Origin: a virus
Length of the DNA: 46,118 nt
Strand: one strand, 5' to 3'
IMG/VR virus record: IMGVR_UViG_3300010148_000023
Location: 1 to 46,118 of that record
Below the pieces are notes generated by a model. It was not told where the DNA came from and searched no databases. It worked only from the letters and a program-made list of their open reading frames with translations. This document shows, piece by piece, positions 1-46,118 of the stretch (position 1 is the stretch's first letter; the number at the start of each line of letters is the position of its first letter). A program made the translations under genes and the position numbers.

Positions 1-1209
1 AACAACATAGTACTGGTTGCTTCCTTGAGCAAGACCACTGTTGTTAGCAGCTAAGTTAGCAGAATAAGGATCGATGTATACTCTGTACTTACCTTGGATA
101 GTACCAGCAAATGTGTTGCCAGCATCATCAACATTGAGGTTAGCATTAAGTGCAGGAGTGTAGTCAAGTACACCAGCCATTGTTAGAGCAGAAGCAACGT
201 CTGCAGAACAAAGGATAGTATTACCCTTTCCGCGACGAGTTCTTTGTGCGATGCGGTTTGCATCTCTTTCAATCTGGAATAGAAGTCCTTTGAACTTCTC
301 AACTGACCATCTTCCGTTTGAGTCGATGTCTAGGTCGAAGATACCACCAGTTGCAACGTTCTCAACAGCACCTTGCTCTGCAGTCTTGTAGATAGTACGG
401 ATAACTTCTCTGTTAATTTCAGCAAGTATTTCAGTACTTAAGATGTTAGCAAGTTCTGCTTCTGCGTTTAGACCGTGGATTGCCTTAAGGTCTTGAGCAA
501 GTTCTAAACTGTACTCTGCCTTGAGGGCTCTTGACTTAGCAGTAACAGTGACCTTCTCAATTGAGAATGCCATCTGGTTGAAGTGATTACCAGCACCACT
601 TCCGAGATTCTCAGAATCTCCAGTAACCATACCTTCACCGACATTATATGCGGTAGAAGTAGCAGATCCAACTGGGTTGAGAACTGCAGGGTTAGTACCA
701 GCTTGTCCAGTAGTACCAATACCAGCAGAAGCTTCTTCAAAGCCATTAGCTAGACTGTTACCACTATTCTGACCAGAGAACTGGGTCTCTGCTTCGTTGT
801 AGAATGCTTCAACTCCATCAGCACCCATGTGCTTGTACTTGGAGCGCATTGCGAAGATAAGTCCTGTTGGACCTGTCATTGGTTGAACACCAGCAAGGTC
901 GTATGCGACCAAGTTTGGCATTGAACGTCTAATTAGTGAAATTAGAACGGGATCGAAACCAGCCTGTGGAGCAGATGCTGATGCACCAAATCCACCTGAC
1001 GCACCTGCTGCGTTTGCATGGTTTGTTGGAACGGCTTCGTTTAGATTTAAACTTCCTTCTGAGAAGGCAGCTTCATCTCTTAAAAACTTTTCTTGGTTTT
1101 CTAGAAGAACTGCGGTTACACTTCTACGATGAGGATCTGAGATTTTCTCGATACCCTCATAATCTAGTAGAGGAGCCCACTTTTCTTGCAATGATTCTGA
1201 ATGGAACAT
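1..1209 (-). CDS. gp23: Major capsid protein gp23 (3' end cut by window edge)
   Basis: This gene encodes the T4-type major capsid protein that forms the hexamers of the head. I translated it directly: 403 codons stay open from an ATG at 1209 to the window edge, so the C-terminus is missing. The N-terminus (MFHSESLQEKWAPLL, then AVLLENQEKF near residues 34-43) is typical of marine T4-like gp23. Further family features are LIRRSMPNLVAYDLAGVQPM (about 96-115), IFAMRSKY (about 119-126) and the RIAQRTRRGKGN segment. In T4 the N-terminal ~65 residues are removed by gp21; a comparable LNE tripeptide ends at E58 here (inference). It follows gp22 by 32 bases with no obvious Shine-Dalgarno sequence and no late promoter in the gap, so it is probably transcribed with gp22. 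Confidence 0.97.
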   Translation of the reverse strand, partial: MFHSESLQEKWAPLLDYEGIEKISDPHRRSVTAVLLENQEKFLRDEAAFSEGSLNLNEAVPTNHANAAGASGGFGASASAPQAGFDPVLISLIRRSMPNLVAYDLAGVQPMTGPTGLIFAMRSKYKHMGADGVEAFYNEAETQFSGQNSGNSLANGFEEASAGIGTTGQAGTNPAVLNPVGSATSTAYNVGEGMVTGDSENLGSGAGNHFNQMAFSIEKVTVTAKSRALKAEYSLELAQDLKAIHGLNAEAELANILSTEILAEINREVIRTIYKTAEQGAVENVATGGIFDLDIDSNGRWSVEKFKGLLFQIERDANRIAQRTRRGKGNTILCSADVASALTMAGVLDYTPALNANLNVDDAGNTFAGTIQGKYRVYIDPYSANLAANNSGLAQGSNQYYVV

Positions 1210-1241
1210 TACTTTTAAATGTGAGTTTGTTAATTGTTAAA

Positions 1242-2315
1242 TCAGTTTTTTGCTACTGCAGATAGTGTCTTGAGATAGTTTGCCATTGAACCAGAATGAG
1301 TTACTGGTGCAGTGTCAACTCCTTCAGAGAGACTTTCTTTCTTAGCATTTGCTGAAGATTTGCCAGATGGGAAATAAGATTCCTTAAGCATCTCCAGTTT
1401 TTCACGATATTGGTCTTCACTTTCAAACTCTACACTTTCGGAAAGTGAGGTGAGCTTTTCTTTCTGTGTGGCCGCTAGACCCTCAGAAACGTTATCAAGA
1501 ATACCATCGGCAACTGACTCAGCGAGTCTGCTGTTTAAACCAACGTTCTTCTCGATTTGCTCATTGAGCTTGGTTTCCATTTCATCAAGTTTTTCTACCA
1601 TCGTCTCTAGGACATCATATTTATCTTCAGGAATGTGTACATAATGATCTTCAAAAAGACCCTTCATTCCAGATAGGAATGATTCGGTCAATTCTGTTTT
1701 GAGTCCGTGTTCAATGGCTAGTTCATTCTCGTTAAACCATTCTTCGGACACATACTCTAGATAAGAATCAACTCTCTCTGAGAGTTCTTCTTTGGCTTCA
1801 GAAACTTCTTCTTTCAGTTTCTCAGCATACTCTGCTTCGATTGACTCTTTAACTTCCGCAATCTTAGACTTGAGTGCAGCCTCAAAAATAGTTTTTGCTT
1901 TTTCTTTAAACTCTTCAGATAGTTCTTCACCACCTAAGAGAGCATTGACATCTTCTTCGACATCAACTTCTGCAGTTACCTCTTCCTCTTCTACCACTGC
2001 TTCAGTAGTAATTTCTTCCTCCTCAATAGTTTCCTCTTGAGAAAGTTCTTCTTCTTCTTTCATTCCTTTCATGGGGTCTGCAGCTTTTGCACCTTTGTTG
2101 ACTACATCATGAACCTGTTTAAGGGTTTTGCCAGGTGTTTTCAACTTAGCAGAATCATCAGTAGGACTATAGTTCTCAGGTGTAGGTCCACCTAAATCTT
2201 CTACATTTGGTGGTGTACCACCTGTAGTTAATTTGGGCATAGGATCGCCAGATTTGGCGTTTGCGTTCACAGCAGTTTTGGATTGCTCCATTTCTTGTAA
2301 ATCTCCACGAGACAT
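1242..2315 (-). CDS. gp22: Prohead core scaffolding protein gp22
   Basis: This is the main scaffold of the prohead core; in T4 it is degraded by the gp21 protease during maturation. The 357-residue product is very acidic, with a Glu/Val-rich run around residues 85-130. Long heptad-like helical stretches (about 140-310) are consistent with coiled coils. It sits between gp21 and gp23, the canonical position. A purine-rich GGAGAGGA sequence lies 8 bases before the ATG and supports the start. A CTAAATA late promoter sits in the gap between gp21 and this gene. The first ~80 residues are Pro/Gly/Lys-rich and may be disordered. T4 gp22 is shorter (about 270 residues), so this version is expanded at the N-terminus. 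Confidence 0.9.
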   Translation of the reverse strand: MSRGDLQEMEQSKTAVNANAKSGDPMPKLTTGGTPPNVEDLGGPTPENYSPTDDSAKLKTPGKTLKQVHDVVNKGAKAADPMKGMKEEEELSQEETIEEEEITTEAVVEEEEVTAEVDVEEDVNALLGGEELSEEFKEKAKTIFEAALKSKIAEVKESIEAEYAEKLKEEVSEAKEELSERVDSYLEYVSEEWFNENELAIEHGLKTELTESFLSGMKGLFEDHYVHIPEDKYDVLETMVEKLDEMETKLNEQIEKNVGLNSRLAESVADGILDNVSEGLAATQKEKLTSLSESVEFESEDQYREKLEMLKESYFPSGKSSANAKKESLSEGVDTAPVTHSGSMANYLKTLSAVAKN

Positions 2316-2358
2316 TTTGGTATCCTCTCCGATTCTATCTGTATTAAAGATCTGTATT

Positions 2359-2365
2359 TATTTAG
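2359..2365 (-). promoter_or_regulatory. Late promoter CTAAATA for gp22-gp23
   Basis: Reading the minus strand, CTAAATAAATAC lies 44 bases upstream of the gp22 ATG, in the gap after gp21. It matches the short -10-like late promoter used by T4-like phages (TATAAATA in T4, CTAAATA in cyanophages). No -35 element is visible, as expected for this class. Confidence 0.65.
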
Positions 2366-2370
2366 AAAAG

Positions 2371-3021
2371 TTATAAGTTTGATAAGAAGTTGTTGAATAG
2401 ATCGAGTTTATTCTCGTCTAATTTCTTCTGATCAACTAACGTATTGATTGTTTTATATGTTTTAGAAGCATACTTCTCACGAAGAATACCACCATCCCAA
2501 ACCCAATCTTTTCCTTCCATAATTCCTGAAACAAATGCATCAGGTGCAGAAGGATCGGCAACGATATCAGCAGCAGTTGCTAACATGAAATCTTCACCAA
2601 CTATATTAACACCCTCTCTTGTCATCTTCAAAGAACCAACTCCTCTTGAAGATACACCTAGTTTTACACCTTCACCTAAAAGAGAAGATGCTATTTTTCC
2701 CATAGGGGTGTTTAAAATCTTTGCTTTTCCAACAAAGTTGGAACCATTCTCTGTAAGAGAAACTATTTTATGAGAAACACGATCCAAATTTACTGTTGGA
2801 CCTTCAGGGTGACCTAGTTCACCTAATGCTCTACCAGACTGAACATGGTTTTCTGAATAACGAGAAACTTCTTTGCGAAGTGTCTCCATTGGATACATTC
2901 TACCATTACGGTTTTTGATATCTCCTTGAAGAAAAACTCCTTCAATGTACATAGATTTTTTACCGTTGCGATTTTCAACGATAAATTCTACATTTTCGAT
3001 TTCTTCTCTAATGAGTTTCAT
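2371..3021 (-). CDS. gp21: Prohead core protease gp21
   Basis: This serine protease sits inside the prohead, cleaves scaffold and capsid proteins and is then self-destroyed. The 216-residue product matches the usual size (T4 gp21 is 212). Likely catalytic residues are His71 in GELGHPEGP, Ser124 or Ser125 in LGVSSRGVGS, and Asp156 in ADIVADPSAP, in the order known for herpesvirus/T4-type prohead proteases. The ATG overlaps the stop of the upstream 185-residue gene by one base (TAATG), so translation is probably coupled. It stands directly before gp22 and gp23, the standard late head order. Confidence 0.95.
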   Translation of the reverse strand: MKLIREEIENVEFIVENRNGKKSMYIEGVFLQGDIKNRNGRMYPMETLRKEVSRYSENHVQSGRALGELGHPEGPTVNLDRVSHKIVSLTENGSNFVGKAKILNTPMGKIASSLLGEGVKLGVSSRGVGSLKMTREGVNIVGEDFMLATAADIVADPSAPDAFVSGIMEGKDWVWDGGILREKYASKTYKTINTLVDQKKLDENKLDLFNNFLSNL

Positions 3022-3578
3022 TAACCTTGCCCAGTGATTTGAACTTGTTGGATATAAACAGCTCCTGTACCAGAGTCTGTTCTTGCAGCAACTTTGAAAG
3101 AAGCTCTCAATGTTGCAGTCGCATCATCTAAGGTAATACTTCCACTAACAGCAGAACTATCATTTTCAACAACTACTTTAGTTGGAATATAGTTGTATAA
3201 CGTGCCATCTCCAGTTACACTTTTAACTCTTTTGTGAGAAAAATTAAAGTTAGAATCTACGTTGTTGGTAAAACTAACATAATCACCTGCTACAAAAGGT
3301 GATGTAGTACCTTCTGGAAAAGTTAATGTTGTGGTGGAACCTTTCTCATAGGCAACAATCGAAGCAGAAGAGTTACTAAAAGCTAATGTTGCTGCACTAT
3401 CTTTTGGGATAGCATAGTTAGCTGTTGTTGCAGTTGGTTCAGTACCAATAGCAACAAAAGTATTTGCCCCTGTAGCAACTATTCTCAATGCAGTTGATTT
3501 ACCTGCAATAGCTGTTGATTTTGCTGATGATGCTGATGTTGCAAAAGTAACACCATTTTCAACTGGTCTATGAGTCAT
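3021..3578 (-). CDS. Unassigned virion-type protein in the gp68 slot
   Basis: I do not recognise a T4 homologue. The 185-residue product is rich in Ser, Thr, Ala and Val. It shows alternating beta-strand patterns, with a motif VSFTNNVDSNFNFSHKRVKS near the middle and a C-terminus VYIQQVQITGQG. It looks like a small beta-sandwich structural protein rather than a helical core protein. It occupies the place that gp68 holds in T4 (between gp67 and gp21) but lacks the helical, charged character of gp68. It has its own late promoter-like AATAAATA 20 bases upstream and ends with a TAATG overlap into gp21. A virion or prohead role is inferred from context only. Confidence 0.8.
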   Translation of the reverse strand: MTHRPVENGVTFATSASSAKSTAIAGKSTALRIVATGANTFVAIGTEPTATTANYAIPKDSAATLAFSNSSASIVAYEKGSTTTLTFPEGTTSPFVAGDYVSFTNNVDSNFNFSHKRVKSVTGDGTLYNYIPTKVVVENDSSAVSGSITLDDATATLRASFKVAARTDSGTGAVYIQQVQITGQG

Positions 3579-3597
3579 TATTCTTGGCAGTTCATTT

Positions 3598-3605
3598 TAT
3601 TTATT
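3598..3605 (-). promoter_or_regulatory. Late promoter AATAAATA before the 185-residue gene
   Basis: On the minus strand the sequence TAATAAATAAATAAAATG begins at the gp67 stop codon. It contains two overlapping AATAAATA elements (3598-3605 and 3602-3609), with the first ending 20 bases before the downstream ATG. It fits the T4-like late promoter, although a simple AT-rich spacer is also possible. Confidence 0.5.
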
Positions 3606-3607
3606 TA

Positions 3608-3847
3608 TTAAACTTCTTCATCCTCAGTTTCAACCTCATCGGTATCAACCTCATCCACAATTTCATCATCATCATCAACTTCCACCTCATCTTCCTCTGG
3701 TGTTTGATCACCAAAAAGTGAATTAGCTACGTTGTCTTTAAAATCATCAACCTTCTGTGCAGATTTATTATATAATAATTCTTTTATCTTATCACTAATT
3801 TGAGAAGGGCTTTGATCATCCACCATCATATCCATTAATTCATCCAT
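3608..3847 (-). CDS. gp67: Prohead core protein gp67
   Basis: This is a small core protein needed for correct head length in T4. The 79-residue product is strongly acidic: the last ~30 residues are almost all Glu, Asp and Val (for example EVDDDDEIVDEVD). The first 45 residues are a predicted helix starting MDELMDMMVDD. Size, charge and position directly after gp20 match gp67 (80 residues in T4). An exact T4-type late promoter lies 30 bases upstream. Low-complexity acidic proteins align poorly, so the call rests partly on gene order. Confidence 0.8.
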   Translation of the reverse strand: MDELMDMMVDDQSPSQISDKIKELLYNKSAQKVDDFKDNVANSLFGDQTPEEDEVEVDDDDEIVDEVDTDEVETEDEEV

Positions 3848-3876
3848 TGTTAAAATAAAAAAAGTTTAACCGTTAG

Positions 3877-3884
3877 TATTTATA
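3877..3884 (-). promoter_or_regulatory. Late promoter TATAAATA for gp67
   Basis: The minus strand reads GTGTATAAATACTAAC, containing the exact T4 late consensus TATAAATA, 30 bases before the gp67 ATG and in the gap after gp20. Confidence 0.75.
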
Positions 3885-3902
3885 CACATTTAGTGTAAGG
3901 GG

Positions 3903-5564
3903 TTATATTTCCCCACCTTCTGGTGGTTCCACTGAAGTTTCATCAATTTCTGGTTCCATAACTGGAGCACCTAAATCTCCACCACCAACTCCAGCAATTG
4001 GTTGTCCTGTTGCTGGATCAATCTGCATTTCTGCTGGATCTGGTATTGTGCCATCCTTAATTTCTTTCTCAATCAACTTGTCTTGTTCTATTATTTCCTC
4101 ATCAGTTTGACGTAAAACTTTACGTCTAAGATAATCTTGTGAGAAATATTTTCCAACATATGGTTCTGCTGCCTGAACCATAGTCAATCTTTCATTTAGT
4201 AATTCAGAATCTTTAAGTTCTGCAAAATGATTGTCATATAGGAAATCGTATTGTATATGCTCACTCATTGATTCCCAGTCTTCTGGGGTAACAATATTCT
4301 TCAATAATAGTTGAGTTCTTAGCATATCATTGAACAAATTAGAGAATCTCTTTCTCAAACGTCCAACAAACTTACTAAATTTAACTTCATCTCTTAAGAT
4401 TTCAGAAGATCTACCAAGGTTAAATCCACCATCTCCACCAGGTGCTCTTGAAATAGGAACATTTAGTGATCTGTAAAGTTTATCTTGGAAGTATTTGATA
4501 TCAGTAATTTCACCAAGGTTTTGTCCACCTGGTAAAGTAGTAATTTCTGTTCCTCTACCACCTTCTCTTCTAGGTAACCAAAAATCTTCAAGCATACTCA
4601 TATATTTTTTATCATCTCTTATCTCACCAGTTGATGCATCATAAACTAACTTGTTACGATACCTATTCATGACATCACGCAGATACTGTTCTGCTTTTAC
4701 CTTGGGTAGGTTACCAACATCGATGTAGAATATTCTTCTTTCAGGTGCTCTTGATAATCTGTAAATAACAAGACTATCCTCAATCATCCTTAGTTGGTTG
4801 ACTGATTTTATTGCTTTGTGAAGATATGATAGAGTTGATCCTTTATTTCTATCTACTAATCCTGAAGTGCAATAAGAAACAGAATCTCTTGTCATTCTAA
4901 TTCCCTTTTGTCCACCAGTCATTGCTGATGGATTTCCTACAGGATAAGTTGCTTTAGGATTATATTCAAAAAATTCTTCTATTTCGGGAAATTCATATTG
5001 ACTAGGATCTGCTTGACCTACGTTTGCTAATCTATATTTGTCCTCTTCCTTTTTCTTTTTCTGTCTTATAAACCTCATCTTCATTGAGTCGATGTATCTC
5101 AACTCTTGAATTCCTTCATGAGGATTCTTAGTGTCGATTATTTTATGATAATAAATTCTTCCATCTATATACCAGTTTCTATATATTTCGTGTGCTTTAC
5201 TATCAAAATCTAAAAGATCAATTATATTTTTAAACTCTTCTCTTATCTTAGTTTTTATACCATCACTAGCATTTAAATTAGATAATTCTATTTCTACTGG
5301 AGCATCATTTGTATCAGAAACTATTGCTTCATTTACAATATCTTCAATGGCACTATCCACTTCTGGATGCAATGCCATTTCACGATATCTTTTTATTAGG
5401 TCAAATTCTGTTCTGTATACACCTTCTAGGTCTACATAAGAACCAAAAAATCCACTAGTCAAATAATGGTCTACCGAATCCTCATTATTAGGAGGAACGG
5501 GTGAGACCGCATTTGGAGATAGTGGATCTTTCTCCTCAATGGAGAAGCCAAATAACCTTGCCAT
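3903..5564 (-). CDS. gp20: Portal vertex protein gp20
   Basis: This protein forms the dodecameric portal through which gp17 pumps DNA; it also nucleates the prohead. The length of 553 residues is close to T4 gp20 (524). Recognisable family segments are YREMALHPEVDSAIEDIVNE (about 61-80), the conserved RLSRAPERRIFYIDVGNLP near residue 270, and the MNRYRNKLVYD and LPGGQNLGEI segments. The C-terminus is acidic and Pro/Gly-rich and probably flexible. gp19 lies upstream and gp67 downstream, as in T4. A GATAAATA late promoter overlaps the gp19 stop codon. No strong Shine-Dalgarno sequence precedes the ATG. Confidence 0.97.
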   Translation of the reverse strand: MARLFGFSIEEKDPLSPNAVSPVPPNNEDSVDHYLTSGFFGSYVDLEGVYRTEFDLIKRYREMALHPEVDSAIEDIVNEAIVSDTNDAPVEIELSNLNASDGIKTKIREEFKNIIDLLDFDSKAHEIYRNWYIDGRIYYHKIIDTKNPHEGIQELRYIDSMKMRFIRQKKKKEEDKYRLANVGQADPSQYEFPEIEEFFEYNPKATYPVGNPSAMTGGQKGIRMTRDSVSYCTSGLVDRNKGSTLSYLHKAIKSVNQLRMIEDSLVIYRLSRAPERRIFYIDVGNLPKVKAEQYLRDVMNRYRNKLVYDASTGEIRDDKKYMSMLEDFWLPRREGGRGTEITTLPGGQNLGEITDIKYFQDKLYRSLNVPISRAPGGDGGFNLGRSSEILRDEVKFSKFVGRLRKRFSNLFNDMLRTQLLLKNIVTPEDWESMSEHIQYDFLYDNHFAELKDSELLNERLTMVQAAEPYVGKYFSQDYLRRKVLRQTDEEIIEQDKLIEKEIKDGTIPDPAEMQIDPATGQPIAGVGGGDLGAPVMEPEIDETSVEPPEGGEI

Positions 5565-5590
5565 TATTAAAATTTAACTCTTAGTATACC

Positions 5591-5598
5591 TATTTATC
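5591..5598 (-). promoter_or_regulatory. Late promoter GATAAATA for gp20
   Basis: The minus strand reads TTGATAAATAGG, overlapping the gp19 stop codon and placed 27 bases before the gp20 ATG. It differs from TATAAATA only at the first base. Confidence 0.6.
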
Positions 5599-6213
5599 AA
5601 GCTCCAGAACCTGCTGCTTCAGGATAGTAGTATTGAACTTGGAATTCAACTGTGAATTCTTCCAATACGTCTGTATTTTCATATGATAAATCAATAGAAG
5701 ATACTGCGATTGGGAAGATATCTACAAATCTATACTGTGCCAATATACTAGCTGGGTCTGCTGCTGATCCTACTGATTGAGCTCCTGCTGCTGTTCTTCC
5801 TAATTGGAAAACAGTTGCTTGTCCCATATAATCACTTGGATTAGTTAGACCAGATCCATCACCATACTGAGCAATGTTTTGAGCCCATGCTTCAAAGTTC
5901 CTTCTGTGTCCAAAATTTTCATCATTTATAACAGTGACAGTCCATGTTTCAAATGTTCTGTCTCCAGCAACTTTTAAAATACGTCCTCTAAATGGAACAT
6001 CTATAGATGCTACATTTGACGCAGGTAAATTTGCTGCTTTACACATAAATCTAAAATTATCCGCATCAAATTCTGACGGACCACCATCACCTTGAATGCC
6101 AAGATTTACTCCAGCTGGGAAGTTTACCTGCACCTCAAACAGATTCGGCCTTGCACCACCACCAGTAAGTTTAGACTTAACTGGGATATGGTTCTTGTTG
6201 GGATTTCAGCCAT
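5597..6213 (-). CDS. gp19: Tail tube protein gp19, with apparent 1-base frameshift near the N-terminus
   Basis: This is the inner tail tube subunit. The continuous part downstream of the shift is clear gp19: QVNFPAGVNLG, DVPFRGRILKVAGDRTFE, NDENFGHRRNFEAWAQN, ending FQVQYYYPEAAGSGA. That frame has no ATG at its start and is blocked by a TGA further up. The good start is an ATG at 6213 with an AGGAGGA ribosome site 10 bases upstream, and it reads MAEIPTR before running out of frame. Adding one A near 6192-6193 (AGAAC to AGAAAC) joins it to NHIPVKSKLTGGGARPNLFE, giving about 205 residues. So one base seems to be missing, through sequencing or assembly error, real mutation or recoding. A GTG start at 6133 would lose the conserved SKLTGGGARPNLFE segment. 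Confidence 0.9.
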
Positions 6214-6235
6214 TTTTTTAAATTCCTCCTTTGGT

Positions 6236-6242
6236 TATTTAG
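6236..6242 (-). promoter_or_regulatory. Late promoter CTAAATA for gp19
   Basis: The minus strand reads ATATCTAAATAACC, then the AGGAGGA ribosome site and the ATG at 6213; the promoter is 23 bases upstream of that ATG. Its position supports 6213, not the internal GTG, as the true gp19 start. Confidence 0.7.
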
Positions 6243-6253
6243 ATATGATTAAG

Positions 6254-8410
6254 TTAAACTCGACCAGCAACTTCCTCGAAGCTTACCCCAGTTCTGGTAG
6301 CAACGAAGGTTAGTGTTACATAGTTAATCGACTTGGCAGGTTTCAAGAAGATGTCTGCTCTAAATTCATTATTATCAATCACATCAGGAGTGTTATTTGT
6401 TTCATCACAAATTACGAGGAATCCGAAAAGTCCACGTTTTGCTTCAATGTCTCTCAAGAATGGTTCGACAATATTAATAAAGTTTGCTCTTGTAACTTGA
6501 TCGTTAAGTTCAAAGAGTTGTGCTTGAGCAGACTTCTCTAAAGCTTGCTCAATAGTGAGGAACAATCTGCGAACGTTGATTCGATCAAATGCTGATGCAA
6601 ATCCCAGTGCAGTTTTATCACCAAACAATAGAACTCCAATGCCTGGTTGGTTGACTATAGAGTTAATTCTTAGTGGATAAAGTTGATCCCTCTGTGCTTT
6701 TGATGGATTGTATGCAAGTTTGACTGCATTGTTTAGTGTTCCTCTTTGCTGTCCAGCAGGAGAGAACCAAGGGAATGATTCAACACTAGTACGAACCATC
6801 AAACCAGCAATGTCAGCATTAGTTGGTATGAAACGGAATGTATTGTTAAATCTATCAAAGGTGTACTTGTAACCAGAATCAAACACACCATATGAGGTAG
6901 ATTTGAGTGATGAGAAGAACTCAATGATATTATCAGTCTGAGTATCAGTGTTAGTTAAACCAACAACTCCCCCTCGATGTGGAGAAATTACTGCCATACA
7001 GTCTTTTCTCGAATCGGCAATTGCCAACAGTGTGTTTGCTTTTGCTTGAGATGAGTTTACGTTGTCTAAACTAGGACCATTTATTAAGTAATCAACTGCA
7101 ACTTCATCTTTATTACTAAAGAGTTTGTATGACGTTATTAAATTACCTAATGTAGCAGCCATTCCACCAGTGGCAGAATAGTCAACTCCGTTTGTAAGTG
7201 TATATGTATTATTTCCTATGACATTGAACGTTATTCCTTGTGCTTTACCATTCCATAAACCATCAGATGTGGTTATTGGTGTAAATCCACTACTAAATCC
7301 AGAAGCAGCTACAAATCCATCTGATCCATCTGATGGATTATCTCCAGCAAATACATATTGAGATAAATTTGCAAGTGAATCTTTCCAGAATGCTTTATCT
7401 GGTGGATTGATTGCAGAAATTGCGTCGGTTGCTTTAGATAAATTTGTAAATTTCTCTAAAATTGCTCCTTGAATTCCAGTAACTTCTCCTGTGTCATCAA
7501 CGACAACAACATGCAAACCATCATTCTTCGATTGCCTATCTTGAGCAAACGATGAAGTAGTTGGTTTTGGTGCGATTGACTTCCAGAATAAAGTAGAATT
7601 GGTCAAACCTAAAGTTTGCTGATCGTACCAGTCATTTACAGACCAAGATGCAGCATTTAGTGTTGTGTTCGCAACTACTGCTCCAGATGAATTTATGAAC
7701 TTAATAGCATTACCTGGTCTGAAAGAAGATGATTGATCTCTTTCTGCGTAAGTAATGGCAGTAGATACACCAGCAGTTGTTACTCTCTCAGTAATTTTAA
7801 CATCAACTGTTGTAGCACCCAGTCCAGTAACGATACCTTTTAGATATCCATTGAAACTTTCAGTGGTTCCTTCACCAACAATTGTTTGGTTTGTTAATGG
7901 GAATGTTACACCGTGTCCAACTGCAACACCAGATGTACTTCCTATTGCCAATACTTGATCTGCTTGATCGTCAATCAAACAAACTTTAAGTGTATTTGCC
8001 CAAGAACCAGGATTCTTAGCAGCAATACCAAATGTTTGTCCAACACCAGCATAGTTTTGCTCGTAATCGTCAAAGTTTTTAATCTTTAAAGATGTGTCTA
8101 CTCCACCATCTCTTCTTGCATTTGCATTATTGAGTGTTGATCCATCAGATCTAACTACCTTTAGAACACCACCATATGATAGAAAAGATGCTGCACTCAT
8201 CCAATACTCATATTGAGCATCAGTAGAAAGTGGTTTTCCAAATACATTTATTAAATCATTTTCTGTAACAATATCAGTTGCCTCATCTACTGGACCAATT
8301 TGAAATGGACCTGCAATTGCACCGATGTTATCTAGCACATTATCAGCTCTTCCTACAGTTAAATCAACCTCCCTGACTAACACACCAGGAGACAATTGTG
8401 GAGTCGCCAT
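6254..8410 (-). CDS. gp18: Contractile tail sheath protein gp18
   Basis: This is the contractile sheath subunit that surrounds the gp19 tube. The 718-residue product (T4 gp18 is 659) starts MATPQLSPGVLVREVDL, the N-terminal arm typical of myovirus sheaths. The C-terminal sheath core is recognisable: DGYLINPG-type region replaced by AYNPSKAQRDQLYPLRINSI, GIGVLLFGDKTALG, then INVRRLFLTIEQALEKSAQ, and the end FVATRTGVSFEEVAGRV. The middle (about residues 130-330) is Gly/Thr/Ser-rich and probably an outer-surface domain, which accounts for the extra length. It has its own late promoter and precedes gp19. Confidence 0.97.
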   Translation of the reverse strand: MATPQLSPGVLVREVDLTVGRADNVLDNIGAIAGPFQIGPVDEATDIVTENDLINVFGKPLSTDAQYEYWMSAASFLSYGGVLKVVRSDGSTLNNANARRDGGVDTSLKIKNFDDYEQNYAGVGQTFGIAAKNPGSWANTLKVCLIDDQADQVLAIGSTSGVAVGHGVTFPLTNQTIVGEGTTESFNGYLKGIVTGLGATTVDVKITERVTTAGVSTAITYAERDQSSSFRPGNAIKFINSSGAVVANTTLNAASWSVNDWYDQQTLGLTNSTLFWKSIAPKPTTSSFAQDRQSKNDGLHVVVVDDTGEVTGIQGAILEKFTNLSKATDAISAINPPDKAFWKDSLANLSQYVFAGDNPSDGSDGFVAASGFSSGFTPITTSDGLWNGKAQGITFNVIGNNTYTLTNGVDYSATGGMAATLGNLITSYKLFSNKDEVAVDYLINGPSLDNVNSSQAKANTLLAIADSRKDCMAVISPHRGGVVGLTNTDTQTDNIIEFFSSLKSTSYGVFDSGYKYTFDRFNNTFRFIPTNADIAGLMVRTSVESFPWFSPAGQQRGTLNNAVKLAYNPSKAQRDQLYPLRINSIVNQPGIGVLLFGDKTALGFASAFDRINVRRLFLTIEQALEKSAQAQLFELNDQVTRANFINIVEPFLRDIEAKRGLFGFLVICDETNNTPDVIDNNEFRADIFLKPAKSINYVTLTFVATRTGVSFEEVAGRV

Positions 8411-8441
8411 GTTTTTCCCCGAATCTCAGTTTACCTGAAAA

Positions 8442-8449
8442 TATTTATT
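8442..8449 (-). promoter_or_regulatory. Late promoter AATAAATA for gp18
   Basis: The minus strand reads AACAATAAATATTTTC, 32 bases before the gp18 ATG and in the 77-base gap after the small zinc-ribbon gene. Confidence 0.6.
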
Positions 8450-8487
8450 GTTTATAACATTTTCATTGGGGAAACAATGCGTGAACA

Positions 8488-8718
8488 TTACCAGTCTGGA
8501 TAATTCCAATCCTCAAATGGATTAGTTTTTTTACGATTCTCAATAACTCTTTTTATTGTACATATCTTACATTCATAAGAATATGATGAAGGTAGGGTTC
8601 CTCTCTTTTTTCTAGTTAGATAAAATCCATCTATTAAATTTTTAATTTCACCACATATTCTACATCTTCTATCAGACAATAATAGATGACCAAGTTTTAT
8701 TTGATTATCCAATTCCAT
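8488..8718 (-). CDS. Small zinc-ribbon protein between gp17 and gp18
   Basis: The product has 76 residues. Two Cys pairs, CRIC at about 19-22 and CKIC at about 51-54, are 28 residues apart and could bind one zinc ion as a ribbon. A basic stretch (LTRKKRG, later KRVIENRKKTN) suggests nucleic-acid contact, and the C-terminus is aromatic (PFEDWNYPDW). It overlaps the gp17 stop by one base (TAATG), so it is made together with the terminase. It resembles the zinc part of HNH-type nucleases or recombination endonuclease VII, but no His-Asn-His core is present. A terminase-linked role is inferred from coupling only. Confidence 0.8.
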   Translation of the reverse strand: MELDNQIKLGHLLLSDRRCRICGEIKNLIDGFYLTRKKRGTLPSSYSYECKICTIKRVIENRKKTNPFEDWNYPDW

Positions 8719-10367
8719 TATCTATATTCCCACATAAATGAACGATCTCCGTACTCATCTGTTTTCCAAATATCACCATCATCATCAACAATTGTTTCTT
8801 CAGTCAAACCATCATCCATAAATCCAAATGGAGCCATATCTTGTTCTATCTGATTCTTTTGTTCTTCATACAATCTTTTTCTTACGTCTTGATCAGTAAG
8901 TTCTTTAAAATAATCGTTTTGTACTAACCATGCATAAATTACCAAACACATTGCAAGATCATCATTACATCCTTCCTCTGCCTCAAATGAATTACTTTTT
9001 TGTATAAAAGTGGTTAACTCTGATATTATTTCATAATCTTTGAAAATTATTTTATCTGCTTCAATAAGAGTTTTTAAATTAAGAGATCCAACCTTCTTTA
9101 CAGTTTTTGACATCTTAACTCCCATTTGAGTTTTCTTACCAGAAAACCCTTGTCCTATTATTTGTCCTGCTCTTCCTCGCATAGATGCCATAAGAAGATT
9201 TTCATATTCCAAATCAAAATGCAAAATAGATGCTACCTGATCACCAATATCATTTACTTCGCAAAGTATAAAAGCATTATTATATTTCTTTGCTATCTCC
9301 CAAATAACATTTGGAAATAACATTGGTTTAATTTCATTATTTCTATACTTACCAATTATCTTATGGGGAAACTCTGTAATATCAACAACTACAAATGCAG
9401 AGTAATCGTTTCCAACACCCCTTGCTACGTCAACAGTCATTAGATAATCATGATCTCTTACAGGATCTTCGTAAATATCTAAACCAGCACTTCTTTGTAA
9501 TGGGTTTTCATAAACTAACGTTCTTAATTTGCTTGGTGCAATGAGAGTATCAACAGATCCTAAGAACTCACACTCAAACTCAACTTTAAATTGTTGATCT
9601 GATGTGTTGGCAATAGTTTGCTCTCTCCACTTGTCATCCCTACCAGGTACTTCTGACCAATGAACATCAGTTGGGACATACTCATTCTTTCCTTTCTCAG
9701 CATCGTGCCACATACGGTAGAAGTGATTCATACCGTGTGGTGTGGATACTATAATTACTTTTGTGCTTTTACCAGAAGTAATAGTAGGGTAAACACTAGC
9801 AAAGAAAGAGTCAGCGATGTGATTGGGAACAAAAGCAAATTCATCCAAGAAAAGGATATTGAAAGACATACCCCTAACAGCACTAGCGGAAGTAGACGCA
9901 GCCAAGATTTTACTACCATTTTCTAACTCCAGAGATCCTTTGTTCCATGCTAACACACCTTGCTGCATCCACTTGGGAACATTTTCATATGCAGTTTGTA
10001 ATCTGCCTAAAAGTTCTCTTGCTGTAGATGCTTTGTTTGCAAGTATGCCAATATTTACACTATCATTAAAAAGCAGATAATGCAATAAGTAAGATATTAC
10101 AGTTGTTGATTTACCTGTCTGACGAGGCATCTTACAGATATTAAATCTATTCTCGTGGAAATTGCTAATTAATTTTTCCTGAAACTTATATGGTTCAAAA
10201 GGCATCAAACCTTTATCTAGAGTGACAATTTTTACATAGGTATTAGCAAAGTACAGAGGATCTTCCTTGCATTTAAGGAATTCTGTTATTTGTTCTTTTG
10301 TAAATTCAACTGCTGTATTGGCTTTCTTAAGATTGGGATTGCCAAGATAAATGCTATTGTCAACCAT
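8718..10367 (-). CDS. gp17: Terminase large subunit gp17
   Basis: This is the DNA packaging motor: an ATPase plus a headful nuclease acting at the portal. The 549 residues are slightly fewer than in T4 (610). The ATPase domain shows Walker A MPRQTGKSTT (Lys86), Walker B ILFLDEFAF (Asp175, Glu176) and the coupling motif IIVSTP at 205-210. The RNase H-like nuclease domain has Asp313 in MTVDVARG, Asp321 in GNDYSAF, Glu370 in LCEVND and the final acidic pair NDDLAM (469-470). The gene follows a 48-residue coiled-coil gene and overlaps the zinc-ribbon gene by one base. The first 40 residues carry the region that in T4 gp17 contacts other packaging components. Confidence 0.97.
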   Translation of the reverse strand: MVDNSIYLGNPNLKKANTAVEFTKEQITEFLKCKEDPLYFANTYVKIVTLDKGLMPFEPYKFQEKLISNFHENRFNICKMPRQTGKSTTVISYLLHYLLFNDSVNIGILANKASTARELLGRLQTAYENVPKWMQQGVLAWNKGSLELENGSKILAASTSASAVRGMSFNILFLDEFAFVPNHIADSFFASVYPTITSGKSTKVIIVSTPHGMNHFYRMWHDAEKGKNEYVPTDVHWSEVPGRDDKWREQTIANTSDQQFKVEFECEFLGSVDTLIAPSKLRTLVYENPLQRSAGLDIYEDPVRDHDYLMTVDVARGVGNDYSAFVVVDITEFPHKIIGKYRNNEIKPMLFPNVIWEIAKKYNNAFILCEVNDIGDQVASILHFDLEYENLLMASMRGRAGQIIGQGFSGKKTQMGVKMSKTVKKVGSLNLKTLIEADKIIFKDYEIISELTTFIQKSNSFEAEEGCNDDLAMCLVIYAWLVQNDYFKELTDQDVRKRLYEEQKNQIEQDMAPFGFMDDGLTEETIVDDDGDIWKTDEYGDRSFMWEYR

Positions 10368-10375
10368 AATAACTC

Positions 10376-10522
10376 CTACATCATTTCATATTTACCAAAT
10401 TTTTTATCATGCTCTCTAGTCTTTATTGTCAAGTCTATCATTTTTTCTAAATTATCTACTTTCTTTTCTAATTGTTTTATTCTATCTTGCTCCTGTGTAG
10501 AGGAGTGTTTCTCCTGGTTCAT
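10376..10522 (-). CDS. Short coiled-coil protein upstream of gp17
   Basis: I found this 48-residue frame by translating the gap before gp17. It starts MNQEKHSS, continues QDRIKQLEKKVDNLEKMID with heptad spacing of Ile, Leu and Val, and ends KFGKYEMM. It overlaps the end of the 95-residue gene by 41 bases in another frame and ends 8 bases before the gp17 ATG. The heptads suggest a small dimeric coiled coil. No clear Shine-Dalgarno sequence precedes the ATG, so translation may depend on the upstream gene. Function is unknown; the position suggests a packaging accessory role (inference). Confidence 0.55.
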   Translation of the reverse strand: MNQEKHSSTQEQDRIKQLEKKVDNLEKMIDLTIKTREHDKKFGKYEMM

Positions 10523-10769
10523 GTTCGGAAACTTGGTAGTACCACAGACGAGAATTAGGATATACTTTCTGCAACTGATCCTGAACTTCTCTCCGTGAAG
10601 GTTTTTGTACTTGGGGGAAAAACATTTTTATGGAGTAGTTTCTTCCTCTCCAAGCTAAATTAACTAGAATCACTCTTCCTAATTTAGTTTGAATTCTAGT
10701 TTTGGACTCAGATATTTCTGATGAACACTCGACAGTAGTGGGATTGCGAAAATCTTTAAAATCAATCAT
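10482..10769 (-). CDS. Conserved-looking small protein upstream of gp17
   Basis: The 95-residue product begins MIDFKDFRNPTT and contains a basic, aromatic centre (RVILVNLAWRGRNYSIKMFF). A helical segment follows (SRREVQDQLQKVYPNSRLW) and the end is EPGETLLYTGAR. It looks like a compact alpha/beta domain without membrane segments. A late promoter (GATAAATA) lies 29 bases upstream, so this gene leads the transcript that carries the 48-residue gene and gp17. I recall similar small proteins near the terminase in marine T4-like phages but cannot name a family or function. Confidence 0.75.
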   Translation of the reverse strand: MIDFKDFRNPTTVECSSEISESKTRIQTKLGRVILVNLAWRGRNYSIKMFFPQVQKPSRREVQDQLQKVYPNSRLWYYQVSEHEPGETLLYTGAR

Positions 10770-10797
10770 TTATCTCAAATGTGAGTATTCCTAATTA

Positions 10798-10805
10798 TAT
10801 TTATC
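10798..10805 (-). promoter_or_regulatory. Late promoter GATAAATA for the gp17 operon
   Basis: The minus strand reads ATTGATAAATATAATT, overlapping the stop of the 120-residue gene and placed 29 bases before the ATG of the 95-residue gene. It is the only late-type element seen between gp15 and gp18, so it probably drives gp17. Confidence 0.6.
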
Positions 10806-11166
10806 AATTTATGGCCGTAAAGACAACTTTAAACGTTGTTGAACTGTTTGATGCTGGATAACCTAACAATCTTAAATTTCCTGCATTTATATCTGTTGAG
10901 AATGTAGAGATGCCAACAGGTTCATTGATGGTTCCAAATTCTGACATGTAGGTGCTAGTTCCATCATGAACTACATTGATAGTTGTTGTATTATAATTCG
11001 TTCCTTGTACTGCTTGTATTTGATAATTTACTGATCTAAAATCATCCTTGGGTATAGACACCAAAAGTGATTCACTAGTGCTAGTAGTTGTAGAAATAGA
11101 AGACCTAACAGATCCTGCTGACATTTCTAAAGTTGATGGTAAACTAGTTCCTACAATGTATGGCAT
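10804..11166 (-). CDS. Small beta-rich virion-type protein (stand-alone module C)
   Basis: The 120-residue product is Ser/Thr-rich with alternating strands. Its core NVVHDGTSTYMSEFGTIN, followed by a Gly-rich strand pair (FSTDINAGNLRLLGYPA), resembles three segments inside the 3994-residue gp7-position protein (VVHDGT-type hairpin, EYG, then a short Ile/Ser/Gly loop and an L-F-P strand). It therefore looks like a free-standing copy of a module used as a repeat in the baseplate giant. It sits one base after the 110-residue gene. A decorative or appendage role is inferred. Confidence 0.78.
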   Translation of the reverse strand: MPYIVGTSLPSTLEMSAGSVRSSISTTTSTSESLLVSIPKDDFRSVNYQIQAVQGTNYNTTTINVVHDGTSTYMSEFGTINEPVGISTFSTDINAGNLRLLGYPASNSSTTFKVVFTAIN

Positions 11167-11167
11167 T

Positions 11168-11500
11168 TTAATTAGCAGTTTCTAAAAGACTGAGAATAAT
11201 TTTGAGAGTGCTATTAGCACTTGAAACTATTTTAACAGAATCACTTGTTTCCAATACTAACTTACCACTCATAGGTACAAAAGCATCAGATACTGGAACA
11301 TTAGCACCTTTTATTATTTCTGTTTCAGTGCTAGATCTAACATGTTTCATAGTAACAGTTGCTGGATCAGAACCATAATTTGCAACGTGTGCATATAAAA
11401 CTATGGCAGTATATCCTGTTGGAGCAGTGTAGACTGTCTGTTCACTTGTGGTTAATTCAAGTGTTACTGTTTGAAATCTATTAAGTGCTAACTGCGCCAT
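11168..11500 (-). CDS. Small beta-rich virion-type protein
   Basis: The 110-residue product starts MAQLALNRFQTVTLELTTSE and continues with YTAPTGYTAIVLYAHVANYG, KHVRSSTETEIIKG and a Ser/Val-rich end. The pattern of short amphipathic strands suggests a compact beta-sandwich, like small appendage or decoration subunits of marine phages. It is packed between the 994-residue protein and the 120-residue protein with gaps of one base on each side, so the three form one transcription unit. No enzymatic motif is seen and no function is assigned. Confidence 0.78.
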   Translation of the reverse strand: MAQLALNRFQTVTLELTTSEQTVYTAPTGYTAIVLYAHVANYGSDPATVTMKHVRSSTETEIIKGANVPVSDAFVPMSGKLVLETSDSVKIVSSANSTLKIILSLLETAN

Positions 11501-11501
11501 A

Positions 11502-14486
11502 TTAACTTAATGCTAGAATAAATGGTGTCATTTCGGAGAATAAACTTTTACTAAAAGCTCTTCCACTTATTGTACCAGAATTTTGATTTATTTGTAAGTC
11601 ATCACCTATTCTAAAATTACCTGCTTGATCAGTGCTGGTATAGATGACCTTTCCACCTTCCGATGACACAACTTCATTTTCTTGAACAGCAACACCACCT
11701 CTTTTTGGAGTAGCACTTGCTATATTGTTTCCAGCTCCAACATACTCGAAGGTATGTGAACTGGCTATGATCTTACTTTGTTGGAAGAAAAATACGGTGG
11801 ATCCAACCCCAACACTATTAAGTAAATTGGAATCAAGTGTTAATGTTGATATTCCAGATACTATTGGGGTTGAACTATTTATTGTGTAGTAAATGGGGGA
11901 TATCTTTGCAGTTGCAGTTGCTGTATTAACTCCAACATTTGGAGATGAAATTGTTACGTTTGGAATCGAATCATATTGATTTCCACTACTAATGATTGTT
12001 ATGGTAGCAACGGATTCACCATCCAAAGTTGCGAATGCAGTAGCATTTTCACCGTTCGGTCCTGTTGGTGAATCAATGGTAACACTTGGAGTTGAAGTGT
12101 ATCCAGTTCCACCAGAACCTACGGATATTGATAAAACTGAATTGTATAATCTATCAAAGTATGCAACTTGACCATCATAAGGTCTATCTACATCTACCTT
12201 TGCAGTTCCACCAGATACGTATGTATGAACCACTGTTGATATTCCAGCATTGATTACAAATTTTCTTACTGATAGAATCTCATCAACCTCAAAAACAAAA
12301 GGTGCTTTATGTGGATATATTTTCTGACCAAACGGACATGTCAATCCAATACCTGCTAGGGTAACTCCCATACCAACTTCAAAATTATGATTAGCAGTAA
12401 CAGTTACAGTGGCAATTCCAGTAGTATTTGTATAATCAAAATTAGATATATTTAAAGTTGGAGTAGATAAATCTAAAGTAACATTATCTTGAGATATAGC
12501 AGCAGTTTGACTAACTGATCCTGTGAACTGTAATGGACTGGTTCCACGAGCAACTAGACCTTTTGTACCAAAACTACAGTTGCTATTAGCAATGTCTGCC
12601 TGTCCCCCTTTATCACAAGTTACTGCTTCATCACAACAAATAGTAAACAGTGAAACTAATTGTGCGAATCCACCATTAGTTACAGCAACACCAACACCAC
12701 CTTGATTGTATTGAGTGAACGCATCAACGTTCATTGTTTTTAAAAGTCTTGCTTGTTTTCCATCTATCCTAATACCAGTTCCTGTAGTGGTATCACTTGT
12801 ACAGTTTTGAATATATGGACCTTTCCATTTACCACCACCTACGTTTTCTGCAATTTCGGTAGTAGGGAATCCCACTGCTGCAGCAGGTGCTAAATGACCA
12901 CTAAATGTCATGTTAGAAAGTTTGCATCCTTTTCTAACATGGAACAAATCTTTATCTGTTGTATTGGGTAAAACTTTTACTGTTCTTAAATCATCACCCA
13001 CAACAGCAACAAAAGCAGGAACTTCGATTGGATTTTGCTCAACATAATTACCAGACATCACTTTGATTGTTGCTCCTGAGTTGGCAATCCCAACTGCTGC
13101 TGCGATTGTCAATTTGGCATTATCAATAGATGTTCCATTATTATCATCATTACCATCCTTGGCAACATAGAAAACATTTGGTGCTGAGTTTATACCTGTT
13201 GCGGTAGAATTGATAGTAACGTTATCACCAATGTTAACTGTGGCATTTGTGATCGTAACTATACCAACACTGATCTCTTCATTATCACCATCAATGGTAA
13301 TAGAAGACTCACCAACGGTAAGAATACCAGTAATACGTGTGTTACCCTTGACTAGAAGTGTAGTTCCTGAAGAACCAACATTTGCACTACCAATAGTAGT
13401 GACTCCAAGTAAAGTTGAATTCCCAAGGATATTTAAATCCTTCCTACCAGTGATAATACCAATAGAATCAAGATTGGTAATATCCTGTTTAGTTATTGTT
13501 CCTGCTACAGATAGATTACCTGTTATCTCTGCGTCACCTTGAACAAATAATTTCTTGTTTGCTACTGCTTCAGCACCAACACCAACGTTCTTAACAGTAT
13601 GGATTCCTACATCATCTACTGCCCATGTCCCACCAATACCAGCACCACCACCACCTGCTCCACTACTAGTTCCAATAAATTTACCACTACCTCCATCATA
13701 AGCAATCAGGAATCCATCTTGCTTTACAGAATCTCTATTAACATCATCTAAAAATTCAAGTCTGGTTTCACCTCCACCACCTTGAGCACTAATTAGATTC
13801 TTAAGATATTCTAATTCATTTCTTATCTTTTTGATATCAGGATCATCTACGTTCTCTCTTACTTCTTGTTTAGTTCTAAGTGATCCTAAAACTTCAAGTG
13901 CCTGATCAACAGCATCTTTTTCTTCTTTTATCTCCTCATATGGGATATTATTTTCTGTTGGTTTTAAAGGTTCTGGATGAACTAAATCTATGATTTCATG
14001 AGTTACATTTCCATTTGCATCTTGAAGTTCTAGAGATGGTGGTTTTAACCAATCTTCTAGTGCTGCTATCTGTCTCTTTTCTTTTTCCTTTTTATACTTT
14101 TCCTTTGCCTCTTCTTCTATTTTCTTTTTCTTCTCATCTTCTATTTTCTTCCTCTCCTCTTCCTCTAACCTTTTCTTTTCTTGTGCTATTTTCTTTTTCT
14201 TAACTTCCCTGTCAAGTTTTTGTTCCTTCTTTAAATTAGATACTTCGGTAAAAAAAGATACCGATTCTAATGGATTGTTACCAATAACAGATTTTAATTT
14301 CTTCTCTTCTAGTTTTTTCTTTTCTTCCTCTTCTTTCTTTGATTTTATAAAATCCTTTTTTACTTTGGATACTTCTTCAAACACAGATCCAAGAGGATTA
14401 TCTCCGACAAGAGATTTAAACTCGTCCTCTTTTTCCTTCTTTGCTTTACCTATGGATGAAAAAAACTCGTTTAGATCTTCTGTCAT
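11502..14486 (-). CDS. Large coiled-coil / beta-helix appendage protein between gp16 and gp17
   Basis: This 994-residue virion-type protein has no T4 counterpart at this position. Residues 1-150 are Lys/Glu-rich coiled coil with two copies of a VGDNPLGSV / IGNNPLESV motif, which may be head or neck docking repeats. A Gly-rich linker near 270-285 leads to a beta region. Residues about 439-640 begin FYVAKDGNDDNNGTS and carry the ATIKVMSGNYVE pattern of pectin-lyase-fold tailspikes. Two GYTSTPSVTI-type repeats follow (about 784-860). The end (YTSTDQAGNFRIGDD) resembles the termini of marine phage fibres. It starts 4 bases inside the gp16 gene end, so it is coupled to gp16. A neck fibre or whisker-like role is plausible but inferred. 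Confidence 0.88.
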   Translation of the reverse strand: MTEDLNEFFSSIGKAKKEKEDEFKSLVGDNPLGSVFEEVSKVKKDFIKSKKEEEEKKKLEEKKLKSVIGNNPLESVSFFTEVSNLKKEQKLDREVKKKKIAQEKKRLEEEERKKIEDEKKKKIEEEAKEKYKKEKEKRQIAALEDWLKPPSLELQDANGNVTHEIIDLVHPEPLKPTENNIPYEEIKEEKDAVDQALEVLGSLRTKQEVRENVDDPDIKKIRNELEYLKNLISAQGGGGETRLEFLDDVNRDSVKQDGFLIAYDGGSGKFIGTSSGAGGGGAGIGGTWAVDDVGIHTVKNVGVGAEAVANKKLFVQGDAEITGNLSVAGTITKQDITNLDSIGIITGRKDLNILGNSTLLGVTTIGSANVGSSGTTLLVKGNTRITGILTVGESSITIDGDNEEISVGIVTITNATVNIGDNVTINSTATGINSAPNVFYVAKDGNDDNNGTSIDNAKLTIAAAVGIANSGATIKVMSGNYVEQNPIEVPAFVAVVGDDLRTVKVLPNTTDKDLFHVRKGCKLSNMTFSGHLAPAAAVGFPTTEIAENVGGGKWKGPYIQNCTSDTTTGTGIRIDGKQARLLKTMNVDAFTQYNQGGVGVAVTNGGFAQLVSLFTICCDEAVTCDKGGQADIANSNCSFGTKGLVARGTSPLQFTGSVSQTAAISQDNVTLDLSTPTLNISNFDYTNTTGIATVTVTANHNFEVGMGVTLAGIGLTCPFGQKIYPHKAPFVFEVDEILSVRKFVINAGISTVVHTYVSGGTAKVDVDRPYDGQVAYFDRLYNSVLSISVGSGGTGYTSTPSVTIDSPTGPNGENATAFATLDGESVATITIISSGNQYDSIPNVTISSPNVGVNTATATAKISPIYYTINSSTPIVSGISTLTLDSNLLNSVGVGSTVFFFQQSKIIASSHTFEYVGAGNNIASATPKRGGVAVQENEVVSSEGGKVIYTSTDQAGNFRIGDDLQINQNSGTISGRAFSKSLFSEMTPFILALS
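11905..12135 (-). repeat. Two GYxxxPxVTI beta-repeats in the 994-residue protein
   Basis: Two protein repeats of about 38 residues follow one another: GGTGYTSTPSVTIDSPTG and SSGNQYDSIPNVTISSPN, each followed by an Ala/Thr-rich strand. They belong to the same family as the repeats in gp14, gp8 and the two giant proteins. Confidence 0.75.
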
Positions 14487-14908
14487 TTCTCCCCATTATT
14501 TTTTAAAAGTTTAGCAAGTTCAGCTGTGGATCCTACAAATAATGCATTAGTAACATTAGTTGGTTTTTTAGAGGATTCCTCCTCAACATCCTTTAATTTC
14601 TTTTGAAGATCCATTAATTTATCTGTGGCATCAGAAACATTTTTTATTAATTGTCCTGCCACCTCATATGCTCTAGGCATTTCACTTTCTTGAGCAAGTT
14701 CAAGAATACCATCAATTGCTTCTTGACCTTTTTCTATTATACTATAAAGATTACCTCTTGTGTAGTTGTAATCTTTTTCAATATCAGTTTTTTGTATTTT
14801 TGTAGATTCAACTTTTTTTGGTTCTGAAACTTCTATCTCTGTTGGAGTTGCTTCAACCTCAACCTCAACATTAAAAGTATCATTAAGATCATCGAATTTG
14901 TTTTTCAT
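14483..14908 (-). CDS. gp16: Terminase small subunit gp16
   Basis: This regulatory terminase subunit forms a ring and directs gp17 to the DNA. The 141-residue product is close to T4 gp16 (164). An acidic N-terminus (about 1-45, EVEVEATPTEIEV) precedes DYNYTRGNLYSIIEKGQEAI and long helices with PRAYEVAGQLIKNVSDAT, the central coiled-coil domain typical of gp16. The C-terminus (TNALFVGSTAELAKLLK) matches the gp16 ending seen in marine T4-like phages. It lies 2 bases after gp15 and overlaps the start of the 994-residue gene by 4 bases (ATGA-type), so all three are co-translated. Confidence 0.92.
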   Translation of the reverse strand: MKNKFDDLNDTFNVEVEVEATPTEIEVSEPKKVESTKIQKTDIEKDYNYTRGNLYSIIEKGQEAIDGILELAQESEMPRAYEVAGQLIKNVSDATDKLMDLQKKLKDVEEESSKKPTNVTNALFVGSTAELAKLLKNNGEK

Positions 14909-14910
14909 AA

Positions 14911-15909
14911 TTATCTACCACTAAATCCAAAGTCATCACCGAATTCGATATTATCATTATCGGCATCTGTTATATTCTTAACAGGTGTTCCTAAGACGTG
15001 AGCAGCAGCAGTAGACCCATCTTCACCTCTTCTGACTGAAAGATCATTACCAGTTTTAGAAACTACGAACATCTCTTCACTATCAATGTAGATATAAGAA
15101 CTAGCAGTTATATTTGAAGAATCTGCTACAGTAATTATTGTTTCTGTCGTATCTACGTCTTCACCAAGTGTTGTTACTGGAATGTCATTATATGCCTTAG
15201 TTGCTCTAGGAGTAACACTGTATGTCATTTCTCTAGATGGTGTAGGTGTTTTTCCACCAGCAACGTAACCAACAGTAACCTTTTTGATAATATCTTTTGC
15301 AGTATTTGTTTGAACAGGACCAAAGAAGTATGTCTTTGCAGTAAATCTCATTGTATAAATGAGTGCTCTTCTTGTAGAGAAATCACCCTCATAATCATCA
15401 CTAGCTGATATTGATGTTAGAACAATTGGAATATCTCTTTTCTCTCCTATGGTGTCAACTAAGTCAACAGTCATTGTATATGCTGGTTGAAAATATGGAA
15501 GTATCTGTTCTACAACCTGAAGCATATCATCATTCAACTTAGTAAAGACACTAAGTTCAAAATCCAAATTATAAGGAACTGGTAAATATGTCTTTGCTAT
15601 CTTCTTTTTATCTGCTGCAACTGGACTTAGAAATGTTTGAGTAGTTGTAGATTTTCTACTAGGATCATAATTTAACCCTGTCATCTCGAAAGACATTCGA
15701 GGCAAAGTTATCTGAACTGCCTTACTAAGATCTGGTTGTTGTTCTAGTCTAGCTAAAAATTTCTGAGTAGGACCATATGCCAGAGGAACTTTAAGTTGAC
15801 TTACAGTTGCTCCAGAATCATTGTCATGTTGAATCTGTATATTATTAAACAACGAACCGAACCCAATAATGGTTCTTCGCATTATTTCGTGATAAAAATA
15901 TTCAAACAT
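14911..15909 (-). CDS. gp15: Tail sheath stabiliser and completion protein gp15
   Basis: This protein caps the tail and joins it to the neck. Family segments are MFEYFYHEIMRRTIIGFGSL at the N-terminus, LPRMSFEMTGLNYD near 69-82 and LPVPYNLDFELSVFTK near 106-121. The 332-residue product exceeds T4 gp15 (272). The extra length is a C-terminal beta module (about 245-320) with IITVADSSNITASSYIYID, then SVRRGEDGSTAAAH, which also occurs in the giant baseplate proteins. A CTAAATA late promoter overlapping the gp14 stop precedes it. It leads the gp15-gp16-fibre unit. Confidence 0.94.
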   Translation of the reverse strand: MFEYFYHEIMRRTIIGFGSLFNNIQIQHDNDSGATVSQLKVPLAYGPTQKFLARLEQQPDLSKAVQITLPRMSFEMTGLNYDPSRKSTTTQTFLSPVAADKKKIAKTYLPVPYNLDFELSVFTKLNDDMLQVVEQILPYFQPAYTMTVDLVDTIGEKRDIPIVLTSISASDDYEGDFSTRRALIYTMRFTAKTYFFGPVQTNTAKDIIKKVTVGYVAGGKTPTPSREMTYSVTPRATKAYNDIPVTTLGEDVDTTETIITVADSSNITASSYIYIDSEEMFVVSKTGNDLSVRRGEDGSTAAAHVLGTPVKNITDADNDNIEFGDDFGFSGR

Positions 15910-15939
15910 TGAGAAAGCTCGGTATACTACCTGATAAAA

Positions 15940-15946
15940 TATTTAG
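15940..15946 (-). promoter_or_regulatory. Late promoter CTAAATA for gp15-gp16
   Basis: The minus strand reads GCCCTAAATATTTT. It overlaps the gp14 stop codon and lies 31 bases before the gp15 ATG. Confidence 0.65.
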
Positions 15947-17328
15947 GGCATTCCGAATGGGTTACTTTGAGAAAAGTCAATTATAGAATCTGCTTCATTC
16001 TCTATTGCAAAATTTTCAGCAAATTCATCTTTAGCAAATTCTCCTGAAAGTCTTCTAAATTGATGAACTGCTCCAGACTCTCTTCCTGTTATCAATTCTC
16101 CATTTATGAATGATCCAGATGATATTGAAACTTCTAATATATTAGTTGTTTCATTCCAAGATTTAACTCTTGCAACAACACTACTGGATGACCCTACTAC
16201 TTCTTCATTAAATATATAGTTTCCTGAATTGTTCATATGAGGAGAAGAAATGGTCACAGTTGGAGCAACTGTGTATCCAATACCAGCATCTGTTATTCCA
16301 ATTTGTGTAACAATACCAACATTGTTTATGTATGCTATTGCAGTAGCAGTATTAACACCTGAATTATTATTACTAATAGTAACTGTTGGTATGGTGGAAT
16401 AACCTGAACCCCCATCGGTAATACTTACTATACCTATAACACCGTCACCAATACCTGCTGTAGCAGCAGCACCAACTCCTCCACCACCGTGGAAAACAAC
16501 CGCAGGTGCTACAGTATACCCAGAACCAGGATTTGCTAAATCAACTCTCTGAACCTTAGACGATTTTTCACCATCGCAATCAACAATTTGACTAATCATT
16601 GAACAGAATCCAACTGCAGTCACACCACCAGATGGTGCAGATGAAATAGCAACTCTAGGAAGACTGCTATAATCATGACCTCTATCTGAAATAAAGATAG
16701 ATCTAACACCACCATTGAATACTCCTATTACAGATGCAGTTGCAGTGGAAGCAGAACCAACCAAACTTAGTGATTCTATATAACCAAATTCCTGAACATT
16801 ATCATCAACCGTATCAATTCCAGTATCAATAACCTCATCCTCATAACGGAAGAGTTCACATTTTAATTCATAAACATAATTCTTCTGTAATTGGTAAAAA
16901 GGTTTTTCGTGTTCTACAAATTTAATTTCAAATAACCTATCTCCAAGAGGAAACCATATCAAATCTCCTTCCTTGGGTCTTGTTGCTAATTTTATATTTG
17001 GTATATTCTTTATAAGAGGTGTTACATAATTTTCAAATCTATCTTTTGATATGATCAAACTCAAGTCATGTAAACCTTGTACACCAAATTTTGATAGAAG
17101 AACACCCTGTCCTTCATATCCATCGTAACTGTCCACGTATGCCTCTAGAGGCAAAGCATTTTCAAACTTAGACTCTATGACCTCTTTTATAACAGTTTTG
17201 CTAGAAACATAAGTTCTAGGAATATAAAATATTTCAACTCCATACATACGAAGTTGTTCATTAATTAGATCCTGAACCAAGTTTTGCTCAGTTCTGGCTC
17301 CTTGTTGAAAATACGGATTAAGAACCAT
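15943..17328 (-). CDS. gp14: Neck protein gp14, enlarged by beta-repeats
   Basis: This head-completion (neck) protein, together with gp13, connects head and tail. The first ~190 residues are recognisable gp14: MVLNPYFQQGARTEQNLVQD, YGVEIFYIPRTYV, DLIWFPLGDRLFEIKFVEH and KPFYQLQKNYVYELKCELFRY. The C-terminal tail FAENFAIENEADSIIDFSQS also fits. The 461 residues far exceed T4 gp14 (256). The excess is four tandem GYxxxPxVxIS repeats (about 205-374) inserted before the C-terminal segment. These probably form a surface domain on the neck. It follows gp13 with a 4-base gap. Confidence 0.94.
   Translation of the reverse strand: MVLNPYFQQGARTEQNLVQDLINEQLRMYGVEIFYIPRTYVSSKTVIKEVIESKFENALPLEAYVDSYDGYEGQGVLLSKFGVQGLHDLSLIISKDRFENYVTPLIKNIPNIKLATRPKEGDLIWFPLGDRLFEIKFVEHEKPFYQLQKNYVYELKCELFRYEDEVIDTGIDTVDDNVQEFGYIESLSLVGSASTATASVIGVFNGGVRSIFISDRGHDYSSLPRVAISSAPSGGVTAVGFCSMISQIVDCDGEKSSKVQRVDLANPGSGYTVAPAVVFHGGGGVGAAATAGIGDGVIGIVSITDGGSGYSTIPTVTISNNNSGVNTATAIAYINNVGIVTQIGITDAGIGYTVAPTVTISSPHMNNSGNYIFNEEVVGSSSSVVARVKSWNETTNILEVSISSGSFINGELITGRESGAVHQFRRLSGEFAKDEFAENFAIENEADSIIDFSQSNPFGMP
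16205..16715 (-). repeat. Four GYxxxPxVxIS beta-repeats inside gp14
   Basis: Four protein repeats are visible in order: DRGHDYSSLPRVAISSAP, NPGSGYTVAPAVVFHGG, DGGSGYSTIPTVTISNN and DAGIGYTVAPTVTISSP. Each is followed by a short Ala/Thr/Gly strand. The nucleotide copies have diverged, so the array is not a recent duplication. Confidence 0.8.
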
Positions 17329-17332
17329 GAGT

Positions 17333-18178
17333 CTAACCTATCATGTCTAATGGTGGAAGTTCATATGTATTTGACATATTTTCTCTAATTTTCTCTAAGT
17401 CTTTTTCAGCATCTTCATAGATTTCTCTTCCATTTAGTTCAACACCACCAGGAAGTTTTACACCTTGGAACTTAATAAGATTTTGACCCCACTGTTTTTT
17501 AATTAAAGCAGTTGCATATGGTTTCAAGAATGAATCATTATACACTCTTGGATATGTTGATGGATCTAATAAACGGAAACAATCTATGATAATATAATCA
17601 TCAACAGTAATAGAACCCCAATCAATATCCAAGTAGAGTCTATCTTGTCTTTTGTTAAATCTTATTTGTTTTTGGGTTGTTAATAGGAAATTTATATCTT
17701 CTAGATATGTTTTCGTCATTGCGTATGACAAAAGTTCTGTAGCACCCCAATAGTAAATATCATTCAAGAATAATTGATATTTAACACTAAACATATTGTT
17801 GGTTATAGTGTTTGTTCCATCAAAATGAAATATCTTTGTAACTCCTAATATTTCTGGTGGAACTGGAAGATAATTACTATTCTCTTCAAAACCAAACTGT
17901 GTAGTTAACCCAACAGTTTGATTTACAGTAGTTGTTACTATCCCAACAGCAGCATTATCTCCTCCTCTTGCTCTTCCTCTATCAATATCATCCTGAGTTA
18001 TCTTATACTTCATAAATGACTGATAGACACCATCAAAGTGTCTTTCTTGAAAAAACTGAATAGCATCATCTATGATGTCTTCAATTTGCTCATCAGCAAC
18101 ATTTATTTCTAAGACAGGAGCACCAAGTCTTCTTTTACAGTAATCTATTAACTCCTGTCGTGTTGAAGGTTGCGACAT
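17333..18178 (-). CDS. gp13: Neck protein gp13
   Basis: This neck protein works with gp14 to close the packaged head. The 281 residues are close to T4 gp13 (309). The N-terminus STRQELIDYCKRRLGAPVLE, then DEQIEDIIDDAIQFFQERHF and the later LFLNDIYYWGATELLSYAMT, are typical of the family. So are LDIDWGSITVDDYIIIDCFR and the C-terminal LPGGVELNGREIYEDAEKDL. A CTAAATA late promoter lies 27 bases upstream, and gp14 starts 4 bases downstream. Confidence 0.95.
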   Translation of the reverse strand: MSQPSTRQELIDYCKRRLGAPVLEINVADEQIEDIIDDAIQFFQERHFDGVYQSFMKYKITQDDIDRGRARGGDNAAVGIVTTTVNQTVGLTTQFGFEENSNYLPVPPEILGVTKIFHFDGTNTITNNMFSVKYQLFLNDIYYWGATELLSYAMTKTYLEDINFLLTTQKQIRFNKRQDRLYLDIDWGSITVDDYIIIDCFRLLDPSTYPRVYNDSFLKPYATALIKKQWGQNLIKFQGVKLPGGVELNGREIYEDAEKDLEKIRENMSNTYELPPLDMIG

Positions 18179-18204
18179 TTATCTACAAGTAGTTCTATCT
18201 GTTG

Positions 18205-18211
18205 TATTTAG
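18205..18211 (-). promoter_or_regulatory. Late promoter CTAAATA for gp13-gp14
   Basis: The minus strand reads CTCCCTAAATACAAC. It overlaps the end of the 128-residue gene and lies 27 bases before the gp13 ATG. Confidence 0.65.
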
Positions 18212-18594
18212 GGAGATGAAGATATACCTGCAATAACCAACACATTACCAGATACTATTCTGTATGTTGTTGATCCTGAACTTACCAAAACATCATATAC
18301 ATATCTTCCCTCTGGTAAACCTGTTGTATTTGTAGCACCTAATGATACATTAAAATCTCCTCCTGCAGCACTAGTAAATCCAACATTAAATGTTTTAATC
18401 GCATGTGCAGAAGATCCAATTGCAACACTCTTGGCAAGTTGAGATGATGCACTGTATCCTGTAAAATCAAAAGCAGATCCAGATGTAGTGACAACTGAAA
18501 AATCATTACTAAAAGTTGCTCCAGTATTAAGAGTAAGATTTACTCCAAAAGCAACTCCAGAGGTTGGATCAAAAGTAATGGTTTGTTTAGACAT
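18208..18594 (-). CDS. Small Ig-like virion-type protein next to gp13
   Basis: The 128-residue product is Ser/Thr/Gly-rich with alternating strands: ITFDPTSGVAFGVNLTLNTG, a TGYSASSQLAKSV segment and GLPEGRYVYDVLVSSGSTTY near the end. The last motif resembles Ig-like or BppU-like domains of phage baseplate appendages, in which a short strand pair ends in RIVSG. It overlaps the upstream 76-residue gene by 8 bases. A small structural or adhesive role is inferred from fold pattern and position. Confidence 0.75.
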   Translation of the reverse strand: MSKQTITFDPTSGVAFGVNLTLNTGATFSNDFSVVTTSGSAFDFTGYSASSQLAKSVAIGSSAHAIKTFNVGFTSAAGGDFNVSLGATNTTGLPEGRYVYDVLVSSGSTTYRIVSGNVLVIAGISSSP

Positions 18595-18817
18595 TTCTTA
18601 AATTTCTCAGTAGTTGTTTGATTTCATTTATGTCATCTTTTAATGAATTCAATTCATCTTCCATCGATTCCATTTTTTTGCGATTTTTGGATCTAGAATT
18701 TTTGAGAGCAACGTACTTATTATATTCTGCTTGATCAACATTAACAATAGCAGTGCTCTCTTCTTCTCTTGCTAAATTAGCATGTCCTTTGACTGATAAT
18801 TTTCCCATATTAGGCAA
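18587..18817 (-). CDS. Small coiled-coil protein after the DUF4815 giant
   Basis: The 76-residue product begins MPNMGKLSVKGHANLAREEE and ends in a heptad-rich helix (MEDELNSLKDDINEIKQLL, about 52-70). A basic patch (KNSRSKNRKK) lies between. It overlaps the upstream 2767-residue gene by 8 bases and the downstream 128-residue gene by 8 bases, so the three are translationally coupled. The pattern suggests a small oligomerising structural or chaperone-like protein; I recognise no named family. Confidence 0.75.
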   Translation of the reverse strand: MPNMGKLSVKGHANLAREEESTAIVNVDQAEYNKYVALKNSRSKNRKKMESMEDELNSLKDDINEIKQLLRNLRNV

Positions 18818-21800
18818 GTGCTATAACTCTCATGTCTTTCACTCTAGGTGGTTGAGCAGAGTTTGTAGAAGATCCTACAAGTTTTACACTAAAGTGTTTG
18901 AAACTTGGAAGATTGTCAATTGTAAATTCATAATCTTTGTAAACCACCTGACTGCTAGTATAAGCAATCTTATCAGTCTTAGGTAGAGATTTATCAGGTA
19001 GTCCATCATTCTTAGCAGGATCTATCACTTGACCAGAAGACAATAGGTTATTGAAACCAGGGAAAGGATTGTATATTAGATCCTCATCAAGATCATTTGA
19101 TATGGCATAGAATGCTCTTATATCACTAGTTAGGTTTATATGTCCAGTAATGTATACTTTAATCGAAGTAGCAGGTAATTCTAGAGTAACTGGTTTTGAT
19201 GCATATACAAAGGCATTTGGATCATTGATAACAGTTGATGTTCTAGAGTCTGTCGCATAATTTGTTATTGGATTATTTACACGGTTAGATGTAAATACTG
19301 CACCTATACGATCAAGATCAACAACTGGGGAAAGGTTCTGATTACTAGTTGCAAAATTCAAAGCAAGAGTAAATGATTTATTATTTGGTAAAGTGGTTAA
19401 CAAATTAGTTTCATTAACACGAGAAGCAACTATTCTTGGAGAACTCATATAGTTATCTGAGTCTAAACTAATACCCTCAAATCCCATATCTCTATAGGAA
19501 ATTTGATTTCCATCTATGGACTTACCACTAACAGTTCTTATCTGTGCAGTTAAGTTTGTTCCTGTTGGAGTTATATTTTCAATGATTGGTTTAACGATTT
19601 CAAATGGTATATTTTCTGTAGGAATTATGCCATTCAAACCTGTTGATTTGGTTTCAGTAAAGTGAAGTTTTGGTAAACCACTTGCTGTTCCATTATCAAT
19701 CTTAATAGTATAGAAATCTAATCCTATTGGATTGGATACAGTAGCATCAGATAAGTTATGATTTTTGTTTATTCTCCTTAAAGATACTCCAGCCAATTCA
19801 TATTTTTCAACAATATCACCAGAGAAGTGATTGACTATATTAGTTCCATCTACACCTCTAGTTGTTATTCCAGTGATGGTAGTTGCAGTTGTTCCACTGT
19901 AAGAAACTAACTCTCCACCGATTCTCAAGTATCCTAAAGTTGTGGTTCCAACACCAACTCCCTCAAAGGTTCCAAATTCAGAAGCATCATTTACAGTTAT
20001 TGTTGCTGTTGATGATGACTCGTAATCAGAAGTCAAATTAGTGGTAGGAACATCAGATGCAACACCTTCAATACCAACTATGTTTTGTGTGGAATGCATT
20101 CCATGATTTCTATGATTTACTTTTGCGTGTAAACCATCAGTAACTGTAGTTGTAGAAGTTATTAAAACATTTCCACCAGCACCATTAACATCTGCAGTAA
20201 CTCCAGAATTATTTGTAAACTGAAGTGTCTTACCTACACCAGTAACAAATTCACCTTGAACATTATCAATTATAAGTTCATTTACTCCACGGAGATCTCC
20301 TATGGACAATCTCATATTTGTCCCTAATGTATTACTTCCAATTTGAGTTGGAGTTACAACATCACCCACACTGTAACCTGTACCACCAACTGATATCGTA
20401 GCAGCAATTGCAACACCATTTTGAATACTAATATTAGCAGTTGCGTTTGATCCAGTTCCTGTTATGTTAGTCAAACTAACTCCAGTGAAAGTTTGATTGC
20501 CTGTGTACCCAATACCAGTATTTGTAAGGGTCATGGTTCCAAAAGCACTTCCAGCTGATCCCACAAAGTTACCAGTTCCTGTGCCTCCTAATTGACTTAT
20601 ACTATTACCTAAAGTTATAGTAGATGTTACAGTTGTTCCTAATCCAACTCTAACTTTATTAGATGTAATTTCTAATGCATTTGAATCTATAGGTAAGAAT
20701 TGCTCTACACCTTGACTTAAATTTGGATTATTTAAATTAGCTGTTCCTGTTGGACTAGTGAATTTTGCTTTATAAAGTGTAAATTTCAAATCTTCATACT
20801 GACTTGGATTCCAAGTAGAACCATTTTGAGATTTGAATAGAGAACCTAATAGTGGTTGCTCTGAAATCATAATTTGATCACTATCTGGGAGATTTACAGT
20901 AGTGATATCAACATCACCCATTCTAGATATCCATGCAGTATAGTTATTACTTGCTGATAGAAGAACAACTGAATGATAAGTATCACCTGCCAAATAAACA
21001 GGAGATTCAAAACTTATTCTGGTAGCAATTGAAGCATCATCAGAAACATATATCTCTTCTGGTAATACGGTTACTTCTGAGAAAGGATAAACTTTTTCAG
21101 TTGGTAATCCTAATTGCATTGGACGCAATTGAACTGTAACTGGGAGAGTATCGTCTTTACTTCCAAAGTAAACTTCAATGCTAGTTACGAATACACCTTC
21201 TGGTTGTGAAACAAAGAATGACTGAGCAAGTGGATCATCTCCAGCAGCACATGCCTTAGTTGTTTGTCCACCAGATATTGATGCTATTTCAGCATCTGTC
21301 AAATTAGAAATATTAGCAGCAGCCTCAATAATACCTATAGTTCCTGATGATACCAGAGCCATTTGAGTTGTAACAAAAGAATCTAAATTTGCTGCTTGAC
21401 CTGTAGTTTTATCATAAGTTTTTCCAACAACAGCAGCTTTTAAGATATTCAAATTACTTGTAGCAGAAATTTCTTCACTACCCCAATCAGTGCTTCCAGT
21501 GTACTCACCCTCTTTACCTTGATCAGTAAATGTTACACCAGATGTTTCAGATGATGAAATCAATGAAGCATCATATGCAATAGCAGCAAGAGTTTGACCT
21601 TGAAGACCCATTGCTGCAGATGCCTCAACACCAAGTGCTTTTACACTAGGATGTCCTTTGAAACTATCTGTTACGGATGAAACTGCAGCATCATAATCAC
21701 CACCCTCTGCAGCAATTCTTTCAATTTCACTAGTCCAATATGCTAAACCTTGAGAATCAGGTTGAGAACCAAGATATTTTACATAAAGACTACCTGCTAT

Positions 21801-24800
21801 ATCTTCAGATCTATCTTCTTGTGTTTGTGTTCCTATTGCACCACCTATGCCTTTCGTAACGAGTTCTTGTTTTCCATCAACCACCTCTAACTCAGCAATA
21901 TTAGGATTACTCAAATCATCATTATTATAGTATCCTAATTCTTCTGGAGTTATTGGACTGAAGACTGTAATACCAGTAGAAGAATCATTGTCAGTATCAA
22001 TAACACCAGTTTCTACAAACTGTTTTATTGTTGCGTTGGTTGATTGTACATCTAAGAATGTTTCAATTGCATCTGCAGTTGAACTATCACCATCGTCATC
22101 ACCAAAATCAATAGTGCTAATTATAATATCAACACCACCACCTTGAACAAACTTGATGTTTCCATCTGCATCTCTAACTGCATTTCCATTATCATCCAGA
22201 ATAGGTACATCATCAAAGTCTTGATCGTTAGTGTCTGTAAATACAACCACTTTCTTTTCTTCTGTAGTATCAATAAGACCATTGTAATTAGTATTAATAA
22301 TACTTGAGGTGATTGTATCTCCAGATAGACTTATTTGCTCAGTTTGAGTAACTGTTTCTGTATGAATATTTCTTGTAGTTATAATTGTTTCTTGATTTTT
22401 ACTTAAAGTTCCTTTTGCCTCAAATTCATTAGTTGCATCTGTTAAAACGTTACCTGGAATTTGACTATTGCTAGGACTACTTGTAAGTCTGAAAATTTTC
22501 ATTCCAGTTTCAAATCTAGGATTTGCCGTTATATTGGGGTCTGGTATAAAAATAGATCCAATTGCAAATCCATAAACATCACTTACTAATTTAACTTCAG
22601 AAACAGTTGCTTGTGCATTAGAACTTTGACCTGTAAGTCTTAATCCTTGAGTCACAAATCCATGAAACTCACCCTTTGCCTTTGCAGCAAGTGATACTGT
22701 ATCTACGTTTAATATTGTAGATGTTGCAGCATAATTTTCTGGAATTGTTATTGATCTATCATATGGACTCAAATTATAAGTTGAAGATGGTGATGTAATA
22801 TTTCCTTTCTTATGATTTGATTGACAAATTCTAAATTTTATAAGTTGAACTCCACTAGGATCTCTTCCGATAACAGTTTCACCCTTTTCAAAAGTTCCAT
22901 TAACCATAGAAACTTGAAGAAGTTTTGGAATAATATAACTGCTTAGATTTTCACTATCCAAGAACGCATATAGTCTGGTGACTGGTTTTAATTTTGATGC
23001 TCTGAATCTAATATTCCTAGATCTCATATAAGGAATAATATCACTACTAATAACTTTATTACCTTGACTTGTAGTATCAAAAGTTTCTCTAGTAACACTA
23101 CCAGTTCCTGTTCTTGTTTGGAATCCAGTGGGAGTGATGTTTAATGTTGTTGTGGTTTGAGTTGAACCATATTCAATAAAATCAGTTACAGTTGTAGAAT
23201 CTACATCTTCTCCAGTCCATATTGTATTCCAAGCACCCCATGTAACACCAGAGAGTCCAGAATGAGAACCATCAGATTCACTTGATGTATAAGTTGTATT
23301 GGTTATATTTTTAGATTCTAATTGAATCGTATCACACCATATGTCAGATGATGGTACTAAATTAAGAGTACCAGAATAGTAATTTACTAAGTATGGTGTT
23401 ACGTTCTCAACTCTAGATGCGTGTGGTTGTTTTATTAAAACAAATTCTTCAAAGTTAAGTGTTAAAACATTATTACTTCTCCTCAACCCAACAGTTGAAG
23501 GATCTAATTCCAAATCCAAAGCATTAGTAAATGGAGCTGGTCTCAATTCCGAATTCTTAACATCTATACTGTTTTTTGTTATTGTTTTTCTTAACTGAGT
23601 ATCAGTGTTTGCAAAATCATCTACAAAGAATCCAGATTTAAATCTGTTTAGTCCATCAGCATCTTGTATTTGTAAACTAGCAGTAGTGCTTTCTAAAAGT
23701 GAAAGAGTTGTGTAAAACTCTAGATTTTTTATTCTTCTCTCAAGATTTCTAATATCTCTCATTCTATATCTCTTATGATCTGATAAAGTGAGAGAAGCTT
23801 CATTCACATCACACATATAAGCAGGTAAATTAACAGTTGCTATTTCCATAGCATCGTTAATAGTATTAGGCATTTCAGGGGTTTCTGATGGATTACCCTC
23901 AACTAATTGGAAAGATCCATCTTTAGATAGGAAAATTTTATCTATTCTTGCTAGATAATAAGAATAATCTATTAAGAAAGATCTATCTGATGCTAATACG
24001 TTAGCAGATGAATTTCCTTCTTGAGTAAATGATCTTCCCAAGAATTCAAATGGTGATCTAGTAGTTCCACTAAAATCAGAAACTCTTGGTCTAATATCAA
24101 TAATTTCACAAACTTTTACACCATTTACTTTTGGTAAAGAGCAATAATTGAAGTCATTATATGAATTTACAGTTGTAATATCTCCAGTGTCGGAACTTGA
24201 GAAAAATGCAGATTCAAAAACTACTTTTAATTTTTTAACTGGTTCTTTAAATTCTGATTTTCTAATCAATCTAGAATAATCATAAATTGTATCTCTTTGA
24301 CCATTATCAAAAGTAAATTCATCAGTAATATCATTTGATCCAAAGGTTGCTGATGCTAATGTAGCTTGTATTCCAGATTCCGTAAACTTAAGAACTTCTC
24401 CTGCTAATGGTTGAACACCATTTATGGAAACGTAAGAGACAGTAGAATCATTTGCTTTCTCTACATATAATCCAACAAATTTACTACTCAAACCAATAAC
24501 TTCTTCACCAACTATCATATCATCAGTTTTACCTGATGTGCTATCAATAGAAACCAAAACTAATTTTGGAAATACAACTTCTGCAGCATTTTTTGATTCA
24601 TATACAGCATGTATCTTGGTTACATCTGGAACACCCAAAGATATTTCTTCATCCTGAACTCTAGTTCCATAAATTGATGAGAATGTCAAACCATCATTTA
24701 TGGTTGTAGCACCTACACCAGACTGTGAATTCTTAGAAGAATCTATAGAAAGAATGGTAACATTCTTCTTTGTCTTTATCTTTTCTTTAACATTGATCTT

Positions 24801-27113
24801 TCTAAGTGTTGCTATCAACTTGGCAGAACCAATTCCATCCAATCCATTAATACTTAATGATTGAGATCCATTGCTGAATACAAACTTGTCTGAACTTAAT
24901 GCTTCTAGAGATCCATCACTACGCATTAAGCAGTAATTTTCTTCATCATATGGAAGGAATGTTTCTTGACCACTGCCACTAGCAATTGTGTTAGTAGATC
25001 CGTTTGTTATAGTTACGGTATATTCTTTTCTTATTGTTAGATTTGCATTAGTCAAATCAACATTTGCTACTTTATAATCTGTTATTTTAGTGTATAAAGA
25101 TTCAGAATCTTGATCACCAAATGTTGAGAAACTAGATTCTAATATTTTAAAATCAGATGGATTTATGCTAGATGTAGGTAAACCACCATCATTAACTCCA
25201 CTAACTGTAGTTACTCCAGAAATAGTAAGTGAATGTTGTGAAACTGATTCAATTTTTGCATATGTTGGAACAGTTAATGCTGGATTTGTAAACTCTACTA
25301 AATTACCAACAGTTGCAATTCCCACAAAGAATTTGGTAGGATCTGTATTGGTTACAGTGCTTATTCCTAATGTTGTTGATATTCCTGTTATATTAACTTG
25401 ACCAATAGTAGAATGAACAGATTGCTCAACGTTTGCATTGAAAGTGCTTGCTGCTCCTACTTGACCAAATACTGATTTAACATCATTAGAATTGAATGAT
25501 GTTGCCGCAGCTGCAATATTCCCACTCTCTATACCATTGAATATAAATTGCTCACCCTGAACAAATTTTCCTTTTACATTATATGCAGTTATGATTCCAG
25601 AATTAGTTACAGAATTTCTAAGATATCCAACCGCACCACTAGATTTTCCTTTTATGTGTGTAGGAGTGGAAAGTGTCAGTGGTGTGTTTGATGTTATTTC
25701 AGTATAAGTTTGAATATCATATAGAGAAATATCAAACTCATTTGTGTTTGGATTTAATGTGTCATATGAACCAGATTCTAAAGCAAAATCATAAACTCTA
25801 GCAAGTCCTATCTCCTTTCCTGCTGCAGTTGAAGATGTAAGTCCAATTCTATTATCTCTTAAACTTACAGTATAAGAAGTTCCAAGACCTATGGTTGGAG
25901 ATCCATGAACTGTGTTAAGAGTAAATGTAGGACCAGTTACATAATTAAGACTTTGATCTTTTAGTTCTCTTACAGTTCTTGGTTTAGAAAAATCTAAAAA
26001 TCTATTAGTTGTATTCTCTGATTCATATCCTCTAACGTATGCTTTTCCTGGTGATATTTTGTATGTTGCTAAAGATTCAGATGGAAAATTATTATTATAT
26101 GTTAATTGGTTAGCATCAAAGATACCTTTGTTTCCTCTGTAATTATTTAAAGTCTCTTTTGCTGTTACGTTAAATGGAATTACATAGTAGTCACCAGATT
26201 CATCAAAAGTTCTTCTGGCAAATTCATCTGAAAGATCATTATATTCAGTGTTTATGTTTTGAGATATTATTTGACCATTGTGTATCTCCATCAACTCAAT
26301 GAAGTTTGGAGACAAAGTAGAATTTATACTTCTCTTAGTTAGAAATCCTCTTATTTTTAATCTATCTGCACCAGGCGCAGTAAAGTTATTGAATGATGAA
26401 GCATTATCTGTTAGTGCTTTATCAATATCAGAATTTATAAGTTCCTCAGAAATTTCTAATCCAACTTTATATGATGGAAGTGTACTATATGGTTCTAATA
26501 TTATTGACTGTTTAGGAATTTCTACAAAAAATCCTCTTATGAAATATACACCACCAGACAATTCACATCCAGAACCGAATGTGGTTGCCATAGTAGCAGG
26601 AGTTCTTGCTATTCCTTCACCAGATTGAATTATTACATTTGCGTTTGTTATAGAACTTTCTATAATCAAAGTTTCTGATGGAAGAAATACTGAATTCTCG
26701 TTATCTGTTGAAGAATCTAAGTAATTTACAAATAAAGTATAAGGGTCATTTGGAAAAGCATTTAAACTTAGATATGCTTTTATCTTTGCTCTTACTCCAG
26801 ACTGAGCACCAACAACAGTTTTATCTAAGATATCGTCAAGATATGTAGTTACTGGAACACCAGCAAATTCTCTTTCTACCCTTACCACAGGATAAGCATC
26901 ATTATATTTTAAACCACCACCAGTTACAGATGATCCCTCTTTGAAAACATGATTTCCAAATTTTTCAATTTGGTCCTGAAGAATTGACTGTATGCCAGTT
27001 AATTCTCTAGCCTGTACAGGTAATCCTGGTTTGAATAAAATTTTGAAATAATTATCAGACGGATTAAAATCGTCAAAGTACGGTGCAACGTTTAAATTGG
27101 TTTCCTGTGGCAT
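18810..27113 (-). CDS. Giant DUF4815-type virion protein (2767 residues)
   Basis: This is a giant virion protein in the slot that holds gp9-gp12 in T4. The N-terminus (LNVAPYFDDFNPSDNYFKIL, then GLPVQARELTGIQSILQDQI) is the DUF4815 signature of marine T4-like phages. The helical segment DHKRYRMRDIRNLERRIKNL near residue 1115 is also typical. Residues about 1670-1715 contain Asp-rich loops (GDDDGDSSTADA, DTDNDSSTG) that could bind calcium. A DUF4214-like segment follows (LYVKYLGSQPDSQGLAYWTS, about 1768-1826). ACAAGDDPLAQSFFV near 1960 starts a jelly-roll-like region. Two GY repeats and a RGVDGT module (about 2194-2444) precede the end. Likely function: outer baseplate or fibre attachment. It starts 6 bases after gp8. 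Confidence 0.9.
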   Translation of the reverse strand: MPQETNLNVAPYFDDFNPSDNYFKILFKPGLPVQARELTGIQSILQDQIEKFGNHVFKEGSSVTGGGLKYNDAYPVVRVEREFAGVPVTTYLDDILDKTVVGAQSGVRAKIKAYLSLNAFPNDPYTLFVNYLDSSTDNENSVFLPSETLIIESSITNANVIIQSGEGIARTPATMATTFGSGCELSGGVYFIRGFFVEIPKQSIILEPYSTLPSYKVGLEISEELINSDIDKALTDNASSFNNFTAPGADRLKIRGFLTKRSINSTLSPNFIELMEIHNGQIISQNINTEYNDLSDEFARRTFDESGDYYVIPFNVTAKETLNNYRGNKGIFDANQLTYNNNFPSESLATYKISPGKAYVRGYESENTTNRFLDFSKPRTVRELKDQSLNYVTGPTFTLNTVHGSPTIGLGTSYTVSLRDNRIGLTSSTAAGKEIGLARVYDFALESGSYDTLNPNTNEFDISLYDIQTYTEITSNTPLTLSTPTHIKGKSSGAVGYLRNSVTNSGIITAYNVKGKFVQGEQFIFNGIESGNIAAAATSFNSNDVKSVFGQVGAASTFNANVEQSVHSTIGQVNITGISTTLGISTVTNTDPTKFFVGIATVGNLVEFTNPALTVPTYAKIESVSQHSLTISGVTTVSGVNDGGLPTSSINPSDFKILESSFSTFGDQDSESLYTKITDYKVANVDLTNANLTIRKEYTVTITNGSTNTIASGSGQETFLPYDEENYCLMRSDGSLEALSSDKFVFSNGSQSLSINGLDGIGSAKLIATLRKINVKEKIKTKKNVTILSIDSSKNSQSGVGATTINDGLTFSSIYGTRVQDEEISLGVPDVTKIHAVYESKNAAEVVFPKLVLVSIDSTSGKTDDMIVGEEVIGLSSKFVGLYVEKANDSTVSYVSINGVQPLAGEVLKFTESGIQATLASATFGSNDITDEFTFDNGQRDTIYDYSRLIRKSEFKEPVKKLKVVFESAFFSSSDTGDITTVNSYNDFNYCSLPKVNGVKVCEIIDIRPRVSDFSGTTRSPFEFLGRSFTQEGNSSANVLASDRSFLIDYSYYLARIDKIFLSKDGSFQLVEGNPSETPEMPNTINDAMEIATVNLPAYMCDVNEASLTLSDHKRYRMRDIRNLERRIKNLEFYTTLSLLESTTASLQIQDADGLNRFKSGFFVDDFANTDTQLRKTITKNSIDVKNSELRPAPFTNALDLELDPSTVGLRRSNNVLTLNFEEFVLIKQPHASRVENVTPYLVNYYSGTLNLVPSSDIWCDTIQLESKNITNTTYTSSESDGSHSGLSGVTWGAWNTIWTGEDVDSTTVTDFIEYGSTQTTTTLNITPTGFQTRTGTGSVTRETFDTTSQGNKVISSDIIPYMRSRNIRFRASKLKPVTRLYAFLDSENLSSYIIPKLLQVSMVNGTFEKGETVIGRDPSGVQLIKFRICQSNHKKGNITSPSSTYNLSPYDRSITIPENYAATSTILNVDTVSLAAKAKGEFHGFVTQGLRLTGQSSNAQATVSEVKLVSDVYGFAIGSIFIPDPNITANPRFETGMKIFRLTSSPSNSQIPGNVLTDATNEFEAKGTLSKNQETIITTRNIHTETVTQTEQISLSGDTITSSIINTNYNGLIDTTEEKKVVVFTDTNDQDFDDVPILDDNGNAVRDADGNIKFVQGGGVDIIISTIDFGDDDGDSSTADAIETFLDVQSTNATIKQFVETGVIDTDNDSSTGITVFSPITPEELGYYNNDDLSNPNIAELEVVDGKQELVTKGIGGAIGTQTQEDRSEDIAGSLYVKYLGSQPDSQGLAYWTSEIERIAAEGGDYDAAVSSVTDSFKGHPSVKALGVEASAAMGLQGQTLAAIAYDASLISSSETSGVTFTDQGKEGEYTGSTDWGSEEISATSNLNILKAAVVGKTYDKTTGQAANLDSFVTTQMALVSSGTIGIIEAAANISNLTDAEIASISGGQTTKACAAGDDPLAQSFFVSQPEGVFVTSIEVYFGSKDDTLPVTVQLRPMQLGLPTEKVYPFSEVTVLPEEIYVSDDASIATRISFESPVYLAGDTYHSVVLLSASNNYTAWISRMGDVDITTVNLPDSDQIMISEQPLLGSLFKSQNGSTWNPSQYEDLKFTLYKAKFTSPTGTANLNNPNLSQGVEQFLPIDSNALEITSNKVRVGLGTTVTSTITLGNSISQLGGTGTGNFVGSAGSAFGTMTLTNTGIGYTGNQTFTGVSLTNITGTGSNATANISIQNGVAIAATISVGGTGYSVGDVVTPTQIGSNTLGTNMRLSIGDLRGVNELIIDNVQGEFVTGVGKTLQFTNNSGVTADVNGAGGNVLITSTTTVTDGLHAKVNHRNHGMHSTQNIVGIEGVASDVPTTNLTSDYESSSTATITVNDASEFGTFEGVGVGTTTLGYLRIGGELVSYSGTTATTITGITTRGVDGTNIVNHFSGDIVEKYELAGVSLRRINKNHNLSDATVSNPIGLDFYTIKIDNGTASGLPKLHFTETKSTGLNGIIPTENIPFEIVKPIIENITPTGTNLTAQIRTVSGKSIDGNQISYRDMGFEGISLDSDNYMSSPRIVASRVNETNLLTTLPNNKSFTLALNFATSNQNLSPVVDLDRIGAVFTSNRVNNPITNYATDSRTSTVINDPNAFVYASKPVTLELPATSIKVYITGHINLTSDIRAFYAISNDLDEDLIYNPFPGFNNLLSSGQVIDPAKNDGLPDKSLPKTDKIAYTSSQVVYKDYEFTIDNLPSFKHFSVKLVGSSTNSAQPPRVKDMRVIALA

Positions 27114-27119
27114 GATTAC

Positions 27120-28673
27120 TTAGAACTGCAAAATGACTTTGATATCTTCTTTTTGATTTAGAGACCTAGTGATAGAAGGTCTGTTATCAACATATATGAT
27201 GTTTCCAGAATATTTTTTAACTTCTGGATTAGCCACACCGAGGGTAAATGACTGACCAAGGTTGAATGTTCTATTATTTATTGTTGTAGTAGAACCAGTG
27301 TATGAAGTATCAATACCTAGAGTGACACTACCACCAATAATATTAACTGTTCCACCCGAAGCAGGATCAGATGTGAATCTATGTAGTTCAAATCCATAAG
27401 TAGGATCTGTCTTTAAAGAACCATCACTATTAAATCCAACAAGACTTTTATCTTGCCAATATTTCAAAACTTGTGTTGTAGAATCATATGAAACAACTCT
27501 ACCGACTGCAGTAGATCCAACTCCAACAGTTTGCTTGACAAAACTATCAGGAGCAAAAGTAGCAGTGCTAGATCCAGAACCAACTAATTTTAAAGCATAA
27601 AGAGCACTTGCCTTATCAGACGATAGTATGACACTAGATCCAAATACTTGTGGATTTTCAACCAGTCCAACTCTAGCTATTTGATTTCCAGTAATGAAAT
27701 CTGGATTTTCAGTATCATTCTCTACTCTAGAATAAACCAGAACTTTAGATGCTCCCAACTCTCGATATATGTCAGCACCATGACCACCTTGTGGGGGTAC
27801 GATTACATTAAAAACTGGTGCAGTGCTTCCTGTAGGAACTCCACCACTTGCCAAATCTAAAGTACCATATGTATAATTAGATCCACCTTTAGATACGGTA
27901 ACAGAATCAACTTTTGAATCGTTATTGACAACGACTGTGCATTCTGCCCCTTCACCATCTCCGTGTATTGGAACTCTAGTGTATGTTCTATTTGCAGTTC
28001 CTAATCCTACTCCTCTATTAGTTATTGTTACTATCTTTAATTGTCCACTTGTTGATGCATGATTTCTAACAGGGGCATCTGTTGTATTTGATTCCCAATT
28101 AGATGGAACTGGAATAAAATTAGTTGAATCAAATTTTACAATTTCACTTGGTTTTATAGTGTACAAATATTTCCACACATAACCATCTCCACTATCACCA
28201 GCAGATCTTGGTTCTAAATCAGTAAATAATGGTTGATCTAGAGACGGTCTACCGTTTGGATTTTCAGGATCAGTTCCATTCTGGAGACAAATATAAACCT
28301 TAAAATCCTCATTTATTATATAATAATTTGAAGAATATAGATTAGTTGCTCCAGATGGTTTTGCAGTATTAGTTCTAGATATATCCCCACGATACATATC
28401 GTATGTTGTTCCAGAAACCCAAGAGGTCTTGTTTACAACTTGCCGCACATCACTGGCAGAAATCTTTTTCAATGCCACCATTGTATCCCAATAATCATTC
28501 TCTTGATCAAAACTATCTTTTGGGGCAGGAGGATTCGTGTCCCAAGTAGATACATAATCAGTAGGATTTGGAAGACCAACAAAAGAATAATAAGAATTGG
28601 TAGTCGAAGTCACGCCAGAAATAAAATTCTTAGCATTCAAAATTCTAAGTTGATCAGTTATAATGGCTGACAT
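27120..28673 (-). CDS. gp8: Baseplate wedge protein gp8
   Basis: This is a wedge component of the hexagonal baseplate. The N-terminal half is recognisable: MSAIITDQLRILNAKNFISG, YSFVGLPNPTDY, DSFDQENDYWDTMVALKKIS, VWKYLYTIKPSEIVKF. The 517 residues exceed T4 gp8 (334). The added middle carries two degenerate GY-type beta-repeats (about 211-298, for example ITNRGVGLG and SKGGSNYTYG) as found in gp14. The end (NRPSITRSLNQKEDIKVILQF) is again typical gp8. It lies between the gp7-position giant and the DUF4815 giant, and has an AATAAATA late promoter 19 bases upstream. Confidence 0.92.
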   Translation of the reverse strand: MSAIITDQLRILNAKNFISGVTSTTNSYYSFVGLPNPTDYVSTWDTNPPAPKDSFDQENDYWDTMVALKKISASDVRQVVNKTSWVSGTTYDMYRGDISRTNTAKPSGATNLYSSNYYIINEDFKVYICLQNGTDPENPNGRPSLDQPLFTDLEPRSAGDSGDGYVWKYLYTIKPSEIVKFDSTNFIPVPSNWESNTTDAPVRNHASTSGQLKIVTITNRGVGLGTANRTYTRVPIHGDGEGAECTVVVNNDSKVDSVTVSKGGSNYTYGTLDLASGGVPTGSTAPVFNVIVPPQGGHGADIYRELGASKVLVYSRVENDTENPDFITGNQIARVGLVENPQVFGSSVILSSDKASALYALKLVGSGSSTATFAPDSFVKQTVGVGSTAVGRVVSYDSTTQVLKYWQDKSLVGFNSDGSLKTDPTYGFELHRFTSDPASGGTVNIIGGSVTLGIDTSYTGSTTTINNRTFNLGQSFTLGVANPEVKKYSGNIIYVDNRPSITRSLNQKEDIKVILQF

Positions 28674-28691
28674 TTTTACTATTTTTTTAGT

Positions 28692-28699
28692 TATTTATT
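28692..28699 (-). promoter_or_regulatory. Late promoter AATAAATA for gp8
   Basis: The minus strand reads ACGAATAAATAACTAAA, overlapping the stop codon of the gp7-position gene and 19 bases before the gp8 ATG. Confidence 0.55.
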
Positions 28700-31600
28700 C
28701 GTTATAATCAGTAGATTTCAAAGGAGTAGTTCTTTCAACAATTGGTGAAGTGGAAATTCCCAATAAACCGTTGTTGTAAGATGTAAATACTTTATTTTTG
28801 GATCTATTATTTAGTTGTATTCTTCCCCAAGAATACTCACCAAAAACTTCACTATGCCCTAACCCAGTTAGACCATTGTAACTTTCAACACTGACAGTTA
28901 CTTTGGCAACAAAGGTTTGACCTATTGACACCGCATGAGTTTGAGCAATGGATACGGATGATACTTCATATATGTTATCAAGGAAAGAATTTCCAGATCC
29001 AACAACTCCGTTACCTGATAAAGAAGTAACTCCATTACCAATATTTGAATTGGATACTACAAAGTAATATCCAGTTTGTATCCCACTAACTGTAATAGCA
29101 GTTCCAACAACATCAGAGTTTCTGAATAACGAATCACTAGGTAATAATAAATCAAATACTATTCCAGTGGAAACTCCAACTGTAGTTGTGGATACTCCAG
29201 AAATTATACCAAAGTCACCAGAGTAAGTAACATTAAGTACATCTTCAACATATCCAGAAGTTTTTGGTTCTGATATTAAAACTTCTGGTGGATTGGATGA
29301 TGTGTATCCAGTGCCAGGATTTGTAACACTTATGGAATTAATTGATCCAGATGATATAGAAGCAGTGGCACTACCTCTTTGAGTTGAACCTAAACCAACA
29401 GGATTTCCAATTGTTACTGACGGACTAGCAGTATAACCTGCTCCAGCATTAGAAATCTGTATTGAACTTATAGTTCCCAATCCAGAGACAACTGCGGTTG
29501 CTGAAGCAGAAACAATAGAGTCTTGAGAAATTATTCTAATGCTAGTATTTTCTGTTGTGTTTTCTTTTGCATTATCAAAGAAGGTTCTTACATTTTCTAC
29601 AAATGCAACTGTTGAACCTAAACCAACAGGTTGAATTAGATTAGTAGATGGGAAAATCAAAGGTTCGTATAGAGGTCTACTCTTACTTACAGAAACACCA
29701 TCTATAAATTTATCTTCTGTCTGTTTTGACCAAGTTACAGATCTAACATAAGTTTCGTCTTGATTAATACCTGGTCCTGCGTATACGTTTGTATCCACAC
29801 TATCAGTAGCATTTACTTTGACAACTAATCTTTTATCCTCATCAAACTCTAGATTTTCATCATAGATGTCTAAATCATCTCCACGTTTAACTTCTTCGAG
29901 AATGTCAACAAATTTAGTGTCAACTGCACCAGTTCCCTGATAGAATAAAATTCTAACAGTGTCCTCATTTTTAGGTGCTTCAGTGAAAGTAATAAAACTT
30001 CCACCCTCAAATACATATCCATCACCAGGAACTTGAAGTATATCATTTATGAATATAAGAAGAGTATCTTCGACATTTACTGAAGATCCTAATCTAGACT
30101 TGATTGTCTTTTGAACTCCATTTAATTTTATTGGGAATGATCTAGTTGAACCATTGAAAAGATCACTTATATCATCTAAAGGTAGTAGATCACCAAATAC
30201 AGACCCACTGAAAGTATTAGTGCTAGTTGATTCAATCGTCAATCTAAACTCTTGTAAAGTAACAGAAGAATTAGTTGGAATTCCAACAGTTCCTCCGACT
30301 CCAATAGTTAATTCTTGAGATTCTCCGTAACCAGATCCTTGCTTATTAATTTTGAAATCAATAATACTAGATCCTTGTCCCACTACTATATCAACTGTTG
30401 CTTCAGCACCGATACCACTAGAACCACCAGCATACACTAAAGGAATATTTGTATATGATAATGGTAGATCAAACACAACCTCTGGTGGATTTGTTGTTGT
30501 GTATCCTGTACCAGGATTTGTGATTGCAACACTAACAATGTTTCCATTACTAATAGCAGCAGTTCCGATGAACTCAATAGCAGGAGTTCCTGTGCTTGCT
30601 GTCTTAACACCTACATTTACTATTGGTTGAGAACCTGATCTATATCCAGATCCACTATTTCCAATCGAAATAGAACTAATAGTTCCCAATCCAGAAACAA
30701 TCGCAGTTCCACCAGCAGCAACTAATGGTTGATATCCAAAACCTTGAGTTGATCCAACAGATATAATGACACCACCAACAGGTATTCCTGCTGTATTTGG
30801 ATCAGATGAAACAGACATTGCTGTTCCTACAAACTGGATACTGGTTATTCCTGCATTTTCTTTTAGAGTATAATTACCAACTACGTTAACTGGATCAGTA
30901 TGTCTAGATGGACCTTGTGCTATTTGATTTATTAATATCAATCCATTGTCTGTGGATATTCCAGTTACATTTTGTCCACCAGATTTTAAGTTAAAGGAAG
31001 TTTTAAATCCAGTAAACTGATCTGAGATATCATCAAAAATAATATTTTTGAAATATGGTTCATGAGGAGTGCCTGGTACTCCAGACCTCATAAATGATCT
31101 ACCGTTAAAGGTAGAGTGAGTTGCTATTCCAATGAAATCAACTTCGTCTGGAGAACCAGATGTGGTTCCTATTGGAGTTAATCCTATGGGAGCAGTATAG
31201 AAGTTTATAATATTTTCTACTATGTTAAAGTTACCATCAATTTTAGTAACTAAATCAGAAATCGCATGGGTTGACAAACTAGTTCCCATCCAAGGTCTCT
31301 TAACTCTTAACTTATTAGTAGCACCAAATCCAACTACATCAACTCTCATAATCTCATCATTAATCTTAATCAAATCACCACCAAATATTGAAGTGATTCC
31401 AGCAACAGTAACTGAGTCTGTGGATAGATCTACTCCACCAACTAGAGTGGTTGTTACAGCAGTTGATACGATGGGGGATTGAATTACATTATCTAAACTT
31501 ACAACTACTTTAGAGTTTTGTTTCTTAGATGTTAGGGCATGAGATGTTCCAATACCAACAGCAGTTATATTCAAAATCTCTGGAGAAGATTTTAAAGCAT

Positions 31601-34600
31601 TTTCTGCAGATGATGCAAATTTTAGATTTGAATCATCAGATGCTACCACAAAGACACTAGATGGTAATTTATCAGTAACACCAACACCAGGAATATTTGT
31701 GGATGTTATGCTAATTGCACCTTGACCAGCATGAGTATAAGATAATTCCTCACCTGTTACGAAATAATGATCTGGTACGAATACCTTATCATTTTGAACA
31801 TCTACAACAGTAGAGGCACTTCCTATAAAGTTTCTCTTGAATATTGGTAATTGATTATGATTAAGATTAAATTCACGTTTGACATCAGTTTCAGTTCCAG
31901 TATAGTTACCGAAACCACTGTCTATTGATGCATTAGTTAAATCTATAGCACTATCTGCAATTGTAGGATCTGCTAATCCAATAGATGCTTGGAATACTCT
32001 TACATTTACATTAGCACTTGCTAGAGGAGTAAATTTAAGTTGTCGTGTTCCAGATGAGATAGTTGCAGTGAAATCACCAAGATTTCCTCCAGATTGAACT
32101 ACACCATATTCTGTCAAGAAAACATTTGTTCCATCATCTACAACTAAGATCTCAGATGCTTGATATTGACTATTTGTTGTATCTTGTATACTAACGAAAT
32201 AGTAAGCACTTCTATATTTGTCACTATACTCTGCAACCACATTTGCAGTAGGTGAAGCTGATGATGAAATTGTTGTAAGTCTGGAATCAACTTTTCCTGT
32301 ATCAAATAAATGAGTTCCAATTCCAGTCGCACCACCATAAACATCTATTCTTATTGTATTGAAATTGTATCCAGTTTGTGTAGTAACTCCTGCAGTTGGA
32401 GTAAAGGTAACATTTATATTTCCACCTGAAATAGAGGCATCAAATTCTCCAAGTCCTGTTGTTCCATCAGGAGTAGTAGTATCTGTATTAATCTGACCAT
32501 ACTCTAGCAATTCTACATTTGTTCCATCATGAACAATAGTCAATTCATCAAATTCAAAATTAGCAAATGATGGATTGGTAGCACCAGCTGAAACATTAAT
32601 CTTAGAAGATCTAACTGTGGTAGGAATTGTTAAAATGTTTGTGGCTGTTGTAGTTCCTAAAGCAACTGTAGCAGTGCTACTATTAATCTTAATTGAAGTT
32701 CCTAAATTAGTTGCACCAACTCCAGAAATAGTATCTTCAATATTGAATGCTAAGTTGGTGAGAGTGTAATCATTTCTAGAAAATTTCTTAGGGAAGAAAA
32801 GAAGTCTTCCATCAGTACCTAGAATATCAAAGTCAAATGAACCTAAATCTGCTATAGTGTATACACCACCATATTGTTGTATAAAGGCAGTGCTATTATT
32901 ATGCAAAAGAGAAACGACGTATATTTGTCTCTCTAAAGTAAATCTAGAATCTTGAATATAAACAATATATTTTTTATGTCTAGCAGACGATAATGAGAAT
33001 AAATCTACAGCAGTAAATCTATCGGTTCTTGGTTTATCATTAAATTCAGAACTAAAATCATCAATACTCAAAACTCTGTTTCCTACAGATTCTATGTAAT
33101 CTTGTAAGACTTTTGTTTTAAATACAATTTCATTAGATACAACTGTGTTGTCATCAATCTTCAAAGTTTTTTCAGTAACTAGATCATAATCATTAAAGGT
33201 ATTCAGATCTAAGAAAGAATCTAAATGTGAAATAGTATCTAAATTAGAATTAGGAATAGTTGTTATTCCAGAATTTATTTGACTTGTATCTGTTTCTATT
33301 ACTAAGTCACTAAATTTTTTAAAACCAGCAGTATGATTTAAAGAAGAAACAGTTTCATTCCATTTTTCTAATTCTACTTTAGATTTTAAAGCATATGAGA
33401 AATACTGATAATAATCATTGTCATGAAGTCTTTGTAAATTATTATTTAAAAATCCTGTTTCACGTTTCCATCCTTTTCTAACTATTGATGATGATCCAAC
33501 AGAATATCTAGAATTATATTTTAGTCTTTCTCTTATCTTACCACTTGTGTTTGATGATTTTCCAACTATGATTTTATCAGCTTGGAATACATCATCAGTT
33601 GATGTTTTTAACTGTCCACTCAAACCATTCCATGAGTTAACGATACCTATAGTTTTATTATTAGAGGTAACTATTTCATCTTTTTCAAATTCGTTCTTTT
33701 TGATGGTGATTCCAAAAATTGGGAACCATTTTTCTGGTATTATTTTACCAGATGAATTATTAGGATCAAAGTTGCCAGCAATGTCTCCACCAGATAAGAA
33801 GTTCTTCATACTGTATGCAACAGTTCCTAAAGTCCCTCCAATATTTGGATCAGTAGCAGTGATTTCAAATAAATTATAATTGTAGTTTGAAGAATTATAT
33901 CCTTTACCAGTTGTTCCTAGTCCAACACTTACATTCTCTACTAGAACTTTATCACCAACATTAAATGGATATTCATCAGTGCTACTAAAACTTGCTCCTA
34001 TAGTTACCGTAACATCTCTAGTTCCCAAGTTGAAATCAATTGAATCTATACTAACTCCATTTGAATTATTAACTGGAATTATAGTGGGAAGAGAATTGCT
34101 TAATTTTTTACTATTCTCTACAATGGTAACTTCAGATTCTCCTAAAGAATATTCCAAATCAACATCATCAATAATTTCCTTTGTCAATCCATCCAAAACA
34201 ATTAAGTCTGGTGCGATAGTATAGTATTGACCAACTGAACTAATACCGATTTTATCAAAAGATGATAAAGAATCGATAGTCAAAATTTGAGGAACTAAAG
34301 CTTGAGGTGTTAGAGTTTTATCTGCTGAATACTCAAATCCAATATCCTCTATATCAAATTCTTGAACTTGTCCTATTGTTGCACTGGATGGTTGAAGAAT
34401 GGCTCCAAATCCTTTTGATGTCGTAACTCCTACAGTCCTAACATCTTTAATTCCTGGTAGTTTCTTATAATCATAACCTTTATTGGTTACTGATATTGAT
34501 TTGATAGTACCAGTGACAGATTTAGAATTTGTCTGATAAGTAAAATTACCATCATCTTCAGTGTATAGATCTTGAGTAGTTGGTTTTGTTAAAACAAAAC

Positions 34601-37600
34601 TAAACGTAGTAGATCCAATACCAGTTATTGTTTGTACTGCACTTAAACTATTTGCTATCAAATTCAAAGAGTTGTTGTTATTTAAATTCTCAGTATCTTT
34701 TATTACTTCTTTTTTGACATTTGGTATTCCTTCAATGTTTGTTGGTATCAAACCATAGAATAATTTTGTTGGTGTAAGTTTGTTTATATCTAATGTTAAG
34801 TTAGCATTAGATTCTACTCCAATAATACCAGATTTGGTTACGTCAAAGTTTTGATCATTTTTTGAAGTGTAGTAAATATTTTTACACTCAATATCAGTGT
34901 ATAAATTAAAATCAAAAGCAGGATAATTAGTTCCTAATTTTGTAAATGCCAAACTAGAGTCAGACAAATCAAAATAAACCTGTTGATTCTTTTCAACTTC
35001 TATTTGTGGATTTATAGGATTAATAGTTCCAGATGATGCTGAAGTTATATCAACAAATTTAGAATTAATTTTTAAAGACTCATAATAATCATCACAGAGT
35101 TTTATTTTATTATTATCAACTACTTTTACAAAATAGAATCGATTATCAATTAAACCACCTGAAGGTGATGTTGATGTGTGTATAATTTTTTCACCATTAT
35201 ATAATTTGTGATTGATTATTGATATTGAATTGTTAGCAACATCTACATTAGAAGCACTAAAAGTTCTTGGGTTGATTATCAACCTTCTATTATAATCATT
35301 ATAAGTTACACTAATTGTGGTTGTTACTCCAACGATGGCATTGATGTATACTTTGTCATCAATCTGCAATCCATGAGTTGCTGCAGTTGCTACTGTTCCA
35401 TCAGTTTTTGTAATGCTTCCTTTTAAAATATTGGAATAGTTTGTTTTTAAACTATGAACAACACCTGCACCATCAGAAGTAAAGAATAAAGTACTTATGG
35501 ATGTTGTGCTGTCTATTCCGACAAAAGTTCCGTTATTACCAAAACCAACTCTTGCGGTAGCAATACCAACCAAATCATCATTTATCTTAGCAGCAAATAA
35601 AGATTGATTATTTTGAAGAGTGAATGAACTTATACCATCTGTTGAAACTCCAAGTGATGTTCCTCCACCATTGTTGTAGATGATTACATCTCCTGTCTCC
35701 AATCCATGATTAGGAATTCTTAATGTTTTACTTGGTACAAATACTTGACTTAATCCTATACCTGGATTTTCTATTGTTGCAGTAATTCCTGCACCTACTC
35801 CAGTGAGAGTTGATATTCCAACTGTTTCACTTGGATTGAAGTATAATTGTTTATTTAATTTAAAGTTAGAATTAGAAGAATCAAAAGATGATATGATAGT
35901 TAAACTTCTTGGATTTTGACTTAATATTTCATAAGACTTATGTGCAGAACTAACTGTAGATTCAACTGCTCTTTGAACTCTTAATCTAGATGAATCAGAT
36001 TCAACATTTAATACCTTTACCTTTTCTGTTCCTATTCCAAGAATATCGTTTTCTCTAACAAATGGGAAAACTAAATTACTACTCGAAACATTAAAGTAAG
36101 TGACAATTCCAGTAACAGAAGAATCTCCTACAGCATTTCCTAAAGTAAATCTATTAGTTTGGATTCCAGCAATATGTAATTGATTGTTTTGTAGGAAACT
36201 TGTATTTAATCCACTGATCGTTATGGAGTCTTGATTCTTTAAAGAATGTGGTGTTGTAGAATAACCTATTAGAGCACCCCTTGTGGGTATTGGCAAAAAT
36301 TCTACATTATCAACTGTGGTGGATGAAGTGCGAATAGAATGAATTTTTTTACCACCTAATATCGAAACTTTTGCAATTGCTCCAGTTCCACTACATCCTG
36401 TATCGTCAAATTCAACTTCATCACCAATACTATAATTGAATCCACCTGTGACTACACCAACAAAATCAACTTGACCACCATATATTGATTTTACTACTGT
36501 TTTTTGCTTATGAATTTTTGGTGATTCTACAAAGTAGTCATAAGTAGAATTTCCTTTTAATAAATTATACGGTGTTGTATTTCTAAAGTAAAAATTATTA
36601 TTGATATCAAAATTATCCTGATTTGATTTCCTATCTAAGTTAAAATCAATAGGAGTTGAATAATAAGTATCACCAATAAAGTATGGGAATTCTGGTTTGA
36701 AGAAATTCTTGAAATTTCCAATCAATTCAGCAATTGGATTTACGGTTGTAAAGTATGCATATACTCCTAAAGGAAATTCTGGAGTAACGCAAAATCTACC
36801 ATTATGTTTATCAAGATCACCATATCCATCTTCGTAAACATAATCATCAATGAAGAAACCATCTGCAAATACATCAGCCCCTTGATCGTTTAGTGGTTTT
36901 GGTCTAGAAGATAAAGGTTGTAATTTATATCCAGATCTAAGTGCTTTTATAGATCCACCTGTTATGGACTCGAATCCATAAGGTCCGTAGATGGGATTTC
37001 CATCATATGCCCACCCAATAATTGGTGAGTGTTTTGTTGATAATGATTCAACACCATTAGAATCTAAAACTAGATCAGTGGAGAAAATATCCTCATTATC
37101 GATAACATCTTTAGCAAAAACAGATCTTCTTAGTTTTCTAGGTGAATATAAATGAGCATACTGAATACCAAATTCAGTATTTAAACCTTCAGTAAGAACT
37201 CCATCATCATCAGCAATATCCGATGTTTCATTTAATCTGGTAAACTTATTGACTACCCATTGTCTTGATTTTGATTCAAATTTAGATTCTGATCCAGATG
37301 GTTTGACTATGATCGATGTATTTTCAGATTTATATCCTAATCCTGAGAAAGTAATGTTTACTGATTTAATTACACCGTTATCCAAAACTGGAACAATAGT
37401 AGCTCCCTTTCCTTCACCCAAAACTTCTAGATCAGGTGGTGAATTATATTCAGTTCCAGAATTAAGAACTAATACTTCAGTTATCTTACCATTAGAAACA
37501 ATTGGTTTTAATTGTGCTGATTGACCTGACTTTAAAGTAAATATTGGTTGACGATTGTAGTTTAATATTTCAGATGATCCATATCCCGTTCCACCATTCT

Positions 37601-40600
37601 CAACAAACACTGATTTTACAGATCCTCTGAATACTGGTTGTAAGACTGCATCAAAATCTTGACCTGACAACGTAGATACACCTATCACACCATCAACAGT
37701 TACTGATATAGGTGGATAATTAAATTCATGAATTCCTGATCCAACTGAAAGCAAGTCAACAAAATCTTCATTATTAAAATAGAAAAGTGGTGCTGTTGAA
37801 CCTATTCCAACTTCAGATAGTCTGAATGAATTATCATCTACTTTTGTAAGATAGTAATTACCTTCAGGCAATCCTTCTACTGCTGTTCCTTTTGGAATAT
37901 ATGATATCAAATCACCGTTTTTGTAATTGTGATTATTAACACTTATAATATTAGTTGCAGTATTGATTCCTGTAATACTAGTGTTTGTTTTTTGATTAAT
38001 ATAACCAATACCCGAACTTCCAATACTAATTGATTTTAAAATTTTCTTTTTACTGCTAGATTTGAAATTCTGAATACCTGTACCAAAGGATGTTAAGTTG
38101 ACACTAGATATGCCTAAAATCGCATCAGAAGAGTTATTATGAACTGAGACGGTAAATGCATCTTTAACTGAAACATGGTATGCTGCAGACGTTGTTAAAC
38201 CCCCTACAGAGGTCTCTCCATTAGTTTCATATATTACCTGTTCACCATCCCTAAATTTATGGAAACTGGAAAAACCAATTGTGTTGTTAGTAAGGTTTAC
38301 TAAATTTGCTGACTCTATTGAATTAAATTCAACACTATGTTGCAATAAAGAAGTATTTGCTTTTGCTCTTGCTCCTTGTCCATTACCACCAGTGATAGTA
38401 ATGATAGGATCATCAACATAATCAAAACCACCATCTATAATATCAATCCTATGTAAATTACCCTCTACATGGGCAATAGCAGAACATCCAGATCCACTAG
38501 AATCAGAAATAGAGAAAACGGGTGGATTTATAATATCATAATCTTTACCACCACCTGTAACATTGATTTCTTCAATAGATCCATAGAATATAGAGTCTTC
38601 AGATTTATAATTTAGTATTTCTACACCATTAACTAAAATACCAGTTGATCCAGAAATTGTTTTTATTTTTTCAGATGGGATATCTGTAGATTTTAACTTT
38701 CTGACTAATTTTTGTGATTGAAGAGTTTTATTGTCTAAATTTGTTGGAGTAAATCTAGAAAACGCAGTGCTTTCATTAATAGAGACAAATTGTCCACTGT
38801 TGATGTTTGATCTACTCTTTGCTATCTTGATAGTGTTGTCATCTATCTTTTTGATGAAGAAAATACCAGATATACTTAGATCACCATCATATGTTACAGA
38901 ATCACCAGTATAGAAACCGTGATTTAAGATAGTAATGTTTTCACCAGTGATAGTTCCATTAAAAATAGAAGATCTATCAGTAACAGTTAACTCCTCATTG
39001 AGATATGATGGAATTGATGGTGAAGCAACATATAAATCTAAATCTTTTACATACGTGTTCTGTACATTTGTAGTTTGAGTATTTAACTTAGGATATGATG
39101 CTAAGTTTGCCTTTGCTAGAACTTTTTGAACTGTATAAAATGTGGAAAGGTCTAATTCACCTTGACCTTCAATAATAAATTGAAAACTGTTTACGACAGT
39201 CTGTACCGTTGCACTTTTCTTTGCTTCATTCGTTGGAATGATTGAAATTTTATCTCCTGTAGAAAAATTATGCTTGTCAAATGTTTTTAAAAGATATCTA
39301 AACGGTGAATCTGATTTAAATGTTACAGATTCTATGTTATACTTAACAGGAATATTGTAAATCCAATTATTGGAAGCAAAACTCGTATCTCCTACTCCCA
39401 AACACTTTGGTTCTATAACATCACCAACATCCATTGATGAGAAGAAGAAATTTTGCTTAAGATCGGCAATAACTCCAGTAACTCTTACCTTACACTGAAC
39501 AGCAGTTCCAACTCCAATGAATCCATAAGCAAAATTATCAACTCTTATATTTTGTGCGTCATCTATTGCTCTTGTTACACCAGATACGCCATAAAACTGG
39601 TTAAATGATTTTGATTCATATGTTAACTTTGTTTCTACACCGTCAGAGTGCTTTGTGATCAAATTTCCACTCTTAGCAAACCCAACTGTACTATCTACAT
39701 CAAGAACAGTTGATCCAACAGATATAGAAGAGGTTGCTTTTGTAATTGGATGAATACTAAAGTCTCCAAAGAGAGATCCTCTGACTTGAATGTCTTTATC
39801 GTAGTCAAAGTCTAAACTTAAGACATGATAAGTCTTATCTCCTCTATTAATTTTCTCTACTTTACTTACTGCACCTCTTGCTGCTTTTGTATCTTCAGAA
39901 AAATCTTGAAATAGAGTTCTATTCTCTAATTCTTGAGGATCTCCCTCTAATGCCTCTACAACTAGATCTTTTGTGACACGATATTGTGCATCAGATGGTC
40001 TGAATAGAAAATCTCTTGGTTTTATAACATCTACATTCTCACCATACAATGCACGGAAGAGAATTTCAAAAGATTGATCAGTTCCCTTTGATTCGTAGAA
40101 ATTTTTTGACTGTTTTATAAAAATTCTTTTATCAATATTGCTATCTAACTCTCTTTCTTCAAATCCTGGTGTAATTTGAGTTTTTACCTTTTTGAAAAAC
40201 TCCTTCAAAAATAAAATACTTAAATTATCAACAACAGATCCAGAAGTATGAGTTGCAATCTCAGATTTTGTAAAAACTAACTCATCTTGAACATTTGGAT
40301 TCGTAAATGAAGTAATTCCACTAAATCCCCTTACACAACCAGTAAAAGTGTTTGTTGTAATTCCTGTATATGTAATAATCTCAGAATCAATCTTGAGAAA
40401 ACCATAAGTTTGAGGAAAACCAGTTGTAGAATCAACAGATATTACATCATCCGTAAAATTAAGGTTTTCAGTCAACTTTGCCGAATCTACAAGATTAGTT
40501 AACTCGTCAACTTTAATATATTTGTCAATATTCTTAAAAAGATCAAGAGTAAGACCTTGACTTTCTATAGATTTATAATATTCTGATAAAAAATCATTAA

Positions 40601-40679
40601 CAAGAGGAAAATCCTCCCGAATAAAGGCGGGCAGTTGATTTTTAACAACTGAACTAATCTTAACTCTGGTATCTACCAT
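28695..40679 (-). CDS. gp7: Giant baseplate wedge protein in the gp7 position (3994 residues)
   Basis: This gene lies between gp6 and gp8, the place of wedge protein gp7, but its product is nearly four times T4 gp7 (1032). The first ~240 residues look like a conserved head: NQLPAFIREDFPLVNDFLSE, FLKEFFKKVKTQITPGFEE, GTDQSFEILFRALYGENVD. The rest is a chain of beta modules: at least a dozen GxGYxxxPxV repeats, about eight NHGFxTGDxVxY modules, several strand pairs around E(I/V)xxYxG...RG, three VVHDGT/EYG modules and two NGVLQ-PG-type modules. A YHYH-like domain lies near residues 1206-1326. It probably forms the wedge core plus long surface arms. The name rests on position and N-terminus, not on an alignment. 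Confidence 0.85.
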   Translation of the reverse strand: MVDTRVKISSVVKNQLPAFIREDFPLVNDFLSEYYKSIESQGLTLDLFKNIDKYIKVDELTNLVDSAKLTENLNFTDDVISVDSTTGFPQTYGFLKIDSEIITYTGITTNTFTGCVRGFSGITSFTNPNVQDELVFTKSEIATHTSGSVVDNLSILFLKEFFKKVKTQITPGFEERELDSNIDKRIFIKQSKNFYESKGTDQSFEILFRALYGENVDVIKPRDFLFRPSDAQYRVTKDLVVEALEGDPQELENRTLFQDFSEDTKAARGAVSKVEKINRGDKTYHVLSLDFDYDKDIQVRGSLFGDFSIHPITKATSSISVGSTVLDVDSTVGFAKSGNLITKHSDGVETKLTYESKSFNQFYGVSGVTRAIDDAQNIRVDNFAYGFIGVGTAVQCKVRVTGVIADLKQNFFFSSMDVGDVIEPKCLGVGDTSFASNNWIYNIPVKYNIESVTFKSDSPFRYLLKTFDKHNFSTGDKISIIPTNEAKKSATVQTVVNSFQFIIEGQGELDLSTFYTVQKVLAKANLASYPKLNTQTTNVQNTYVKDLDLYVASPSIPSYLNEELTVTDRSSIFNGTITGENITILNHGFYTGDSVTYDGDLSISGIFFIKKIDDNTIKIAKSRSNINSGQFVSINESTAFSRFTPTNLDNKTLQSQKLVRKLKSTDIPSEKIKTISGSTGILVNGVEILNYKSEDSIFYGSIEEINVTGGGKDYDIINPPVFSISDSSGSGCSAIAHVEGNLHRIDIIDGGFDYVDDPIITITGGNGQGARAKANTSLLQHSVEFNSIESANLVNLTNNTIGFSSFHKFRDGEQVIYETNGETSVGGLTTSAAYHVSVKDAFTVSVHNNSSDAILGISSVNLTSFGTGIQNFKSSSKKKILKSISIGSSGIGYINQKTNTSITGINTATNIISVNNHNYKNGDLISYIPKGTAVEGLPEGNYYLTKVDDNSFRLSEVGIGSTAPLFYFNNEDFVDLLSVGSGIHEFNYPPISVTVDGVIGVSTLSGQDFDAVLQPVFRGSVKSVFVENGGTGYGSSEILNYNRQPIFTLKSGQSAQLKPIVSNGKITEVLVLNSGTEYNSPPDLEVLGEGKGATIVPVLDNGVIKSVNITFSGLGYKSENTSIIVKPSGSESKFESKSRQWVVNKFTRLNETSDIADDDGVLTEGLNTEFGIQYAHLYSPRKLRRSVFAKDVIDNEDIFSTDLVLDSNGVESLSTKHSPIIGWAYDGNPIYGPYGFESITGGSIKALRSGYKLQPLSSRPKPLNDQGADVFADGFFIDDYVYEDGYGDLDKHNGRFCVTPEFPLGVYAYFTTVNPIAELIGNFKNFFKPEFPYFIGDTYYSTPIDFNLDRKSNQDNFDINNNFYFRNTTPYNLLKGNSTYDYFVESPKIHKQKTVVKSIYGGQVDFVGVVTGGFNYSIGDEVEFDDTGCSGTGAIAKVSILGGKKIHSIRTSSTTVDNVEFLPIPTRGALIGYSTTPHSLKNQDSITISGLNTSFLQNNQLHIAGIQTNRFTLGNAVGDSSVTGIVTYFNVSSSNLVFPFVRENDILGIGTEKVKVLNVESDSSRLRVQRAVESTVSSAHKSYEILSQNPRSLTIISSFDSSNSNFKLNKQLYFNPSETVGISTLTGVGAGITATIENPGIGLSQVFVPSKTLRIPNHGLETGDVIIYNNGGGTSLGVSTDGISSFTLQNNQSLFAAKINDDLVGIATARVGFGNNGTFVGIDSTTSISTLFFTSDGAGVVHSLKTNYSNILKGSITKTDGTVATAATHGLQIDDKVYINAIVGVTTTISVTYNDYNRRLIINPRTFSASNVDVANNSISIINHKLYNGEKIIHTSTSPSGGLIDNRFYFVKVVDNNKIKLCDDYYESLKINSKFVDITSASSGTINPINPQIEVEKNQQVYFDLSDSSLAFTKLGTNYPAFDFNLYTDIECKNIYYTSKNDQNFDVTKSGIIGVESNANLTLDINKLTPTKLFYGLIPTNIEGIPNVKKEVIKDTENLNNNNSLNLIANSLSAVQTITGIGSTTFSFVLTKPTTQDLYTEDDGNFTYQTNSKSVTGTIKSISVTNKGYDYKKLPGIKDVRTVGVTTSKGFGAILQPSSATIGQVQEFDIEDIGFEYSADKTLTPQALVPQILTIDSLSSFDKIGISSVGQYYTIAPDLIVLDGLTKEIIDDVDLEYSLGESEVTIVENSKKLSNSLPTIIPVNNSNGVSIDSIDFNLGTRDVTVTIGASFSSTDEYPFNVGDKVLVENVSVGLGTTGKGYNSSNYNYNLFEITATDPNIGGTLGTVAYSMKNFLSGGDIAGNFDPNNSSGKIIPEKWFPIFGITIKKNEFEKDEIVTSNNKTIGIVNSWNGLSGQLKTSTDDVFQADKIIVGKSSNTSGKIRERLKYNSRYSVGSSSIVRKGWKRETGFLNNNLQRLHDNDYYQYFSYALKSKVELEKWNETVSSLNHTAGFKKFSDLVIETDTSQINSGITTIPNSNLDTISHLDSFLDLNTFNDYDLVTEKTLKIDDNTVVSNEIVFKTKVLQDYIESVGNRVLSIDDFSSEFNDKPRTDRFTAVDLFSLSSARHKKYIVYIQDSRFTLERQIYVVSLLHNNSTAFIQQYGGVYTIADLGSFDFDILGTDGRLLFFPKKFSRNDYTLTNLAFNIEDTISGVGATNLGTSIKINSSTATVALGTTTATNILTIPTTVRSSKINVSAGATNPSFANFEFDELTIVHDGTNVELLEYGQINTDTTTPDGTTGLGEFDASISGGNINVTFTPTAGVTTQTGYNFNTIRIDVYGGATGIGTHLFDTGKVDSRLTTISSSASPTANVVAEYSDKYRSAYYFVSIQDTTNSQYQASEILVVDDGTNVFLTEYGVVQSGGNLGDFTATISSGTRQLKFTPLASANVNVRVFQASIGLADPTIADSAIDLTNASIDSGFGNYTGTETDVKREFNLNHNQLPIFKRNFIGSASTVVDVQNDKVFVPDHYFVTGEELSYTHAGQGAISITSTNIPGVGVTDKLPSSVFVVASDDSNLKFASSAENALKSSPEILNITAVGIGTSHALTSKKQNSKVVVSLDNVIQSPIVSTAVTTTLVGGVDLSTDSVTVAGITSIFGGDLIKINDEIMRVDVVGFGATNKLRVKRPWMGTSLSTHAISDLVTKIDGNFNIVENIINFYTAPIGLTPIGTTSGSPDEVDFIGIATHSTFNGRSFMRSGVPGTPHEPYFKNIIFDDISDQFTGFKTSFNLKSGGQNVTGISTDNGLILINQIAQGPSRHTDPVNVVGNYTLKENAGITSIQFVGTAMSVSSDPNTAGIPVGGVIISVGSTQGFGYQPLVAAGGTAIVSGLGTISSISIGNSGSGYRSGSQPIVNVGVKTASTGTPAIEFIGTAAISNGNIVSVAITNPGTGYTTTNPPEVVFDLPLSYTNIPLVYAGGSSGIGAEATVDIVVGQGSSIIDFKINKQGSGYGESQELTIGVGGTVGIPTNSSVTLQEFRLTIESTSTNTFSGSVFGDLLPLDDISDLFNGSTRSFPIKLNGVQKTIKSRLGSSVNVEDTLLIFINDILQVPGDGYVFEGGSFITFTEAPKNEDTVRILFYQGTGAVDTKFVDILEEVKRGDDLDIYDENLEFDEDKRLVVKVNATDSVDTNVYAGPGINQDETYVRSVTWSKQTEDKFIDGVSVSKSRPLYEPLIFPSTNLIQPVGLGSTVAFVENVRTFFDNAKENTTENTSIRIISQDSIVSASATAVVSGLGTISSIQISNAGAGYTASPSVTIGNPVGLGSTQRGSATASISSGSINSISVTNPGTGYTSSNPPEVLISEPKTSGYVEDVLNVTYSGDFGIISGVSTTTVGVSTGIVFDLLLPSDSLFRNSDVVGTAITVSGIQTGYYFVVSNSNIGNGVTSLSGNGVVGSGNSFLDNIYEVSSVSIAQTHAVSIGQTFVAKVTVSVESYNGLTGLGHSEVFGEYSWGRIQLNNRSKNKVFTSYNNGLLGISTSPIVERTTPLKSTDYNE
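31980..32940 (-). repeat. Three VVHDGT/EYG modules inside the gp7-position protein
   Basis: Three related protein segments lie in tandem with spacers. The first (about 32745-32940) has YVVSLLHNNSTAFIQQYGG; the second (about 32360-32560) has LTIVHDGTNVELLEYGQIN; the third (about 31980-32170) has ILVVDDGTNVFLTEYGVVQ. Each is followed by a G-F/D-I-G-L-F-P strand pair. The 120-residue protein encoded at 10804-11166 has the same core. Confidence 0.7.
36700..37060 (-). other. YHYH-like domain inside the gp7-position protein
   Basis: The encoded segment reads GWAYDGNPIYGPYGFES, later GYGDLDKHNGRFCVTPEFP and GVYAYFTT. This order matches the YHYH domain known from bacterial secreted proteins (GWA-DG-PIYGP-G, then D--NG---TPE-P and the YHYH-box). 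Here the box has become VYAYFTT, so the two His residues that name the family are absent. Confidence 0.7.
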
Positions 40680-40697
40680 TTTATAATTGTATTATGG

Positions 40698-42698
40698 TTA
40701 GTACGATGGTTGTGATGCTGAAGGATCTCCTAAAACACTGAATGATGGTAAATCAATGACTTCAATACCGTCATTAGGAGAAATTCTTGCCAAATTTCCA
40801 TTATGGTAACTTGGTGTAGATTTATATAAGGTTCCTGAAGGATTGGATCCTGAAGAAATATCATCCGTTAACATATTTAACGTACTACTATTAATATCTA
40901 GTTGTAAATAAAGATCCTGTAATCCAATCACATCATTAGAACGAGGACAAGCAGAAATTTCTACTATTGGTTCACCTTGAACGGATTTTGATGTACTTGA
41001 GATATTAATTGCATCAATCATAATATCACCTCGTGCATAATCTATAGTTCCAATGTTTTTTCTCAAAATTACTGGTTCAGTTTGAGATCTCAATTTGAAT
41101 AAAAAGAGAGTTCCAGTCTGAGACTCAACATTTGGTGAATCACTGATGTAAACAACGTCATTTATACCAAAAACTTTAAATCCAGATGATTTTATATTAT
41201 ATGAATTCGCATTTTTTATATAGAATGGATTTCCGAAGCAAATTTCATACTCTGCGAACTGATTTAACCTTGCTCTCATGTCTCTTCTCATGATAACTGT
41301 CGTAATATTGGAAGTAATTGCCGAATTACTGTTATCAATAAGAGTTTGGAACTTACTATACTTGAATTTTGCACCATATTTGTTCATTTCACTTGAATTT
41401 GCAAATTCATTGATGTTATTTGATATAATTGTCTTCAAGAAATCCGCACTTGGTGCTAAATTTGCGTTATAATAGGCAGTAACATCAGTTTCAACGTATA
41501 AAAACTTCAAATCAAGGATTTCTGGGACAATTCCTGCCACTGAATAGTGTCTGAGTTTGTCTTTGAGGTTATCTTTGATGGAATTTGGTACAAAAGGTCC
41601 ATGAAATGGCTTGATTGTGATAAAAACCTTGCCAAATTGTGGTGGATCAAGTTCTTCACCACCAAAAACAGACACAGATTGAGTTTCTGGGTAAATTCTT
41701 GGTATGAGTGCCTCATAATCTGCTGCTGTCACAGCACGATTTTGGGATGCATAGATCCGAGGTGCAAAACTTTTGATAGAATCTACAGATTCAATGTCTT
41801 TTCCACCCTCAGATGGTAAAGTTGACGTAATTAAGGAGATTCCTTCACTCACTAAGTTGTTATTGTTGTCTACAATACGTCCGTTAAATGCAAATTGAGT
41901 GATTCCATTACCTTCTGCACCACTAGTTGTAACATACGAAACATCAATAACGTTAAGTGACTCTAATTTTTCACCAAATACACCATCACCAAAGAGTAGT
42001 TCATATCTTTCATCTTCAACCTCTTGAATAAAGAAGACTCTAGAGGTAGATGTAATCTCAAATAGACTATCTGAGAGTAAAAACTTCTTTGATGAAGTGC
42101 TTGCAGCAGTATCTCTAACTTCAACTCGTATTGTTGACGTATCAATATCAGAGTTTTCGAGAATATATCTGATAGGAGGAGATGGATTCTCTGATTGAAC
42201 TATAAAGTTTGCTGTAAGATACTTTCCTTCAAATATTTCAACATCTTCAAAACTTGCAATTCCATTTGAATCAACAGGAACCGTAACATCAGATCCAATC
42301 GCAAATGAATAACTCTCTGTTCCAAAGGTTGAAGATGCTGTACACACCAAACCCCTCTTTAAAGACAGTGTAACAGGGTTTGTTGAAAATCCAGTCGTAT
42401 CTACAAAAAAGGAAATACGAGCTCTTGCAGCAGTTTTTGAACGGGGTACATAACCAATATTACGTGCTAATGCAACAACATTCTCTCTTAATGTCGCACT
42501 ATCAATGAAAACCTCATTACTTACCATATTGGCATTGTAAGAGGAGATGTAAGTATTGTATGCAAGTACGTCTATGATTGCAGAAATGTTTGACCCTTCA
42601 AAATCATAGTCTGTGAAGTTACTATTTGCTCTCAAAAAATCTTTGAGAGAGACTTTTATCTGATTAAAGTCTAAATTTGTAAAATTTACTAGTGCCAT
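40698..42698 (-). CDS. gp6: Baseplate wedge protein gp6
   Basis: This wedge subunit forms the ring around the baseplate hub (gp6/J-like family). The 666 residues match T4 gp6 (660). Family segments are FTNLDFNQIKVSLKDFLRAN at the N-terminus, NVVALARNIGYVPRSKTAAR near 88-107, YELLFGDGVFGEKL and VTAADYEALIPRIYPETQSV. The start overlaps the gp25 stop by one base (TAATG), so the two wedge proteins are coupled. The giant gp7-position gene follows after 18 bases. Confidence 0.96.
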   Translation of the reverse strand: MALVNFTNLDFNQIKVSLKDFLRANSNFTDYDFEGSNISAIIDVLAYNTYISSYNANMVSNEVFIDSATLRENVVALARNIGYVPRSKTAARARISFFVDTTGFSTNPVTLSLKRGLVCTASSTFGTESYSFAIGSDVTVPVDSNGIASFEDVEIFEGKYLTANFIVQSENPSPPIRYILENSDIDTSTIRVEVRDTAASTSSKKFLLSDSLFEITSTSRVFFIQEVEDERYELLFGDGVFGEKLESLNVIDVSYVTTSGAEGNGITQFAFNGRIVDNNNNLVSEGISLITSTLPSEGGKDIESVDSIKSFAPRIYASQNRAVTAADYEALIPRIYPETQSVSVFGGEELDPPQFGKVFITIKPFHGPFVPNSIKDNLKDKLRHYSVAGIVPEILDLKFLYVETDVTAYYNANLAPSADFLKTIISNNINEFANSSEMNKYGAKFKYSKFQTLIDNSNSAITSNITTVIMRRDMRARLNQFAEYEICFGNPFYIKNANSYNIKSSGFKVFGINDVVYISDSPNVESQTGTLFLFKLRSQTEPVILRKNIGTIDYARGDIMIDAINISSTSKSVQGEPIVEISACPRSNDVIGLQDLYLQLDINSSTLNMLTDDISSGSNPSGTLYKSTPSYHNGNLARISPNDGIEVIDLPSFSVLGDPSASQPSY

Positions 42699-43099
42699 TA
42701 TCGTGTTGGCTGTAGTGCGAATTCTAATTGTTGTGGAAGAACATCAATACCAATAATGTCATATACTAAGACTACATTAAATGCATTACCTTCGTAATCA
42801 GGAATACAATTAATCTTTTTCAACTTAACTCTTGGTTCAAATCGTGAGATCGTAGTTTTTATCTCTTCCTTAATTGCTGATGCAGTTTGATCGTTTATGT
42901 TCTCAAAAATAGATTCTCTCACTCTTGAACCTAATTCAGGTTCAAAGAAACGTTCACCAGGTGATGTCAATATCAAGTTCCGTACAGATCTTGCAATCGC
43001 AGTTTCATTCTTAACCGTAATGAGGTCAGAATTAATCGGATTAATTTCAAATGACATGCTCAGGTCTTTAAACCCCTTACTTATCCGTTGAACAGGCAT
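42698..43099 (-). CDS. gp25: Baseplate wedge protein gp25
   Basis: This small wedge protein initiates sheath assembly at the baseplate (GPW/gp25 family, related to T6SS TssE). The 133-residue product matches T4 gp25 (132). The family core is seen in SVRNLILTSPGERFFEPELG followed by SRVRESIFENI. It is the first gene of the late baseplate block. A terminator and two overlapping-type late promoters lie directly upstream, and gp6 is coupled downstream. Confidence 0.96.
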   Translation of the reverse strand: MPVQRISKGFKDLSMSFEINPINSDLITVKNETAIARSVRNLILTSPGERFFEPELGSRVRESIFENINDQTASAIKEEIKTTISRFEPRVKLKKINCIPDYEGNAFNVVLVYDIIGIDVLPQQLEFALQPTR

Positions 43100-43115
43100 T
43101 AAAGAAAATCTAACT

Positions 43116-43133
43116 TATTTATTCATTATTTAG
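43116..43133 (-). promoter_or_regulatory. Double late promoter before gp25
   Basis: The minus strand carries GCTAAATAATG (CTAAATA at 43127-43133) and then GAATAAATAAG (AATAAATA at 43116-43123), 28 and 17 bases before the gp25 ATG. They follow the terminator of the glycosyltransferase gene, so late transcription of the baseplate block seems to start here. Confidence 0.7.
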
Positions 43134-43136
43134 CAT

Positions 43137-43164
43137 AAAAAAAGCACCTTCAGAAAAGGTGCTC
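43137..43164 (-). terminator. Intrinsic terminator after the glycosyltransferase gene
   Basis: On the minus strand AGCACCTT, a 5-base loop (TTCTG) and AAGGTGCT form a perfect 8-bp stem, followed directly by a run of eight T residues (seven beyond the stem). It lies just after the stop of the glycosyltransferase gene and insulates it from gp25. Confidence 0.92.
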
Positions 43165-43184
43165 ATGAGAGGTCTTAACCCACT

Positions 43185-43952
43185 TTATATCACTCTTGGT
43201 TTTTCATGCCCAACACGTATCCGAGGATCACACCAAATCTCATATCCTTTCTCCTTAGCATCTAAGCAGAATGATACATCTTCTCCACACATATCCTGTA
43301 CTGCACCAGATTCAAATACCTGCATCTTCGGTGCGAACCAAGGATACTCTAAACTCTCAAAGACTCCATTCTTAATCATTACCCAACCAAAACCAGTATA
43401 GTCTACTGTAAATGGTTTCTTTCTTCTTGCCATTGTCTCTACAGTTTCGTGATTCATCACTCCACCATTTGATCTGAAATCATCTTCCTCTAACCAATGT
43501 GCAACAGATGTAGTCTTTCCATCTTCAGTACAATACCATCCAGCAGTAATTTCTTTCTCATTACCATCCTTATCAATTGCTAGATCACATAACTGCCAAA
43601 ACTTATTGACATCAAATACTATGTCAGAGTCAATCCACAACTGATAGTCATACTTAAGTTTACCATCCCAAGGTACTTGATTCGGTCCACGTAATACATT
43701 TGCACCTAATACTTTACAACGTGCAAAGTTTACCATTGAAGAATAGTCTTGACTAATCTGTATCGACATACCATTCTGTACTAAGTCAAAACAGAGTTGT
43801 ACAAAGTTCTTTAGGAAAATATAACTACATCCTCTACCAGGTAAACAAAAGACTATTGCTTTACCTTTCATACGTTCTTTGATAGCATCTATATCCCATA
43901 CTGGTTCATTTGCCTTGGGAGCAGCTGCTTTAACAGTAAATCCTTTTGCCAT
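43185..43952 (-). CDS. GT-A-fold glycosyltransferase-like protein
   Basis: The 255-residue product shows the layout of a nucleotide-sugar glycosyltransferase of the GT2 type. KAIVFCLPGRGCSYIFLKNF (31-50) fits the first strand and loop. YQLWIDSDIVFD has a DSD metal site at 108-110. GEDVSFCLDAKEKGYEIWCD (223-242) supplies the ED acidic pair of the acceptor loop, and His249 (VGHEK) may be a further metal ligand. It has its own sigma-70-like promoter and terminator and lies outside the late operon. The target (phage DNA bases, virion protein or host surface sugar) cannot be told. A DNA-modifying role would fit early expression in T4-like phages, but it is inference. Confidence 0.85.
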   Translation of the reverse strand: MAKGFTVKAAAPKANEPVWDIDAIKERMKGKAIVFCLPGRGCSYIFLKNFVQLCFDLVQNGMSIQISQDYSSMVNFARCKVLGANVLRGPNQVPWDGKLKYDYQLWIDSDIVFDVNKFWQLCDLAIDKDGNEKEITAGWYCTEDGKTTSVAHWLEEDDFRSNGGVMNHETVETMARRKKPFTVDYTGFGWVMIKNGVFESLEYPWFAPKMQVFESGAVQDMCGEDVSFCLDAKEKGYEIWCDPRIRVGHEKPRVI

Positions 43953-43975
43953 AATTGTGTAAGTCCTTCAACTCA

Positions 43976-44004
43976 ATTATATCAGTTTATTATGTATATG
44001 TCAA
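43976..44004 (-). promoter_or_regulatory. Sigma-70-type promoter for the glycosyltransferase
   Basis: The minus strand has TTGACA (43999-44004), a 17-base spacer and TATAAT (43976-43981), a perfect consensus promoter 24 bases upstream of the gene start. The -35 lies in the end of the preceding 78-residue gene. This is an early, host-polymerase type of promoter, unlike the late elements downstream. Confidence 0.85.
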
Positions 44005-44237
44005 TAAGAATCTTCGTCTGTGGGTAATGTAGAGGAAACCCTATTCGGACCACCAACACCTACCTGTGGTGCGGCAATACTATATGATAAGTCTTTTTCT
44101 GTATAGTCAGTCTTCAGTAATCCTACCATCACATTCAACAATTGCCACTTCTCTTCAAATTCTTCTTGACGTAAATTATAATATAACACTCTATCTCCTG
44201 CATATATGTGATAAGTCGTCTCAGAGGCACGATCCAT
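44001..44237 (-). CDS. Small acidic protein of unknown function
   Basis: The 78-residue product begins MDRASETTYHIYAGDRVLYY. A helical acidic stretch follows (NLRQEEFEEKWQLLNVMVGL), and the Gly/Pro tail ends PTDEDSY. It looks like a compact soluble domain. I recall similar small proteins in marine T4-like phages but know no function. It lies 6 bases downstream of the 33-residue membrane peptide gene, in the same direction, and its 3' end overlaps the -35 of the glycosyltransferase promoter. Confidence 0.75.
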   Translation of the reverse strand: MDRASETTYHIYAGDRVLYYNLRQEEFEEKWQLLNVMVGLLKTDYTEKDLSYSIAAPQVGVGGPNRVSSTLPTDEDSY

Positions 44238-44243
44238 AATGTC

Positions 44244-44345
44244 TTATTTTACACACATATTATATATCGCAACTATACAACTTCCGATGATGACCCATAT
44301 TGGAAACATTATAACTCTGTAAAATCCACCGAGAATTTTTTTCAT
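44244..44345 (-). CDS. 33-residue single-pass membrane peptide
   Basis: I found this by translating the gap. It starts MKKILGGFYRV, then a hydrophobic segment (IMFPIWVIIGSCIVAIY, about 12-28) and a short end NMCVK. Positive residues before the hydrophobic helix suggest the N-terminus stays inside. It ends 6 bases before the 78-residue gene, in the same direction. Short genes are easy to over-call; the clean lysine-start, one-helix pattern and the tight packing support it. Confidence 0.55.
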   Translation of the reverse strand: MKKILGGFYRVIMFPIWVIIGSCIVAIYNMCVK

Positions 44346-44554
44346 ATCAAAAAAGTAAAAAGGTCAAAAATTTTTTGCGGGATTTTTTTATATACAACTC
44401 GAACTGTCACCTCTGTAGGTTAGGGACTTATCGATTTTTATAAACGGCAACGCGAACCGCATAAAATATAAACAACCGCGTATAACTGCTGTTCACGAAG
44501 ACGAATAAAATAAGGTCACTAAGTGTTAATTAGTGACCACACAGTTCTTATTAC
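44346..44554. other. Intergenic stretch, 209 bases, with one strong hairpin
   Basis: No gene is supported here. It holds a patch of unusual, more GC-rich sequence (about 44441-44505, with CGGCAACGCGAACCGC and ACCGCG) and the perfect palindrome at 44514-44538. The part near 44360-44395 is A/T runs. It separates the 42-residue gene from the 33-residue gene. Confidence 0.6.
44514..44538 (-). terminator. Perfect 9-bp hairpin, probable terminator
   Basis: GGTCACTAA and TTAGTGACC form a 9-bp stem around a 7-base loop. On the minus strand it is followed by the T-rich TTATTTTATTC, so it could end transcripts of the 42-residue gene 16 bases upstream. The T tract is interrupted, so it may be weak or act as an operator instead. 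Confidence 0.55.
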
Positions 44555-44683
44555 TTATAGGTATGAATCTGCACCCTCTACAATATCATCGAGGACTGAT
44601 AAGATTTCACTGCCATTGTTTGCATTTTCAAATAGAAATTCTGCAAAGGAAGGTGATACAAACTCTACTGATGAGTTAGTCAT
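44555..44683 (-). CDS. 42-residue acidic protein
   Basis: I found this frame by translation. It starts MTNSSVEFVSPSFAEFLFEN, continues ANNGSEILSVLDDIVEG and ends ADSYL. It is acidic with an amphipathic helix in the middle. A TTGACA element with a weak TGTTAA -10 lies about 29-57 bases upstream, and a perfect hairpin follows the stop, so it may be its own unit. The codons read smoothly and the size is typical of small early phage genes. Function unknown; a host-takeover role would be a guess. Confidence 0.6.
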   Translation of the reverse strand: MTNSSVEFVSPSFAEFLFENANNGSEILSVLDDIVEGADSYL

Positions 44684-44711
44684 AATTAGTACGAAAATTA
44701 CAAAGGTTTGG

Positions 44712-44740
44712 TTAACACTGACAGTTTAGAGACTTGTCAA
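44712..44740 (-). promoter_or_regulatory. Possible sigma-70-like promoter for the 42-residue gene
   Basis: TTGACA at 44735-44740 is followed after 17 bases by TGTTAA at 44712-44717, which matches the -10 consensus at only three positions. The -35 is perfect, so a weak or activator-dependent promoter is possible. Confidence 0.4.
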
Positions 44741-44756
44741 GGTCTGATGTCACAAA

Positions 44757-44924
44757 CTACCTGTCAATTTGCGAGTCTTCGATATAACTTTCTACGGACT
44801 CATTTGGTTCTAATTTAAATACTTTTCTCCAATCAATATCACGAGCATTAAAATCATCGAACACGTCAAAGTTAAGTGTAACTCTAACTTGTTTTTTCTG
44901 GGTCTGAGTGTAAAGAACTGACAT
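44757..44924 (-). CDS. 55-residue acidic protein of unknown function
   Basis: The 55-residue product starts MSVLYTQTQKKQVRVTLNFD and continues VFDDFNARDIDWRKVFKLEP with an acidic end (ESVESYIEDSQIDR). It looks like a small strand-helix domain. A longer reading begins 63 bases further up, but that region holds a perfect TATAAT at 44959-44964 and a TTGACA. The transcript should begin near 44952, so the internal ATG at 44924 is the likely start. No Shine-Dalgarno sequence is seen. It is the first gene driven by the left-going divergent promoter. Confidence 0.75.
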   Translation of the reverse strand: MSVLYTQTQKKQVRVTLNFDVFDDFNARDIDWRKVFKLEPNESVESYIEDSQIDR

Positions 44925-44958
44925 GAAACTTAGGAGGGAGTTTGTGTTAGTTAATAAG

Positions 44959-44987
44959 ATTATACTGCCTTCTCCACTGTTTGTCAA
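44959..44987 (-). promoter_or_regulatory. Perfect sigma-70-type promoter, leftward
   Basis: TTGACA (44982-44987), exactly 17 bases, then TATAAT (44959-44964) on the minus strand. Transcription should start near 44952 and read the 55-residue gene at 44757-44924. Confidence 0.88.
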
Positions 44988-45015
44988 GTGGCACGATTGT
45001 ATTTATAAGTTTATA

Positions 45016-45369
45016 TGTGGAAAACGCAATATCCTCACAAAAACTTATCGGGGGGTCTTGACATTTCGGGGAGTTCTTGTTAGAATGTCCCCTAAGATCA
45101 CTATAAAAATCAACATTTAATAGAAGGATTTCAAGACAGTTATATACACCTTTTCCACACAATATTCCACAGTTATTACATACTTTTCCACAAGTCTGTT
45201 GAAAACTTATAAACAACGCATTTATATTTAAAAACACATTTATAATACTATTTTTAACGATTTCAGTCATAATTTACCTCTTTTCACTGCATTTTGCCTC
45301 TCAAAAGTATCATTAATAGTCTGTGTAATCTTCGAGACTAAGTTAGATTTATCCACATCATTTTCCACA
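45016..45369. promoter_or_regulatory. Cluster of five DnaA-box-like 9-mers
   Basis: Exact matches to TTWTNCACA are TTTTCCACA at 45151-45159, 45184-45192 and 45361-45369, TTATCCACA at 45349-45357 (plus strand), and TTTTCCACA on the minus strand at 45016-45024. TATTCCACA at 45163-45171 differs at one base. The motif is rare, so five in 354 bases is far above chance. The last two lie inside the 55-residue gene at 45267-45434. DnaA binding, an operator or another protein are all possible. Confidence 0.55.
45058..45086 (+). promoter_or_regulatory. Strong sigma-70-type promoter, rightward, with no gene downstream
   Basis: TTGACA (45058-45063), a 17-base spacer and TAGAAT (45081-45086) lie on the plus strand. 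An inverted repeat GGGGA (45068-45072) / TCCCC (45088-45092) frames the -10 and could be an operator. The transcript would run antisense to the small genes to the right; the only plus frame just downstream is 11 codons long. Confidence 0.7.
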
Positions 45370-45434
45370 GGCATTCTATCAATTAACATAAGAACATCTT
45401 GTCTTAATTGTGATTTGAGTTGTGATGTATTCAT
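45267..45434 (-). CDS. 55-residue helical protein, possibly read from a leaderless mRNA
   Basis: The product starts MNTSQLKSQLRQDVLMLIDR and continues MPVENDVDKSNLVSKITQTI, ending in a basic tail (FERQNAVKRGKL). It is probably a two-helix protein; the basic tail could bind nucleic acid. A longer TTG-started reading would begin inside the promoter. A TATAAT ends 6 bases before this ATG, so transcription should start at or next to the start codon, leaving no leader. Two DnaA-box-like 9-mers lie in the coding sequence. Function unknown. Confidence 0.7.
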   Translation of the reverse strand: MNTSQLKSQLRQDVLMLIDRMPVENDVDKSNLVSKITQTINDTFERQNAVKRGKL

Positions 45435-45440
45435 AGTACT

Positions 45441-45469
45441 ATTATACAACAATTAATGAGGATTGTAAA
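45441..45469 (-). promoter_or_regulatory. Sigma-70-type promoter close to a start codon
   Basis: TTTACA (45464-45469), 17 bases, then TATAAT (45441-45446) on the minus strand. The -10 ends 6 bases before the ATG at 45434. The element overlaps the 3' end of the 26-residue membrane peptide gene. Confidence 0.8.
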
Positions 45470-45533
45470 CAGAGAATACTATTAATGTAGATACGATTGC
45501 AACGATTAATAGTAAAGCAATTAGGTTAATCAT
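45453..45533 (-). CDS. 26-residue membrane peptide
   Basis: Translation gives MINLIALLLIVAIVSTLIVF followed by SVYNPH: almost the whole peptide is one hydrophobic helix (about residues 3-21). It starts 5 bases after the stop of the 44-residue gene and has the same direction. Its end overlaps the next promoter. Such peptides in phages can act on the host membrane (holin-like, ion leakage or superinfection exclusion), but nothing in the sequence picks one. It is short, so the call is tentative. Confidence 0.5.
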   Translation of the reverse strand: MINLIALLLIVAIVSTLIVFSVYNPH

Positions 45534-45538
45534 TTATG

Positions 45539-45673
45539 TTAGTAATTATGAATAGTGCGGTGTGGTTTGTAACAATAATGCCGTTGAGATTCTTCTGTTT
45601 GTTGTCTATATTCCTTTGCTAATTCATCCTTTAATTGTTGATACTCAAGAATTTCAAATTGTGTAAGTTTCAT
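45539..45673 (-). CDS. 44-residue charged helical protein
   Basis: It starts MKLTQFEILEYQQLKDELAK and continues EYRQQTEESQRHYCYK, ending PHRTIHNY. A charged amphipathic helix (about 5-30) is followed by a His/Tyr-rich end. The ATG is one base after the stop of the 25-residue peptide, and the 26-residue peptide starts 5 bases after its stop, so translation is probably coupled through the chain. No family is recognised. Confidence 0.6.
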   Translation of the reverse strand: MKLTQFEILEYQQLKDELAKEYRQQTEESQRHYCYKPHRTIHNY

Positions 45674-45674
45674 G

Positions 45675-45752
45675 TTAAAGAACAATGATAAAAAGAACGG
45701 TAATTAATGATATTGAATATAACTGTAACCACTGTTGTTTATTAACATACAT
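45675..45752 (-). CDS. 25-residue membrane peptide overlapping the 84-residue gene
   Basis: Translation gives MYVNKQQWLQLYSISLITVL followed by FIIVL: a short polar head and a hydrophobic helix (about 9-25). The ATG lies inside the last codons of the 84-residue gene (11-base overlap), and the stop is one base before the next ATG. A longer reading of this frame extends back into the 84-residue gene and is only a shadow. The tight packing on both sides is the main support. Confidence 0.45.
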   Translation of the reverse strand: MYVNKQQWLQLYSISLITVLFIIVL

Positions 45753-45996
45753 GAGAATATTCCTCTTGATTAATAAATTGTGCTGGCATATATTCTGATG
45801 TAACTTTATATCCACAATCTTTAATATACTCCCTAACTTGATAATAAAACTCATCACGAGATATTAACATTTTCTTTTGCATATCACCTCTGAAAGATAA
45901 TACTTTAAGCATACGATTGGAGATTAATTTGTTATCCCATGTTTTTACAGGATAGAAATCAACAACCATATTTCCATCTCTTGATGTTACTTCCAT
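45742..45996 (-). CDS. 84-residue small protein, tandem copy of the gene at the right edge
   Basis: It starts MEVTSRDGNMVVDFYPVKTW, then NKLISNRMLKVLSFRGDMQK, and the last third reads REYIKDCGYKVTSEYMPAQF before INQEEYSHVC. CGGAGA 9-14 bases before the ATG serves as a ribosome site. It looks like a small alpha/beta domain with a two-residue Cys content and no known family. The last 24 or so codons before the end are nearly base-identical to the end of the next gene upstream, so the two are recent duplicates that differ only in their last few residues. Confidence 0.75.
   Translation of the reverse strand: MEVTSRDGNMVVDFYPVKTWDNKLISNRMLKVLSFRGDMQKKMLISRDEFYYQVREYIKDCGYKVTSEYMPAQFINQEEYSHVC
45766..45835. 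repeat. 70-bp direct repeat, copy A
   Basis: This stretch matches 46049-46118 at 69 of 70 bases (only 45772 differs from 46055), with an offset of 283 bases. It encodes the C-terminal part of the 84-residue protein. Confidence 0.95.
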
Positions 45997-46033
45997 GATT
46001 GAATCTCCGTTGAGTTGTTTACATTTTCGACTG

Positions 46034-46118
46034 CTACGATTTCACCAGTTGATTGATAAATTGTGCTGGCATATATTCTGATGTAACTTTATATCCACAA
46101 TCTTTAATATACTCCCTA
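46034..46118 (-). CDS. 3' end of an upstream paralogue (cut by window edge)
   Basis: Only the end of the gene is present: REYIKDCGYKVTSEYMPAQF, then INQLVKS and a TAG stop. It is the same protein as the C-terminal part of the 84-residue product apart from the final residues. It ends 37 bases before the 84-residue gene starts. The start is outside the window. Confidence 0.65.
   Translation of the reverse strand, partial: REYIKDCGYKVTSEYMPAQFINQLVKS
46049..46118. repeat. 70-bp direct repeat, copy B, at the window edge
   Basis: The copy runs to the last base of the window, so its true length is unknown. The last 63 bases (46056-46118) are identical to 45773-45835. Confidence 0.95.

Follow-up and report, generated by a model that had tools for sequence, protein, structure and literature searches.

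The replication origins of phage T4 use transcripts and R-loops, not DnaA, the bacterial protein that binds TTWTNCACA. Iteron plasmid origins (R6K gamma, or pSC101 with its DnaA box) are built from phased repeats beside an AT-rich tract, the DnaA boxes being sites for a host factor. T4 oriE, which has been likened to these plasmid origins, comprises an early promoter and evenly spaced repeats that have no known binding protein and no proven role (PMC3016281). In the T4 record (NC_000866, 79355), oriE lies 1.7 kb upstream of gene 6, its primer RNA is complementary to the late gene 5 transcript, and the repeats recur with a 24-bp spacing inside the gene 5 coding sequence; no DnaA box is found between 76.5 and 86 kb. 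The DnaA box of cyanobacteria, TTTTCCACA, occurs in the majority of the phylum's oriCs, and its pairs, not single copies, are bound by purified domain IV of a cyanobacterial DnaA (PMC4674748, PMC3480399). In the sunlit ocean, few DNA viruses are as common as T4-like cyanophages; a search of an open paper library found no paper on their origins or DnaA boxes, which is not proof of novelty.

The DNA analysed here, hereafter the window, is the IMG/VR fragment IMGVR_UViG_3300010148_000023 (46,118 bases). Judging from its proteins (gp22, portal, sheath, baseplate wedge and others), it is a T4-like cyanophage (Kyanoviridae), its T4-like character having been recognised by a first-pass annotation of the letters alone, and its nearest isolates are the Synechococcus phages S-SM2, Bellamy, SynMITS9220M01 and S-SCSM1. 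The region ~44950-45370 (Table 1) is probably a replication origin of the promoter-driven T4-like build, located at the position of T4 oriE, in which host DnaA boxes would take the place of iterons. This reading draws together the phased sites, which occur in both orientations, the AT-rich tract, and a promoter that drives no gene.

The likeness to T4 oriE lies in an early host-type promoter whose RNA is antisense to late genes and reads away from gene 6, and in regularly spaced repeats that lie a few kb upstream of that gene (2.4 kb in the window and 2-8 kb in isolates, versus 1.7 kb in T4); by its sequence (TTGACA-17-TAGAAT, 11/12), the cyanophage promoter would need no phage factor. However, the repeats differ in sequence, those of the cyanophage being host DnaA boxes, which T4 oriE lacks, and they are intergenic (boxes other than those at 45349 and 45361 lie outside any convincing gene) whereas those of T4 lie within gene 5. 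Since T4 has no DnaA box in this part of its genome and carries its repeats inside a gene, the two loci correspond in position and layout but not in sequence. T4 oriF and oriG, which are R-loop origins, share with the cyanophage locus a promoter followed by an A+T-rich element, but the cyanophage promoter, with its TTGACA -35 element, appears to be of the early sigma70 type and not a MotA middle promoter; boxes are interposed between promoter and tract, and an R-loop is only putative. With cyanobacterial oriCs the locus has in common TTTTCCACA, spacings of the 11/21/30-bp type and adjoining AT-rich DNA (PMC4674748, PMC3480399), but it is carried by a lytic phage, has no dnaN or dnaA neighbour, stands behind a phage promoter and contains fewer boxes, half of the relatives having none. 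Like iteron plasmid origins, it has helically phased short repeats beside an AT-rich tract; unlike them, it has no Rep gene identified beside it, and DnaA boxes make up the whole array.

Table 1. Features of the candidate origin and its surroundings, in window coordinates
Feature	Position	Strand	Remarks
gp6, baseplate wedge	40698-42698	-	Landmark; with gp25, 2-2.4 kb downstream of the locus
gp25, baseplate wedge	42698-43099	-	Landmark; with gp6, 2-2.4 kb downstream of the locus
phrog_1574 gene	43185-43952	-	Glycosyltransferase-like; landmark used to fetch syntenic loci
Small early-type gene (MSVLYTQ...)	44757-44924	-	Behind leftward promoter; similar S-SM2 ORF at the same place (SSM2_088)
Leftward sigma70-type promoter	44959-44987	-	TTGACA-17-TATAAT; 12/12 consensus
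DnaA box 1, TTTTCCACA	45016-45024	-	Between divergent promoters; identical in L291
Rightward sigma70-type promoter	45058-45086	+	TTGACA-17-TAGAAT, TG-extended; 11/12 consensus
Conserved discriminator and leader start	45087-45103	+	AGATCAC at 45095-45101; near-invariant in relatives
DnaA box 2, TTTTCCACA	45151-45159	+	
DnaA box 3, variant TATTCCACA	45163-45171	+	Aligned site in L291 is a perfect TTTTCCACA
DnaA box 4, TTTTCCACA	45184-45192	+	33 bp from box 2, 21 bp from box 3
AT-rich tract	45205-45262	.	83% A+T, CATTTATA repeats; candidate duplex-unwinding element; conserved in relatives
Small ORF from ATG (MNTSQLKSQ...)	45267-45452	-	Contains boxes 5 and 6
DnaA box 5, TTATCCACA	45349-45357	+	Aligned site in L291 is TTTTCCACA
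DnaA box 6, TTTTCCACA	45361-45369	+	12 bp from box 5; absent in L291

The box array and its spacing

The 354-bp segment 45016-45369 contains four exact copies of TTTTCCACA, one TTATCCACA and one TATTCCACA. The first-pass annotation had counted five exact TTWTNCACA words and one near match here, and all are in place, the near match being TATTCCACA at 45163-45171, one of the box variants that recur at the locus among relatives. It had also estimated that well under one site was expected by chance and had seen no comparable cluster elsewhere in the window; indeed, the expectation for 354 bp is 0.067 against the five found (P ~1e-8, or ~1e-6 after correction for ~130 windows), and all four TTTTCCACA copies of the 46-kb window fall inside this segment. 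Over the whole window, TTWTNCACA is not enriched (9 occurrences versus 8.75 expected), so that the motif density is ordinary and only the clustering is unusual. As a control for TTTTCCACA, none of 500 permuted 9-mers had more than two copies within 354 bp. Chance or base composition, that is, random 9-mers in AT-rich DNA, would fit the whole-window count, which equals expectation, but is refuted by the clustering (P ~1e-8), by a 110-fold enrichment across relatives and by the phasing of the boxes; its probability is negligible. The identification of the TTTTCCACA cluster as a DnaA-box array of cyanobacterial type, made of putative host-DnaA sites, is strongly supported. The term DnaA-box cluster was thus apt: the 9-mer is host-specific, kept in relatives beyond coding constraint, and helically phased.

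Among relatives, 28 distinct same-strand box pairs are spaced by 11-13, 20-22, 32-33 or 42-43 bp, with a phasing (R = 0.89) that none of 20,000 random sets equalled; S-SM2 has a pair 21 bp apart at the place aligned to box 4. Pairs of TTTTCCACA are found in 159 of 195 cyanobacterial genomes, the exceptions including most of the smallest genomes (~1.6-1.9 Mb), and they are mostly 11, 20-22 or 30-31 bp apart among the matches listed; the reversed word is almost absent. Phage arrays and hosts are alike both in spacing and in the frequent 3' GA extension of TTTTCCACA. The presence of boxes in both orientations at the locus indicates that they are DNA sites and not RNA elements. A structured-RNA explanation was dropped, the leader RNA being predicted to be less structured than shuffled sequences (z = +1.5). 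A phage-encoded DnaA was rejected because the DnaA C-terminal domain is missing from all 17 complete cyanophage genomes, and any DnaA acting at the locus would be that of the host.

Phased repeats of differing sequence are known at some phage pac sites, and the locus adjoins the late structural operon, which brings up a pac-like packaging (terminase) site or a partition site whose repeats resemble DnaA boxes by chance in some lineages. However, TTTTCCACA with host spacings and a common 3' GA extension would be difficult to account for if DnaA were not involved, pac sites do not feature a strong early promoter or a melting tract, and packaging in T4-like phages is by headful, with no strict pac. 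A packaging or partition function is therefore very improbable.

Conservation among relatives

At 2-8 kb upstream of gp6, the conserved locus combines divergent promoters of the sigma70 type with the AGATCAC leader, a module of repeats and an AT-rich tract. Promoter, leader and tract are found at the matching place in S-SM2, Bellamy, SynMITS9220M01, S-SCSM1 and AG-345-O18, and a weaker form of this core in S-B05, P-TIM68, Syn19, DSL-LC02 and Syn9; the leader takes a degenerate form, GCTAAGAnnAC, in Syn9, Syn19, S-PM2 and DSL-LC02. An nhmmer profile of the locus, built without the isolates and without the window, gave a single match in each of the complete S-SM2, Syn9 and DSL-LC02 genomes. The matches in Syn9, Syn19 and S-B05 are weak on their own (E 0.02-0.09), and the profile has no match in S-PM2, whose layout was identified by eye.

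The boxes themselves are retained in relatives to a degree that exceeds coding constraint. The locus of L291, the nearest relative, is 57% identical overall to that of the window, and a DnaA box or an accepted variant is found at five of its six box positions despite letter changes (TATTCCACA to TTTTCCACA, TTATCCACA to TTTTCCACA). When 68 dereplicated loci were fetched via the promoter or the neighbouring phrog_1574 gene, blind to the boxes, no 9-mer in the 250 bp behind the promoter was more enriched than TTTTCCACA, which occurred in 33 loci versus 0.30 expected, a 110-fold enrichment; permuted words occurred there in 0.31 loci on average, and TTTTCCACA was found in none of 57 loci at 350-595 bp behind the promoter. 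Most boxes lie 25-225 bp behind the conserved promoter, beside the AT-rich tract. Six of the 17 complete cyanophage genomes (S-SM2, S-PM2, Syn9, Syn19, P-TIM68 and DSL-LC02) have box pairs within 60 bp, and all of these pairs map to the corresponding place, 2-8 kb upstream of gp6. The locus falls at 52.6 kb in Syn9, 19.2 kb in S-PM2 and 58.1 kb (57.9-58.3 kb) in S-SM2. A blind scan of a viral collection for three boxes within short gaps returned at least 120 loci, versus 17 for the reversed word; among the matches listed, T4-cyanophage proteins are encoded at 74 of 120 loci and the phrog_1574 gene at 49 of 120, always downstream of the boxes (median ~1.4 kb).

Two side observations concern these collections. 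In S-PM2 (19177-19333), annotated tRNA-Asn and tRNA-Leu genes overlap the DnaA-box array, so that either the annotation or the boundary of the array is questionable. High-GC viral contigs (L006, L028, L041, L046, L058, L078, L079, L091 and others) carry TTTTCCACA triplets, often 11-12 bp apart, without T4-cyanophage genes, and belong to other phages with DnaA-box arrays.

The promoters noted on either side of the boxes match the consensus closely (12/12 on the - strand, and 11/12 with a TG extension on the + strand). The leftward one, conserved in the alignment of relatives as 'taTAgaAt...AtTGTCAA', faces small - strand genes and, further on, structural genes. The rightward one, the core of which is highly conserved, is directed into the boxes; since the surrounding genes are all on the - strand, its RNA would be antisense to every neighbouring gene, with no co-directional ORF ahead. 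A 107-aa ORF across the region (44947-45270) was rejected, having no support as a gene beyond the ORF listing. The AT-rich run reported at 45205-45262 is confirmed at 83% A+T and belongs to the least stable 0.06% of the contig's 50-bp windows. Its counterpart in S-SM2 is the second least stable region of the genome, while those in Syn9, S-PM2 and DSL-LC02 are only within the least stable 1%. As a separate observation, the promoter spacer and discriminator (45058-45101) often form an inverted repeat around the -10 element, GCGAG..CTCGC in many loci and GGGGA..TCCCC in the window. No covariation was detected by mutual information, and a hairpin or operator is accordingly not claimed.

This arrangement of promoters raises the question of whether DnaA, or another protein in box-free relatives, regulates the divergent early promoters and thereby times the antisense RNA or the leftward early genes. 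DnaA is a known bacterial transcription factor, the boxes flank strong divergent promoters, and the box at 45016 lies between them. Against this, most boxes are 25-225 bp downstream of the promoter and not over it, the rightward promoter has no co-directional ORF and would yield an RNA predicted to be unstructured, and the AT-rich tract is left unexplained. Transcription control is thus a quite improbable role for the array.

Box-free relatives and exchange of the repeat module

About half of the relatives are without any DnaA box, box content being all-or-none. Degenerate boxes were considered and rejected: one-mismatch boxes in these loci are not in excess (1 versus 3.2 expected), so that box-free loci are truly box-free, although CCACAGATA-type repeats in some of them may be decayed boxes. 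On the phrog_1574 tree, at least 7 switches of box state fall on well supported branches (15 switches by parsimony), and the state differs between sister loci (L258 versus L276; L203 versus Bellamy, the latter box-free). Box-free loci keep the promoter, leader and AT-rich tract, and the slot holds other repeats, for example TTGAGAAT. Direct repeats in these loci number 67 versus 22.5 expected (~3-fold; the maximum of 500 simulations was 39), and their spacing follows the helix (R = 0.63), all 23 of 23 loci being in phase; a control stretch gave no such signal. Of 35 box-free loci, 16 contain TTGAGAA (1.3 expected), versus none of 36 box-bearing loci. Local tandem duplication may be the source of some repeats, but their phasing across unrelated sequences argues for selection.

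Two further groups of repeats were noticed. Eight box-free loci (L124, L299, L240, L312, L292, L209, L217 and L313) share an alternative module near GGGTAGTATCCAGAGAACTATTCTCAACAAGATAAAA, located 30-70 bp behind the leader, in the DnaA-box slot. Loci L214, L261 and L255 fill that slot behind the leader with lineage-specific repeats: GTGTTACACA, GTGCCCCACA and tandem 21-bp repeats with AAGATCTAGAACAGG.

Since half of the relatives have no boxes, the locus does not depend on DnaA: what is conserved is the promoter, the leader and the AT-rich tract, into which the DnaA boxes are set as one exchangeable module. A wider proposal, for and against which I see the case as evenly balanced, is that a single origin chassis (divergent early promoters, leader and AT-rich tract) is common to T4-like cyanophages, and that its initiator-binding arrays have repeatedly been swapped, host DnaA boxes being used in about half of the lineages and mutually exclusive phased repeats (TTGAGAAT/ATTCTCAA) in the others. 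The choice of initiator, host DnaA or another, would then shift as modules are exchanged, perhaps together with host range. Sister phages with and without boxes form a natural experiment on the recruitment of host DnaA by a T4-type replicon.

The gain and loss of boxes also bears on the main rival of the origin reading, titration of host DnaA. In this alternative the boxes are a decoy, similar to E. coli datA, that halts host initiation while the phage uses its own machinery. Repeated gain and loss could be expected of an accessory weapon, the array is tight and phased and made of exact host boxes, the 17 complete phage genomes encode no DnaA, and phage copy number would multiply the sites. 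A decoy, however, could sit anywhere, whereas the boxes are always next to the AT-rich tract, at 25-225 bp downstream of a single conserved promoter; box-free loci retain the core, the tract and other phased repeats in that very slot; and 2-6 boxes per genome are few. I therefore consider titration unlikely. At least one cyanobacterium is reported to do without DnaA (PMC4674748), a point that counts against the origin reading.

Proposed initiation and surrounding sequence

If the locus is an origin, the early host-type promoter (45058-45086) would make an untranslated, unstructured RNA antisense to the late operon, which would cross the phased protein-binding array and then enter the AT-rich unwinding tract. 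In the window phage and about half of its relatives, host DnaA probably assembles on the boxes and helps to open the tract; alternatively, it may keep the tract open for the phage's own primosome. The early transcript would be available as a primer or as an R-loop. In box-free relatives, the other phased repeats presumably serve another initiator. DnaA binding, duplex opening, priming and origin firing at this place are what I infer from the layout. The locus is a single-copy, alignable candidate origin, recognisable by sequence in many isolates and metagenomic contigs, and it is relevant to the T4 oriE repeats, which lack an explained role.

GC skew keeps its sign across the locus in the window, S-SM2, Syn9, S-PM2 and DSL-LC02, and GC or AT skew was discarded as origin evidence: in the absence of a switch, skew neither supports nor locates an origin. 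T4 oriA and oriC are likewise without a skew switch (PMC3016281). The first-pass interpretation stands as regards the DnaA-box cluster and the candidate origin in a T4-like phage, the latter strongly supported by a conserved promoter and AT-rich core at the T4 oriE position, while motif density and skew gave it nothing. The contrast that it implied, of T4 using transcripts and this phage using DnaA, is probably wrong, the promoter, leader and tract being conserved and the boxes exchangeable.

Some features of the surrounding sequence deserve mention. A 70-bp direct repeat (45766-45835 and 46049-46118, 99% identical), the second copy of which stops exactly at the contig end, probably reflects either an artefact of the assembly end or the recent duplication of part of a gene. 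Upstream (- strand) of the small genes, GTCACCTCTGTAGGTTAGG at 44403-44424 is conserved in Bellamy, SynMITS9220M01 and S-SCSM1, and partly in S-B05. Two huge structural ORFs are present, at 18810-27113 (2767 aa) and at 28695-40679 (3994 aa), the latter corresponding to the position of the gp7 wedge initiator in relatives.
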